Shown one piece after another: positions 1 through 49,874 of a stretch of 49,874 nt of DNA (positions are counted from its first letter, which is position 1; each line of letters begins with the position of its first letter). The DNA comes from a virus, in the IMG/VR virus record IMGVR_UViG_3300044941_000019, positions 1-49,874 of that record. One strand, written 5' to 3'. A model generated the notes under the pieces. It was given only the letters and a program-made list of their open reading frames with translations, searched no databases and was not told where the DNA came from. The position numbers and the translations under genes were made by a program.

Positions 1-138
1 CCAGGCACCAGGCACCAGGCACCAGGCACCAGGCACCAGGCACCAGGCACCAGGCACCAGGCACCAGGCACCAGGCACCAGGCACCAGGCACCAGGCACC
101 AGGCACCAGGCACCAGGCACCAGGCACTAGGCACCAGG
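1..138. repeat. 7-bp tandem repeat CCAGGCA at left edge
   Basis: Eighteen perfect copies of CCAGGCA (1-126) are followed by one variant copy, CTAGGCA, and a partial copy. The unit is not a multiple of three, and no gene runs through it. The window starts inside the array, so its true length is unknown and the edge is probably where assembly stopped. Confidence 0.97.
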
Positions 139-155
139 GCCGACATCTTAATCTC

Positions 156-237
156 TTGTTCGGTATACCAAACAAGGGCCGGGGTATGCCCAACAGGTGT
201 TTTTGTAATCGACCGTTGATTTGGCATACCAAACAGC
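156..237. promoter_or_regulatory. Operator-like palindrome and two related direct copies
   Basis: Positions 156-175 read TTGTTCGGTATACCAAACAA, a 20-bp palindrome with one mismatched pair. Related half copies follow at 183-196 (GGTATGCCCAACAG) and 224-237 (GGCATACCAAACAG). Three copies of a GGYATRCCMAACA-type element within 80 bp, outside any gene, look like binding sites for a dimeric regulator. No promoter can be assigned to them. Confidence 0.45.
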
Positions 238-240
238 AAC

Positions 241-289
241 GGCCCCGCCGATCGGCGGGGCCGGGGCCTAAGATGAGGGCCTCATCTTA
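241..289. terminator. Two perfect palindromes downstream of the left minus operon
   Basis: Positions 241-262 are a perfect 22-bp GC-rich palindrome with arms GGCCCCGCCGA. Positions 269-289 are a second perfect inverted repeat, TAAGATGAGG and CCTCATCTTA around one G. They lie about 100 bp beyond the last minus-strand gene, where a terminator is expected. Neither has a clear U-tract on the minus strand, so intrinsic termination is only a guess. The second is close in sequence to the AAGATAAGAT element found elsewhere and may be a binding site instead. The rest of 139-386 holds no gene that I can see. Confidence 0.35.
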
Positions 290-386
290 AATGGCACTCA
301 TCTTATATTATACGTGTTGAATGCTTGCAGTTTCACGAGCCGTGGAAAATTTTCAAAATCGAATTTCTTCAAAATCGAATTTTCAA

Positions 387-1307
387 TTATGCTCTGAAGA
401 GCGGATCATCACTGTAGTCCATAAGATCAAGAAGCTCACGTCTCGCTTTCGGAATCACCGTACTGTTCGATGTCCCATTCGCCATATCATCTTCGATGAT
501 CTGGATTTGACGCCAAGCTTCTTCAGCTTGCGCAAACAACTCCACCTGATAGTTTCGACTAACCAGCGAGCGGTGACTCACAATCCGAGTTCCTTTCTCT
601 CCGCACAATTGCTCAATGCCGATAATGAAATCACTCCCAATCGGAGCACCAAGAAGCCAAGCATAGATCGTACACTGATTAGCCCACGTCACATCAACGA
701 TTTCAAGCGGATGCCCAATGTTCACCGTGATTCCATCAATCACTTTCAAGATGGAATCCTTGTGCACAGGACGTACAGCTCCGGGTTTCGGGCTCGCCTT
801 ACTGAAATACCCATTCACCTTCCAATCAAGCACAACGACCCGTCCACTTGCCGTTCTGAAGAACACGTCCGGTTTCCCCAAGAAGGTCACAGACCCGATT
901 GAGCAGCTAACCGCATCTGTGAGCGTCAGCTCGAAGCTGACATCATTGGAACCCTCCATCTCACGCAACAGTTCAGTAAGTGCGCCGCTCTTCACATACC
1001 CATCGAAGACTTCACGACCAGCCTCCCAAGCCCAACTATGATGTTCCGGGGCCACTTGGTCTCGGAAAATCAGGTCAGGAAGATAGGCGGGGCCACGTTC
1101 ACCACAAGGATGATCAATATCAGCCCCATAATGGCCGTACAATCCCTGATGCAGATGGCTTTTCACGAATGCATCGAACGCACTCCCAATCGCCATCGGT
1201 CCCGTTTGCGGTGTACGCGGCATCCTGTTCACCGCCATGTATGTGCAATAGTACTTTTCGGGATCTTCAATCCATGTTCTAAGACTATTCGGTGAAAGGT
1301 ATTTCAT
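387..1307 (-). CDS. PD-(D/E)XK nuclease, RecB/Cas4-like
   Basis: This 306-residue protein looks like a phage nuclease of the PD-(D/E)XK superfamily, close to the RecB C-terminal/Cas4-like group that trims or recombines DNA ends. The N-terminus (YLSPNSLRTWIEDPEKYY) matches the family's opening helix. An acidic residue (E126, FELTL), GKPD at 144-147 and DWK at 161-163 form the active-site signature. I chose the ATG at 1307 because GGAG stands 6 nt upstream; the frame is open further upstream, but that part antisenses the ligase and looks non-protein-like. It overlaps the ligase gene by 23 nt, so translation is probably coupled. It is the last gene of the minus operon. The fold call is good; the substrate is unknown. 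Confidence 0.8.
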   Translation of the reverse strand: MKYLSPNSLRTWIEDPEKYYCTYMAVNRMPRTPQTGPMAIGSAFDAFVKSHLHQGLYGHYGADIDHPCGERGPAYLPDLIFRDQVAPEHHSWAWEAGREVFDGYVKSGALTELLREMEGSNDVSFELTLTDAVSCSIGSVTFLGKPDVFFRTASGRVVVLDWKVNGYFSKASPKPGAVRPVHKDSILKVIDGITVNIGHPLEIVDVTWANQCTIYAWLLGAPIGSDFIIGIEQLCGEKGTRIVSHRSLVSRNYQVELFAQAEEAWRQIQIIEDDMANGTSNSTVIPKARRELLDLMDYSDDPLFRA

Positions 1308-2205
1308 CACAGACTCCAATGTACCTAGCTTCGCTAGGTTTGCCGTTAGCGGTGACAGACCGGTACCGGTACCAGACCTTGGTTCCAATTGGGATCTTCG
1401 TCTCACGCATTGCATCGTCCATCCCAGACAACTCGAATCGAACCCCATTATCTTCGACAATGAGAGCACCAAGCATACCATCGTACTTACCCTTGCCCGA
1501 GGTATACCCAACTACAATTGCGGTGCTTTCTTGCGTCGGTTTCAGTTTCAACACTCGATCAGTCCTATTGCAAGTGTAAATGGCATGGGGATCTCTGATG
1601 ATGAGCCCTTCACCACCCTTGTTCATCACATCATCAAGATACTCATTCATCACTTTCAGATCAGTGATCTCCTCCTGTTTCACCAACATGTGCGAAATCA
1701 GTTCACTTAGCTTCTTGTAGCTGCTTCTGAACATGCAACTAGAGGATGGTTTCCAATCGAACTCGAAATCAGCAATGTAATCTTCAACTTCCCAATCTTG
1801 AATCTGGATATTGATGATGTTGTTCCTAATCCGGCGGGTCTGAGCAAATGATGCCCAAGGCACTGCCTCAAACACTCGATACTGAATGTCTCCCCATCTT
1901 GAATCGGGCTCCTTGCGTTTCACTACACTGATCGTTTGCTCAAAGAGCCCATGCCCGAGCCACAGTTCGCCGTCCAATGCGATTCGCGGCAATGAATCCA
2001 AGAAGGGTGCCGGAGCATGAATCACCTTCCCATATCGCGACCACAATCCAGTTGCTGGCACATTATCTGTGCTCCACGGGCAATCAAGACGACCGCGACT
2101 GACGCCGCCGTCCCAGAATGCTCGCATCCCTTCCAGTTTCTCCGACATCCACCAGTTCATAACACCGGAACTGGTCAGTTTCGGTTGTTGAAGATACTCA
2201 GCCAT
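1285..2205 (-). CDS. ATP-dependent DNA ligase
   Basis: The enzyme seals nicks in phage DNA by a ligase-AMP intermediate. The nucleotidyltransferase core shows motif I with lysine K23 (SEKLEGMRAF), motif III LDGEL (77-81), motif IV KGGEGLII (196-203) and motif V VLKLK (218-222). The C-terminal 80 residues, from IVVGYTSGKGKYDGMLG onward, look like the OB-fold domain. At 306 residues it is a compact phage-type ligase. The start has AAAGGAAAG upstream, and that ribosome-binding region plus start is present twice in tandem (22-bp repeat). Its 3' end overlaps the nuclease gene, consistent with a joint role in replication and repair. Confidence 0.93.
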   Translation of the reverse strand: MAEYLQQPKLTSSGVMNWWMSEKLEGMRAFWDGGVSRGRLDCPWSTDNVPATGLWSRYGKVIHAPAPFLDSLPRIALDGELWLGHGLFEQTISVVKRKEPDSRWGDIQYRVFEAVPWASFAQTRRIRNNIINIQIQDWEVEDYIADFEFDWKPSSSCMFRSSYKKLSELISHMLVKQEEITDLKVMNEYLDDVMNKGGEGLIIRDPHAIYTCNRTDRVLKLKPTQESTAIVVGYTSGKGKYDGMLGALIVEDNGVRFELSGMDDAMRETKIPIGTKVWYRYRSVTANGKPSEARYIGVCDEIPFTE

Positions 2206-2244
2206 TGCACTTTCCTTTCATTGCCATTGCGCTTTCCTTTCCTG
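2201..2244 (-). repeat. 22-bp tandem duplication of the ligase ribosome-binding site and start
   Basis: Two copies (2201-2222 and 2223-2244) each carry AAGGAAAG followed by CAATGGC on the minus strand. The downstream copy starts the ligase. The upstream copy opens a 9-codon reading frame (ATG at 2227, stop TGA 2198-2200) that ends past the ligase start, so it could act as a short upstream ORF. Confidence 0.8.
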
Positions 2245-2715
2245 TCACTTGAAGCACCGTTCTTTAATGAGTTCGATGAGCCGATCAAACTGCCGCGTCG
2301 TTATCTTCATAATCGAACAACATTCGCGGCGTGTGTACCCATCCAGTCGAAGCTGAATCAAGAAGCGCATAGTCGGTGTAACCGGGAGCTTCTCAATTGT
2401 GTCGCTATACCCGAACTCCACGCTTCTGGAATCCAAGATAAGCGTATCGTTAATCAAGAAAGTGTTTTCGTACTTCCAGTCCCGGTTCACCTTGTTATGA
2501 ATGAGCCTCACAATTTCACGAGTGAAATTGTCAGGCAACGGCCGCTGTTGAACGATTTCCGTTGCGTAATACAAGACATCGCTTTGAACTTCTTCAATGT
2601 CTCGATTCCATTTGCGAGCCAGCACATTCCCCATTCTCAAGAGAAATGTGTAATTGGCTTTCAAAAACTCGGTTCCCGTGATTTGACCAATCTTCAATTC
2701 GTCATATAGCTGCAT
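2245..2715 (-). CDS. Sigma-factor-like protein with C-terminal HTH
   Basis: This is a 156-residue protein. Residues 22-57 (around LLRMGNVLARKW and EEVQSDVLYY) resemble the helices of sigma region 2 in ECF-type factors, and residues 108-152 (LPVTPTMRFLIQLRLDGYTR, then a predicted recognition helix near TTRQFDRLIEL) resemble region 4. The size also fits a small sigma or sigma-like factor. If so, it would direct host RNA polymerase to middle or late phage promoters, but the similarity is by eye and an ordinary HTH protein is the alternative. The ATG at 2715 has GAGGG 7 nt upstream, embedded in the end of the preceding gene (22-nt overlap). It is followed by the duplicated ligase leader. Confidence 0.4.
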   Translation of the reverse strand: MQLYDELKIGQITGTEFLKANYTFLLRMGNVLARKWNRDIEEVQSDVLYYATEIVQQRPLPDNFTREIVRLIHNKVNRDWKYENTFLINDTLILDSRSVEFGYSDTIEKLPVTPTMRFLIQLRLDGYTRRECCSIMKITTRQFDRLIELIKERCFK

Positions 2716-3140
2716 TTCAATCCCTCAAGAGCTTTGATTCGAGCATCAATCCGCTTCGTCACAATTGCCAGTGCTTCTTCATAAGTGTGGCACCCGTTTC
2801 TAGCATACGAAGATCCGCGTTGACAGGTGTAATGAGTCCGTGTACACTTGATCATCTTCACCTTATGCATGAAAATATCATTGAAGATGACCCACTTCAA
2901 GACTGGGAGCTTAACCACTTGGCCCTTCTCGATCATGTCAAATGCTAATTTGTATGCAGTATCAGCCTTCCAATCTTGAAGATCAATCAAGAGGGAGGCG
3001 AAATCACCAATGTTGCCATCAAATCCAAGTTCGTACAGTCGATCTTCGGGAGCAACGATTTCATTACCGGGTTCTGCATTCTTCGCCATTTCGAGAATTT
3101 CAAGCAGTGTCATCTTATTCAGTTCGTCACATAGCTGCAT
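2694..3140 (-). CDS. Uncharacterised protein, tandem paralogue 2
   Basis: I do not recognise this 148-residue protein. From its internal MTLLEILE (ATG at 3113) to its C-terminus ALEGLKCSYMTN it is a clear paralogue of the gene immediately upstream, sharing AEPG, ELGFDG, DWK, KWVIF, KCxxxxYxCxRG and the C-terminal (I/L)DxRIKALE. Conserved cysteines in the second half could bind a metal. The ATG at 3140 is preferred because GAGG lies 7 nt upstream; the ATG at 3113 corresponds to the paralogue's start but has no good ribosome binding site. The first nine residues (MQLCDELNK) are encoded by the overlap with the upstream gene. Function unknown. Confidence 0.7.
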   Translation of the reverse strand: MQLCDELNKMTLLEILEMAKNAEPGNEIVAPEDRLYELGFDGNIGDFASLLIDLQDWKADTAYKLAFDMIEKGQVVKLPVLKWVIFNDIFMHKVKMIKCTRTHYTCQRGSSYARNGCHTYEEALAIVTKRIDARIKALEGLKCSYMTN

Positions 3141-3538
3141 TTCAATTCCTCAAGAGCTTTGATTCGAGAATCAATCCGCTTCTTCGCAATCTCGATTGCT
3201 TCTTCATAAGTGTAGCACTCGTTTCTGGAATGAGAAAATCCGCGTTCACAGATGTAGTTCGACCCTGCACACTTAACCATCTTCACTCTATGAACGAAGA
3301 TCTCATCGAAGATGACCCACTTCGAGAGCGGGAACTCAACCACTCGTTCCGTCTCGATCATCTTCAATGCTGCTTCATAGGAATGGCTACCCTTCCAATC
3401 TTGAACATTCATCAGGTGATACGCGAAATCAGCAAGATCACCATCAAATCCAAGTTCACGGAGCTGTTCTTCTGTAGCGACGGGCTCGCTACCGGGTTCC
3501 GCATTCTGCGCTAGTTCAAGGATTTCCAGCAGTGTCAT
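3119..3538 (-). CDS. Uncharacterised protein, tandem paralogue 1
   Basis: This 139-residue protein is the upstream member of a tandem duplicated pair. The start at 3538 has AGGAG 6 nt before the ATG. The sequence is mixed alpha/beta with a basic C-terminal helix and four cysteine positions shared with its paralogue. Its last codons contain the ribosome binding site and start codon of the next gene. That junction arrangement is repeated between the second paralogue and the sigma-like gene, so the duplication included the gene boundary. No family recognised. Confidence 0.7.
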   Translation of the reverse strand: MTLLEILELAQNAEPGSEPVATEEQLRELGFDGDLADFAYHLMNVQDWKGSHSYEAALKMIETERVVEFPLSKWVIFDEIFVHRVKMVKCAGSNYICERGFSHSRNECYTYEEAIEIAKKRIDSRIKALEELKCSYVTN

Positions 3539-3891
3539 CTTGGTCTCCTGTAATACAATAGTCCAGGTGATAGGGCTACGGTTTCGTCATCGAACTTCAC
3601 TAGCACACAGTCTAGTGTGATTCCAATCACAGTCCCTTGCCTCAATGGATAATCAGTCCAAATCAGCATCTTCAGGACAATCGGATACCCGTCATTGCTT
3701 CTAGGTATCCCGTTCAAGATGTTCATAATCTGCTCCTTGATGCAGGGTTTCCGATGCTCAATCCAGTAGGCAAGATCATCAGCCAGCCAGTGATCTTCGA
3801 CACCATACTCCTTGAATCGAGCTTCGATTTCTTCAAACGTCTGACCTTGAGGGTTCAGAATCAGATCTCGGATGTAGTCAATCAACCCCAT
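3535..3891 (-). CDS. Uncharacterised protein with SH3/KOW-like C-terminus
   Basis: This 118-residue protein has an acidic helical N-terminal half (DYIRDLILN, then a segment with WLADDLAYWIEHRKP). A beta-rich C-terminus (residues about 83-118, around GTVIGITLDCVLVKFDD) resembles small SH3 or KOW-like barrels that bind nucleic acid or protein. The start overlaps the preceding HTH gene by 14 nt and its end overlaps the next start by 4 nt, so it is translationally coupled on both sides. I cannot assign a function. Confidence 0.6.
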   Translation of the reverse strand: MGLIDYIRDLILNPQGQTFEEIEARFKEYGVEDHWLADDLAYWIEHRKPCIKEQIMNILNGIPRSNDGYPIVLKMLIWTDYPLRQGTVIGITLDCVLVKFDDETVALSPGLLYYRRPR

Positions 3892-4138
3892 TGTTTCTGA
3901 ACCCTATTCCACGCTGCTTCAGAATCTTGTACAGCGTTCTTCCCGATGTCAAGTGCCTCTTAATGATCTCTTTCACGGGAACCCCATCTTGATACTCCTG
4001 CACAATGGTTTCATCCCGCAATTCCCGTATCGCTCGATTCACTGTCGCGATTGGAACTCCGAAGTAGATCGCGATTGATACGGGCGACTTACCTCTCTTG
4101 TACATCTTCACTGCTTCATTCGTCTTGAACAGCGGCAT
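3878..4138 (-). CDS. Small HTH DNA-binding protein
   Basis: This protein of about 86 residues has two helix-turn-helix-like units, one near GKSPVSIAIYFGVPIATVNR and one near VPVKEIIKRHLTSGRTLYKI, similar to the HTH of resolvases and small phage regulators. The second of two possible ATGs (4138) is chosen because AAGGAG stands 6 nt before it; the first, at 4162, begins the same five residues (MPLFK) because the start region is duplicated with a 24-bp period. It is a candidate for the regulator of the AAGATAAGAT sites, with no direct evidence. Confidence 0.6.
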   Translation of the reverse strand: MPLFKTNEAVKMYKRGKSPVSIAIYFGVPIATVNRAIRELRDETIVQEYQDGVPVKEIIKRHLTSGRTLYKILKQRGIGFRNNGVD

Positions 4139-4535
4139 TGTCATCTCCTTGAACAGCGGCATCGTTCTTCCCTTTCACCAAGTACCCCATTGGGACATTC
4201 CACTTCTTCGCTGCGGCTTTGAACCCATGCTGCTTAGCATATTGCATCGCCTTCTTGAGTTCGGCAACCGGTAGTATTTGCCGGCCATATGCCAGAGCAA
4301 TGGAATCGACATACTCACGGCTGCAATGTTCTTTGAACTCCTCATGAATGCGGTGAATAGCGGCACCCTTGGTCAGTCGTTTCAAGATCTCATGCTTGAT
4401 CGTCTTTTCAATTGATCGCAGTGATCGCATCTTGTTCAGGACTTGGAAGTGAGTATACTCAGTTCCATACTCCTTGTTCGCTTGTTTCAAAGATACACCT
4501 TGCATGTATCTTCGAGCTACACGTTCAAGACTCAT
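4116..4535 (-). CDS. HTH-repeat protein
   Basis: This 139-residue basic protein contains three successive HTH-like segments (near VARRYMQGVSLKQANKEYG, LKRLTKGAAIHRIHEEF and QYAKQHGFKAAAKKWNVP). The arrangement suggests a DNA-binding protein related to the shorter neighbour downstream, which has two such units. The C-terminal tail carries a repeated DAAVQ/NAAVQ, the other-frame reading of the 24-bp duplication that makes the next gene's double start. A regulatory role is inferred, not shown. Confidence 0.55.
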   Translation of the reverse strand: MSLERVARRYMQGVSLKQANKEYGTEYTHFQVLNKMRSLRSIEKTIKHEILKRLTKGAAIHRIHEEFKEHCSREYVDSIALAYGRQILPVAELKKAMQYAKQHGFKAAAKKWNVPMGYLVKGKNDAAVQGDDNAAVQDE

Positions 4536-4556
4536 CGTTTCTTCCTCGCATTGACC

Positions 4557-4775
4557 TCAGTATTTCTCCATGTGGTCAAGGGCTAAGACTGCATTCTCGG
4601 TTCCGGCTATGATCAGTTTCTCATCAGAAGACATCCCGATGCGTAAGAACGCACCGGGAATGTCTCCTTTGACGGCCTGAACATACCCGAAATCATCTTG
4701 ATAGAACGTAGTCGGATGATACCCAACACACTTGACTACGAACATCGCTCGCTGTTTGGGAAGTTCAACACGCAT
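4557..4775 (-). CDS. Uncharacterised small protein
   Basis: This 72-residue protein is of unknown family. The ATG at 4775 has AGGG 5 nt upstream and overlaps the end of the preceding gene by 11 nt, which supports it being real. The sequence looks like a small beta-rich fold (MFVVKCVGYHPTTF, then GYVQAVKGDIPGAFLRIG) without signal peptide or membrane segment. Confidence 0.55.
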   Translation of the reverse strand: MRVELPKQRAMFVVKCVGYHPTTFYQDDFGYVQAVKGDIPGAFLRIGMSSDEKLIIAGTENAVLALDHMEKY

Positions 4776-5292
4776 TTTTGCCCTTTATCGTGAGAGCGTT
4801 CCTCTTATCAAGATACCCTTTCTCTTGTAGTAGTTGTTGAGTCGCAACCCAGTCTGACAATGTTATAAGATGCTTCACCTGATCGTAGCGGTAGTTCTTG
4901 ATTCCAGCATAACTGGACTTGTAAGTCCGAGTCGCTTTCAAGACGATTTTCTCGTTCTCAGAGAGTTCTTCTTGAGCAGGGAGCAATGGGGCGAGATTGC
5001 CATAGATATACAGGCGCTCCCTATTCCCTTCCACCAACTGCACGATACAGGTGTTAGGTGGCAAATCCGTCACCATATCTTCATTATGGTCGTGAGTGAG
5101 CGGATTGACACCGACAATCGCAATCGACTGGCCAGTTGCGATATCTTTGACCCAGTATCTGTTTCTTGATCCACCATCCCAGTAGCGCCCTGAGAATCGA
5201 AATGGCAGTCGCAACTGCTCAATACGAACTTCGCGACCAGTGAATCCAGCTGGAATCAGATGCGATGGGACATCTTTGACATGAACGATCAT
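4765..5292 (-). CDS. Uncharacterised protein
   Basis: This is a 175-residue protein without a recognised domain. The N-terminal 100 residues are beta-rich (PFRFSGRYWDGGSRNRYWVK, IAIVGVNPLTHD), and the C-terminal part is helical and basic (VLKATRTYKSSYAGIKNYRYD and LLQEKGYLDKRNALTIKGKN). It sits in a run of short unknown genes typical of phage early regions, with 4 nt to the upstream gene and an overlap with the downstream one. Confidence 0.6.
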   Translation of the reverse strand: MIVHVKDVPSHLIPAGFTGREVRIEQLRLPFRFSGRYWDGGSRNRYWVKDIATGQSIAIVGVNPLTHDHNEDMVTDLPPNTCIVQLVEGNRERLYIYGNLAPLLPAQEELSENEKIVLKATRTYKSSYAGIKNYRYDQVKHLITLSDWVATQQLLQEKGYLDKRNALTIKGKNAC

Positions 5293-5296
5293 TGGA

Positions 5297-5542
5297 TTAT
5301 CCTTTGAAGTGGACGCGGGTTGTAATGCCGATAATGGTGATCGGCCAAACGGTTTCTGAAATCAGCATGTCAAACAGGATTGAAGATGGAAGCAGGTCCA
5401 TCGTGTTTCGATACCGGTAGACCTCAATCGAATCATCGCCGCATTTCAGGTAATGGCGATTTTCACTTTCAACGAGTTCCAATCCATTATCTTTCAATGC
5501 AGGAGCTGGACCGTTGTAGTCAATCGGGACAAGGACGTACAT
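5297..5542 (-). CDS. Uncharacterised small protein
   Basis: This 81-residue protein is of unknown function. GAGG stands 7 nt before the ATG at 5542, and that site lies in the last codons of a tiny upstream reading frame. The sequence begins MYVLVPIDYNGPAPALKD and ends in a hydrophobic beta-like stretch (VWPITIIGITTRVHF). No motif is recognised. Confidence 0.5.
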   Translation of the reverse strand: MYVLVPIDYNGPAPALKDNGLELVESENRHYLKCGDDSIEVYRYRNTMDLLPSSILFDMLISETVWPITIIGITTRVHFKG

Positions 5543-5543
5543 C

Positions 5544-5630
5544 TTAGCACCTCAGAAGTTGGGATAGGATAACTGCGATTGGCAGCACAATCGGGACAAG
5601 TGGAATCAGTTCATCAAGTTGGCGTAACAT
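5544..5630 (-). CDS. Tiny single-pass membrane peptide (candidate)
   Basis: This is a 28-codon frame, ATG at 5630 and TAA at 5544-5546, exactly filling the gap between two genes. The peptide opens MLRQLDELIP and then has a hydrophobic stretch (LVPIVLPIAVILSQLL) long enough to span a membrane. AGGA lies 10 nt before the ATG. It overlaps the end of the upstream gene by 17 nt and ends one base before the next start codon. Conserved packing and composition support it, but nothing shows it is translated. Confidence 0.4.
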   Translation of the reverse strand: MLRQLDELIPLVPIVLPIAVILSQLLRC

Positions 5631-5889
5631 GATCGGACATTCCTTGTAGTGTCTTGGTTGCCAGTTTCAAGGCGGTTTGTGTATCCAGTATCCGGATCTC
5701 AATTTCTTCACCACTTGTTTCCTGAACCTTAAGGGTTCGATTCTCAAGAAGAGCGACGATATCAAAGGATTTCAGGTCGAGTGTGTAGATGACGGTTTCA
5801 GCTTCGGGAAAGTCAGTTGGAATCATGGTTACACCACAATTCGTTTGCAAGATGACTGTTTCCCACGGAACGATGAGTATGTATTTCAT
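5614..5889 (-). CDS. Uncharacterised small protein
   Basis: This protein of about 91 residues starts MKYILIVPWE. The ATG at 5889 overlaps the stop of the previous gene as ATGA, so I prefer it to the in-frame codon 24 nt upstream. Composition is mixed alpha/beta with an acidic middle (VQETSGEEIEIRILDTQTAL). No domain is recognised. Confidence 0.5.
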   Translation of the reverse strand: MKYILIVPWETVILQTNCGVTMIPTDFPEAETVIYTLDLKSFDIVALLENRTLKVQETSGEEIEIRILDTQTALKLATKTLQGMSDHVTPT

Positions 5890-6143
5890 TTCGCAAACCC
5901 GTGGAAGTAGCAATATCCATTCTTGAATGTGACATACACCATGGAGCGAGCGGCAATCGAATTCAAGAAGTGGATTCCGAACCCATTCATGTCAACCGTG
6001 AGCGGGTGCAGACCCACCATCTGATGTGTCCCATTGTGTGTGTTCCAAAGTTCCCCGTTCACAACTTCATACCCGAACTGTGCAAGATTCGGGATAATGG
6101 GGATCACTTCTTCTTTGAAGGGCATTTCAACTTCGATGAACAT
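5886..6143 (-). CDS. Uncharacterised small protein
   Basis: This 85-residue protein has repeated short beta-like stretches (MFIEVEMPFKEEVIPIIPN, YEVVNGELWNTHNG) and an aromatic C-terminus (TFKNGYCYFHGFAK). It is coupled to the following gene by ATGA. Unknown function. Confidence 0.5.
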   Translation of the reverse strand: MFIEVEMPFKEEVIPIIPNLAQFGYEVVNGELWNTHNGTHQMVGLHPLTVDMNGFGIHFLNSIAARSMVYVTFKNGYCYFHGFAK

Positions 6144-6155
6144 GGTTTGCTCCTT

Positions 6156-6551
6156 TCAAGCAAGTAACCGACGAAGATCGGTGCTGGTCTTATTGACCAT
6201 GGTTGTGAAATCTTCAGCAGTGCGAATTCGGAGCGCCGTGAAAATGCAATTGCCATTCTTCCACAGGTGAATCCGCTTAGTTCCAACGGGCAATACTGGG
6301 GTTACCTTGCTTCCAAGAAGCTGTTTCATCATCAGGTTGAGTAGCACTCGATCGAAATAAGTGCCGCTTGCGGTTGCAACTTCAAGATGAATCGTGGGAA
6401 GCACTTCGATTCGCTTCTTAATCGTATCGACAGTGTAGGCATAATTCCAATACTTGGAATCAGGCTTGATTTGACTCTTCAGAATGAGCTGCTCATTAAG
6501 ACCGGCAAACATCACTGCATCTTCACATCTTGAAACCGGGATTGCCAACAT
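6156..6551 (-). CDS. Uncharacterised protein, first gene after an internal promoter
   Basis: This 131-residue protein is of unknown family. It follows the best sigma70-type promoter in the window (6597-6624), has AGGAG 7 nt before its ATG, and is therefore probably the first gene of a transcription unit running left to 387. The end (RIRTAEDFTTMVNKTSTDLRRL) looks helical. The leader between promoter and gene carries one AAGATAAGAT element, so expression of this unit is likely regulated. Confidence 0.6.
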   Translation of the reverse strand: MLAIPVSRCEDAVMFAGLNEQLILKSQIKPDSKYWNYAYTVDTIKKRIEVLPTIHLEVATASGTYFDRVLLNLMMKQLLGSKVTPVLPVGTKRIHLWKNGNCIFTALRIRTAEDFTTMVNKTSTDLRRLLA

Positions 6552-6563
6552 TTTTTCACTCCT

Positions 6564-6573
6564 AAGATAAGAT
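6564..6573 (-). promoter_or_regulatory. AAGATAAGAT element downstream of internal promoter
   Basis: On the minus strand this reads ATCTTATCTT, starting 23 nt after the -10 box of the 6597-6624 promoter and just before the ribosome binding site of the first gene. An inverted partner lies at 6650-6659. The matching arms extend to 14 bp (TAAGATAAGATGGG and its complement at 6647-6660), flanking the promoter on both sides. Confidence 0.6.
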
Positions 6574-6596
6574 GGGCCTTTTCAAGGCAACAAGCA

Positions 6597-6624
6597 ATGA
6601 TACCTTTTAATTGTGACGTGTCAA
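6597..6624 (-). promoter_or_regulatory. Sigma70-type promoter
   Basis: On the minus strand TTGACA (6619-6624) and TATCAT (6597-6602) are separated by 16 nt. TTGACA is the consensus -35 box and TATCAT differs from TATAAT at one position. It lies in a 101-bp intergenic gap ahead of eight or more co-directional genes and is flanked by inverted AAGATAAGAT elements. Confidence 0.65.
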
Positions 6625-6652
6625 TAGGTATTTTTGACTATTTTTTCCCATC

Positions 6653-7069
6653 TTATCTTACTTTTGCTAGAATTCCCTGCACAATCCAATCTTTGGCTGT
6701 TGTGAAATCAGCCGTCTTATTGTGAAGAATGAACCCATCGTACACGAAGCAATGACCCGGTACCCAAATCACAGATGGAAGTCTCAACAATTTCGCTTCT
6801 TTCACTACTGACCGATTTTGCAAGGATTGCATTTCCGTCACTCGGTCTCTCAAGATGAGTCCATACCCAATCCAAAGGAGACTATCTTGACATTCAGTGA
6901 TAGATGCTGGTCGCAAATTGTGTGGATATTCCAATTCGGGCCAGGGTTCATCTTTATACCCAAACCAACCCTTATACTCCTGAATCTCATCTTCGGTCAA
7001 TGGGCTATGATGGTTCAAGAGGGTCAAGATAGCGGTAGCTTGGCAATTGCCTGCATGGATGATTTGCAT
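6653..7069 (-). CDS. Papain/C39-like cysteine protease-fold protein (tentative)
   Basis: This 138-residue protein opens with an NCQATAILTLL segment that puts Cys9 at the start of a helix, as in papain-like and C39 peptidases. It has a later GHCFVYDGFIL segment with His106 followed by a small beta strand and Asn117. That Cys-His-Asn order is the family's catalytic layout. The resemblance is motif-level only and the protein could be an inactive relative. The start overlaps the previous stop as TAATG. Its stop codon lies within one of the AAGATAAGAT elements. A role in cleaving a host or phage protein is speculative. Confidence 0.4.
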   Translation of the reverse strand: MQIIHAGNCQATAILTLLNHHSPLTEDEIQEYKGWFGYKDEPWPELEYPHNLRPASITECQDSLLWIGYGLILRDRVTEMQSLQNRSVVKEAKLLRLPSVIWVPGHCFVYDGFILHNKTADFTTAKDWIVQGILAKVR

Positions 7070-7542
7070 TAGCGTAGAATCTCTCCTTCTACCAATGATG
7101 GTGGGATTTCAAGACAGTTGGTCATGAAGTACAAGTCACGTCCGATATTGGACCCAATCACGATCACATGCTTGCCTCGGTTTTTGAGATATTGTACAAG
7201 TGGCGCAAAATCGGAATCAGCGGTTGCCAAAATAATGGTATCGAAGTCGTCAATACTCTCAATGATGTCAATTGTCATACCGACATCCCAATCTCCCTTT
7301 GAAAGTCCATTATGAAACTCCTTCACCTTCTTGAACTTCACTTCGATTCCAAGGTTCCTAAGATGATTGATGAAAGATTTCGCCTCATCACCTTTCTGGC
7401 ACCCATAGGCTCGAATGCAAATAAGAGAGCCGAAATCGTTGCAAAATTCGATGAACCTTGCATAATCAATCTTGCGACCGTACTTCCGATTACAAGAATG
7501 ATACAAGTTACTGATGTCGATGAACAATCCCACTTTGGTCAT
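7069..7542 (-). CDS. NYN-domain nuclease (LabA/DUF88 family)
   Basis: This 157-residue protein has a PIN-like NYN domain occupying nearly the whole length. The acidic metal-binding positions are visible: D9 and N12 in FIDISNLYH, D86 and D92 in GDWDVGMTIDI, and D109/D111 in ATADSDFAPLVQYL. The family comprises RNases or RNA-binding proteins. In a phage early region it may process phage mRNA or attack host RNA. It is coupled to the upstream gene by ATGA. Family assignment is firm; substrate is unknown. Confidence 0.88.
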   Translation of the reverse strand: MTKVGLFIDISNLYHSCNRKYGRKIDYARFIEFCNDFGSLICIRAYGCQKGDEAKSFINHLRNLGIEVKFKKVKEFHNGLSKGDWDVGMTIDIIESIDDFDTIILATADSDFAPLVQYLKNRGKHVIVIGSNIGRDLYFMTNCLEIPPSLVEGEILR

Positions 7543-7961
7543 AAGATGCTCCTTGCTGCCGTTTGGATACTCATACGAGAGTAGAGTTCAAGGGTTTCAA
7601 CATCTTCATTAGCGAGTACTGCGTTGCGAACGGCACTCATCATTTCGTAGCGCCGGCGATAGAACTTGCGAACATCTCGAACCCACATCAAGTGTGTAAT
7701 CACTTCAAATCGATCTTGACAATCTTGCAAATTCCCTTCAAACACGACCAATGAACCATTGAGAAGCACAAACTTCCGTTTCGAGTAGTGTGGCTTAATT
7801 TGCCACCCTTCAACTGGTGAAAATCCCACATGCTCGAAGACTTTCAGTTTCTCAGGTGGCTTGCAAAAGTACAAGATAACCCAATGGTCGCGCCACTTCG
7901 ATCTCAAATGCTCATACGGCCTTCTCTTGTAGCTGAGAAGTGCTTCCAGCATCTTACTCAT
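7539..7961 (-). CDS. Uncharacterised protein
   Basis: This is a basic protein of about 140 residues. The ATG at 7961 is chosen because it overlaps the stop of the VRR-NUC gene as ATGA; an upstream in-frame extension would lie entirely inside that gene. It contains an aromatic-basic core (LRSKWRDHWVILYFCKPPEK) and a helical C-terminus (RRRYEMMSAVRNAVLANED). No domain recognised. Its position between two nuclease genes suggests a nucleic-acid role, nothing more. Confidence 0.55.
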   Translation of the reverse strand: MSKMLEALLSYKRRPYEHLRSKWRDHWVILYFCKPPEKLKVFEHVGFSPVEGWQIKPHYSKRKFVLLNGSLVVFEGNLQDCQDRFEVITHLMWVRDVRKFYRRRYEMMSAVRNAVLANEDVETLELYSRMSIQTAARSIL

Positions 7962-8299
7962 GTCTTGACTCCACTTGGCATTGAGTTCAGGTACATGTAC
8001 CAATTGAATGGTTTGAACAGCTTCTGGTACTCTTCTTCGGTACCAGCTGTCAAGACCCAAACACCGGAACCGTTGGCACACATCTTCGGAAAATCTTCCA
8101 ATTGAGCAGCGGTGAAAGCGCTACCCACCATGCCCGGTCTCTTCACTTCAATCCAACGCGCACCATATCTGCTATGCGTTGCATAGAGGTCAGGCCACCC
8201 TTGCATCATAATACCACCATGTGTTTCTTTCACATACCAACCCTTGATTCTAAGCATATTGATTATTGCTTCTTGGATTTTGGCTTCGGGCTTTCGCAA
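7958..8299 (-). CDS. VRR-NUC domain nuclease
   Basis: This 113-residue stand-alone VRR-NUC protein belongs to a PD-(D/E)XK family found in phages and Fan1-type nucleases, where it cleaves branched DNA. The signature is complete: an N-terminal Glu helix (EAKIQEAIINMLR), GWPD with D37, EVK at 51-53 and a later Gln (AAQLEDF, Q66). The start is a TTG at 8299, supported by AGGAGG 6 nt upstream. It overlaps the previous gene's end by 37 nt. Likely resolves phage replication or recombination intermediates. Confidence 0.9.
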   Translation of the reverse strand: MRKPEAKIQEAIINMLRIKGWYVKETHGGIMMQGWPDLYATHSRYGARWIEVKRPGMVGSAFTAAQLEDFPKMCANGSGVWVLTAGTEEEYQKLFKPFNWYMYLNSMPSGVKT

Positions 8300-8529
8300 G
8301 ACGCACCTCCTTCAATGGCGTGGGCCAACACCAAGTGACGGATTGCATCAGAGGTCAAAGTGCCACTGCTATCACCTTCAATGAGCCTCAAGATGCAGAT
8401 CTTTGCATGAGTCAAATGATACTCGCGGGAATTGTGATAGAAGATGAGGCGATTAGGCCCCGGTTCCGTCGGATCAAACTTCATTCCATTCAGAATCTTA
8501 GTAACAAGGCTTTTGGTGATCTTACTCAT
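8263..8529 (-). CDS. Uncharacterised small protein
   Basis: This is an 88-residue protein with GAGGAG 8 nt before its ATG. It has a compact N-terminal part (TKSLVTKILNGMKFDP), histidine-rich strands (FYHNSREYHLTHAKI) and a lysine-rich tail (SPKPKSKKQ). Its 3' end contains the ribosome binding site and TTG start of the VRR-NUC gene. Unknown function. Confidence 0.55.
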   Translation of the reverse strand: MSKITKSLVTKILNGMKFDPTEPGPNRLIFYHNSREYHLTHAKICILRLIEGDSSGTLTSDAIRHLVLAHAIEGGASCESPKPKSKKQ

Positions 8530-8905
8530 CGACTTGTCTCCTCACGATTTCTTTCTCGTGCATCTTGGTGAAGATGCGATTCACTTTGTGACGATGAAAC
8601 ACATCTGGGCGATTTTCTTTCACACAAGCAGATCGTATTGCATTGAATGCTTCTTTGAGCAGATCAAACTCGTACCCAGTTGTTCCCATCAGATCGAATA
8701 GCGCCCATCGTTCCTCTGAATGCAACCCTCTTACATCTTCATAATTCAAGATCAAGGGTTCGATTTCGCTAATATAGAGGGATGCTTCAGTCAAGACTTC
8801 AGAGGGCAGATCTTCCCAATCTTCGGGAATCCAGAATTCTGAAGCAGGGCTGTGCCTCTCATAGATCTTATTGATTCGCTGCACGAAGTCTGGCAGTGAT
8901 AGCAT
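8522..8905 (-). CDS. Uncharacterised helical protein
   Basis: This 127-residue, mostly helical and acidic protein (DFVQRINKIYERHSPASEF, then SEIEPLILNYEDVRGLHSEE) ends in a basic tail (KMHEKEIVRRQVDE). AAGGAG lies 10 nt before the ATG. It overlaps the genes on both sides (38 nt upstream, 8 nt downstream). No family recognised. Confidence 0.55.
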   Translation of the reverse strand: MLSLPDFVQRINKIYERHSPASEFWIPEDWEDLPSEVLTEASLYISEIEPLILNYEDVRGLHSEERWALFDLMGTTGYEFDLLKEAFNAIRSACVKENRPDVFHRHKVNRIFTKMHEKEIVRRQVDE

Positions 8906-9134
8906 TCTTCAGTTGCTCCTTTGTGAGCCGGGTGGCATATGGGATTGCAAGCTTCTTTGCTTCGATGATAAGATCCTCGCGAGTTTCATCTCGCAATGCC
9001 CTCAAGATCTTACCCTTATCTGTTACTGCTTCTTGAATCAAAGGTTCTAGAGCCTTCACTTCTTCAGGAGACAGCTTCGATAATCGGTATTTCAATGATC
9101 TCCAGAAGTTGAGTTCATCTTCGATCAGTTGCAT
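8868..9134 (-). CDS. Small protein with SAP/Rho-N-like motif
   Basis: This is an 88-residue helical protein. The C-terminal third (LIIEAKKLAIPYATRLTKEQ, then LKNAITARL) follows the helix-extended loop-helix pattern of SAP or Rho N-terminal domains, which bind nucleic acid. The N-terminal part is a coiled-coil-like helix (LSPEEVKALEPLIQEAV). It directly follows the small SH3-like gene downstream of the polymerase. Role unknown; nucleic-acid binding is inferred from the motif. Confidence 0.55.
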   Translation of the reverse strand: MQLIEDELNFWRSLKYRLSKLSPEEVKALEPLIQEAVTDKGKILRALRDETREDLIIEAKKLAIPYATRLTKEQLKNAITARLRAANQ

Positions 9135-9358
9135 CGCGGTGGGTAATGGAAATAGGGAGGTTTGTCACAAGAATAAGGATCTTGTGCCTCATAATTGAGA
9201 TTCAGAATCTCAATAATCGTTCCATTGGGGATATCGGATTCGACAGTGTAATGATCGCCGTTTCGATCAATCACTTTCCCCGGATACCGGTCCCCGCTTT
9301 TTGAAATCAGAATCACTTCTTGACCCACTTCTGCATTCACATACAGTTTGTGTCTCAT
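9125..9358 (-). CDS. Small SH3/KOW-like protein
   Basis: This protein of about 77 residues has an N-terminal segment (VGQEVILISKSGDRYPGKVI, then DRNGDHYTVES) with the glycine and strand pattern of a small SH3/KOW barrel. The ATG at 9358 overlaps the polymerase stop as ATGA and is preferred over an in-frame codon 18 nt upstream. Adjacent to the DNA polymerase gene; possibly a nucleic-acid or polymerase accessory factor, but this is a guess. Confidence 0.55.
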   Translation of the reverse strand: MRHKLYVNAEVGQEVILISKSGDRYPGKVIDRNGDHYTVESDIPNGTIIEILNLNYEAQDPYSCDKPPYFHYPPRCN

Positions 9359-11571
9359 TTGATCTTTCCTGCCCAACTCGGAAGGTCATCATCCCAAGAA
9401 ATACCCATTAGAGGGATGAGGGTTCGCATTTCTTCGACAAAGGATTCCACGATGCTGCGAATCGAACTCACAAGATGTGGCTTGCAAGGTGCCATCACTT
9501 CATCGTGAATGTTAATTGGCATCACATGCCAAGGGTGAACACCTGATGGTTGCAATTGCCAGATTCGATTTTGCAAATCTTTCACCATGTCTGCCTCCGG
9601 TGATTGAATCACATGGTTGCTTGCTGCCCGCATATTGGCAGCTTGAATCTGAAAAGCAGCACCATATAATGCAGATTGCGTTGCACCTAGAACCGTCTGC
9701 TCTGAATCTCTGCGTCTCACATACCCCTTGATCTTGTGCCAGTCTTTCGGTGGCTTATTCGCAAGTTCATAAAATTTCTTGCAAATGAGGTTCTCGATCA
9801 CGAAGTAACGTCGGAATCCAAACATCGACTCAATGTAATCGGCGCTATCTTTCCAAATCACTTGAGTCCCGATTCCGTTTGGCTGTGTCATAGAGCAAAA
9901 CATGGAAGCGTAGCGTCGTCTTTCTTGGCCCCACTGCTTGTATCGTTCCAAGAATCGACGAACACCCTCTTCAGCAGCTTCTTGACTGATGCCAACGCGA
10001 TTGGACAAAGTGTAGGCTTCGCCACCGAACAACATTGCAAGGAATCCCTTCTTAGACCGATCATACTTGTCCAATTCGCCGGGTTTCCCTTTCGACTTCA
10101 TAATGGAATCATAGGTTTCATCAGGGAAGAGGGTTTCACCGAAGATAGCATAGATCTTCTTCCCAGATTTCAAGTCGCTCGTCATCTTGTCATCTTTGTA
10201 CACAGCACAAGCGATTGCGACTTGTGATCCCTCAAAGTCACCACCAGCCAGTTGCATTCCGGGCCAAGCCAACGGGAAGCAAGATCTAATTTCTTTGCTA
10301 TGATTGATTCCTTGAGCATTAAGACCACCATCGCCGGACATTCGATTGCTCAAAGCACCAATCACTTTGAAGTTGGCATGAAACCGATCAGCAGTGATTA
10401 GCTTTCCATACAACTCCTTTTCCTTGAGTTTGCGTCTATACTCCAAGATGTGTCGGGCACGTTCACTAGCTTCAGTACCCCAAGTTGCGATTTCTTCAAG
10501 CAAAGGTGCCGGAGTATGAAACTTCCCGTCTGAATCAATCAAGAAGGTTTTCTCAACAGGTGTTAGCACTTCTGATAGATACCACTCACAAACCCGATTG
10601 CTGTTGAAGTTGTGACCAGTGGTTTCAATGCTGTTGAGTCGATTTTCAAGAGCCTTGGTATCAACGTTCAATCCACGCCAACGAAGGGCACCAACCAAGC
10701 AAGCGAGTTCGCTTGCCTTGTCACCCGGTTCCGGCTTCTTGAAATACTCATACAAGAAGCGAGTATAATGAACATCATTTTCTGCATACTTACGAGCCAA
10801 GGGATGGTGTGCCCAATGCTCGTGATGCATCTGAATGAAATCGGGCCACTTGTGCCACCAGTTCTTTGGTGACGGTTGCTTCAAGATATCATCTTCGTAG
10901 AATGGAGCCAAGGCGTAAGGTGCGTACCCGATTTCAAACGGGTTCCGGGATGGCATGATGTCATCGATCTTGGTAACACTGATTCCTTGAATCTGAGCGA
11001 TAATCGCCTTAAGAGCAGAAGATGGGGCAAACTCAATTTTGATATTACTGAACCCCGGTCGCCCATTAGGCAGCACTTTCCATCGCTCTGAATCTACCTT
11101 CTTTGAGAAGTAGATTTCAGGGATCTCAATGGCCTCAAGTTCTTCGCGCAGTGTCTCTGCAATCTGATTCGGAACACGATTCACTCGTATTGGCTTACGG
11201 TTCATGGTCCCTTGAAATTCGCCAGCCTGTGCAAGAAGCATCAGATCAAGGGCACGCTTGGGTTTCAAGCAAATATCAAGATCGCGTGCTTCTTTCTCGT
11301 ACTGAGCGTATTCATCAATATGGCAGATCGGTTCTTTGCCGAAATCATCGAACATCGTGAGCGTCGTGTACATCTGACAAAGATGGAACCAGTCAAAGGC
11401 AAGATTGAACCCGCAAACATCGGATTCCACGATCGTGTCGATGATTTCCAATGTCCGGTAGATCGGATTGGACCACGGGGAATAAAGATGCACGGGCCCA
11501 TCGTCCATTGCATATTGCAACAGAACGATCGGCCCGTGGAATCCGCACGTTTCCGTGTCGAAGAAGATCAT
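9355..11571 (-). CDS. Family A DNA polymerase with 3'-5' exonuclease
   Basis: The replicative polymerase of the phage, 738 residues. The exonuclease domain keeps its motifs: DTE at 5-7, GFNLAFDWFHL (Asp60) and YAEND (Tyr262, Asp266). The polymerase domain shows SNRMSGDGGLNAQGI, motif A with D445 (GGDFEGSQVAIA), motif B with KKGFLAMLFGG (507-517) and motif C HDE (689-691). All catalytic residues look intact, so both synthesis and proofreading are expected. There is no 5'-3' exonuclease domain, as in T7-like polymerases. GAGGAG lies 5 nt before the ATG. It lies downstream of a ParB-like protein and a SNF2 helicase in the same operon. Confidence 0.95.
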   Translation of the reverse strand: MIFFDTETCGFHGPIVLLQYAMDDGPVHLYSPWSNPIYRTLEIIDTIVESDVCGFNLAFDWFHLCQMYTTLTMFDDFGKEPICHIDEYAQYEKEARDLDICLKPKRALDLMLLAQAGEFQGTMNRKPIRVNRVPNQIAETLREELEAIEIPEIYFSKKVDSERWKVLPNGRPGFSNIKIEFAPSSALKAIIAQIQGISVTKIDDIMPSRNPFEIGYAPYALAPFYEDDILKQPSPKNWWHKWPDFIQMHHEHWAHHPLARKYAENDVHYTRFLYEYFKKPEPGDKASELACLVGALRWRGLNVDTKALENRLNSIETTGHNFNSNRVCEWYLSEVLTPVEKTFLIDSDGKFHTPAPLLEEIATWGTEASERARHILEYRRKLKEKELYGKLITADRFHANFKVIGALSNRMSGDGGLNAQGINHSKEIRSCFPLAWPGMQLAGGDFEGSQVAIACAVYKDDKMTSDLKSGKKIYAIFGETLFPDETYDSIMKSKGKPGELDKYDRSKKGFLAMLFGGEAYTLSNRVGISQEAAEEGVRRFLERYKQWGQERRRYASMFCSMTQPNGIGTQVIWKDSADYIESMFGFRRYFVIENLICKKFYELANKPPKDWHKIKGYVRRRDSEQTVLGATQSALYGAAFQIQAANMRAASNHVIQSPEADMVKDLQNRIWQLQPSGVHPWHVMPINIHDEVMAPCKPHLVSSIRSIVESFVEEMRTLIPLMGISWDDDLPSWAGKIK

Positions 11572-11580
11572 TTCGTCTCC

Positions 11581-12417
11581 TCAAATAACTGAGTCTTTCA
11601 AGTTGCCGGGTTTCTTGTATGGAATTCCGAGGAATTCAGCTTCTTCACGAATCATCTCGTGAAGCGATTCGTTGTCAACTGCACCAGCGGCCCATCCCAA
11701 GACTCTCGTCACAAGGGTATGTTTGCCGAACAGATTGTGCAGATACTGCTGCAAGTCAAAGAGTTCAGATGAATTTCGCACTCTTCGTGACTTATTTTTG
11801 TCAGGGCGAATCTTGATTTGGCTACCAGCTACGCCCTTCTCAAGATCACCTCGCACCTTAGTCAAAGCCTTTGCTAGAGCCTCAATACCACCTTGCCGAT
11901 ACAAGAGACTCAGTTCCCCGATTTTACTCTTGGGTAATGAACCAGCCAAGATCTCTTCTTGAACTTCCATAGGCAACGAATTGTAATCAATCCGTTGCTT
12001 AATCCATGGCCAACTCATCTTCAAGGCTTTCTCAAGATCCTTGCGAGTGTACCCCAGTTTCTGGAGACGATGAATCACCGTCGCTTCATGCTGAATCGTA
12101 GTTTCAGTACGATTCACATTTTCCGCGAGGTTGAAAGCAAGAGCTTCGCCCTCATCTTTGAACCCAGGGTGTACCGTTGCTCTGATCGTCTCATGCTTGA
12201 GGATCTTACAAGCAAGGGTTCGACGGAACCCGGCAACAAGTCGATAAGGCTTTTCACCACCGCTTTTCACTACAGTAACGGGGTGAATAAGCCCACGTTC
12301 TTCGATTTCTCGAACCAAGCCGGCAACTTCAACCGGCGTCAGATCGTGACCACGACAGTTCCAATCAAGATCGACATGGATGTCATTGATTGGGATGTCA
12401 ATTACAGGTAACTTCAT
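11581..12417 (-). CDS. ParB/Spo0J-like protein
   Basis: This 278-residue protein has an N-terminal ParB domain carrying GFRRTLA (63-69) and ENVNR (100-104), the two motifs that form the nucleotide pocket in ParB proteins, followed by an HTH-like region (YTRKDLEKALKMSWPWIKQR). No ParA is visible in the window, so a partition system is not supported. Phage ParB-like proteins are often DNA-binding replication or regulatory factors, and some are nucleases. It is coupled to the helicase gene by ATGA and followed by the polymerase, favouring a replication role. Confidence 0.82.
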   Translation of the reverse strand: MKLPVIDIPINDIHVDLDWNCRGHDLTPVEVAGLVREIEERGLIHPVTVVKSGGEKPYRLVAGFRRTLACKILKHETIRATVHPGFKDEGEALAFNLAENVNRTETTIQHEATVIHRLQKLGYTRKDLEKALKMSWPWIKQRIDYNSLPMEVQEEILAGSLPKSKIGELSLLYRQGGIEALAKALTKVRGDLEKGVAGSQIKIRPDKNKSRRVRNSSELFDLQQYLHNLFGKHTLVTRVLGWAAGAVDNESLHEMIREEAEFLGIPYKKPGNLKDSVI

Positions 12418-14351
12418 CGCAGTGACTCCTGTTCCATTGCGGTTTCAAGATCTCCAAGCGACAATGCTTGGAGTTGCTTCTTCTTCTTCAGATTTTCGAT
12501 TATCAGCTTATCGGTTGGCAACATTACAATGTCCTTGATTGTACAGCCTCGATTTTCTGGCATCCCAAGACGGTGAATCCGATCTTCAGCCTGCATTCGA
12601 CTCTCACCTTTGAAGCTGTTACTGAAGAACAAGGCACACGGTGATGCAGTGAACGTAAGACCCATGCCGCCGGCATCTGGATTACCAACTACACAGACCT
12701 TGGGATATTGAATCTTCAAAGCCTCGAAATCGGGATGGCTTGCGTCCATCGCCTTAAGAAGATCATCAGCGTCCACTGCTTTCCCATCAGGTCCGGTACC
12801 AATGTATCCCTTCCCATCAATGCGAAGAGAGTTCCAGCCTGCTTTGGTCACGATCTTCACAAGACGCTCAATCGTGCCAGTGAATCCAGCCCAAACGACA
12901 TAGCGCCCAATATCATCATGCTCATCAAGTTCATCGAGCAAGATTTGATCTTTCGGGGTTCCGATTTCAACAGTACCACGGACGAGCTTCTGAACGACAC
13001 CGGTCCCATCGCAATAAGAACATTTGCATGTTTCTTCACGATAGGTGGGATTATCAGGAGTCGGACCCATGATATCGAATTCTGGAATCTTGACTACTTC
13101 GATCTTGGAACCATTGCAATTGGGGCAAACTTCAGTAGCGCCGGGTTCTTCGACATATTGAAACCCGTCGCTTAGCTCACGAAGAAGAGTGAGACGCTGA
13201 ATCGCGGTTCTTCCAGTCTTCGCAGCAAGCCGGGCATATCGCTTAATATCGGCTGATGGTTCCACTTCGATCACCTGATACTGCTTCTCTGGAAGCTCGA
13301 TGCAATCCTTCTTGAACTTAATCAGCACTAGCCCCTTGAGCCGACGGTACAATCTTTCAACTTCGTTCACAGATGGTTGAAACTGATGGCTTCCGTGTTC
13401 ACCCGGAATGATCGCAGTGTGGTTGAAATGATCTTCAAATTCACCACAAATTGCACACTTGTTGGGATTATCCCACCATGTCTTGACAACTGGGTATTTG
13501 GAACCATCGAACGATTCATTGTCAATAACAAGGCACAGTGTTTTCTTGAATTTGCGAGTATCTCCCTCTTTCAGGAAACCGGGGCAAGCCACTTCTGCTT
13601 GACTGTACCAGTCAATTGGACTCTTGGGTGCCGGCGTACCGGTTGCTTCCAAGATGTGGCCCCAACCGGGCCACTGATTCCTGACACGAGAAGCCAGTTC
13701 CATAGCTGCTTGTGTCCGTTGCGCCGATTCATTCTTCAGTTTGCTACTTTCGTCGAAAAACACGAAGATGGGGACCGAAATCAGATTGGCCACTTCTTTG
13801 ATCATTTGTTCATAGGTCATCATCTTCGGAATGAACTTGGCTTTCCACTTCTTCAGTTCAAGGTTGACGGCTTTCACACCACTCCGAGGTCCAACATACC
13901 AAATTGCGTAAGTGGGGAGATAGTTGTGAAAGTCCACGAAATTGTCAATAACATGTTCCGCTGCTTCAATCCAAGGGAGCGTCTTGCCAGTGCCCATTTC
14001 GCCAGCAATGATGCAATGCTGCCGGGTCAAGATGTGCTGAAACATTTCCACTTGATGGGCTCGAAGAGATCGAGTTGGCTTGATATCAAGCAGTTCTTTG
14101 TCATAACTGGTATAGGGATCAAAGCCTTGACCAGCACGAGCTTTCATGTAATTGATTTGAAACCAGTTCCTTTCGCAATTGGCGATTGACCATATCTTGC
14201 GAGGCGGGGTTTCAAACCCATGCCACTTTGCACCTTTCATCATCTTAATCTCAGCAAGTAATGCTGCATTATAAGGAAATTGCAGTTCAAGGCGATTTCC
14301 TACGTCTGTGATTTGAACATTCACTACAGATTTGCCAGCAGCAAGAAGCAT
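12414..14351 (-). CDS. SNF2-type DNA helicase/translocase with zinc-finger insertion
   Basis: This is a 645-residue superfamily 2 ATPase. Walker A is GEMGTGKT (117-124), motif II is DES (200-202, FFDESSKLKN), motif III is ATGTP (236-240) and motif VI is AEDRIHRLG (588-596), the SNF2-type arginine finger. The N-terminal 60 residues resemble the HARP-like region of SMARCAL1-type annealing helicases. Between the two lobes are cysteine clusters, CAIC near 299-302, CPNC at 409-412 and CKCSYC at 442-447, the last two looking like a DnaJ-type zinc finger. It probably remodels or reanneals DNA during replication. Start overlaps the upstream stop as TAATG. Confidence 0.88.
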   Translation of the reverse strand: MLLAAGKSVVNVQITDVGNRLELQFPYNAALLAEIKMMKGAKWHGFETPPRKIWSIANCERNWFQINYMKARAGQGFDPYTSYDKELLDIKPTRSLRAHQVEMFQHILTRQHCIIAGEMGTGKTLPWIEAAEHVIDNFVDFHNYLPTYAIWYVGPRSGVKAVNLELKKWKAKFIPKMMTYEQMIKEVANLISVPIFVFFDESSKLKNESAQRTQAAMELASRVRNQWPGWGHILEATGTPAPKSPIDWYSQAEVACPGFLKEGDTRKFKKTLCLVIDNESFDGSKYPVVKTWWDNPNKCAICGEFEDHFNHTAIIPGEHGSHQFQPSVNEVERLYRRLKGLVLIKFKKDCIELPEKQYQVIEVEPSADIKRYARLAAKTGRTAIQRLTLLRELSDGFQYVEEPGATEVCPNCNGSKIEVVKIPEFDIMGPTPDNPTYREETCKCSYCDGTGVVQKLVRGTVEIGTPKDQILLDELDEHDDIGRYVVWAGFTGTIERLVKIVTKAGWNSLRIDGKGYIGTGPDGKAVDADDLLKAMDASHPDFEALKIQYPKVCVVGNPDAGGMGLTFTASPCALFFSNSFKGESRMQAEDRIHRLGMPENRGCTIKDIVMLPTDKLIIENLKKKKQLQALSLGDLETAMEQESLR

Positions 14352-14494
14352 TATTTCTTTCCTTTGAGGGCGTCGAGGAGCTTTTGACCAAACTCAGTGA
14401 TTTTGGGTCCAAAAGTGAAGGTCTTAGGCTTATAGCCCGGAATGATTTCACTCTTCTTAGAGTCGGGTGTTGAGTTTGTACTTGATTGTTCCAT
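14351..14494 (-). CDS. Uncharacterised 47-residue protein
   Basis: A short gene just before the helicase. AAGGAG lies 10 nt before the ATG at 14494; the frame is open further upstream, but that part antisenses nothing useful and overlaps the preceding gene heavily, so I chose the short form. The protein is basic with a charged N-terminus (STPDSKKSE) and a C-terminal helix (GPKITEFGQKLLDALKGKK). It could be a small helicase partner; unknown. Confidence 0.5.
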   Translation of the reverse strand: MEQSSTNSTPDSKKSEIIPGYKPKTFTFGPKITEFGQKLLDALKGKK

Positions 14495-14951
14495 CCGCTT
14501 GCAACTCCTTTCCAAGCGTTGCGAAGATGCGTCTGAATTCAGTTGTCGAAAATACGGTAACAATTGCAGTTGCGAATTGTCGTTGTGCTTTTCTCGGATT
14601 GAATCCCACAGCGGCAAGAATCGCATCTTTGACCGAAAGAACAATTATCGCGATGGTTGCATCAGGTGTTCGTTTGACGATCATCTTCCCGATGTTCAAA
14701 TCCCGAATATCTTGAATTTCAGAATCTGACCCTTCGAGAATGAACCCAACATGAATCATGTCGAGATGAGCCAAGTTGAGATTTTCGGGATTATCTTGCA
14801 GGCTGATTCCGAACGCAATCGCACCGGGGTCATCTTTGTTGATGCGATTTTCGTCAAAATAGCGCAAAGGTCCGAGGCCCAAATGGGCCTCGGACACTTT
14901 GTGCAAGATTTGCCAGTTGCACGCAGGGAGTAGCACTGGCATTGTGTTCAT
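14457..14951 (-). CDS. Uncharacterised protein
   Basis: This 164-residue protein is of unknown family, mixed alpha/beta. It starts as TAATG on the stop of the previous gene; a second ATG three codons in is an alternative. Near codons 17-31 the RNA would fold into a 19-bp hairpin followed by UAUUUU, resembling an intrinsic terminator inside the gene. It sits between the polymerase/helicase genes and an upstream unknown gene in the replication operon. Confidence 0.6.
   Translation of the reverse strand: MNTMPVLLPACNWQILHKVSEAHLGLGPLRYFDENRINKDDPGAIAFGISLQDNPENLNLAHLDMIHVGFILEGSDSEIQDIRDLNIGKMIVKRTPDATIAIIVLSVKDAILAAVGFNPRKAQRQFATAIVTVFSTTEFRRIFATLGKELQADGTIKYKLNTRL
14862..14904 (-). terminator. 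Strong terminator-like hairpin inside a coding region
   Basis: An 11-bp perfect GC-rich stem (GTCCGAGGCCC paired with GGGCCTCGGAC, loop ATTT on the minus strand) extends by a further 8 bp with one bulge and one wobble pair. It is followed on the minus strand by TATTTT. It lies about 50 nt inside the 164-residue gene, so it could attenuate transcription of the helicase and polymerase genes unless translation or an antiterminator overrides it. Confidence 0.5.
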
Positions 14952-15610
14952 TAGCGTTCCCGCTCCGGTGCGACTACAACAGCGGGTTGGGCTTTCGGGA
15001 AATCCATGAACTTGCGAATTTCTTCTTGGAGTTCAGGAATCGGTGGCAAGTCGTGCTTCACTGAGCAGACGGAGATCGCAGGTCCAGCCCATTCATAGTC
15101 CTTGGACTTAATCATCTTGCTACCAAGGGTAGCGAAATTATTAAGAAGGACTTTGACCTTGTTCGCTTCGTTGCGGGCGGTAGCCGACCCCATGAAGTAC
15201 CCAGCATACTTCTGAATCACGGGGACGTACATCAGGAACTGTGGTCCATACATGTTCTTGGACTTCGTGGCCGGATTCGTTGAGCGAGCCATAATTTCAG
15301 CGAACAGGCCGGTGGGTTGCCCATTGACAACAGCCATGTCGTGAACCGCGACAGGCGGTGAGTTCGTGATGTCAAGGGCAAGGGGACGAACGGCCAAGAC
15401 AGCGACATCGACGTTCTGGCCAAGTTCGATCATTTCATCGTCACTTCCAAGATAGGCCCAAGTGTTAGCACGCACTTGACCCTTCTTGACGGGTTCACTG
15501 TTCGCGGTCAAGAGCTGGAGGCGGCCAAGGAAGCCACCTCCATTTCCCATAACGCGGTCAATATCCTGTGCAACAGCAACTTCGGTGTTCGGGATGATCA
15601 GGTCAGTCAT
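14951..15610 (-). CDS. Uncharacterised replication-operon protein
   Basis: This protein of about 219 residues starts at the second ATG (15610), which has AAAGGA 6 nt upstream; the first ATG at 15616 directly abuts that site. The sequence contains a glycine-rich stretch (DRVMGNGGGFLGRLQLL), a beta-rich middle and a C-terminal segment rich in proline and arginine (QPAVVVAPERER). I do not recognise the family. Its position between a ParB-like gene and the helicase suggests replication; a single-stranded DNA-binding role was considered but no OB-fold signature is evident. Confidence 0.6.
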   Translation of the reverse strand: MTDLIIPNTEVAVAQDIDRVMGNGGGFLGRLQLLTANSEPVKKGQVRANTWAYLGSDDEMIELGQNVDVAVLAVRPLALDITNSPPVAVHDMAVVNGQPTGLFAEIMARSTNPATKSKNMYGPQFLMYVPVIQKYAGYFMGSATARNEANKVKVLLNNFATLGSKMIKSKDYEWAGPAISVCSVKHDLPPIPELQEEIRKFMDFPKAQPAVVVAPERER

Positions 15611-15654
15611 CTTCATTCCTTTGAGTGGCGAGGGTTAGTGGGTGAGTGAATCAG

Positions 15655-15700
15655 TGGGTGGATTAGTGAGTGGAAGGTGGGATTAGTGAGTGGAAGGGTC
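15655..15700. repeat. 20-bp direct repeat around a gene end
   Basis: Two adjacent near-identical copies of a segment containing GATTAGTGAGTGGAAGG (period 20 bp) span the stop codon of the ParB-like gene. The 70-bp gap to the next start is otherwise made of GTGAGTGG-like repeats and contains no gene. Confidence 0.7.
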
Positions 15701-16813
15701 AGGACCGTTGCTGGGTTCCACAAAAGCGTCCTTCCTGTGGGCCTCGAAGTACTCGCTGGCCTTGAGCTTCTTGTCCTTGGCGATAGCTTCAGAGAAGCCC
15801 TTGCGGAGCTGCGGAGCGATCTTGCGATCGAACTCAAAGGCACGAGCTGCATTGAGCATAAGACGCTCAAGTTCCGCTTTCTGAATTCGGACCTCAACGT
15901 CCTCTTCCTTCAGGAGACCAGCCGTGGCGTTGCGCTTGTCAGCGCGCTCCTTCGCAGCAGCCTTGCGGGCTTCTTCATCCATCTTCTGGCGCTCGACAGA
16001 AGCAGGGTCAAGCTGAATCGCCCACTTGATACCAAGAAGGAACGCTTCGCTGGGGCTGTCAGGCAAGATGATCGAGGGCGGCGAAGTAATCGCGGCCTTC
16101 AGTTCAGAGAGCTTGCGAAGAGTGGGAGTCGGTTCCCAAACCGGAGGATTAGCCTCGCGGGCCTGCTTGCGAGCCTCAGCCAGTTCCTTCTTGCGAGCTG
16201 CGATCTTCGGAGCGAACTCGCTCGTGGACATCGTGATCGCATCCTGCTTATAATGCTCCTGCTCTTGCTCAGGGAGTCCAGCAAGGGCATATGCATTAAG
16301 AAGTGGAATCTGACCCGCATTGACAAGCTCCTTGACCTCTTCATTCTTGATGTTGAGGAGGGAGACACGCTTCTGAAGCACCTGAGGCGTGGTATTAAGA
16401 AGCTTGCAAAGGTCAGACATCGTGTAGTGAGGATTAAGGGCAACGATGCGCTGAACCTGTTCCGCATACTCCACGGGCTTGGTTTCGATCACCGTGTAGT
16501 TGGCAAGAAACTGGCTGACCAAGATTTCTCCGTCGTTGGCATTCCCTTCGACATACGCAGGGAGCGCGGTGAGGCCGATTTCCTTGGCCGCAGTGTACCG
16601 ATGAAGACCGTCAATCAGGGTGTAGTAGGTTTCGCCCGTGTCCTTATCTTTGAGCGGTCCATGCACCTTGATGACGGTGGTGAACCCTTCGCGGCGAATG
16701 TTCCCAAGAAGGGTGTGGTAGCCCGGCGACGTGCGATCGACCTGACGGAGAGCGACACGATGCGGCCGGATTTGCGAGATGGGGATTTCTTGAATGTTGG
16801 AGATCGCTGACAT
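15683..16813 (-). CDS. ParB-like protein with long C-terminal extension
   Basis: This 376-residue protein, first gene of the left operon, has an N-terminal ParB-like domain with DGLHRYTAAKEIG (68-80) matching the family's G-x-R/H-R motif. A central HTH-like region (MSDLCKLLNTTPQVLQKRVS) and a long charged helical C-terminus (KMDEEARKAAAKERADKRN) follow. The expected ENxxR motif is weak (ANYTVIE), so nucleotide binding may differ from classical ParB. The ATG at 16813 has AGGA 6 nt upstream; upstream in-frame codons lie in the regulatory leader. Adjacent to the repeat hub, it is a candidate for binding the iteron-like repeats. No ParA is present. Confidence 0.78.
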   Translation of the reverse strand: MSAISNIQEIPISQIRPHRVALRQVDRTSPGYHTLLGNIRREGFTTVIKVHGPLKDKDTGETYYTLIDGLHRYTAAKEIGLTALPAYVEGNANDGEILVSQFLANYTVIETKPVEYAEQVQRIVALNPHYTMSDLCKLLNTTPQVLQKRVSLLNIKNEEVKELVNAGQIPLLNAYALAGLPEQEQEHYKQDAITMSTSEFAPKIAARKKELAEARKQAREANPPVWEPTPTLRKLSELKAAITSPPSIILPDSPSEAFLLGIKWAIQLDPASVERQKMDEEARKAAAKERADKRNATAGLLKEEDVEVRIQKAELERLMLNAARAFEFDRKIAPQLRKGFSEAIAKDKKLKASEYFEAHRKDAFVEPSNGPDPSTH

Positions 16814-16900
16814 TTGCAGTCCTTTGATTGAGGGAGAGGGTTGAAGATGACGGGTTGCGGGATCGAAGTGAACGGTTTCAAGATGGACACTTTCAAGACC

Positions 16901-16910
16901 AAGATAAGAT
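16901..16910 (-). promoter_or_regulatory. AAGATAAGAT element in leader of left operon
   Basis: On the minus strand this is ATCTTATCTT, 20 nt downstream of the CCCCTTATA part of the promoter-like element at 16931-16963. The same order and near-identical spacing recur in front of the primase gene on the other strand. Confidence 0.6.
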
Positions 16911-16930
16911 GGAATATCCGGTCCTGTCAC

Positions 16931-16963
16931 AATATAAGGGGCTGGAAAGTGGCCGGTTCACAA
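16931..16963 (-). promoter_or_regulatory. Promoter-like element TTGTGAA-N15-CCCCTTATA
   Basis: On the minus strand TTGTGAA, 15 nt, then CCCCTTATATT. The same element with identical spacing is found on the plus strand at 18301-18333. The TTGTGA to TATATT distance (21 nt) is too long for an ordinary sigma70 promoter, so it may need an activator or another sigma factor. It lies 118 nt before the ParB-like start. Confidence 0.55.
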
Positions 16964-17070
16964 AAGAATTTTTGCAAACAAGCGATTGCAAATTGGGCCT
17001 TTCCTTTAGAAAAGGAACCCGCGCGCCCGCGTAGCAAGAACCGTGCCATACGATATCTTATCTTGATAGT

Positions 17071-17191
17071 GGGACCGGGGACCGGGGACCGGGGACCGGG
17101 GACCGGGGACCGGGGACCGGGGACCGGGGACCGGGGACCGGGGGACCGGGGACCGGGGACCGGGGACCGGGGACCGGGGACCGGGGACCGG
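17071..17191. repeat. G-rich 7-bp tandem repeat GGGGACC, 16 copies
   Basis: Sixteen copies of GGGGACC (first copy truncated, one copy with five Gs). Runs of four Gs separated by ACC are ideal for G-quadruplex formation on the plus strand. No gene runs through it. Further arrays lie at 17603-17650 (7 copies) and 17904-17916 (two shorter copies). Confidence 0.95.
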
Positions 17192-17294
17192 CTATTAATA
17201 TAAGACGGCTAAAAAAGGCCGTGGTAAATCTGCAAAATCCAATTAATCAAATTCCCAAAATCCAAGTCTAAGATAAGATATAAAAATGAAGGCT

Positions 17295-17313
17295 AAGATA
17301 CGTATCTTATCTT
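17295..17313. promoter_or_regulatory. Palindrome AAGATACGTATCTT next to AAGATAAGAT element
   Basis: A perfect 14-bp palindrome at 17295-17308 overlaps an ATCTTATCTT copy at 17304-17313; another copy in the opposite sense lies at 17270-17279. More copies in this region lie at 17055-17064, 17484-17493, 18077-18086, 18232-18241 and 18266-18275. Confidence 0.55.
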
Positions 17314-17515
17314 GGTCTTAAATAAGGGGTCGTTCTCATATTGATTGCAACCGATGCCTTTGTAGTGGAGAGGGCGGACATAGGCCTATTTGCTCCATTA
17401 ACCGGTCTAATTTCGACTTGGGACCATCGGGTAAGGTCACCGGTCACTTGGACCGTCCTGATGACCCAATTGATTCAAAGTCCAAGATAAGATGGGAGAA
17501 CTGATAGTATACCCT

Positions 17516-17572
17516 CATATTATTCTTTTTATATTAATAATAATAATAAATATTTAAGAGAAAATATATAAT
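17516..17572. other. AT-rich block 1 (possible DNA unwinding element)
   Basis: About 57 bp of almost pure A/T including TATTAATAATAATAATAAAT. It is bounded by TATACCCTCAT on the left and ATGTGGGGGTATA on the right, which are imperfect inverted repeats. It is repeated at 18109-18165. Confidence 0.6.
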
Positions 17573-17602
17573 GTGGGGGTATATGGTCAAGCAGTCAGTC
17601 TA

Positions 17603-17650
17603 GGGACCGGGGACCGGGGACCGGGGACCGGGGACCGGGGACCGGGGACC
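17603..17650. repeat. G-rich 7-bp tandem repeat GGGGACC, 7 copies
   Basis: Second array of the same unit as at 17071-17191, placed exactly between the first 149-bp repeat and the second cassette head. The first copy lacks one G. Confidence 0.95.
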
Positions 17651-18100
17651 GTGACATAGGCCTATTTGCTCCATTAACCGCTCTAATTTCGACTTGGGAC
17701 CATCGGGTAAGGTCACCGGTCACTTGATGGTTCTCAGACCGTCCTGATGGCTCTCAGACCATCGGGTAAGGTCACCGGTCACTTGGACCGTCCTGATGGC
17801 TCTCAGACCATCGGGTAAGGTCACCGGTCACTTGGACCGTCCTGATGGCTCTCAGACCATCGGGTAAGGTCACCGGTCACTTGGCCCGTCCTGATGACCC
17901 ACCGGGACCGGGACCGTGGCATAGGCCTATTTGCTCCATTAACCGCTCTAATTTCGACTTGGGACCATCGGGTAAGGTCACCGGTCACTTGGACCGTCCT
18001 GATGGCTCTCAGACCATCGGGTAAGGTCACTCGATGGCTCTCAGACCGTCCTGATGACCCAATTGATTCAAAGTCCAAGATAAGATGGGAGAACTGATAG

Positions 18101-18176
18101 TATACCCTCATATTATTCTTTTTATATTAATAATAATAATAAATATTTAAGAGAAAATATAGAATATGGGGGTATA
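18101..18176. other. AT-rich block 2 with flanking inverted repeats
   Basis: Second copy of the AT-rich block. TATACCCTCATATT (18101-18114) and AATATGGGGGTATA (18163-18176) form a 14-bp inverted repeat with a single mismatch around the AT-rich core. Confidence 0.6.
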
Positions 18177-18300
18177 TGGTCAAGCAGTCAGTTACTTCGT
18201 GTAATTGGACCCTTTTACACGATCCACTATTAAGATAAGATACGCAATTGAACCCTTCATTTTCTATCTTATCTTGGTCTTAAGTGAACGATCGTTTTAT

Positions 18301-18333
18301 TTGTGAATCATGCCGATTTGAACCCCTTATAAG
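18301..18333 (+). promoter_or_regulatory. Promoter-like element TTGTGAA-N15-CCCCTTATA
   Basis: TTGTGAA, 15 nt, CCCCTTATAAG, matching the element that faces the other way at 16931-16963. It ends 106 nt before the primase ATG and is followed 19 nt later by ATCTTATCTT, part of a 30-bp palindrome. Probably the promoter of the right-hand operon. Confidence 0.55.
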
Positions 18334-18350
18334 TAGATGGTCAAGTCTGC

Positions 18351-18380
18351 TTATCTTATCTTAGGTCTAAGATAAGATAA
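18351..18380. promoter_or_regulatory. 30-bp perfect palindromic operator
   Basis: Arms TTATCTTATCTTAG and CTAAGATAAGATAA are perfect complements around a GT centre. It contains two AAGATAAGAT elements in opposite orientation (18353-18362 and 18369-18378) and lies between the promoter-like element and the primase ribosome binding site. This is the most symmetric version of the motif in the window and the likeliest strong binding site of its regulator. Confidence 0.7.
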
Positions 18381-18423
18381 CATCTTGATCGTCTGAACGC
18401 CCATCTTAATCAAGGAGACGTAA

Positions 18424-18456
18424 ATGCTGGAGGCTCGTGATGGCTACAAAGACTGA
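18424..18456 (+). CDS. 10-codon leader peptide overlapping the primase start (candidate)
   Basis: ATG at 18424 is preceded by AAGGAG at 6 nt and encodes MLEARDGYKD before a TGA at 18454-18456, in a different frame from the primase. The primase's own ribosome binding site (GGAGG) lies inside it and the primase ATG at 18440 is within its codons. It could couple or throttle primase translation. Small size means the evidence is the ribosome binding site alone. Confidence 0.35.
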   Translation: MLEARDGYKD

Positions 18457-21166
18457 AGCGATCAAGATCTTTCTTGAGAAGTTCGGAATCCCTGATCTCG
18501 CTGCTCTCTACACGCCGAACATGGAAGTGCAAGTCAACGTAGCTCAAGATCATGGTGAAAGAATCCAAGTACCGGGTTCTCGATCCATTAGCTACACTGA
18601 CAACCTCACCACTTGGTCTTCGTTCCGAATCCCTCATAAGGCGGCAACTGAACCCGAGTACGAAGATAAGGAAATCAGGTTCGACCTTTCAAAGCACGCT
18701 GATTCAATTGGAATGACTGGCTGGGATTTCAAGGACCGCGTATCGAAGTGGGTCGCTTTTGACTTCGATGCAATCACCGGTCACAGTGAGAAGCACGCTG
18801 CTAAGAATACTCAGGAAGAGTTGGATCGAATCAAGCAGGAAGCCATGAACATCGAGTGGGTAACCATCCGCAAAAGCACAAGCGGCAAGGGTCTCCATCT
18901 CTATGTCTTCTTGCCAGATGTCCCAACTGCTAATCATACTGAACATGCTGCCTTGGGTCGCTCCATCTTGGGAATGCTCTCAGCTCTCACTGGCTATGAT
19001 TTCAATGCTCGCGTCGATGCCTGCGGTGGTAATATGTGGATCTGGTCTCGACGTTCCCGTGGTACAGATGGTCTCTCACTCATTAAGCAGGGAGACATCT
19101 TGTATGATTACCCTCAAAATTGGCGCGATCACCTCGTTGTAGTCAATGGTTCCCGCCGCAAGAATCTACCACAAGACATCAATGATCTCGATATCTTTGA
19201 AGAGATCTGTGGTCAACGTCACAAAGTCCCTCTTGATGATGAACATCGACGCTTGATTAATTACTTAAAAGATTCAAATGCACTATGGTGGTGGGACCAA
19301 GATCACCATATGCTTGTCACACATACCTCTTATCTTGAAGAGGCCCATCGGGCTCTCGGTATGAAAGGTATGTTCAAAACAAACAGCGAGGGAACGGACA
19401 AAAACACCCAGAATTGTTTCCTCTTCCCCTTGCGCCGTGGATCTTGGTCCGTTCGTCGCTACACTCCGGGTGTCCAAGAAGATCCATCTTGGCAACAGGA
19501 TGGTCAAGGCTACACTCGAACGTTTCTGAATCGTGAACCAGACTTCGTTTCCGCTTGTCGCGCACACGGTGGTCTCGAAGATACCAAAGGCGCTTTCTTC
19601 TTCAGAACCGCAGAAATGGCTATGAGCGCTGCAAGCGAACTTAAGGCTGGGTTCAGTCTCAAGCAACCTTATGCCAGTCGCCCTTGCACACTCCGTAAGC
19701 ACAAAGATGGGCGCCTCATCGTGGAATTCAAGCACGATCTTCACGATAAGGGTGATGAACTCGTTGGCTGGAACTTCGACAAGAAGCAATGGATCAGAAT
19801 ATTCGATATTCAAGAGCCTAAGAGTTCGGATATTGATACAGCCAACTTTGATGACGTGATTCGGCACGTCGTAACCGAGCAAAATGAAGATTACGGTTGG
19901 GCTGTTCGACGTGATCACACTTGGGGTATTGAACCTTTGTCCCATGTGAAGCCTGTCCTGATGGCTCTCGGAACGAATTCTAAGGAACTGCAACATGTCT
20001 TGGGTGCTTCGATTCTCAAGCCATGGCGTCTTGTCAACAAGCCGTTCCAACCTGAGTACCCAGGCGACCGTGAATGGAATCGAAATGCTGCCCAATTGTG
20101 CTTCAAGCCTAATATCGAAAAAGGCGAATATGATTATCCCACTTGGTACAAGATTCTTGAACACTGTGGCAAGGATCTCAATGAAAGTGTTCAGCGTGAT
20201 GCTTGGTGCAAGGCAAACGGAATCACCCGTGGCGCAGAATACTTGAAGCTGTGGATTGCTTCTCTGTTTCAGGAACCCGAACAGCCTCTTCCATATTTGT
20301 TCTTCTTCGGTCCCGAAAATAGTGGCAAATCAATCTTCCACGAAGCACTCTCCCTGTTGTTCACACGAGGGTATAAGCGTGCTGATAATGCTGTCTTGAG
20401 TCCAAGTGGCTTCAATGCGGAACTCGAAGGTGCTCTACTTTGTGTGGTCGAAGAAGTGAACCTTGGTCGCAATCAAAGTGCTCTTAATCGAATCAAGGAT
20501 TGGGTGACCTCACCAAACATCTCAATCCATCGTAAGGGAGAAACCCCTTATCATACAAAGAACCTGACACATTGGGTTCAAACGGCTAACAGCATTGATT
20601 TCTGCCCCGTTTTCCCCGGCGACAGTCGCATCACTATGGTCTACGTCGATGCTCTTGAAATCACTGAAATGATCCCCAAGAAGCGGCTTCTTCCGCTTCT
20701 TGAACAGGAAGCTGCGGATTTCCTTGGTGATATACTCACGATTCAATTGCCTGAATCGAATGATCGTCTCAATATTCCGATTCTCACGACGATGCACAAG
20801 CAGAACATTCAATACATCAATGCATCCTATGTTGACATCTTCCTCAATCAGCATGTTGTGGAAGCTCCAGGTTGTGCAATGTCCTACCGTGATTTCTACG
20901 ATTTCTTCATCACCACGTTGCCAGAGAATGAACGACATCAGTTCACGATTCGGAAATTCGGGGCACAGCTTCCAGCTAAGATGCTCAAGGGTCGTTCATC
21001 GAAAAATGGCGAATGGCAAATTGCAAATGTACGATTGAAGCATGATACAAACGCAATTCCCGTTTGTGAAGAGTTCGTCTTGAAAGGCGATACATTGGTT
21101 CCGAAGGGTCAAGAGATCGTTATTGATCATCGCTACGCTCACTTGCGAGGTCTCGCCAATGGCTAA
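18440..21166 (+). CDS. Primase-polymerase fused to SF3 (D5-like) helicase
   Basis: This 908-residue protein has two enzymatic parts. The N-terminal archaeo-eukaryotic primase domain shows DFD (D108, D110), the SxH-type motif SGKGLHLYVF (His153) and a third acidic motif around RVDACGGNMWIW (D193). The C-terminal SF3 helicase has Walker A FFGPENSGKS (about 623-631), Walker B LCVVEEVN (about 667-674) and motif C WVQTANS (about 712-718). It would unwind the origin and make primers. The ATG at 18440 has GGAGG 6 nt upstream and is preferred to the GTG one codon earlier. First gene of the right operon, next to the repeat hub. Confidence 0.92.
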   Translation: MATKTEAIKIFLEKFGIPDLAALYTPNMEVQVNVAQDHGERIQVPGSRSISYTDNLTTWSSFRIPHKAATEPEYEDKEIRFDLSKHADSIGMTGWDFKDRVSKWVAFDFDAITGHSEKHAAKNTQEELDRIKQEAMNIEWVTIRKSTSGKGLHLYVFLPDVPTANHTEHAALGRSILGMLSALTGYDFNARVDACGGNMWIWSRRSRGTDGLSLIKQGDILYDYPQNWRDHLVVVNGSRRKNLPQDINDLDIFEEICGQRHKVPLDDEHRRLINYLKDSNALWWWDQDHHMLVTHTSYLEEAHRALGMKGMFKTNSEGTDKNTQNCFLFPLRRGSWSVRRYTPGVQEDPSWQQDGQGYTRTFLNREPDFVSACRAHGGLEDTKGAFFFRTAEMAMSAASELKAGFSLKQPYASRPCTLRKHKDGRLIVEFKHDLHDKGDELVGWNFDKKQWIRIFDIQEPKSSDIDTANFDDVIRHVVTEQNEDYGWAVRRDHTWGIEPLSHVKPVLMALGTNSKELQHVLGASILKPWRLVNKPFQPEYPGDREWNRNAAQLCFKPNIEKGEYDYPTWYKILEHCGKDLNESVQRDAWCKANGITRGAEYLKLWIASLFQEPEQPLPYLFFFGPENSGKSIFHEALSLLFTRGYKRADNAVLSPSGFNAELEGALLCVVEEVNLGRNQSALNRIKDWVTSPNISIHRKGETPYHTKNLTHWVQTANSIDFCPVFPGDSRITMVYVDALEITEMIPKKRLLPLLEQEAADFLGDILTIQLPESNDRLNIPILTTMHKQNIQYINASYVDIFLNQHVVEAPGCAMSYRDFYDFFITTLPENERHQFTIRKFGAQLPAKMLKGRSSKNGEWQIANVRLKHDTNAIPVCEEFVLKGDTLVPKGQEIVIDHRYAHLRGLANG

Positions 21167-21392
21167 CACAATCACTGACCTTATTAAGGCTCTTAGCAAA
21201 GAAGCCCGTTCGGAACTCATGGCCGGTTTCAATGATGAAGTAACGACTTTTATCCCGCTAATGAACGGTGAGTTCGTTGGTGTCCATCTTCCACCGAATC
21301 ACGATTACGAAGTGATTCAAGAAGCAGGGTTTTTCACACACTTTCGCATCAAAGGGAAAGGATTGAGCAATGACACACAAGCAGGAGGCTAA
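21159..21392 (+). CDS. Uncharacterised 77-residue protein
   Basis: ATG at 21159 overlaps the primase stop by 8 nt, with GAGG 8 nt upstream. N-terminus helical (ITDLIKALSKEARSELMAGF), centre beta-rich (VTTFIPLMNGEFVGVHLPP). Its last codons read through a CACAAGCAGGAGG repeat that also serves as ribosome binding site for the next frame. Unknown function. Confidence 0.55.
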   Translation: MANTITDLIKALSKEARSELMAGFNDEVTTFIPLMNGEFVGVHLPPNHDYEVIQEAGFFTHFRIKGKGLSNDTQAGG

Positions 21393-21500
21393 CAATGATT
21401 GACCGCAAGCAGGAGGTTGACCGCAAGCAGGAGTCAATGACCCACAAGCAGGAGTCAATGACCCACAAGCAGGAGGCTAACAATGATTGACCGCAAGCAG
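21372..21500 (+). repeat. Repeated ribosome-binding/start modules
   Basis: Repeats of (C/G)CACAAGCAGGAG and GACCGCAAGCAG lie between the 77-residue gene and the first Nmad1-like gene. The full module, from CACAAGCAGGAGG through CTAACAATGATTGA, occurs at about 21377-21404 and 21463-21490. It recurs at about 21825-21852 before the second paralogue. Each full module contains AGGAGG 6 nt before an ATG. Confidence 0.85.
21395..21490 (+). CDS. 31-residue repeat peptide (candidate)
   Basis: ATG at 21395 with AGGAGG 6 nt upstream opens a 31-codon frame ending TGA at 21488-21490. The peptide consists of RKQE/HKQE repeats (MIDRKQEV, then two SMTHKQE units) and ends EANND. The C-terminus of the next gene has the same ESMTHKQEANND tail. 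It looks like a truncated, repeat-expanded copy of the start and end of that gene. It may be translated because its ribosome binding site is strong. Confidence 0.4.
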   Translation: MIDRKQEVDRKQESMTHKQESMTHKQEANND

Positions 21501-21851
21501 TTGCTCGAAATCCATAATCAGACAACTAAGACTGCTTTTGAAATCATGGAGCTGAAGAATCGGGATTACGCTGGTGCGAATCCCGATGCTTTGGCTAACT
21601 TCAAACGCATTGAAATGCTCGGTGTTGTCACTCTTGAACAAGGGATCTTGGTTCGATTGTGCGATAAGTTCGCTCGAATCATTAATTTGACTCAATCGAC
21701 AACGCGGGCTGTTTCAGATGAAAGTATCGAAGATACCATCATTGATGCGATCAATTACTTGATCATCTTGAGAGCTGCGGTCCGTGACAGAGAAACGGTT
21801 AATCCCGAGCAAGAGTCAATGACACACAAGCAGGAGGCTAACAATGATTGA
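21483..21851 (+). CDS. Nmad1-like (DUF1599) protein, copy 1
   Basis: This 122-residue protein matches the nucleotide modification associated domain 1 (DUF1599) pattern: LKNRDYAGANPDALANFKR near 25-43, then GILVRLCDKFARIINL and DESIEDTIIDAINYLIIL. The family is found in phages with modified nucleotides, where its role is not established; it may bind or act on nucleotides. AGGAGG lies 6 nt before the ATG. A paralogue follows directly. The C-terminal tail ESMTHKQEANND is encoded by the repeat that carries the next gene's ribosome binding site. Confidence 0.75.
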   Translation: MIDRKQLLEIHNQTTKTAFEIMELKNRDYAGANPDALANFKRIEMLGVVTLEQGILVRLCDKFARIINLTQSTTRAVSDESIEDTIIDAINYLIILRAAVRDRETVNPEQESMTHKQEANND

Positions 21852-22152
21852 ACGCAAGCAGTTGCTCGAAATCCACAAGCGCACAACTAGAAGTGCTTTT
21901 GAAATCATGGAGCTGAAGAACCTAGATACAAACCCTGATGCTTTGGCTAATTTCAAGCGAGTCGAAACACTTGGTATTGTTACTCTTGAACAAGGCATCT
22001 TGGTTCGATTGTGCGATAGGTTCGCTGAAATCGTTAATTTGACACGGTGGACAACGCGCGATGTTTCAGATGAAAGTCTCGAAGATGCGATTATTGATAT
22101 AATCAATTACTTGATCATCTTGAGAGCTGCGGTCCGTGACAGTGCAAGCTGA
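21844..22152 (+). CDS. Nmad1-like (DUF1599) protein, copy 2
   Basis: This 102-residue tandem paralogue of the preceding gene is nearly identical in plan. It has lost the residues equivalent to RDYAGAN (now LDTN), shortening the first conserved segment, while GILVRLCDRFAEIVNL and DESLEDAIIDIINYLIIL are retained. Loss of the Asp-Tyr pair in an otherwise conserved motif may mean altered or lost activity. Overlaps copy 1 by 8 nt with AGGAGG before its start. Confidence 0.72.
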   Translation: MIERKQLLEIHKRTTRSAFEIMELKNLDTNPDALANFKRVETLGIVTLEQGILVRLCDRFAEIVNLTRWTTRDVSDESLEDAIIDIINYLIILRAAVRDSAS

Positions 22153-22153
22153 A

Positions 22154-22657
22154 ATGAATAGATTCTATGAACTTGCGACTTACGCAAATGGAATATCTCA
22201 TGGGATCTATTGTGAACCATGCCCACCACTTGTACGCGTCTTGTATCACAAGGCCCCATCTAAGATCGAAGTGATCAATGATCGTGAAAACAAGTGGCCT
22301 GTGTTCGACAATGACGAAGTGACTGCATTGCTGCAAGATCTCAATATCAATGAAGATTCGCTACCTCGGTTGTACACTCCTGATCTGAGCGTTCGCAAAG
22401 CGGTCCCTATATTGAATAAGCGATTCACAAGTGTTTTGATCGAAAATCAGAATCCGAGTATCCTGATTCAAGATTTCGCCCGCATCAACACCTTGTTCAT
22501 GTTCACATCGGAATCCGATTTCATCTTCGATGCGTTTCAAAGTGAAGGGAAAGTAGCTGCTGCTCTTTCAGAAGATTCAGACTACTTTCATCTTGACTGG
22601 GATAAGAGAATCAAGCTAACGAACCCCGGCTACCTCTGCATCAAGGATAGAGTATGA
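22154..22657 (+). CDS. Uncharacterised protein
   Basis: This protein of about 167 residues is of unknown family. The ATG at 22154 lies one base after the previous stop; an in-frame GTG at 22136 is an alternative and neither has a strong ribosome binding site. It contains a segment with CEPCPPLVRVLYH near the N-terminus and acidic patches (LNINEDSLPRLYTPD, SEDSDYFHLDWD). Coupled to the methyltransferase by ATGA. Confidence 0.55.
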   Translation: MNRFYELATYANGISHGIYCEPCPPLVRVLYHKAPSKIEVINDRENKWPVFDNDEVTALLQDLNINEDSLPRLYTPDLSVRKAVPILNKRFTSVLIENQNPSILIQDFARINTLFMFTSESDFIFDAFQSEGKVAAALSEDSDYFHLDWDKRIKLTNPGYLCIKDRV

Positions 22658-23439
22658 AAAACCCATTGTTCAGTTGGTTTGGTGGAAAATCAAAGACACG
22701 ACGTTACATCATACCGGTTATCAAGATGTACTACGACTACTACAAATGTGACAATTATATTGAACCCTTTTGTGGTAGTTGTGCAGTGTTCCTAGGTCTT
22801 GATTACGAAAAAGCTGTCTTGAATGACATCAATCACGATCTGATCATCACATTGAATGAAATTAAGAAGAACCCTGCTGCATTGTTCAAGGCACTGTACC
22901 ATCAACCCCACTCCCGCTACTTGTTCGATCAGCATGATTCTCTCCTCAAGACGAGAATGCGGGGAAACATGGTCGCTACCAACTTCGATATTGCTTGCTC
23001 GTTCATCTATTGCTACACTTTCGGATTCTCAGGTCTTGGAGCCACACTCGGTCGCACAATGGATGTCAGAGCCTTGATGAGCCCCAAGCTCCAAAGTTGC
23101 CTTAGGGATCTTGATTCAATGAGTCAACATCTTCAATCCGCGATAATCCAGTGTGGTACTTACTATGATGTTAATAAGCACGTGACACCAACTTCGATGA
23201 TTTATTGTGACCCGCCGTATCTGGGAAGCACTGCTGGTTACCAACATTCCCAGTTCGATGATTCCGATTATGAAAGATTCATTGATTGGGTATTCGAGCA
23301 ACCTTGTCCAGTGATCGTGAGCAACTATAAGAATGACTATCTAGATCGACTCCCTTGGACTCATACTGAGTATTTCTCAACTGGATTAACTGGCGGTAGT
23401 AGCGTTGGTCAAAACATCGAGGCGGTGTACGTCAAATGA
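22654..23439 (+). CDS. Dam-like DNA adenine N6-methyltransferase
   Basis: This 261-residue D12-class methyltransferase transfers methyl from S-adenosylmethionine to adenine N6. The SAM-binding part is FSWFGGKSK near the N-terminus and YIEPFCGSCAVFLGL (35-49); the catalytic motif is DPPY (186-189). Size and motif order match phage Dam-type enzymes. The target site cannot be read from sequence, although GATC is the common one. It sits with Nmad1-like and dCTP deaminase genes, so it may belong to a DNA-modification or anti-restriction set. Confidence 0.92.
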   Translation: MKNPLFSWFGGKSKTRRYIIPVIKMYYDYYKCDNYIEPFCGSCAVFLGLDYEKAVLNDINHDLIITLNEIKKNPAALFKALYHQPHSRYLFDQHDSLLKTRMRGNMVATNFDIACSFIYCYTFGFSGLGATLGRTMDVRALMSPKLQSCLRDLDSMSQHLQSAIIQCGTYYDVNKHVTPTSMIYCDPPYLGSTAGYQHSQFDDSDYERFIDWVFEQPCPVIVSNYKNDYLDRLPWTHTEYFSTGLTGGSSVGQNIEAVYVK

Positions 23440-23975
23440 TTCTCACGAAGGAAGCAATCGAAGATAGTGTAATCAAGACTCGCAAGATCCACATTGAGCC
23501 ATTTAAGGCCGATTACCTCGGTCCTAATAGCTACGATGTGCATTTGCAACCGATTCTGAAGGTCTACGACCGTGGATCATTTCCATTGGACCTTAAGGCG
23601 ATGCCACCGACGCAAAGCATAAGAATCCCGAATAGCGGGTACGTCTTGCAACCAAACCAGTTGTACCTTGGAGCTACGATAGAAACCGTTGGTTCTGACT
23701 TCTTCGTCCCTATGCTTGAAGGTTGTAGTTCCTTGGGTCGAGCAGGTCTCAACATTCATGCTACAGCCGGATTTGGTGACCTCGGATTCTTGGGAACGTG
23801 GACCCTTGAATTGTCAGTTGTCGAGCCAGTCAGAATCTACCCGAGAATGCGCATTGGTCAGATGTTCTTCTTAGTTCCGTTTGGGTTCATCGAACGCTAC
23901 CAAGGGCGCTACCTTCTTCAGAACGAACCGGAGCCAATGAAACCAAATCCTAAAGATTGGAGCTGCAATGATTAA
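23436..23975 (+). CDS. dCTP deaminase-like protein
   Basis: This 179-residue member of the dCTP deaminase/dUTPase trimer family has GPNSYDVHL near 29-37, SSLGRAGLNIHATAGFGDLG in the centre and the WTLEL strand that carries the catalytic Glu. The enzyme makes dUTP from dCTP. In the conserved GRSSLxRxGL motif the first Arg is replaced by Cys (EGCSSLGRAGL), which could change activity. It overlaps the Dam gene as ATGA. Supplies or removes pyrimidine nucleotides for phage DNA synthesis; no thymidylate synthase is seen here. Confidence 0.82.
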   Translation: MILTKEAIEDSVIKTRKIHIEPFKADYLGPNSYDVHLQPILKVYDRGSFPLDLKAMPPTQSIRIPNSGYVLQPNQLYLGATIETVGSDFFVPMLEGCSSLGRAGLNIHATAGFGDLGFLGTWTLELSVVEPVRIYPRMRIGQMFFLVPFGFIERYQGRYLLQNEPEPMKPNPKDWSCND

Positions 23976-24717
23976 GCGCAAGGGCAAAGTGCTCAATATC
24001 CGGCCATATGCAATGCAACATTGGAATCATTCGCCACTTGTTGCAGTGGATCTGTTCACAACGGGTTCAGACCCTAATGTCCATGATGCTTACGAAATTG
24101 CTTTCATCCCCCTTGATAGCAACATCTGCATCCGCAAAGATATCATTCCTTTGCACAGTGGGCTACATGTTGAATATCCCGAACTCATTGATGAAAAAAT
24201 CAAGACGAAAGCCCTCAGGATGATATCCCGAGGGCTTCCGAAGTACAAATTTTTGGAAGTTTTCCAAGCATGGGTCGATAAGATGCAACTACCGGCGAAT
24301 AGATACGGGTACGAGCGCGTCAAAATCATGCTTCTTGGTCACGATATGCCCTTGAAGCAGATTTATTTGCGCAAGTTGTTTGAAGGCATTTACGATGAAT
24401 ACTTCCATCTTGATTGTCGCGATGTCGCTGTAATTGCGAACTTCATCAATGATCGTTGCGGGTATCGAGGAAATCGAGTTGCCTATAGTAAGCGCAATCT
24501 TCGTTGGTTAGCTGCTCGTGCTGAAGGTCTTCCTGAGACTCTGGAAAAATCAGCTCTTGAGTTTGCGAACTTTGCGGCTCAGACGTATCGCCACATGGTG
24601 AAGTATGATTATCCTCTGATACTAGATGACCATTGCTTCCAAGGACGAGAAATTGAAGCTGAAGCTTCAGAGCTTGAGCCTCTTCCAGAATCAGTCTTCG
24701 ATGTTTCAAAAATCTAG
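23968..24717 (+). CDS. Degenerate DnaQ-fold (DEDD) exonuclease-like protein
   Basis: A 249-residue protein laid out like a DEDDh exonuclease but with the catalytic residues changed. Exo I is DLFTTG (D28, F30) instead of DxETTG, the second motif reads GHDMPLKQIYLRKLF, and the final H-x-A-x-x-D-A segment reads KSALEFANFAAQTY. The LRWLAARAEGL helix before it is well kept. It is likely a non-catalytic relative with a binding role. The last 272 bp overlap the opposite-strand gene, and a terminator follows 26 nt after the stop. Fold assignment is moderate. Confidence 0.6.
   Translation: MIKRKGKVLNIRPYAMQHWNHSPLVAVDLFTTGSDPNVHDAYEIAFIPLDSNICIRKDIIPLHSGLHVEYPELIDEKIKTKALRMISRGLPKYKFLEVFQAWVDKMQLPANRYGYERVKIMLLGHDMPLKQIYLRKLFEGIYDEYFHLDCRDVAVIANFINDRCGYRGNRVAYSKRNLRWLAARAEGLPETLEKSALEFANFAAQTYRHMVKYDYPLILDDHCFQGREIEAEASELEPLPESVFDVSKI
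24195..24237 (-). terminator. Candidate terminator of the late minus operon, inside a plus-strand gene
   Basis: On the minus strand AAGCCCTC and GAGGGCTT form an 8-bp stem (24209-24237) with additional inner pairs. A T-rich stretch with six Ts at 24195-24200 follows. It lies about 210 nt past the last late gene's stop, within the coding sequence of the convergent DnaQ-like gene. Confidence 0.45.
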
Positions 24718-25267
24718 CGGGGTCACCACCTCGTGAACTCTTGTAGCCTACGCAATCTGCGTAGGCTATTTCTTTTCTTGTGCAAGAATCAAAAGCAACA
24801 AGGCTCACTGACTCCGCTCCTAGTTGTTTTGCCAATCTCAAAGCGCAGATCACAGTCAATGTGGCTTTGGATTCGGGAACGAAGTAATAGCCTTCAGGGT
24901 AATGAACGGCAGATTGAGCACTGACCAGATATTTCCCATTCTTGGTTTCAAGACGACCTAAGTGGTAATCTTGCTGGATTAGAAACGCATCTACACCGAT
25001 CTTGGAAAGCTGCAACCCAGCTTCATTAATCCCGATCACGGTTTCATTAGGTTTGAAGTGCCGAGCTTCAAGCCGATCAAGTGTAGGACCCTTGCCTACA
25101 ATTGTAACATGCGGGGTAAATTTAAGATCCTTAATCCGATCATCTCGAAGTGTCCATCTTAGAGTACCGATACGCTGGTACTCTGTGTCGAGTTGATTCA
25201 TTTCGGCTTGACCAGGGTATCGAAGAATCGAGAATTCACTACGCTCTTTGTTCCAGATTTTTCTCAT
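24446..25267 (-). CDS. DUF115-like (Rossmann/glycosyltransferase-like) protein
   Basis: This 273-residue protein has a central region starting VTIVGKGPTLDRLEARHF (about 54-71), then VIGINEAGL and GVDAFLIQQDYH, matching the DUF115/MptE-like family of nucleotide-binding proteins related to glycosyltransferases. Later residues AYADCVGY and FLKHRRLILEEAQ look family-like, so coding continues through the plus-strand terminator and into the antisense of the DnaQ-like gene. The final 65 residues (rich in Q, E, S, D) are antisense to that gene and may be poorly constrained. Last gene of the late operon. Possibly modifies a virion protein, surface or DNA; unknown. Confidence 0.65.
   Translation of the reverse strand: MRKIWNKERSEFSILRYPGQAEMNQLDTEYQRIGTLRWTLRDDRIKDLKFTPHVTIVGKGPTLDRLEARHFKPNETVIGINEAGLQLSKIGVDAFLIQQDYHLGRLETKNGKYLVSAQSAVHYPEGYYFVPESKATLTVICALRLAKQLGAESVSLVAFDSCTRKEIAYADCVGYKSSRGGDPARFLKHRRLILEEAQALKLQLQFLVLGSNGHLVSEDNHTSPCGDTSEPQSSQTQELIFPESQEDLQHEQLTNEDCAYYRQLDFLDTRNDH
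24744..24779 (+). terminator. Rho-independent terminator of the right (plus) operon
   Basis: A perfect 11-bp stem, TAGCCTACGCA and TGCGTAGGCTA around ATC (24744-24768), is followed by TTTCTTTTCTT. It starts 26 nt after the stop of the DnaQ-like gene. It lies within the coding sequence of the opposite-strand DUF115-like gene. Confidence 0.85.
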
Positions 25268-25824
25268 GGTAGAAACCCGTGTCCTAGGTAGATTGCCCGT
25301 TCATCGGTCAAAGGGATTCGTTCTACAATGGAGAAATGTTCATTGAACATTTCTTCCCACTCCGTGAATCTGAGTCTTGTAATATGCAACTCAACACCTT
25401 GATACCTGTGACTTCCAGTATGGACAGATACAACGATATTCTCACATTGACCTATATTACTAAGCAAAGTGTCTATCTTAGAAAGCGGAATATGCTCTAG
25501 AACATCGATGCAGGTTGCTGTTCTATAGTTACGAAGATCCAAAGGCTCAGTAATATCCACTTTGTGGATATCTTCATAATCAATCCAATCAAGACCAACG
25601 GCATAGAGCCCTGCGCCATGCATGGTTTTCACTGTATCCCCGCTTCCAGCACCTAGATCGACAATCGGAGCGATCAAATGCTTCTTATACAGGGGAAAGT
25701 AACGAACACCGGGGCACATGTTGTATTTCGCATGACCGTAGTTCGTTCGCCTATACAGCCGTGTATAGTGCTGTGCGTCTGGAATCATAGTGTGTTTCGA
25801 TTCGCTTGGATACATTTCCTGCAT
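25264..25824 (-). CDS. SAM-dependent methyltransferase (class I)
   Basis: This is a 186-residue Rossmann-fold methyltransferase. Motif I is VDLGAGSGDT (55-64), followed by a beta-2 acidic position (VGLDW) and a motif near CIDVLEHIPLSK that resembles the CxDVLEH segment of small-molecule methyltransferases. GGAG lies 7 nt before the ATG. Coupled to the DUF115-like gene by ATGA, so the two may act on the same substrate, such as a sugar added to a virion or host surface component. Substrate unknown. Confidence 0.82.
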   Translation of the reverse strand: MQEMYPSESKHTMIPDAQHYTRLYRRTNYGHAKYNMCPGVRYFPLYKKHLIAPIVDLGAGSGDTVKTMHGAGLYAVGLDWIDYEDIHKVDITEPLDLRNYRTATCIDVLEHIPLSKIDTLLSNIGQCENIVVSVHTGSHRYQGVELHITRLRFTEWEEMFNEHFSIVERIPLTDERAIYLGHGFLP

Positions 25825-25976
25825 TTGACTTCTCCAGTCGGTTCCTTGAACTTACCGCAATAGTAGCGGACGCGCTCGCAGCATTTGTATTGCTTCACTT
25901 CGACATCTCGAAACTGACAAGGCACTCGGTTATTGAACCGATCAATGTAGTCTTGAGTCTCTTTGCTGATTTTCAT
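25785..25976 (-). CDS. Small Cys-rich, probably zinc-binding protein
   Basis: This is a 63-residue basic protein with seven cysteines, including CC at 32-33, a single Cys in RYYCGKF and KCRKC near the end. The arrangement suggests a zinc knuckle or ribbon. It starts as ATGA on the stop of the large tail protein and overlaps the methyltransferase start by 40 nt. Resembles in size the zinc-binding regulators found in phage late regions, but no family can be named. Confidence 0.55.
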   Translation of the reverse strand: MKISKETQDYIDRFNNRVPCQFRDVEVKQYKCCERVRYYCGKFKEPTGEVKCRKCIQANRNTL

Positions 25977-28900
25977 ACTCCGCCTCTCGGGATCGGAATT
26001 GGTGGGTTCACATTCGGTAGTTGTGAAGGTAACTCATACTGGAAGATGAACTTACCAAGTGTAACACCTTCCCAGCGAATGTATTTGCCCGAACCTTGAA
26101 TACTCATGCTACCCAGTTTCTCTGCATCATTAATCAAAGTGTAAGATACAGTTCCATTCCAATCTGCGGCTTTGACATATTGAGCAAGACCATTAACGTC
26201 GATATCAGCAGCAGGCCCGATGGATGGCCACAGTTCAAAATCAGCGAAATCACTATATACTCCATTATCAAGAAGAGCCTGCACTACATTTTTCACATCA
26301 ATGATCTTCTGATTATCACCAGCAGGGCTCGGATTCACTAGTGCAGAACCAAGCATTACATATTCGTGCGCTGGAATATTATCATAGGCTTGAGCGGCCC
26401 ATCTTTCACGATCTTCAGGTGTAACTACCCCACCTAATGATTCTAAGTAATCAGCCAATGTTCCAAGCAGTGGGTAGTATACGCTTTCATCTTTCAAGCG
26501 GCGACCTACGACAACGTATCCAACATCTGCTCCATCAATTTCACTCCAAGGTAGTGAAACAAGCGTAGTTTCTACACCATTAACCACGACACCTTGTCTT
26601 ACGACATTGCCATTGACACTGATTGAACCGCTGTAGTTTCTAGCAAGGCGACCATTGATTGCTTCACCACTGGCTTCAAACGACCAACTTACACTCTTCA
26701 ATTGATCGAACTTCGCTTCCAGTTTCGCAGATAGTATCTTAGTACCCTTAGGCATTCGCTTGATTGCATCGGGCAATCCAAGTGGGATTGATTGGAACCG
26801 CATTCTCGCTTGACCGATATCCGGGATCAAGCTGCCGAGTGTATCAATATCGACACCCAGGTAGTTGCCGCTCAAGATACCACCTACAGTTGGGTCATAA
26901 GGCCCGATTGCTATCCAAGATCCAGCGACACCTAGATCACGGTTTCGAGGTCCAGGGTCTGAGAAAATGAACTGATTACCCCAGGCACTGGTTTTGGTCC
27001 AGCCATCGCTATCAGCATCAATGTAAATCCCATTACCGTGCCAGTATGGTGGGCTAACTCCCGCAAATGCCAGTCGATCGGTCCAAGGCCCGGCTGGTCC
27101 GAAGAATGACCAATCAGGGTCAATAATCCAGCGTTCATAAGTTTGACCTACAAGCATCGAGGTCGGAGAACCAAGAGCAGTGAACCCTGCTGGCACAAAC
27201 CATTTGGGGCTAACACGCCCGGACATTGCACGACCACCCGGACCATTGAATGGGGATTCCACAAACGGTGATGCGCGGAGTGCAGATTTCAGATTATTGT
27301 GCATCTTCGCTTGTAACGGACCATCATGCTCAATGAATGTAGCTTCGACACGCCAACAAGTTCCAGTGGGAACATTCTGATCAATCAAGATGATACCCTC
27401 GACACCTCGGACTATGTAGTTGCTTGGGTCGATGATCTGGAAGTCACTGCTATTCTTCATTGCAGCAAACACTCGCACAGGCTGCCGTTCGTCAATAACG
27501 GCGTTTCTTTCGATCGAGACGGTTTGACCCACAACATAGCGCATATCGCGAGTATAGACATCGACATAATCATACCAGTTTGCGACATTTTCATCCACTG
27601 AAGTGGTCGCTATCCCATTATTATCAGCAGTTGCGAAGTTGATTACACCGGGTGTTACACGAGGTGCTCGTCCCGGAGGGTTGTTCGGCGTCTTCGTATT
27701 ATACGTCAGTGTGATGTAATCAGGAGCGGTCTCACAATGGAAGCGAATTACACCATTTCCAAGATCGGAGTATCTTGCAACACCGATTCCCAGGCTGTAC
27801 GTTCCATATCTTACACCGTTGATCGTCTGGAATGAGCCCACATTATAATCATCATAGAGCTTAACTTGATATTCGAGGAATCTTGATTGACGAGCAAACC
27901 CGCCTTCATTGATCATACGCTCATTTGCATCAAAAGTGAAGAATCTTGCTTCTTCGCCATCATTGGTTGCAACACCATAGATTCCACTTGCATTTGGAAC
28001 AAGCGTCAGTGTGATTTCACAGACTTCAAACTCCGGTACTGTATCAGAGAATGCTGAAATCGTCACCCGGACCTGAGTGTCACTAATTCCAACGCGATTC
28101 ATTCTTAGTGTATAGAATGTATCAGAAAATGTAGTTCCATTGAATGCTGGTTCAATCTCGCTACCGCCATTGCGATATGCAATACGCTCAATGGTCCCAT
28201 TATTCATTTCCACTTTCACATACTTCAGGTCGCTGTATTCAATGAACCAAGTGAAAGTGCTGTTCGCATTCACAACCAAGATGGCGCGACCGAAGTTGCC
28301 ACGACTGATCGTGTAGAGTCTTCCCTCATCCCCGTGAGTAAGCAACCCTAGTGGGTTTCGAGCGTATTGCTCCCAACCCTCTTCGTTCCAAACATAGAAT
28401 AGCTGGGTTTCGGGGTTTGAAGAAGAGACTTGCACGCTTTTGTCAACGGGATTGAGCCAATATTCGTTACTTGCAAGCGTTGCACCTGCTGGGTACTTGT
28501 ATTCGTCGCTATCGAAGATCTTTCTAGTGAGCTTGGACCCGCCTCTGAAAATCCCAATGTTATCGAGACTATCGTCGAAAGCAAAATACGGCGTTAAGAT
28601 CGGTGCAATAACCGGGAAATCAAGCATCACCTTTCTTACATCGTTATCTTGATCTGGGTTCGTGTAGTTGACGCTCGCAGGTGGGATACCGAACGCTTGC
28701 TGATTGACAATTAAGCCACCGCCGGGATTAACAGCATCTAAGACCTTGGAGCGAATGTGGCTAATGTTTCCACGCACACCGGTTTCATTAAGCCAATTGT
28801 AGAAGCGGTATGGTTCGGGGTGATCGACGACACCGCCACCACACATGCAAGTGTAGCTAAGCTCTTGACGCTCGAAGATGTAGCTGAATGGGACTGGCTT

Positions 28901-29065
28901 ATGCTCAAACACAAGTCTATAGATGTTGTTCCCAAGATCGATGATTTGACGGATCTTACCCGTAGTGATTTGACTATTAGTGTAATTAGCTGGTCTAAGA
29001 TCAAGTGCGAGATTGTACAACCGAGATCCAATTAGAAGCGGCGGATTCAAGATGACGATTTTCAT
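25973..29065 (-). CDS. Large tail tip/fibre-region protein
   Basis: This 1,030-residue protein is of unrecognised family, rich in beta-strand sequence and Asn/Gly/Tyr, typical of virion tail-tip proteins. N-terminal residues include a cysteine cluster (SYTCMCGGGVVDH). Middle parts look like stacked beta domains (YRLVFEHKPVPF, ITLTYNTKTPN). The ATG at 29065 overlaps the upstream stop as ATGA. It is third in a series of large genes after the tape measure, a position normally taken by baseplate hub, spike or receptor-binding proteins. Host recognition is a plausible role. Confidence 0.7.
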   Translation of the reverse strand: MKIVILNPPLLIGSRLYNLALDLRPANYTNSQITTGKIRQIIDLGNNIYRLVFEHKPVPFSYIFERQELSYTCMCGGGVVDHPEPYRFYNWLNETGVRGNISHIRSKVLDAVNPGGGLIVNQQAFGIPPASVNYTNPDQDNDVRKVMLDFPVIAPILTPYFAFDDSLDNIGIFRGGSKLTRKIFDSDEYKYPAGATLASNEYWLNPVDKSVQVSSSNPETQLFYVWNEEGWEQYARNPLGLLTHGDEGRLYTISRGNFGRAILVVNANSTFTWFIEYSDLKYVKVEMNNGTIERIAYRNGGSEIEPAFNGTTFSDTFYTLRMNRVGISDTQVRVTISAFSDTVPEFEVCEITLTLVPNASGIYGVATNDGEEARFFTFDANERMINEGGFARQSRFLEYQVKLYDDYNVGSFQTINGVRYGTYSLGIGVARYSDLGNGVIRFHCETAPDYITLTYNTKTPNNPPGRAPRVTPGVINFATADNNGIATTSVDENVANWYDYVDVYTRDMRYVVGQTVSIERNAVIDERQPVRVFAAMKNSSDFQIIDPSNYIVRGVEGIILIDQNVPTGTCWRVEATFIEHDGPLQAKMHNNLKSALRASPFVESPFNGPGGRAMSGRVSPKWFVPAGFTALGSPTSMLVGQTYERWIIDPDWSFFGPAGPWTDRLAFAGVSPPYWHGNGIYIDADSDGWTKTSAWGNQFIFSDPGPRNRDLGVAGSWIAIGPYDPTVGGILSGNYLGVDIDTLGSLIPDIGQARMRFQSIPLGLPDAIKRMPKGTKILSAKLEAKFDQLKSVSWSFEASGEAINGRLARNYSGSISVNGNVVRQGVVVNGVETTLVSLPWSEIDGADVGYVVVGRRLKDESVYYPLLGTLADYLESLGGVVTPEDRERWAAQAYDNIPAHEYVMLGSALVNPSPAGDNQKIIDVKNVVQALLDNGVYSDFADFELWPSIGPAADIDVNGLAQYVKAADWNGTVSYTLINDAEKLGSMSIQGSGKYIRWEGVTLGKFIFQYELPSQLPNVNPPIPIPRGGV

Positions 29066-30726
29066 GGGTACAATGTCCTTAGATAGTTGACCAGATCGGG
29101 GTCTGCTTGAGGTGGCCAGAAGATATAGCGTTCGCTGGCTGCTGCAATGTTCCGAAAATCCAATTTCCCAGTTCCATACTCGTAACTGTAGATGTTGCAA
29201 GATCCAGTATCTTCAGGCATCCATTGATGGTAGAACCCAAGTCTCGGCGCTCTAGTAGTTACATCGAAGATGTAACTGGCTCCATTATACTCATATGGGG
29301 CTTCATAGAAAGCTCCCAAGATCACTGCATGTCGCTCATCTTCATTATCATCGGTGTAAGTGAGATATTTTCCTGCTCTCGGGCCCACTAGCGGGTCAAT
29401 ATCTGCGAAAAAGCCACTATACACATCGTTTGAAAATGCACCGGCCCATGCTTGAATGCTGTACCCACCGCGCTTTGACAATGTGAAATGTGAAAATCCA
29501 GGTAACCCTTGTACAATGACCCAATGTTCTTGGTGCCAAAGGTAGCTATAGAAGTCAAGATCAACGGGTTCAGTCAAAGCAAGCGAGAAATCAGAGCATT
29601 GTGGTTGATAGCAATTCTGAAAGTGAGTGGCGTAGTGCGAAGCATCAGGCTTAAAGCATCTTTGTACATTAGATGAAAGCGACTTGCTGTGTACGCAAGA
29701 TAATCCACAAGGTTGGCGTCGATCATCAATGCTCTTTGATTCAGCATAATAAGTCAGTCGGACTTTGTAATAGGCGCTAAGGTCTATGAATGTCCCTGCC
29801 GGGGTTCCAATCACTTGATCCCAGAGATCGTGAATCGCAATCACTTGATCATTTTCATTATATTCAATAGCTTCCAAGAAGGGCGCAATCTTGGTGCTAC
29901 CACCGATCTTGTTCTTAAGCTCAACTACTTCAGCTTCAGTATAGAAGGTTTGAACCTTCGTCACTTGACGTTCAAGCTGATTAGTGATCACTTGCCCCTT
30001 GTTTGGGTAAAATTCCTCCCATCGAATCTCACAATAGTATTTGTCACTTGGGTAACTTGAATTGATCGGTGTCATTGCATGAGTAAGATCACCCCAACCT
30101 TCGACACTGACATAGAATTCCACATCAGTGAGATCATCGCTTTCAGGATACAGTATGTTAGTGATCAATGGGTACGCTTTCTGCCAAAGCACAGATGGTA
30201 GCCCAAACGACAATTGAGCACCTTGAGGCGGAATCGCCAACACCTTGTTCTCGAAAACGATGGCACTGGTTTCCCCAGTAATTGGATCAGGGCCCGGCCA
30301 TTCAGGGTTACGGCGGCTTTTACCAAAGGTGATGAACTTCGGATTATCACCTTTGAGCCAAAGACCGTTAGGTTCGCAAGAAATGATTTCATACAACTTC
30401 GATTGAACAGCATTGTCAGCAGCAGGGCCAGCATTGAACAAGAGGCTGTCACCCGGTAACCCAAGCATGATGTACCCTTGGATATATGCTAATCGTTGCA
30501 ATTCTCTCACATCTTCATATGTCAGCTTTTCTGATTCTGGAATTGTATCATAGCGACTAATTTCAGGTGGATAAATGATTCCAATATTTTCAGCCACATT
30601 GTGGCTTGCTCGAAAAGTACAATCGCGACAAATTTCAGGATTAATAACAAATGAAGATGTGGTGTAGTTTGGGATACACCACATCTTCCGACCTTGAACA
30701 TTCGATCTGGGAGCATCCGTCTTCAT
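29062..30726 (-). CDS. Tail tip protein
   Basis: A 554-residue protein, unrecognised by family. It carries several cysteines near the N-terminus (MWCIPNYTT, CRDCTFRASH) and in the centre (GLSCVHSKSLSSNVQRCF, NCYQPQCSDF), which could bind metal or form disulphides. Many aromatic residues and a beta-rich character fit an extracellular virion protein. Linked to both neighbours by ATGA overlaps. It shares a PSIGPAADI/NAGPAADNAVQ-like segment with the following large tail protein, suggesting a related domain. Confidence 0.65.
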   Translation of the reverse strand: MKTDAPRSNVQGRKMWCIPNYTTSSFVINPEICRDCTFRASHNVAENIGIIYPPEISRYDTIPESEKLTYEDVRELQRLAYIQGYIMLGLPGDSLLFNAGPAADNAVQSKLYEIISCEPNGLWLKGDNPKFITFGKSRRNPEWPGPDPITGETSAIVFENKVLAIPPQGAQLSFGLPSVLWQKAYPLITNILYPESDDLTDVEFYVSVEGWGDLTHAMTPINSSYPSDKYYCEIRWEEFYPNKGQVITNQLERQVTKVQTFYTEAEVVELKNKIGGSTKIAPFLEAIEYNENDQVIAIHDLWDQVIGTPAGTFIDLSAYYKVRLTYYAESKSIDDRRQPCGLSCVHSKSLSSNVQRCFKPDASHYATHFQNCYQPQCSDFSLALTEPVDLDFYSYLWHQEHWVIVQGLPGFSHFTLSKRGGYSIQAWAGAFSNDVYSGFFADIDPLVGPRAGKYLTYTDDNEDERHAVILGAFYEAPYEYNGASYIFDVTTRAPRLGFYHQWMPEDTGSCNIYSYEYGTGKLDFRNIAAASERYIFWPPQADPDLVNYLRTLYP

Positions 30727-33260
30727 GTGGACCTCGTGAAAAATGAGTTTGTAATTCCAACGTACGGTTCAAAGATAGTATCGCCGCCACCACCGCCGCC
30801 GCCTGCATTAGTCGTGAGATCAGTTGCATTGACCGGTGTCCACGCTTGATTCTCAGTGTTCCAAGCCAAGAGATCATTATCTTGAAGCCCGGTAGTATTT
30901 TGCTCAAGGCCACCGAATTTCCGAATTCTGCTTTTATCATTAACATCGACGTGACGAAGAAGAGAATGATCTTCAACGATTTCTTTCATGTAGATTGGAT
31001 TATAGCGCCGTCGATTCGTGCTGCACGGATTCAACGGTCGTGTGAAAGATTTCACAGTCCAGTAATTGGGATTTTCTACGTTTGAACCCATTGCACTTGC
31101 TAATTGGACACTCAATCCGATCGTTTTCTCTAAGATGTTGTATCTTGAGCCTTTGACCAAGCCTCTGACAACACCTGTCATTGAGGTTCTTGAACCAAAT
31201 AGACTGTTGGTGTCAATTGAAACTGAATCACTGATGTCAAGGCGAAGATACTCAATGTCAGTCGTTACATCGAGTTCGCGCCACGGGTAGGCTCGTCTGA
31301 ATGCCCAGAATTCAGCTGACGCTTCAACACATTTCAGGTTATTGAATATCCAGAACGAATCTCGGGCTTCCTTGATTCCAAACTCTTCATCGTTGCGATA
31401 GAGTGTGACACTCCGTTCTTGACGATCACGGCTCAACTGATAAGTGTAAGTGTATGCTGTAACGATATCAGTCAACGGTGTGAATGTCAAATTGTACGAT
31501 TGACTCAATGTTCTGCTATCTTTGATTTCAACGGGTGAAGATGGAACTTTGCTCAAATAATTGATTTCAATAGTATTACCATGAACAGACAAGACGCAAC
31601 GCGTCTGATATGCGATGTCTGCAATGAGTTCAAACAGGCCGATTGATTCATATATTGCAAAGCCGCAAGGGTAGTTGGCTACGTCAATCGCTGCTTGAGT
31701 GAATGAAGATCCAACATTGTAGCTGCTCCAGTTCTCAATGATATGTTTGATTATTGCAACTGGATTACCCCACGGTTCATTGGGATTGATTGTTCCATCA
31801 ATCGTGCTCACTTCAGTTGTCGAGCGAAGCGAGACATACAGCTGATCGCTGTACAAACTATTGAAATCAGAAATAGGGATTTGGCATTCAAGAAACAAAC
31901 AATTGATATTCTGAGATTCAAAACGCTTAGGTAAATAGTAAGTATTGAACACAGATTCAAACGGCACTTCTTCAAGTCGATTTGTTTGTGAATGATTGGA
32001 TTGGACACTCACGATTCTAGCTGGTCTAAATGGCGTATCTTCATTCAACAAATCACTGACCAAGTAGACTTCAGGGTAAAGACCAAGAAGCCGAGTTACA
32101 TCCCACACTCGGACCTCGGCACCCGGTTCAATGACAATCTGATTGGATTCAGCGTAACGATCGTACGTTTGAAAGTTGTCATCAGGTGCAAATGCTCGAA
32201 CTTCGATTATCGGTGACGTATTGAAGATAAGCAGCTTCGTTCTCTTCGTTACAGTACCGAATTGACCACCGGGAAATGCTCCTGTGTAAGTTTCGCGAGT
32301 GGTCCATGGGACATTGAACCAGCATTTACGCCCCTCTTGACGGACGCAAGTAGCAAACATGTTCGCTTGATTGATCGCACACATGTTACCAACAAGGTTA
32401 AATCCATCGCGAGCAAGCCACAGGACGTATGGATTATTATAATCAGGGTCATCAGTTGGTCGTGTCCCAGTTCCAATCGCTGTAAGATACTTACGCGGAT
32501 TGATGTTCGTAATAGCATATCTGTGTCGATTATCAATGAGCCCACTGTAATTGACATAGATGATGCGACCCTCGATCTCAAGTGCAGTGACAGTCGCTGG
32601 ATCTTTGCCTAAGATGAACACTTCATCATTATCAAGATCAATGAATGTGCTATTTACTGGGTCTGGGAATTGGACCCAAGGGTTGTTAATTATCAACCGA
32701 GAAGCAAGTCGAGCAATGTACTGCTGCGTTAGCTTCAATGGTTCCATTTTCACCACAGCACCGTAGCAAATGGGAATAGTGGAATTCAGCATCTTATCGA
32801 CATCAATATTCGGGTAAGTGGCTAAGAACTCATTGAGTCTAGATTGAGTGAGTATAGTTCCGACTTTCAGGTTCTTTGCTTTGGATACGATATCGAAAGA
32901 GAAGATTCCAGTTGCTTCTTCCCATCGAATCGGACCTTCAGCAACACCTTCATACAAGAGTGCAGTGTTTTCTGATTTCTCAAAAGCTTGAATCAATCTG
33001 CAGATTCGACCCTCAAGACCTTGCTGCTCGGCTCTGGTTCTTTCTTCACCACGCGGGTCACTGATTGAAACACTCGCAGTTGCAATCTGAGATAGCCCAA
33101 AAGCGGATTGCACACTGGTCAAATCATTGATTTCAAGCAATCTATCTTTGATCGTGTAACGCCTTACATCATTATTGGCCCACACGATTTCCAAGATGAT
33201 ATAAGGCTCTGAAGCATATTGCTGATTCAATTGAGGTTGAATAGCTGTTAGATTCTTCAA
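30723..33260 (-). CDS. Tail hub/central fibre-like protein
   Basis: This 845-residue protein begins with a beta-rich region (YIILEIVWANNDVRRYTIKD) and contains a segment like phage tail hub proteins, where an adhesin-type domain (IGLFELIADIAYQTRCVLSV and IEINYLSKVPSSPVEIKD) is followed by a beta domain. Near the C-terminus GLQDNDLLAWNTENQAWTPV is the short repeat seen in fibre-type proteins, and a run of seven glycines precedes the last 20 residues. Position after the tape measure supports a tail-tip role. Hub assignment moderate. Confidence 0.7.
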   Translation of the reverse strand: MKNLTAIQPQLNQQYASEPYIILEIVWANNDVRRYTIKDRLLEINDLTSVQSAFGLSQIATASVSISDPRGEERTRAEQQGLEGRICRLIQAFEKSENTALLYEGVAEGPIRWEEATGIFSFDIVSKAKNLKVGTILTQSRLNEFLATYPNIDVDKMLNSTIPICYGAVVKMEPLKLTQQYIARLASRLIINNPWVQFPDPVNSTFIDLDNDEVFILGKDPATVTALEIEGRIIYVNYSGLIDNRHRYAITNINPRKYLTAIGTGTRPTDDPDYNNPYVLWLARDGFNLVGNMCAINQANMFATCVRQEGRKCWFNVPWTTRETYTGAFPGGQFGTVTKRTKLLIFNTSPIIEVRAFAPDDNFQTYDRYAESNQIVIEPGAEVRVWDVTRLLGLYPEVYLVSDLLNEDTPFRPARIVSVQSNHSQTNRLEEVPFESVFNTYYLPKRFESQNINCLFLECQIPISDFNSLYSDQLYVSLRSTTEVSTIDGTINPNEPWGNPVAIIKHIIENWSSYNVGSSFTQAAIDVANYPCGFAIYESIGLFELIADIAYQTRCVLSVHGNTIEINYLSKVPSSPVEIKDSRTLSQSYNLTFTPLTDIVTAYTYTYQLSRDRQERSVTLYRNDEEFGIKEARDSFWIFNNLKCVEASAEFWAFRRAYPWRELDVTTDIEYLRLDISDSVSIDTNSLFGSRTSMTGVVRGLVKGSRYNILEKTIGLSVQLASAMGSNVENPNYWTVKSFTRPLNPCSTNRRRYNPIYMKEIVEDHSLLRHVDVNDKSRIRKFGGLEQNTTGLQDNDLLAWNTENQAWTPVNATDLTTNAGGGGGGGDTIFEPYVGITNSFFTRST

Positions 33261-34090
33261 GGAGTGTTACCTCGTTTCAATGGGTTCAGCTTCCGACCTT
33301 GGAAGTTGAGAGTAAGCATCTGATGAGTTCTACTTGCATTAATGACTTGAACCAAATCATCAAGAAGCACAACTAGGTAAGTTGTATCGCCAACTACTAG
33401 TCGAATTTGCTCAAAGTAGATCAATCCAATGAGATTTGTCACATCATTGCAAGTCGGAATCTTCCAAGATAGACTTATGTTGTAAGAAATATCTTCTCCA
33501 TCAAACGTAGTGATGAATGTCTTGATTCGACCGGTCATCATGGTTTGAATTTGAGGCTCGATGTTCGGTTTCAATCTGTTACCTAGATCGTAGCCTCGTG
33601 TTGTAAGCGATCGAATCAAATCATTGCCATTGATTGGATTAGATGGATTATAGGGCGAGCTATTCACGATAGTGATTATTTCATCCAAACTGGGATTATT
33701 GTAGTTGGGATTCGGATTGTTGTCCATGAAGATAACTTCATCAGATGAGCGACCGGTTCTATCTCCGATAACAACTGGTACAGGGATAAGCAAGTTACCA
33801 GTGAAATTAGGTGGCCGGTAGATTGTTCCAACAGGCTGTGGAACAGGTATCGTGACCGTCCCAGCAAACTCAATGTTTCGAGCAAGCGAGCCATTGATGT
33901 ACCCAGGTACAATCAAGATGAAGTTGTTCGGGTTAGATGCTAGATCGAAATTCGGGGATTTCAAGTTTCTCGTTGTTATGAGTCTAGGCATTTCAATTTC
34001 TGCATCAAACTCATAAGGGAGTATATCATCATATAATTGCACATCTTCATCATCAACAAGGGAGTCGTTGGTATCGTCAACTAGGATCAT
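33257..34090 (-). CDS. Uncharacterised tail protein
   Basis: A protein of about 277 residues between the tail hub-like gene and the tape measure block. I chose ATG 34090 (GGAA 6 nt upstream) over the TTG 12 nt earlier. It opens with a strongly acidic, low-complexity stretch (DDTNDSLVDDEDVQLYDD), then proline/valine-rich beta segments (VTIPVPQPVGTIYRPPN). No family recognised; a tail structural protein is inferred from position. Confidence 0.6.
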   Translation of the reverse strand: MILVDDTNDSLVDDEDVQLYDDILPYEFDAEIEMPRLITTRNLKSPNFDLASNPNNFILIVPGYINGSLARNIEFAGTVTIPVPQPVGTIYRPPNFTGNLLIPVPVVIGDRTGRSSDEVIFMDNNPNPNYNNPSLDEIITIVNSSPYNPSNPINGNDLIRSLTTRGYDLGNRLKPNIEPQIQTMMTGRIKTFITTFDGEDISYNISLSWKIPTCNDVTNLIGLIYFEQIRLVVGDTTYLVVLLDDLVQVINASRTHQMLTLNFQGRKLNPLKRGNTP

Positions 34091-34463
34091 CGGTGTTTCC
34101 AATGGGTAGAATGATTTGAAGACCGCACGTCCAGAGTTCCTTTTCTTCAGCCAAATCAGTGATTTTCAAGATCCCGGTTACATTCGTGGGGATAAATCCC
34201 GCTGGGTCGTTACTGGTGATCGTCACGGGGAGCCCGTTTGCTCGTCTCAAGAAATCATCAAACTGATCAATCAAAGCCGGGCATTTGAAGATACGAATAA
34301 TTACATCGTAGAGAATTTTGTCAGGCCAGTCACTTTGGTATCGAGACGGTAGAGCTGAATCGATCTTCACCGTCAAGTGGGGCGTATCAATACTCATTTG
34401 ATCGCCCCACTCTGGGTTTCTGAGTGTTACTGACCCAACTGAAGGTTGGGTGAAGGTAATCAC
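34077..34463 (-). CDS. Minor tail protein, tape-measure neighbour
   Basis: This 128-residue protein starts with GTG as GTGA on the tape measure stop. A beta-rich sequence (TFTQPSVGSVTLRNPEWGD, then KIDSALPSRYQSDWPDKI) with a C-terminal strand pair is similar in size and position to the minor tail proteins that follow tape measures in many long-tailed phages. No specific family matched. Confidence 0.6.
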   Translation of the reverse strand: MITFTQPSVGSVTLRNPEWGDQMSIDTPHLTVKIDSALPSRYQSDWPDKILYDVIIRIFKCPALIDQFDDFLRRANGLPVTITSNDPAGFIPTNVTGILKITDLAEEKELWTCGLQIILPIGNTDDPS

Positions 34464-37400
34464 AATCTAGCAACTCCACGTTGCAATTGAGTCCGAATCC
34501 GTGATGTCACGAAATCCGCAAGCTCTTCTTTGCTGCCTGAATACCCACGAGCATCAATATTAAGATCACCGAACGTGAAGTTCGAACCTGAGTTCGTATC
34601 ATTACGACGGGGTTGCAAACCGTAGTTCATCGTTGTGAGTTGAGAGAACCATTTCTGGCTGGGTCCGCTTCTTACAACGAACTCACCGGGTGTGAGCCAA
34701 GCGGGAACTGTATCGCTATGAGCAACACGACCGCCTGTTGCATACCCGCGACCAGTTGGTGGACCATTCACTTTCTCAACGAGCGTTGCAACCACAGTTC
34801 CAAACTGGTCAACAGCAGCTTGGAACTTCTCAGTTGGGTCACCATACTCACGGATGAACTCTAGCTTTTGGCGCTCAACTTCTTTAATCTGATCACGGAG
34901 TTGAGATTCACGCTCCGGGCTTCCATCTTTGATGAACGCTTGAATCGCAGCCCGCATGTTTTTCAGATTTTCGATCTCAGCCGCTGTGTCTCTCTGACTG
35001 ATTGACAATGTGCTTGGGTCAGGTAGAATGTCGATCAGGCGACTTATAGCATCAATCGCACGAACGAGTTCAGATTTTTGAATATCTTGAAGCGGGCGAT
35101 CTGTCAAATTCACTGAACCCAATATTCTGAATAGATCAATGAGTTCTCGATTATCAACCCCTTGAATCTTCACGCCAGCGTACTTAGAAACAGCCTTTTC
35201 CAGTTCCGATCTTTCAGTAACCTTATCACCACCAATATGGCCTTCACCAACCAATCTAGCCACATCGTTCAATCGGAAAATATCTTGACGCTTCTTCAAT
35301 TCAAGAGCAGCGCGCTCGAACCCTTGATTAACAGCCGTAATTTGAGCAAGTTCATCTTGAATCGCTTTCTTTCGATCTTCAAAGACTTGACGTTGCGCAT
35401 TAGCTTCATTTTGAACAGCTTCAAGACGCAATTGAATGAGTTCGCGTTCCCGCATCTCTCGGAAGTTGAGCTGCGCTCTTTCGAGTTCAGCAATCCGAGT
35501 CTTACCTTCAGCTTCGATTCTATTGAGTCTATCTTGATAGTAGACTCGCTCCGAAGGGTTGAGGTTCTCATTGAAGATATTAGCAGCCTCTGCGTATCGA
35601 GCTGCATACATTTCGCGAGTGGCTTCAATCAGACGTTGAGCGTTCTCTTCTTGCTTCTTGAACTCTTGATCAATGATGCGTTCCTTAATTGCCTGACGTT
35701 CAAGTTCAAGCTCTCGAACACGGGCCTTATCTTTCTGGAACAGGGCTTCATCAATGCGGTTCTGATTTTCCAGCAGTTCAGATGTGTCAAAGATATCTTT
35801 GTCACGCTTCTGGAACGCCTTCATACTGTCAGTCAGTTCATTGATCTGACGAACACGTTCCTCGCGAATCTCCAACTCACGCTGCTGAGCCCGAAGATCG
35901 GCTTTCTGCTGCTCAAGAAGGCGCTGTCTGATCTGATACTCTTCCAACCGGTATCGAGCAAACGTTCTCTGAATATCGACGGCCTGTTGATCAATTTCGG
36001 AACGCCGACGAGCGGTTTGAAGCCCATCATATTCACTCTTGAGCTTCGATTGTTCAATTTCGTAGAGACGAAGTTGTGCAATGATTTTATTGCGGGTTTC
36101 ACCACGAGAACTTTGCAATCTCTGCGATTGAGTTGCAATCCGAGCTTGCAGCTTCTCAATCTTCTCAAGAATCACGGCTTGTTGGCGAGTAGGTCTATTG
36201 ATATCTGTGTTACGCATTTCGCGGAACAAAGATGCCAACCGCTTACTTAGCTCGTCAATTTCTCGACTATAGTAAGTAAGCTGCTCGACGTTCGTTGATT
36301 TGCGTCGAGCTTCAGCCAATTGAGCAAGTCGCTTCTGAATCAGATCAATCTGCTCTTTGGCACTCGCTCCTTCAAGATTCCAATTGAAGATCGTAGAACC
36401 GGTATCATTATGCAATTCAAACATTCGATTGATGTTGCTGCGGATATCTTGAGACATCTTGGTGATGATGTGGCGGGTACTTTCCGCAAGCTTCTTAACA
36501 CGGTCCGACACGGAATCCATGTTTTCACCAATTGTCTTGAACAGCTCGGTTTCTAGCTTCTTGCGCTCATTGATTTCACCACGAATGATTCCAATGATTC
36601 GTGAGCTACGCTGATTGTAGAGATTGAACTCGCGAGTGAACTGAGCTTCAAGGTTCTGAAGTTCATTACGGAGGCTTCGCTCTTTCGCAAGATTTGCTTC
36701 TTCAACGAGCTGAATCTGCTCAGAATACTTCTGATTGATCGAATCGAGGCTCCGGCCGTAGGCTCCACTTGCTGAAATCAGCAGAGTCAGTGCTACAGTA
36801 GCTGCTGCAAATGTCGCGCCGAATGGGTTACTAAGAAAGAACGCTTTCATAGCAGCAAACCCGCGATTCAATGCAGCAACTGCTAGTGTAGTGTTGGTTA
36901 TTTGAGCTCTTAGGGCCAAAAATGCAGCATTCGCAGCCATTGTGATTCTGACAAGACCTGCTAGACCAGCAGCACCGATCATCGCCTTAATAGTTGCTAC
37001 AAACAACTGAGATGCAGGAGTCAGTAGCTTGAATTCATTAGTCAAAAGGCTGAAGACTTTGAGCATCTCACGCCCTGCTTCTACTCTGAAGTAGTTTGCA
37101 GCACGCTCCCGTTCTTGATCGAACTTCTTACCGATGTTGTCAAGAGCGATTTCAGTTGCTCGTTCATAATATTCAGTAGAGTCAATGGTTTGTTGCAAGA
37201 TAGATTCATAATCTTCCATACCCTTACCTTGAAGAAGCAATGCAAGGTTCAGGCCGCGAATATCAGGGAACAGCTTGGCAAGTTGCGTCTGGGAACCCTT
37301 GGTATATTCACCAAGCATTCTAATGACGTTCGCAGCACCGAACAATTGAACAGCTGCTTCACCAGACTCTACACCGATTTCTTTGAAAAACTCTTTCATT

Positions 37401-38896
37401 TCGTCAGTGGGCTTAATCAGCTTATTCAAGACACCGCGAATCTGGGTGGCTGCTTCAGAGAACTTAATGCCTCGGACCGTTGCAAGCGAGATCAAGGAGT
37501 TCAGTTCATGCATATTGACACCGAGTTCGGCCGCAGGGACCGAGATACGACCGATACTGTCAGCGAACTCTTCAGCTCGAACACGACCGAGTTCAATCGT
37601 CTTGAACGTACTTGCAGCTATCTGATCAACATCTCGCAGTGACGTTCCATACGCATTCATATAAGATGAGAGCAAGTTGACTGATTTCGCTGTAGTCGTT
37701 TGAGACGTGATTGCAAACTGCGCTACTTCAGTTCCAAAGATGCGGAAATCTTCAGTTGTCTTAATCACTTGGTTTGACAGAGCTTCATACGCACCTTCAA
37801 CAGTGTCAAACAAATCAAGACCGAAAGCAGAGCTGATATCACGGGCTGCTTTGACCCAAGCCTTCGTTGATTCAGTGTTTCCAAATGCAGATTGCGAGAT
37901 CGTCTGAATCTCAGCCAGTGCTTTCTCCAACTTGACCGCTTCATGTACCGACCGTTGCAGTTGCTGTTCAAAGAAGTACATTACGCGATACAACTGGTGA
38001 ATGGCTGCAACACGAGCCAGCGTCTGCCATTGGAAGATCACTTCAACGATACGCTGTTTTGTGCGCTCCAATGCCGCTTGCATTCGCTTCTCATTTTCAA
38101 TCGCACGCTTCAGTTCATTAGAATATGCAGATGCTTGCTGTGCAAGTGTCTGCTTCGAGTGAACCGAGGTTACCTTGCCACCGGTGCGTTGAATCAAAGC
38201 CGCCGCATTAGCATTGAACTCCTGATCATCTGCTTCTTTGAACGTGAGTTCAATTTCTTTGCGACGTTTCATGTTCGCTTCTTTGCGAACACGTTCCATC
38301 TCCTTATTGTGACGAACCGCACGAGCAACACTTTCACGATACTGTTGCTCTTCTTGACTCGATACCCACTTGTAAAGCTCTCGAATCCCCTGTTCCTTTG
38401 TCTTGAGTCGAGCTTTTTCTCGCTTCTGCTCTTCTTTCATCTCTTTGTCGAGACGACGTTGCTCTTCTCGTTGTTGCTTATCTTCTAATGCAAAGGTTTG
38501 GCGGATTTCAAGTTCGCGGGCTTTGTTCTTACGCGCACGAGCAGCTTCGGCTTCTTTGGCTGCGCGGTCCAGAGCTTTCTGCTGGTCCTTATAGGCTTTT
38601 TCTTCAGCTTTTCTCGCTGCTGCTGCATCTTTGGCATCGTTACCTACTTGGCGATAGGTTTCACTTAGCTTCACAAGAGCTGTAGCAGTCTGTCTGTACA
38701 CTGTAGTGAGTTCAGTTTCATTATCAATGAGCTTGCGAACCGTGATTAAGTGATCATCATTTTCTTTATTGATTTTCGATGTTATTGCTTTCAGCTTCTC
38801 ACTTGCAGCAACAGCACCCAACATGTTTTGTGTAAAAGCATTCAAGCTCTTAGTGATTGTATCTGATACTAAGTCGATTTGGAAAAATTCAGCCAC
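34460..38896 (-). CDS. Tape measure protein
   Basis: This 1,478-residue protein, the largest of the window, sets tail length. Residues about 100-230 are highly charged coiled coil (RKAEEKAYKDQQKALDRAAK type). A central domain of about 300 residues (EIQTISQSAFGNTES to the region of FPDIRGLNLALL) matches the TP901-type phage tape measure family. Hydrophobic segments follow (LFVATIKAMIGAAGLAGL and FGATFAAATVALTLLIS). The C-terminus contains ATGGRVAHSDTVPAWLTPGE, the motif at the end of many tape measures. At about 0.15 nm per residue it implies a tail near 220 nm. Start is GTG with AGGAG 6 nt upstream. Confidence 0.95.
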   Translation of the reverse strand: MAEFFQIDLVSDTITKSLNAFTQNMLGAVAASEKLKAITSKINKENDDHLITVRKLIDNETELTTVYRQTATALVKLSETYRQVGNDAKDAAAARKAEEKAYKDQQKALDRAAKEAEAARARKNKARELEIRQTFALEDKQQREEQRRLDKEMKEEQKREKARLKTKEQGIRELYKWVSSQEEQQYRESVARAVRHNKEMERVRKEANMKRRKEIELTFKEADDQEFNANAAALIQRTGGKVTSVHSKQTLAQQASAYSNELKRAIENEKRMQAALERTKQRIVEVIFQWQTLARVAAIHQLYRVMYFFEQQLQRSVHEAVKLEKALAEIQTISQSAFGNTESTKAWVKAARDISSAFGLDLFDTVEGAYEALSNQVIKTTEDFRIFGTEVAQFAITSQTTTAKSVNLLSSYMNAYGTSLRDVDQIAASTFKTIELGRVRAEEFADSIGRISVPAAELGVNMHELNSLISLATVRGIKFSEAATQIRGVLNKLIKPTDEMKEFFKEIGVESGEAAVQLFGAANVIRMLGEYTKGSQTQLAKLFPDIRGLNLALLLQGKGMEDYESILQQTIDSTEYYERATEIALDNIGKKFDQERERAANYFRVEAGREMLKVFSLLTNEFKLLTPASQLFVATIKAMIGAAGLAGLVRITMAANAAFLALRAQITNTTLAVAALNRGFAAMKAFFLSNPFGATFAAATVALTLLISASGAYGRSLDSINQKYSEQIQLVEEANLAKERSLRNELQNLEAQFTREFNLYNQRSSRIIGIIRGEINERKKLETELFKTIGENMDSVSDRVKKLAESTRHIITKMSQDIRSNINRMFELHNDTGSTIFNWNLEGASAKEQIDLIQKRLAQLAEARRKSTNVEQLTYYSREIDELSKRLASLFREMRNTDINRPTRQQAVILEKIEKLQARIATQSQRLQSSRGETRNKIIAQLRLYEIEQSKLKSEYDGLQTARRRSEIDQQAVDIQRTFARYRLEEYQIRQRLLEQQKADLRAQQRELEIREERVRQINELTDSMKAFQKRDKDIFDTSELLENQNRIDEALFQKDKARVRELELERQAIKERIIDQEFKKQEENAQRLIEATREMYAARYAEAANIFNENLNPSERVYYQDRLNRIEAEGKTRIAELERAQLNFREMRERELIQLRLEAVQNEANAQRQVFEDRKKAIQDELAQITAVNQGFERAALELKKRQDIFRLNDVARLVGEGHIGGDKVTERSELEKAVSKYAGVKIQGVDNRELIDLFRILGSVNLTDRPLQDIQKSELVRAIDAISRLIDILPDPSTLSISQRDTAAEIENLKNMRAAIQAFIKDGSPERESQLRDQIKEVERQKLEFIREYGDPTEKFQAAVDQFGTVVATLVEKVNGPPTGRGYATGGRVAHSDTVPAWLTPGEFVVRSGPSQKWFSQLTTMNYGLQPRRNDTNSGSNFTFGDLNIDARGYSGSKEELADFVTSRIRTQLQRGVARL

Positions 38897-38910
38897 GGAG
38901 GTCTCCTTTC

Positions 38911-39528
38911 TTAGATGTCCTCAAGCGGTTCACCGTCGATGTCAATGAGTTTTGCACTTTTCAAATTACCGCGCATGAATTGCGAGATAATTCGATTCAC
39001 ACTGACATACTTAGTTGCATTTGATTCAATGAAAGCAAGCATTGCATCACCACCTCGTTGAACAGATTGAAACATGTATCTAGAAGGTACGGCATACCCG
39101 TTATCATTCAGATAATGCTGGAAAACCACGATTTGGAACTTAAAGAACATCTTGACTCGCTTATTTGTCCCAAAGTCAAAATCGAAGGCCTCCTGCCCTA
39201 GGAGACGACCGTGTGCTTTGCTCTTATGCCCAGTTATATTCTTAAAAGGACCGTATGGGTTATACTTATTGAACTTAGGTTCATTAGCTTGAGTAAGGTA
39301 TTGAGCAATTTCTTGGCCTAGTCGTAGCTTCTTAGCCAGTGGGTCTAGACTCGCCATTGACATACCAGTGTCGATACCTTCGCTAAGATGGAAAGCTGCC
39401 ACTCTAACAAACTCACGCATCCCAGCTTTGAACAAGCGTGTAATATCGTTATGAACGGTTTTGCTGACATTCTCCAGTGCCTTAGCATTGTTTCGATTCA
39501 AGACGCAATTGAACTTCAAGACACCCAT
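38911..39528 (-). CDS. Uncharacterised tail protein
   Basis: A 205-residue basic protein between chaperone and tape measure. AAGGAGG stands 5 nt before the ATG, the strongest ribosome binding site in the late operon. Helical N-terminal part (NRNNAKALENVSKTVHNDI, REFVRVAAFHLSEG). No homology recognised by eye. It is preceded by a hairpin (39548-39575), so it may be transcribed at a lower level than the tail tube gene. Confidence 0.6.
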   Translation of the reverse strand: MGVLKFNCVLNRNNAKALENVSKTVHNDITRLFKAGMREFVRVAAFHLSEGIDTGMSMASLDPLAKKLRLGQEIAQYLTQANEPKFNKYNPYGPFKNITGHKSKAHGRLLGQEAFDFDFGTNKRVKMFFKFQIVVFQHYLNDNGYAVPSRYMFQSVQRGGDAMLAFIESNATKYVSVNRIISQFMRGNLKSAKLIDIDGEPLEDI

Positions 39529-39547
39529 TGAAACCTCCTTGAAGAGA

Positions 39548-39575
39548 AATAGCCGGGAGCAAAGTCCCGGCTATT
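39548..39575 (-). terminator. Hairpin between tail chaperone and tape-measure genes
   Basis: AATAGCCGGGA (39548-39558) and TCCCGGCTATT (39565-39575) form an 11-bp perfect stem with a 6-nt loop, followed on the minus strand by a weakly T-rich TCTCTTC. It overlaps the stop of the -1 frame extension. It could be an attenuating terminator or RNA-processing site that keeps tape measure expression below that of the tail tube. Confidence 0.5.
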
Positions 39576-40253
39576 TTAGTGTACAGCCGAGTGCGGTGTA
39601 CAGCATTTCTTGTTCTTGTTGCTCTTCGTAGCAGCGAATCCGATCATACGCCAAAAGGTATGCTTGTGTTTGAACGTCGATCAAATCCCACTCAGATGCT
39701 GCATTAGGTGGAATGATCTTGAATCGTTCACAAGCGCGCCAAATGGAATATTCGCTGGTTCGATATGGCGGCAGCTTCGTTCTTAAGACTGAGCCGCTGC
39801 CTTCCCAGCTAAAAAAGCGTCAGTCGCTTCTTTGATCTTCGCTTCGCTCAATTGATTCACGACCATCGTTTTGTTCACAATGAGGTTGATAATCAGCTCA
39901 GAGAATCCAGCTTTCTCAAGTTCACTTTCCCAATTCCGGTAAGTGGACGGGTCCGCAATGTTCACAGTTTCAAATTCCAAACCCGGAGTCGCCAGAAGAC
40001 CTTTCACAATCATGTAGCTAAGACGAGCTTCGCTATATGCTGTCAAAGCATCTTCATAAGATTTATCATCCTTTGCATCTTCAACACGCCCGTCAGCGTA
40101 GACTCGCTTCTGAGGTACAGGTCTCGGGCAAATTCGATCAAACTCTTCACGATCACTCTTCGTCAGTGGCTTAATATGGAACACAATGTCGGTTCCAGGA
40201 ACAGCCAGATATTCCATAAAAGTGAGGTCGAGACTGCGGTTTCCGATTTTCAT
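39571..40253 (-). CDS. Tail assembly chaperone, -1 frameshift product
   Basis: If ribosomes slip -1 at T-TTT-TTA (39810-39816), the 156-residue chaperone is joined after codon 148 to a 79-codon open frame ending at TAG 39571-39573, giving about 227 residues. The extension (LPPYRTSEYSIWRACERFK, then DLIDVQTQAYLLAYDRIRCY) resembles the second chaperone segment that phages make by the same slip, as in the lambda G/GT arrangement. It fills an otherwise empty 250-bp gap. A GGCAGC/GCTGCC stem lies just downstream of the slippery site. Confidence 0.75.
39783..40253 (-). CDS. Tail assembly chaperone, zero-frame product
   Basis: This 156-residue acidic, helical protein sits between the tail tube and tape measure genes, the standard place for the first tail chaperone. 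The C-terminal ATDAFLAGKAAAQS is encoded across the slippery sequence that makes the longer form. Middle segment DDKSYEDALTAYSEARLSYM fits a helical chaperone that coats the tape measure during tail assembly. No strong ribosome binding site before the ATG at 40253. Confidence 0.75.
   Translation of the reverse strand: MKIGNRSLDLTFMEYLAVPGTDIVFHIKPLTKSDREEFDRICPRPVPQKRVYADGRVEDAKDDKSYEDALTAYSEARLSYMIVKGLLATPGLEFETVNIADPSTYRNWESELEKAGFSELIINLIVNKTMVVNQLSEAKIKEATDAFLAGKAAAQS
39810..39816 (-). other. -1 ribosomal frameshift slippery site T-TTT-TTA
   Basis: The heptamer TTTTTTA is in the X-XXY-YYZ frame relative to the chaperone gene (codons ..GCT TTT TTA GCT). Its -1 frame is open for 79 codons. 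A candidate stimulating stem (GGCAGC and GCTGCC, about 20-nt loop) begins shortly downstream. Confidence 0.8.
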
Positions 40254-40276
40254 AACTGATCTTTCTTTGTGAGATA

Positions 40277-40306
40277 GACCTAGGCAGCGATTAGGCTGCC
40301 TAGGTC
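40277..40306 (-). terminator. Strong hairpin after the tail tube gene
   Basis: GACCTAGGCAGC (40277-40288) pairs perfectly with GCTGCCTAGGTC (40295-40306), a 12-bp stem and 6-nt loop, 4 nt past the end of the tail tube gene. There is no clear T-tract, so it may stabilise the tail tube mRNA or partly terminate. Confidence 0.5.
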
Positions 40307-40310
40307 GATG

Positions 40311-40811
40311 TTACGTTCCAGTACCGCTTCCATCTTCAAAGATGGCACGCGTCGTGTTGCATTTTCCAGAAAAGGAGAATGTAGATCCACGGACACCAAA
40401 GTCAACATTTTCAGCACGGAATTCAGGGAACTTAATCGTCTTAGTGAACCCAGTACAAGGCGGTTGGAGGGTGATTTCAATGTCGCAAGAGTACGGTTGA
40501 CAAGTATCAGTGCTTGTACTGACAGCGCCATTCAAACCCCAGAGAATTTCGCGAACAGCCTCGGCACCTTGAGTAGTGCCTTGGATATAGGTCCACATTC
40601 CTTGGACACTCACTTCAAGCGGAACATCATCACCTTCACGAACTTCATCAAGAATGCCGCGATCGGGCATGTATTCAATAGTCTTCTTCTCGGAAAAGGT
40701 CAGGTCGCCTTCACCAATCTTGATCTGAGCAGATCGCGAGCCTCCATCTTTGACAATGATAGTGGCATCTCGAATCTGCACAACTGCGTGAGGAACGAGG
40801 TAGCTACGCAT
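40311..40811 (-). CDS. Tail tube (major tail) protein
   Basis: This 166-residue protein with an extended beta-rich sequence (VVQIRDATIIVKDGG, GDDVPLEVSVQGMWTYIQG) fits a tail tube subunit. The position directly before the tail chaperone and after the connector genes is typical. The ATG at 40811 has AAGG 8 nt upstream; upstream codons antisense nothing relevant but overlap the previous gene. Five cysteines are present in the second half (DTCQPYSCDIEITLQPPC). Family identity is by position and size. Confidence 0.7.
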   Translation of the reverse strand: MRSYLVPHAVVQIRDATIIVKDGGSRSAQIKIGEGDLTFSEKKTIEYMPDRGILDEVREGDDVPLEVSVQGMWTYIQGTTQGAEAVREILWGLNGAVSTSTDTCQPYSCDIEITLQPPCTGFTKTIKFPEFRAENVDFGVRGSTFSFSGKCNTTRAIFEDGSGTGT

Positions 40812-40828
40812 CTTAAGCACCTTTTTAC

Positions 40829-41254
40829 TCAAGTGAAGGTGGTATACCACGCTTCAACTAGAGCTTGGGTCATGGGTAACGATGGATCAAGCTGACCCAT
40901 CTTGGTTACACGAACGGGTTTTTCACTATCACGACGCAAACAGAACAGTTCGTTAGTATTTGAATCAACAACGAGAATGTCAGTCAATGCATCGTGAAGG
41001 ATTTGCAAAACATTGTCAATCTCGTAGAGATTGTTTGTTACTTTGCCGTAAGTCAGTAATTGGATTCGCAGTTGAATTCGCTCAGTACCAGAGCTTTCAA
41101 GCACCTGAGGCCCTTGCCAGCGAAGTTCAAACATGTTGTTCACTTCGCGTGGGTCACGAGGTATGCCCTCGATGTGCATCTTCAAACCTTGGCGCCGAGT
41201 ATCAAAGTGCAAGACAATTGATCGAGACAGGTTCGCTAAGAGGTTAGGTAGCAT
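40829..41254 (-). CDS. Tail terminator or connector protein
   Basis: This 141-residue protein is of unrecognised family, located between the head-tail connector genes and the tail tube, where many long-tailed phages encode the tail terminator. Sequence shows alternating strand and helix (IVLHFDTRRQGLKMHIEGIP, YEIDNVLQILHDALTDILV). The ATG at 41254 has GAGGG 5 nt upstream and overlaps the preceding gene by 11 nt. Confidence 0.55.
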   Translation of the reverse strand: MLPNLLANLSRSIVLHFDTRRQGLKMHIEGIPRDPREVNNMFELRWQGPQVLESSGTERIQLRIQLLTYGKVTNNLYEIDNVLQILHDALTDILVVDSNTNELFCLRRDSEKPVRVTKMGQLDPSLPMTQALVEAWYTTFT

Positions 41255-41645
41255 CTTCACCCTCTGCAAGTAGGATAACCATGTACCCGATTCCATCATC
41301 TAGCTCTCTGACTTTTCCAACTGTGTAAGTCTTCTCACTAATTACGACTAAGTCTTTCTCAGTGATTCGATCTTCAATCAGCATGTTTTTCATTGTCTTC
41401 AAGAAGTGTCCGCCAAATGCGAGTTCACGAGCAACTGCATTGAACGCTGGACCATACACATGGTGCTGATATGTGCTACTGTCCCAGACTACAGCACGGT
41501 AAATCTCAACATCTTCATACTGAGAGATCGTTTGGCCCGTGCTGTAGTCTGTTATGCGTTCGAGGAACTTACGGACAGTGACAGGTTGTCCAAAAGCTTG
41601 GCGTAACACATACAGAGCATTTTTGACTTCCTGTCGATTGTTCAT
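41244..41645 (-). CDS. Head-tail connector-like protein
   Basis: This 133-residue protein begins MNNRQEVKNALYVLRQAFGQ and has a beta-rich centre (VEIYRAVVWDSSTYQHHVYG) with a C-terminal strand repeat (EKTYTVGKVRELDDG). Size and location after the coat and before the tail genes suggest a stopper or connector subunit. No specific family was recognised. Confidence 0.5.
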   Translation of the reverse strand: MNNRQEVKNALYVLRQAFGQPVTVRKFLERITDYSTGQTISQYEDVEIYRAVVWDSSTYQHHVYGPAFNAVARELAFGGHFLKTMKNMLIEDRITEKDLVVISEKTYTVGKVRELDDGIGYMVILLAEGEDAT

Positions 41646-41647
41646 TA

Positions 41648-41938
41648 TTAAGTCTCTTTCAGAATTCGAGAATGGATTTTCTTCAGAACGAGGTCAGTGA
41701 AAGTCCCGCACACAGCACCTATTGCAGCGCTTGGGTAGCCTCCAAGTTCTCCGACACTGTGAATCGTAGCACCGTATACAATAACCGCTGCTACCATCGA
41801 AGTCATGAGGCTTCCAAACAATCTGCGCTTTGCCAGAGGCTCATCGCCGTAGATCATCCGCGATACTCCTGCAAAAGCTGCGATACTAACGACGAAGAAT
41901 AGAGCTTTGACCTCTTCTGAACTGTGCGGGAGTTTCAT
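41648..41938 (-). CDS. Holin-like membrane protein (LydA-type, tentative)
   Basis: This 96-residue protein has three hydrophobic segments, about 12-31 (LFFVVSIAAFAGVSRM), 40-59 (LFGSLMTSMVAAVIVYGA) and 68-88 (PSAAIGAVCGTFTDLVL), separated by short charged loops. Size and topology resemble LydA/superfamily III holins, which form the membrane lesion for lysis. It lies between coat and connector genes, an unusual place for a holin. No endolysin is near it, so a structural or other membrane role is possible. Confidence 0.55.
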   Translation of the reverse strand: MKLPHSSEEVKALFFVVSIAAFAGVSRMIYGDEPLAKRRLFGSLMTSMVAAVIVYGATIHSVGELGGYPSAAIGAVCGTFTDLVLKKIHSRILKET

Positions 41939-43377
41939 TAAGCAAGCATCACGACGCCGAGGTTCGGGTCAAGAACCTGAACGCCAAACAGAAGATCGAC
42001 AACAACAAGCGTCTTCTGCCGCTTAGGTTCATAACTCATGGTAACACGAATCGCCCAGTTACCGTAGCTTGCAACGAAGGAGCGAGCACCCATGCCTTCG
42101 CCAACAACTTCAAGCGGACGGGAAACCATGGTGATCGCGTTCCGGTGGAAAGCGAAGTTGTAAGAACCAGCCGGACCGGGGTTGACGCGAGTTGCGTTTG
42201 CAATCGCCGCAGCAAGCGGACGATCGAGCTTCAGGTTCGTATCGCGGCTAAGCGGAGCGCCATTGGTACCAACACCAAGACGGAGCGCCGTGTAGATCTC
42301 CTGCGTAGTGCCAAAGGTGACAAGCTGACCAACTTGAGGAGCGCGATTCGCAGTGAAGTTGTTAATCAGGATTTCTTCTTCGTGACCAGCCGCATAACCG
42401 TCAACGAAGTTGACGTTACCAGCGGTGTAGAACGTAATCACCGCATTGTCAAGAACGTTGTGACGGAGGCCGTAACGAAGAGTGATCTGAGTCGTGTTAC
42501 CACCGGTTTCAACAGTTGCAAGAACCTGCTGAGGAGTCATGTCACCGGCGATAGTACACCATGTTCCAACGGGAATGACACCAGCGATACCATCCACAGT
42601 CAAGACGGTCGTACCTTCAGGGTAACCGGCAGTATTATTCACTGCGCCGGCGCTCGTAGTAAGAGAAGCGCCACCCTTGATGGGAATGCGGTTTGTACTG
42701 GTGAAGTAGTTGGTGTTGTAGACGCGACCGATCTGCCCGTTGCGGAGAGCAGCACCGCCGTCGCCACGACGATCGGCGTCAGTGATCTGCGTTTCCTTCA
42801 GAAGAGCGGCCTTACCAGCCGTGTCCAAGACGCAGAAGCGATCATCACCTTCTGGGAAAAGCAGGCTGTCCATCTTAGCATCAAGATCAATCAACGTATC
42901 TTTCGTCGGAGAGGTACCGAGCTTACCAACCGTGTTGTGAAGGAAACGGTTGCTCTGACCAAGAAGGATGGTATCAATCTGACGCGCAATGGCTTGAATC
43001 GCGGGACGAAGATGCATTCCAATAAGATCATAGCGGCTAATAGAACCGATACGATCAGGGATTTCAAACGCCTGATAAATATGCTGATCAAGCGGAACAG
43101 CGATATTTTCAGCGGACGTGTTAGTGGGTCGAATTTCACCGTTCATCCCCTTGTTCTGAGGATTGACCTTGCCAGGGCGACGGGTATTAACCACGTCACC
43201 GAAAGCCGCAACTTCATTGCTGAAGTCAAGGTTGACGAGGTTGGGCATCACAACGTTCTCTTCCAAGATGATCAGAGCTTCTTGAGCCCAGATCTCCGGG
43301 ACAACTGCCCGGTTGCGAGTTCCGTAGTCGAAGCTGTGCGGAACTGGGTACTTGCGGGTGTGGTTCTTAGCCAGCAT
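41938..43377 (-). CDS. Major capsid protein, P22 coat-like
   Basis: The main shell protein, 479 residues. The N-terminal part (VPEIWAQEALIILEENVVMP) and GEIRPTNTSAENIAVPL are typical, as is the later segment (LRNGQIGRVYNTNYFTSTN) that resembles the P22 gp5 coat family. After this a long beta-rich insertion (around GYPEGTTVLTVDGIAGVI) may be a domain on the capsid surface. The ATG at 43377 has AAGGAA upstream, near the start of homology. It follows the scaffold gene with an 11-nt overlap. Confidence 0.85.
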   Translation of the reverse strand: MLAKNHTRKYPVPHSFDYGTRNRAVVPEIWAQEALIILEENVVMPNLVNLDFSNEVAAFGDVVNTRRPGKVNPQNKGMNGEIRPTNTSAENIAVPLDQHIYQAFEIPDRIGSISRYDLIGMHLRPAIQAIARQIDTILLGQSNRFLHNTVGKLGTSPTKDTLIDLDAKMDSLLFPEGDDRFCVLDTAGKAALLKETQITDADRRGDGGAALRNGQIGRVYNTNYFTSTNRIPIKGGASLTTSAGAVNNTAGYPEGTTVLTVDGIAGVIPVGTWCTIAGDMTPQQVLATVETGGNTTQITLRYGLRHNVLDNAVITFYTAGNVNFVDGYAAGHEEEILINNFTANRAPQVGQLVTFGTTQEIYTALRLGVGTNGAPLSRDTNLKLDRPLAAAIANATRVNPGPAGSYNFAFHRNAITMVSRPLEVVGEGMGARSFVASYGNWAIRVTMSYEPKRQKTLVVVDLLFGVQVLDPNLGVVMLA

Positions 43378-44107
43378 TTTTCTTTTCCTTTTGCATCTGC
43401 GAGCGCCATGCTCGGTAGGATTCAGGGTCTTTGGCCAACTCAAGAACATCCACTTTCTTGTTGGCGCTCTGTCGGAAGCCAGGGCCTGTAGTTCCCTTAT
43501 CTTTGAACAGGTTGAGATACTCGTCCTGTTCGGCGATTTGAGCCACAGCATCTGCAATCGACAGTTCCAAAGTTACGGGCTTCTTCGTTTTCGGGTCAAT
43601 AGTGGGTAACTTGACTTTGGGAACAAGGCGTCCCGTCTTCTCACCAGTCTCATCAACCTCTTCCACCATATTCGTCTGGGGCTTGAGGATAGCGATCACC
43701 TGCTGCGGATTGAAAGCATTATGCTTAATTGCAGCTTCAGTAATCTCTCGATTGACGGTTGTATCAATGAACTGATTTTTCCAGAGGGCGTTTTCCGCTT
43801 TCAGAGCTTCGATCTCGGTTTCAAACTTCTTCGACAGCTTCGCTGCTTCTTTGGCAGCAAGCTGTTCCTTTGTCATGTATTCGGATTGAAGCTGCTCGAT
43901 GCGTTCAGCAAGTTTCTCTTTCTCAGCAGCAGTGAGCTTCGTCTTTTCCTTGAGCGTGTTCACTTCAGCAAGCCACTTTTCACTGGCTTTGCTTAGTGCT
44001 TCTTTGACACGTTCCTCGACGATCTTATCGACATCGGGGTTCGATTGGGTAGGAGGAGGTGCCGATTCATCTTCATGTGGGATGAGGTATTTGCGAAGCC
44101 AGGTCAT
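43367..44107 (-). CDS. Scaffolding protein
   Basis: This 246-residue, highly charged protein is dominated by coiled coil (residues about 27-105, LTAAEKEKLAERIEQLQSEY type), with a C-terminus rich in Lys/Gln (YRAWRSQMQKEKKNAG). Proline-rich N-terminal linker after MTWLRKYLIPHEDESAPPP. Composition and position immediately before the coat gene fit a scaffold that guides capsid assembly. Confidence 0.85.
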   Translation of the reverse strand: MTWLRKYLIPHEDESAPPPTQSNPDVDKIVEERVKEALSKASEKWLAEVNTLKEKTKLTAAEKEKLAERIEQLQSEYMTKEQLAAKEAAKLSKKFETEIEALKAENALWKNQFIDTTVNREITEAAIKHNAFNPQQVIAILKPQTNMVEEVDETGEKTGRLVPKVKLPTIDPKTKKPVTLELSIADAVAQIAEQDEYLNLFKDKGTTGPGFRQSANKKVDVLELAKDPESYRAWRSQMQKEKKNAG

Positions 44108-44580
44108 TCTTGATCCTTTGTAGCCCGATACTTAATCCGATTCGGGTCTTTGAGATATTTGACGATGATGAACCACGCGCGGGCACTTGCGATGCCAGCG
44201 ATTTTGTTGCGAGCCAGAACGTTCGGTTCATAAGATGTCTTGACCGAACCATACGATTGCGAAGTCAGATTCACATTCTTATATTCATACTCAGGGTCAA
44301 AGCCTTCAAGAAGAGAAATTGCAATATAGTAGCAAGCCTGTTTCAGGTCATTAGGGATTTCTTCAGGTAGTTCATCCCAGTTCAAGACTTTCATTGAATT
44401 AGTTGCAGTGATCAAGGCTCGACGCTTCTTATCAGCATTAGCTCGAATCCAAGGGTCATTATAAAAATCATTATCAGCAAAGGCATTAGCTTCTTCAATC
44501 GTGACCCAAGTGACGTAATTATGATAACGTCCAGTTGGAAATTGAACAGGAAGTGTGATTGTTCCAGAGAACGTAGGCAT
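44104..44580 (-). CDS. Head-tail adaptor-like protein
   Basis: This 158-residue protein contains YVTWVTIEEANAFADNDFYN followed by DKKRRALITATNSMKVLNWD, matching phage adaptor proteins whose family begins with YxTxxEAxxY and ALIxATxxxDxxxW. The C-terminal helix (GIASARAWFIIVKYLKDPN) is typical. It probably sits under the portal. It precedes the scaffold gene, coupled by ATGA. Confidence 0.7.
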   Translation of the reverse strand: MPTFSGTITLPVQFPTGRYHNYVTWVTIEEANAFADNDFYNDPWIRANADKKRRALITATNSMKVLNWDELPEEIPNDLKQACYYIAISLLEGFDPEYEYKNVNLTSQSYGSVKTSYEPNVLARNKIAGIASARAWFIIVKYLKDPNRIKYRATKDQE

Positions 44581-45341
44581 TAGTATTCAATCACCTGTGT
44601 GATGAGACCATTGACGATCACCAATTGACTGATGTTGGATACGTCAAAAGTTCCATTTGCGGCATTATGAGCAACTTTTAAGCGACCATTAGAGGCTCGA
44701 ACAACAGGTTGCTCATCTTCATCCCATTGAATTTCACCAATGTAGACATTGGTCCAAGGATTGGCAGCAGTTCCAAGATCCATAGTCGAGACCGGAGCAA
44801 TTGAAGAAGCAGCGACTCGAAAACCACCAGTTGCACCGCGTCTAATGATAATGTCTCGAAAAACCCCAGTTCCAGCCGCTGCACCTGTAATGAAGTAAGC
44901 GGTATCATTGGCAACGATGCTCAATCCGTCATAGTTCGTTGGCAATGAGTTCAAATCAGTAGAGCGTCCAGATACAAGAAGCAAAAATTCTTGACCTGCT
45001 GTTAAAATTCTTGCGTTCGTTCCAGTGTTCGAGGCTCGATGTTGATAGATCCACCGTTGTACTTCACCAGTTCCGGCATTACTTGATTCATAGAAGATGC
45101 CGCGTTGACCGGAGTTACCTACGTTTCTACTGATTGGGACGTTGTTGATGTAGTCAGTGGGTGAAATTTTCACAGTCAAATTGCCATTATTGAAACCCAT
45201 CAGCCAAGAGAGCGTGCTCGTGTTTGTAAGAGTGGCACAGTTGCTCGGAATCAGACGAGCATTGTAGAAAAATGGGTCTGTACCCGATTCTTCAAACTGG
45301 AGACCGCCGTTGACTGTCGCAAGCAACTGTGCGGTAGGCAT
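44580..45341 (-). CDS. Fibre/spike-like structural protein
   Basis: A 253-residue beta-rich protein. The segment TMDLGTAANPWTNVYIGEIQ is a repeat often found in phage fibre and spike proteins near their C-terminal domain, and the rest is rich in Thr, Asn and Gly. It may be a virion adhesin or decoration protein. Starts as TGATG on the preceding stop. Confidence 0.6.
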   Translation of the reverse strand: MPTAQLLATVNGGLQFEESGTDPFFYNARLIPSNCATLTNTSTLSWLMGFNNGNLTVKISPTDYINNVPISRNVGNSGQRGIFYESSNAGTGEVQRWIYQHRASNTGTNARILTAGQEFLLLVSGRSTDLNSLPTNYDGLSIVANDTAYFITGAAAGTGVFRDIIIRRGATGGFRVAASSIAPVSTMDLGTAANPWTNVYIGEIQWDEDEQPVVRASNGRLKVAHNAANGTFDVSNISQLVIVNGLITQVIEY

Positions 45342-45772
45342 CAGACTTCAGCTTCGCTTTGAATCGCTGCAATTGCAGGCATCAATGCAGCACCAACCAT
45401 CTCAATGGAACCGCCAGTTGCATAAATGGCGATACCTGCTTTGATAGCTCCGAAGATGATTTCACGATTACGCTCCCAGTTTGCTACATCTTGAGCCAAG
45501 GCTGCATCGTGACGTTCGTTGGCAAGCTTACGAAACTCGGCTACTGCGTTTGCTTGGAAAGCAGGTCCGATTCCAGTTCCCTTACCAACTTGGTAACTGG
45601 AATTAAGCTTTTCAAGACGAGCGAGAATTTCTGAATCATGTCGCTCATCATCAAGCGCCTTGTTCATAAGATCAAAAGCAACATCGGTTGCTTGTTCAAC
45701 AGTGAGCGGGTTATTTCCATCTTTGTATTTGGCAATCGCAGCTTGAAGGTCAGATCGTGTAGGCTTTCTCAT
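45341..45772 (-). CDS. Uncharacterised protein with hydrophobic C-terminus
   Basis: This 143-residue protein has a helical, charged N-terminal two-thirds (LDDERHDSEILARLEKLN). A hydrophobic C-terminal part (IIFGAIKAGIAIYATGGSIE, then MVGAALMPAIAAI) could insert in or associate with a membrane. It follows the lipoprotein gene by ATGA. It may be a lysis or membrane-associated partner; unknown. Confidence 0.55.
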   Translation of the reverse strand: MRKPTRSDLQAAIAKYKDGNNPLTVEQATDVAFDLMNKALDDERHDSEILARLEKLNSSYQVGKGTGIGPAFQANAVAEFRKLANERHDAALAQDVANWERNREIIFGAIKAGIAIYATGGSIEMVGAALMPAIAAIQSEAEV

Positions 45773-46332
45773 TCTTCAACTCCTTCAGGCGCGGGGGTGG
45801 GAGTGGGAGTAGGTTCAGGTTCAGGTTTGCGAAGTCGCTTGCGATTTTGATCAGCTTCAATAGTCAAGCTACCAAGTTCAATCAAACCTGTGAGCGTCTC
45901 CTTTTGAAACTTGGAACGAGCTGCATCTTGACGAAGGCTCATACGATGAAGATCGATAGCGGCTTCACCCAATTGCAACGAGTTGTCTCGATCAATGGCA
46001 GCTGCTTCGAGATCAGCAAGCCAAATGGAGCGCGTCTTGGCGCGAGCGGCATTATATGCTTGAGATGCTTTCCAACCTTGATCAGCCGCTAGTGCCGGAT
46101 TCCGAAGCGATCGGGCTTCATTCATTGCCTGAGTCGCAATTTCCAAGTGGTTCTGATCTTCGAGTTCAATGATTCGATTGATCAACGATTGCTGGCGCTG
46201 ATACTTGGTTTCTTCAAGCTTTTGTGTCATTACTTGAATCGCACCAGCTGCCACACCCTGCTCATAGGTCGCTTTCGGAGTTGCACAACCTGCTAGCAAG
46301 ATGAGCATAACGCTTCCGAGTGTTCGTTTCAC
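45769..46332 (-). CDS. Lipoprotein, possible o-spanin-like lysis protein
   Basis: A 187-residue protein starting with GTG. The signal is lipoprotein type II: a short basic start, hydrophobic core, then LLAGC with the lipid-attached Cys at 16. The body is helical and charged, and the C-terminus is a proline-rich tail (RKPEPEPTPTPTPAPEGVEE). An outer membrane lipoprotein of a phage near a holin-like gene suggests an o-spanin role, but it is larger than Rz1 and no paired i-spanin is certain. AAGGAG lies 8 nt before the start. Confidence 0.65.
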   Translation of the reverse strand: MKRTLGSVMLILLAGCATPKATYEQGVAAGAIQVMTQKLEETKYQRQQSLINRIIELEDQNHLEIATQAMNEARSLRNPALAADQGWKASQAYNAARAKTRSIWLADLEAAAIDRDNSLQLGEAAIDLHRMSLRQDAARSKFQKETLTGLIELGSLTIEADQNRKRLRKPEPEPTPTPTPAPEGVEE

Positions 46333-46409
46333 TTCTTGTTCTCCTTCTTTGAAGTTAATTCAAGAATCGCGGCTTTGAACATTCGCCAGATTAGATAAAA
46401 GATGTTCAT
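46329..46409 (-). CDS. Tiny membrane peptide before the lipoprotein gene (candidate)
   Basis: This is a 26-codon frame, ATG at 46409, that overlaps the previous stop as ATGA and ends TGA overlapping the lipoprotein GTG. The peptide opens MNIFYLIWRMFKAAILELTS and ends KKENKK, a hydrophobic amphipathic helix with a basic tail. Coupling on both sides and filling of the whole gap argue for a real small gene, possibly lysis related. Confidence 0.45.
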   Translation of the reverse strand: MNIFYLIWRMFKAAILELTSKKENKK

Positions 46410-46735
46410 TGCGGTGGCTCCCAACCATCAATTACGTTGTCTAAGATGGGGAGAGCGGCCTCAAGGCTGTCGGCGAGTTGCCGTAGCCCGGCGATGTATT
46501 GCGGGGCTCGGCTGTTTCTGACCTCGTACAGAAACGGCAGGTTGCTTTCATGGGCTTCCTGCGCGGCCTGCTCCCCGCCTGCGAGGGCGCGAATCGCCGC
46601 AACGTTCCGTCGGTCGAGTTCGGCAAGGGCCCGCTCGGTGTCTGCTGTTGCGAAGCGGGCCTGCTCAAGTGCAGGGCTCAACTGGTCAACCGCTGCCCCG
46701 CTCGCGATATATCTTTCTAGGTTGAAGGTGCTCAT
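46406..46735 (-). CDS. Uncharacterised helical protein, GC-rich
   Basis: This 109-residue helical protein (SPALEQARFATADTERALAE, then LDRRNVAAIRAL) has clearly higher GC content than the neighbouring late genes. AAGGAG stands 5 nt before the ATG. It follows the tail fibre gene directly, a position often held by fibre assembly factors, but no such family is evident. Base composition suggests acquisition together with the fibre's C-terminal part. Confidence 0.55.
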   Translation of the reverse strand: MSTFNLERYIASGAAVDQLSPALEQARFATADTERALAELDRRNVAAIRALAGGEQAAQEAHESNLPFLYEVRNSRAPQYIAGLRQLADSLEAALPILDNVIDGWEPPQ

Positions 46736-46744
46736 GGTTGCTCC

Positions 46745-47911
46745 TTAGATTGGGTTGGTCCAGCCGTCGTTGTAGATGACATGCCACACTTCATATTGAG
46801 CGACGTAGACCACCAGCATGGTGGCGAAGTTTGCACCGGTCGAACCAACTGAAGATATGCCGTCGATCGACCCGTTGCCGGCAAAGCCTTGCTCCGATGC
46901 GTTGACGATTTGCTCATTGCTACCACCGCCGATGACCCAAATCCAGTAGTATGTACCATTGGGAGGTTCGATCGGCAAATTGACGGTGTTGTTGCCTGCG
47001 CTATTATTCATCAGCACCATTGCGCCGCTCTCGCTGGCAAGCAGGTTCCGTGTGGCGTTGCCGCTGACGTTGATCATCAGCGGCCGGTTGGTGAAGGCGT
47101 TCGCGTCGCGCTCGGCCGCGCTGCCGAGACCAAGATTGGTGCGCGCGCCTGCTGCCGTCGTCGCCCCGGTCCCGCCGATGGAGATAGGCATTCCGGACGT
47201 ATCAGAAGGAGACGTGAAAACACCGGAGTTCGTAAGACCTACCCAGCGAGCGGGCTGACCAAATTCTACAACAGCAAGTTTCAATTCAACGAAGCGACCA
47301 TTTCCGGCAGCAGTTTGACCCACGCTGGCCCCGTTGATCGTTCCGCCGGTGATGTTGACCGCGTTGGCGTTCTGCTGCGCCATCGTTCCGAGCGTAAGAA
47401 GCTTCCAGCCACCGCTTGTCTTGATGAAAGTGTATTGGGACGTGCGTGCTGGGCCCGGATTTTCAGCTTTCAAGATGACGTTGGCTTGGTTTCTCACATT
47501 CACAGTGTTTGTTGCATTCAAATCAATGACCACTTCGATTGCAGTTCCATTGACTATATCTTCAGTCCCAATCATGTTTGGGAGAAAGATGTTTTTGGTA
47601 TGAGTTCCGCTCAAAGCATTGACATACAGAACAATGAACTTGTTATTGGGAGCGGTGATCTCGAAATTGAAGTCTGAATTATTCGATACAACATGCTCGG
47701 TGTATTGGGAAAATGGAACTCCTAAGATGGCACTGAAGTCTGAAGTCAGTGTCTTAGAAACGTTTCCACTGTTGCTCAATCCAACAAGGTGAAGAGGTAC
47801 ATTAATATTAGGAGTATTGCCTGCTGAAATTCCAATATCCCAATAATTAGGAGGTCCGTTGACTTTGGTAAGGTTGAGACCGCCATTATTTTTGGCACGG
47901 AGCTGTCTCAT
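46745..47911 (-). CDS. Tail fibre-like protein with mosaic composition
   Basis: This 388-residue protein contains repeats of the kind seen in phage tail fibres: MAQQNANAVNITGGTINGAS in the centre and GGTGATTAAGARTNLGLGSA later. The latter segment is strongly GC-rich while the N-terminal half is close to the local average, pointing to exchange of the receptor-binding end. It is coupled to the preceding gene by ATGA. Likely forms part of the host recognition structure despite lying between portal and head genes. Confidence 0.75.
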   Translation of the reverse strand: MRQLRAKNNGGLNLTKVNGPPNYWDIGISAGNTPNINVPLHLVGLSNSGNVSKTLTSDFSAILGVPFSQYTEHVVSNNSDFNFEITAPNNKFIVLYVNALSGTHTKNIFLPNMIGTEDIVNGTAIEVVIDLNATNTVNVRNQANVILKAENPGPARTSQYTFIKTSGGWKLLTLGTMAQQNANAVNITGGTINGASVGQTAAGNGRFVELKLAVVEFGQPARWVGLTNSGVFTSPSDTSGMPISIGGTGATTAAGARTNLGLGSAAERDANAFTNRPLMINVSGNATRNLLASESGAMVLMNNSAGNNTVNLPIEPPNGTYYWIWVIGGGSNEQIVNASEQGFAGNGSIDGISSVGSTGANFATMLVVYVAQYEVWHVIYNDGWTNPI

Positions 47912-48270
47912 GTTGCAGGCTGCGTCAGTGTCAAAGAGCTGATTGAGACAGTTTCATTCGGAGCAATCACAACTGAAGCACCTTGGATATCGCCGCCACC
48001 GCCTGTGACAGTGACAGATGCTTCAAAAACGGTGTCGTTGCCGCTGCTTTTGAAGATGGCTTTGCTGATTGTACCACCGGCTGCATTCGTGTCTGAGCCA
48101 ATTGGATTAGCGACCACGGAGCCATTGCTTGGTGAGCCAAAAGCAGGGTCATCAAGAGTGAGCGTCGCTACAACTGCGTTACCGGCAGTTCTGAATTCAA
48201 TGGTTCCACCGTCGAGTTCACCGGCAAGCGCAGCTACAAGTAGGTTTCTTGAATCAAGAGCTAGGATCAT
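47908..48270 (-). CDS. Uncharacterised virion protein, Ig-like/beta-rich
   Basis: A protein of about 120 residues from ATG 48270 (GGAG 6 nt upstream), overlapping the portal gene end by 17 nt. It is almost entirely beta-like (ATLTLDDPAFGSPSNGSV, EASVTVTGGGGDI) with an Asn/Gly/Thr/Val-rich composition. It could be a decoration or spike protein. No family recognised. Confidence 0.55.
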   Translation of the reverse strand: MILALDSRNLLVAALAGELDGGTIEFRTAGNAVVATLTLDDPAFGSPSNGSVVANPIGSDTNAAGGTISKAIFKSSGNDTVFEASVTVTGGGGDIQGASVVIAPNETVSISSLTLTQPAT

Positions 48271-49711
48271 TTCCTTCTCCTCTCTGAGGCTTACCCTCTT
48301 TTTCAATCTTACCGGAATCGGGATTAGGGTCAAGGTCCGGTAGGCCACGAGCGGCGGCTCCCGGGCTTGTTTGGGCTGCTTGAATCCGTTTCAAGCGGTC
48401 AATATGATCTTCGCGAGCTTGAACGTGCTCATCTTCAGCATAGCCGCGAAGCAAAGAGGCCGTTTTGACTGACAAAAGACCGTTTCTGAGATCTTCGTAG
48501 ATATCTTTGGGCCGGGTTTCAAGGGCGGGAAGTGAAGTGAGTTCTTCGTCGATCACGAGACCGGGAATCAGCATACCGCTGATCTTTGAAAGAAGAGCTT
48601 CTTTGTAGCTGCGAACAGGGATTCGATCAACGAAGTCAAACAGCTTCGTGATATAATCCGTATCCACGATCATGGGGAATTCTTTGGGATATTCGATCAA
48701 GGGAGGATCTTCAGAGGTGTACATCGCCCAAAGTTCGGCGATTTTGCGTTCAGCAGCCTCAAACAAGTAAGATAGATTCGTTAAAATGTGAATATTGCCT
48801 TCGGCATCGAAACCCATCATTTCATTAATCTGAGAAATGAGCTGATTTTCTTTCAAAATGGAGGCTTTGACAGGTTCTGAAGATGGATTAATGAACTGTG
48901 GACGTTCCAGACCCTTGGAATAGCGGCGTCCATCTTCGGGACCAACTTTCACTTCTTCAGTTTCTGCATTTTTGACAATATCGGCAAGAGTTTGCATTGC
49001 ATCCACTTGTTCAGTGTAGATCGGGAAATTGGTATTGATCACATTGAGGGTAGAGCTGCTTTCGATATTAAGAAGAGCGATTTGATGACGAGCAACCGAC
49101 TCAATCAAACCCACTCCGAGGTCGATAACTACAAGCGGGATCTCAGGGAGTGCCAAAATGTAGCTTTCTGAATCGCCGTGAGTGACAACAACACCCTCGG
49201 GAGTCAATTCAAGGGTGATTTGAGTAGGGTAAGCATCGTTCCAGGACACGAGGCTGGCGAAAACCAGTGTATTTCGATCGTATTTTAGTTCATTGATGTG
49301 CTCAGCAGTGAAATAATGAAGATAAGGAGGGTTTGTGAACTTCGCTGAACGATTCGCGGACTCATCTTGAGGGCTTCGATCGACGAAAATGGCGACGCGA
49401 CCCATTCCGAGGACTTCGGAAACGATGTTATTTGCAAGAAAAGCGTCCATCGTTTGCGTTTGGTAGACGAAACGATGGTAACTAACGGGGCCGCCGAGTC
49501 TCAGAATCTTGTGGAATTCGCGAACAAACGCATTCTTGATCTTCTCGATGTTATTTTTGACGATTGAGAAGCTCGGAGATAGCAAAACACGGCGCTTGAA
49601 AGCCGCTTCTGATTCATTGATGTTGGGAACTAAGTAATTCAAGATGAAACGTTCAGGTTCACTGAGAATTTGACGATAGAGCGAGTAATTTTTGGTCCAA
49701 AGATGTGTCAT
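48254..49711 (-). CDS. Portal protein
   Basis: About 485 residues from the ATG at 49711. Segments SPSFSIVKNNIEKIKNAF and FLANNIVSEVLGMGRVAIFV (near 45-115) fit the stem/clip region of phage portal families; the C-terminal 120 residues are charged and helical, ending with a proline-rich tail. The true start is uncertain: a TTG at 49726 is in frame, and the frame stays open through the 18-bp repeats (reading NDTANH) to the window end. First late gene visible, so the terminase is probably outside to the right. Confidence 0.8.
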   Translation of the reverse strand: MTHLWTKNYSLYRQILSEPERFILNYLVPNINESEAAFKRRVLLSPSFSIVKNNIEKIKNAFVREFHKILRLGGPVSYHRFVYQTQTMDAFLANNIVSEVLGMGRVAIFVDRSPQDESANRSAKFTNPPYLHYFTAEHINELKYDRNTLVFASLVSWNDAYPTQITLELTPEGVVVTHGDSESYILALPEIPLVVIDLGVGLIESVARHQIALLNIESSSTLNVINTNFPIYTEQVDAMQTLADIVKNAETEEVKVGPEDGRRYSKGLERPQFINPSSEPVKASILKENQLISQINEMMGFDAEGNIHILTNLSYLFEAAERKIAELWAMYTSEDPPLIEYPKEFPMIVDTDYITKLFDFVDRIPVRSYKEALLSKISGMLIPGLVIDEELTSLPALETRPKDIYEDLRNGLLSVKTASLLRGYAEDEHVQAREDHIDRLKRIQAAQTSPGAAARGLPDLDPNPDSGKIEKEGKPQRGEGNDPSS

Positions 49712-49730
49712 TGTGATCGGGTCCAAAGAT

Positions 49731-49874
49731 GTGTCATTGTGATTGGCTGTGTCATTGTGATTGGCTGTGTCATTGTGATTGGCTGTGTCATTGTGATTGG
49801 CTGTGTCATTGTGATTGGCTGTGTCATTGTGATTGGCTGTGTCATTGTGATTGGCTGTGTCATTGTGATTGGCT
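49731..49874. repeat. 18-bp tandem repeat, 8 copies, at right edge
   Basis: Eight exact copies of GTGTCATTGTGATTGGCT ending at the last base. On the minus strand each copy holds CACAATGACAC, which is also the sequence around the portal ATG. An 8-bp-longer related copy at 49705-49730 sits over the portal start. A 7-codon frame with MTQPIT repeats exists in another frame. The window ends within the array. Confidence 0.97.

Follow-up and report, generated by a model that had tools for sequence, protein, structure and literature searches.

A repeated ten-nucleotide word as the probable operator of three early operons in a family of uncultured phages with orphan ParB-like proteins

Introduction

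Why should a ten-nucleotide word be repeated twelve times in a phage genome, almost always outside of the genes? The window analyzed here is a single virus record of 49,874 bp, and the word, AAGATAAGAT, is a direct repeat of a pentamer, (ATCTT)2. The original prediction, made on reading this DNA, was that the word is an operator recognized by one phage regulator and that it could define a regulon of early genes. Ten of the copies are located in a divergent intergenic region of 1.63 kb (16811..18439), which we will call the hub. To its left, on the minus strand, lies the gene for ParBA (15683..16810), an orphan protein with the ParB/Noc/KorB fold as judged from its profile and predicted fold, and to its right, on the plus strand, is a primase-helicase gene (DUF5906; 18440..21166), the first gene of a rightward operon. 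The other two copies flank a promoter-like sequence, TTGACA-N16-TATCAT. Relatives of this phage keep the positions of the element but often change its word, so that it is most likely an address for one viral regulator.

Results

The word was counted in the whole window and in a shuffled control, as the original prediction had proposed. All of the 12 copies that it had listed were found as exact 10-mers, whereas the shuffles contained 0.18 on average and at most 2. When up to one mismatch was allowed there were 18 matches against 4.2 expected, and the excess therefore sits in the exact copies. Outside of tandem arrays no 10-mer in the window is commoner, and the 10 copies seen in the hub may be compared with the 0.004 expected from a first-order Markov model of that region. 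Two copies (17484..17493 and 18077..18086, both on the plus strand) lie in a block of 149 nt that is duplicated at 99% (17451-17599 and 18044-18192), so that at most 11 of the 12 are independent.

The copies had been described as restricted to intergenic DNA. This holds for 11 of the 12, which are fully noncoding in a window with a noncoding fraction, based on our own gene list, of 6.1%. The exception is the copy at 6650..6659 (minus strand), which covers the final 7 nt of gene 6653-7069, including the TAA stop codon that it had been seen to touch. The copies at 16901, 17055 and 18077 fall within mechanical ORFs. One of these ORFs extends ParBA to a GTG upstream of the start at 16810 that the family supports, and the other two are located inside repeats.

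Inspection of the hub reveals several kinds of arrangement. In the ParBA leader one copy (16901..16910, plus strand) reads ATCTTATCTT on the mRNA strand, and a second, inverted ParBA-side site is found at 17055..17064 (minus strand). Further in are two pairs, each with a plus-strand copy followed by a minus-strand copy (17270..17279 with 17304..17313, and 18232..18241 with 18266..18275), which are related to one another as a 50-nt inverted duplication, 76% complementary. The primase leader contains a palindrome of 30 bp (18351..18380) with copies at 18353 (minus) and 18369 (plus); this palindrome, which had been picked out by eye, is exact, with arms at 18351-18364 and 18367-18380 and a 2-nt center.

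The third leader precedes a minus-strand gene for a protein of 131 aa (6156..6551), the first of its operon. Here a copy at 6564..6573 (plus strand) is situated immediately upstream of the RBS within the 5' leader, and the mRNA (minus) strand again reads ATCTTATCTT. On the minus strand are a -10-like box, TATCAT (6597..6602), identified from its sequence, and, 16 nt from it, a -35-like box, TTGACA (6619..6624); the copy at 6650..6659 lies upstream of this putative promoter. The minus-strand gene run from 6551 down includes a sigma-like gene (2245..2715), which was recognized by a match (E 1.4e-5) to a profile of the sigma-like proteins encoded downstream of the third promoter in relatives. In all three leaders of the window the element has the same orientation on the mRNA and follows a promoter-like box by 21, 20 and 23 nt, in keeping with the 19-23 nt and single orientation reported by eye.

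Searches of phage and plasmid collections with the DNA of the locus gave no match, nor did a search of the phage collection with the ParBA protein, and the primase yielded only weak partial matches. A single-sequence query with ParBA retrieved no viral relative, and the primase was therefore used as query instead; it retrieved 24 viral contigs at 49-60% identity. A primase profile found 153 viral relatives, of which the best 80 were kept, as well as 7 in genome contigs, mostly Planctomycetota MAGs. In these uncultured phages, about 80 as the best of the 153, an orphan ParBA gene faces the primase-helicase gene. ParBA is present in nearly all relatives with enough flank, and ParBB, a second orphan protein with the ParB/Noc/KorB fold (11581..12417, minus strand in the window; profile and predicted fold), in most of them; an SNF2 helicase and two small proteins are also conserved. 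Conserved genes were compared over some 10 kb to the left and right of the hub, a span that ends short of the HTH genes at 3878-4535, whose products had been proposed as readers together with the ParB-like and sigma-like proteins. Among the proteins so proposed, the two ParB-like ones are conserved family-wide. The median length of the hub is 452 bp across 76 relatives, against 1.63 kb in the window.

The closest relatives, those at 49-60% primase identity, carry GATTTGATT or AATCAAATC in the same two hub leaders instead of the word of the window. GATTTGATT is likewise a pentamer direct repeat, (TGATT)2. In 35 genomes, which were defined by having at least 2 hub sites of this kind, 113 of the 119 GATTTGATT sites lie in the 17.7 kb of hub DNA, which makes up 3% of the sequence searched, and 6 are in the other 580 kb. 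The nearest element mostly precedes ParBA by 28-78 nt and the primase by 11-74 nt, and there are 1-2 copies per leader. In the ParBA leaders the elements are arranged as R-F (14) or as a single F (14), and in the primase leaders as F-R (15) or a single F (9); the window obeys this order, and its 30-bp palindrome is the counterpart of the GATTTGATT..AATCAAATC arrangement. The mRNA-strand orientation of GATTTGATT hardly varies in these two leaders. The spacing of the inverted pairs takes almost every value from 0 to 29 nt, and no helical phasing was seen by eye.

Many relatives possess neither word. Close to both of their start codons is a repeated or palindromic word peculiar to the genome, such as TTGAGTTCAAACTC in L097, TTAGTTTAATCTAA in L106 and TGATGATT in L029. 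The word of the window is absent from the hubs of all the relatives, with one copy just outside the hub of a MAG (L064). A search of viral contigs for the inverted pair ATCTTATCTT-N0-30-AAGATAAGAT returned 18 stretches, of which none encodes ParBA, ParBB, the primase or the NYN protein, and the word alone is therefore not diagnostic.

In whole records of relatives there is a second cluster of elements, 10-13 kb from the hub. This cluster is syntenic with the 6564/6650 pair of the window, with the same NYN-domain gene (the synteny marker, 7069..7542, minus strand in the window) and the same upstream genes. The order at this third locus is the NYN gene, a conserved small gene (absent in L055 and L059) and a sigma70-like promoter, at or around which the sites lie; in the window the conserved gene upstream of the promoter, shared with relatives, is 6653..7069 (minus strand). 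The promoters of the relatives resemble TTGACA-N~17-TATAAT, and a sigma-like gene is found downstream in L052, L053, L054, L056 and L058. The element of L051 and L053 includes the TGA stop codon of the preceding gene, just as the 6650 copy contains a TAA. Of the two sites at the third operon, one is placed upstream of its promoter, and both differ in orientation from relative to relative.

The longest word common to the hub leaders and the third-operon region has a mean length of 13.7 nt within genomes and 10.7 nt between genomes. For 13 genomes that had not been selected for GATTTGATT, the sharing of an own word between hub and third operon gave a permutation p = 5e-5, a value to be read with the qualification that the words of L091, L120 and L122 are close to TGATT, so that the 13 are not all independent of GATTTGATT. 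Throughout the family, then, three leaders share an element that is specific to the genome, as the predicted operator of one regulator of early genes would do, and we consider it very probable that the element is a DNA operator common to the three early operons.

When GATTTGATT was used as a label on a primase tree, at least 10-11 changes were required, a number of word switches that is approximate because the tree was built quickly and the label rests on an exact 9-mer. With 96% support the sister of the window is L016, itself a GATTTGATT genome, and the window falls inside a set of 27 rows of which 15 carry GATTTGATT. Given this nesting, the window appears to have a switched allele of the word, with the positions conserved.

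Discussion

Which protein would read this operator? Profiles of ParBA and ParBB match Spo0J, Noc, ParB and KorB. Their AF2 models (mean pLDDT 88 and 92, respectively) match Noc and KorB in Foldseek, and profile and fold place both a ParB N-domain and an HTH in ParBA. With respect to the CTPase motifs, considered at the level of sequence, GxxR is present and invariant in ParBA and ENxxR is degenerate (ANxHK where a canonical ParB has ENxxR). A partial Mantel test with a loose definition of the word favors the HTH of ParBB (r 0.14, p 0.03), whereas a tighter definition favors ParBA, in both cases without multiple-testing correction. Among pairs of helices with at least 85% identity, 8 of 10 share a word for ParBA versus 18 of 29 for ParBB, and an association of one residue with the word did not reach significance in a test on independent pairs. 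Since these covariation tests conflict, we give ParBA about an even chance of being the reader within the shared-operator interpretation; it is favored over ParBB by its position and by weak, conflicting covariation.

The same DNA operator might instead be read by ParBB, by the sigma-like protein or by another phage protein from outside the compared region, an arrangement that we regard as possible but rather unlikely. ParBB is conserved as well as ParBA, keeps both GxxR and ENxxR and is favored by one of the two Mantel tests, and the sigma-like gene sits in the gene run of the third operon. However, near-identical ParBB recognition helices are found with different words (L078, L070), the tighter test points to ParBA, and it is the ParBA gene that adjoins the hub.

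Taken as a whole, the reading that we prefer, and hold to be probably correct, is that AAGATAAGAT is the local allele of a family-wide operator, read by one phage protein, likeliest ParBA, and probably repressing. One phage-encoded, sequence-specific protein would bind the copies at or just downstream of three early promoters: that of ParBA (leftward), that of the primase-helicase (rightward) and that of the operon 11 kb to the left with the sigma-like gene in its run. The bound protein would most likely lower transcription, and would then be an autoregulatory repressor that times or limits the expression of replication and other early genes. ParBA, the ParB/KorB-fold HTH protein encoded beside the hub, is the most likely reader, and ParBB may be the reader or a partner. 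Sites that are near and downstream of promoter-like boxes, with one upstream of the third promoter, appear suited to a DNA-binding repressor, although the same operator may serve for activation rather than repression.

A different kind of function, in the control of a replication origin, would have the copies in the hub act as iteron-like sites for an initiator and the distant pair as a site for titration or handcuffing. The hub adjoins the primase-helicase gene and holds AT-rich blocks, palindromes and long repeats, which favors such a function. In the relatives, however, there are only one or two copies in each leader, near start codons, with no direct-repeat array as the main class of site, and the third cluster flanks a promoter at which no origin-like features were seen, so that we think this explanation improbable. 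IHF and DnaA sites were also considered and dropped because the word matches neither consensus.

An element acting in RNA, as 5'-leader hairpins or protein sites that control translation, would account for the location downstream of promoter-like boxes in the three leaders of the window and for the near-constant mRNA-strand orientation of GATTTGATT in the two hub leaders. As noted above, the third operon has one site upstream of its promoter and variable orientation at both. A shared transcript element cannot explain this operon, which makes a role in RNA very improbable. Least probable of all are parS centromere sites of a ParABS system partitioning an extrachromosomal prophage: there are two ParB-like proteins and clustered palindromic sites, but searches whose positive controls worked detected no ParA (PF13614) in either the window or any of 25 relatives, and the same 25 gave no tyrosine integrase, so that partition and integrase-based lysogeny are both disfavored.

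For the preferred reading, a repressor acting at an operator shared by three operons, the nearest systems in action would be the KorB operators of plasmid RK2 and the repressor sites of L5-clade phages. KorB is a ParB-fold HTH protein, and its OB operators, sites of 16 bp, are located both near to and distant from several promoters, including those of replication genes (PMC11790492). The resemblance lies in a ParB fold with an HTH and in the several promoters, and in the fold comparisons of both ParBA and ParBB KorB ranks among the best matches. In contrast to RK2, this is a phage and not a plasmid, its relatives differ in the word, and no partner resembling KorA was identified. The repressor sites of L5-clade (Cluster A) mycobacteriophages are short, asymmetric and repeated within a genome, with distinct consensus sites in heteroimmune relatives, and those called stoperators block elongation from positions throughout the genome (PMC6550527, PMC9283540). 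Our sites are similarly short, asymmetric, repeated and different in word between relatives; unlike stoperators, which follow the direction of transcription along the genome, they are confined to three early leaders, and the 25 relatives searched gave no tyrosine integrase. Noc and ParB-parS are alike in the profile and fold of the two proteins and unlike in having ParA and sites at a centromere or scattered on the chromosome, rather than at promoters.

Orphan ParB-like proteins are common in mobile elements and mostly without known function (fold survey, PMC12704722). In dozens of genomes the two described here share a conserved setting and have a defined candidate target, and the link between protein and word is directly testable. 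Should word and protein switch together, these genomes would offer a natural experiment on a regulator that changes its specificity at several promoters at once. We suggest, tentatively and at somewhat less than an even chance, that an orphan, KorB-like repressor of the ParB family runs the early program without ParA, and that its operator word has switched repeatedly with the specificity of the reader following. Positions, pair order and even the overlap with a stop codon would then have been kept through the switches, and the family would constitute a natural series of matched protein-operator alleles. Unlike the OB operators, each site of this family repeats a pentamer directly, and the sites frequently occur in pairs whose spacing varies. 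This variable spacing and the opposite pair orders in the two hub leaders are both unusual for a classical rigid dimer.

Repeats and duplications in the window

The hub of the window, the divergent intergenic region between the ParBA and primase-helicase genes (16811-18439), is about 4 times as long as the family median of 452 bp, because it contains arrays of the heptad GGGACCG and a 49-nt repeat array (17071-17191, 17603-17651 and 17737-18030), together with a 149-nt duplication (17451-17599 and 18044-18192). When the hubs of the relatives were compared, at least two GGGACCG heptads were found in no hub other than that of the window. Duplication is also seen elsewhere in the window, where tandem copies of about 425 bp that are 78% alike (2693-3541) and of about 352 bp that are 84% alike (21447-22142) each span adjoining small genes. 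Both contig ends lie within tandem arrays, one of 20 CCAGGCA units (1-138) and the other of eight 18-nt units (49730-49874), and the record is therefore probably broken off at repeats. None of the window proteins scanned was recognised as a terminase.

Features of the related loci

A protein family that on the reading of its sequence would be a DnaQ-like exonuclease is present about 4.5 kb downstream of the primase start in 37 of the 43 relatives' loci compared; it was looked for in the window and not found. Between the two leaders, the hubs of relatives such as L009, L012 and L024 carry a further class of palindrome, for example AGTCACGTAATTACGTGACT or AGTCACCTAATTAGGTGACT, and these inner palindromes are possibly origin elements. 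In one relative, L027, the whole record (G010:C1) has two separate clusters of paired GATTTGATT, at 15959-16042 and 20558-20641, on the side of the third operon.

The primase match in three loci (L024, L113 and L114) covers about 1 kb of extra DNA compared with the other relatives, extending in L024 over 10001-13654 for residues 1-864, and an intein or intron might account for this additional DNA. The primase relatives L061-L067 lie in contigs of bacterial metagenome-assembled genomes, mostly of Planctomycetota and one of these contigs 444 kb in length, which hints at the hosts or else at an effect of binning.
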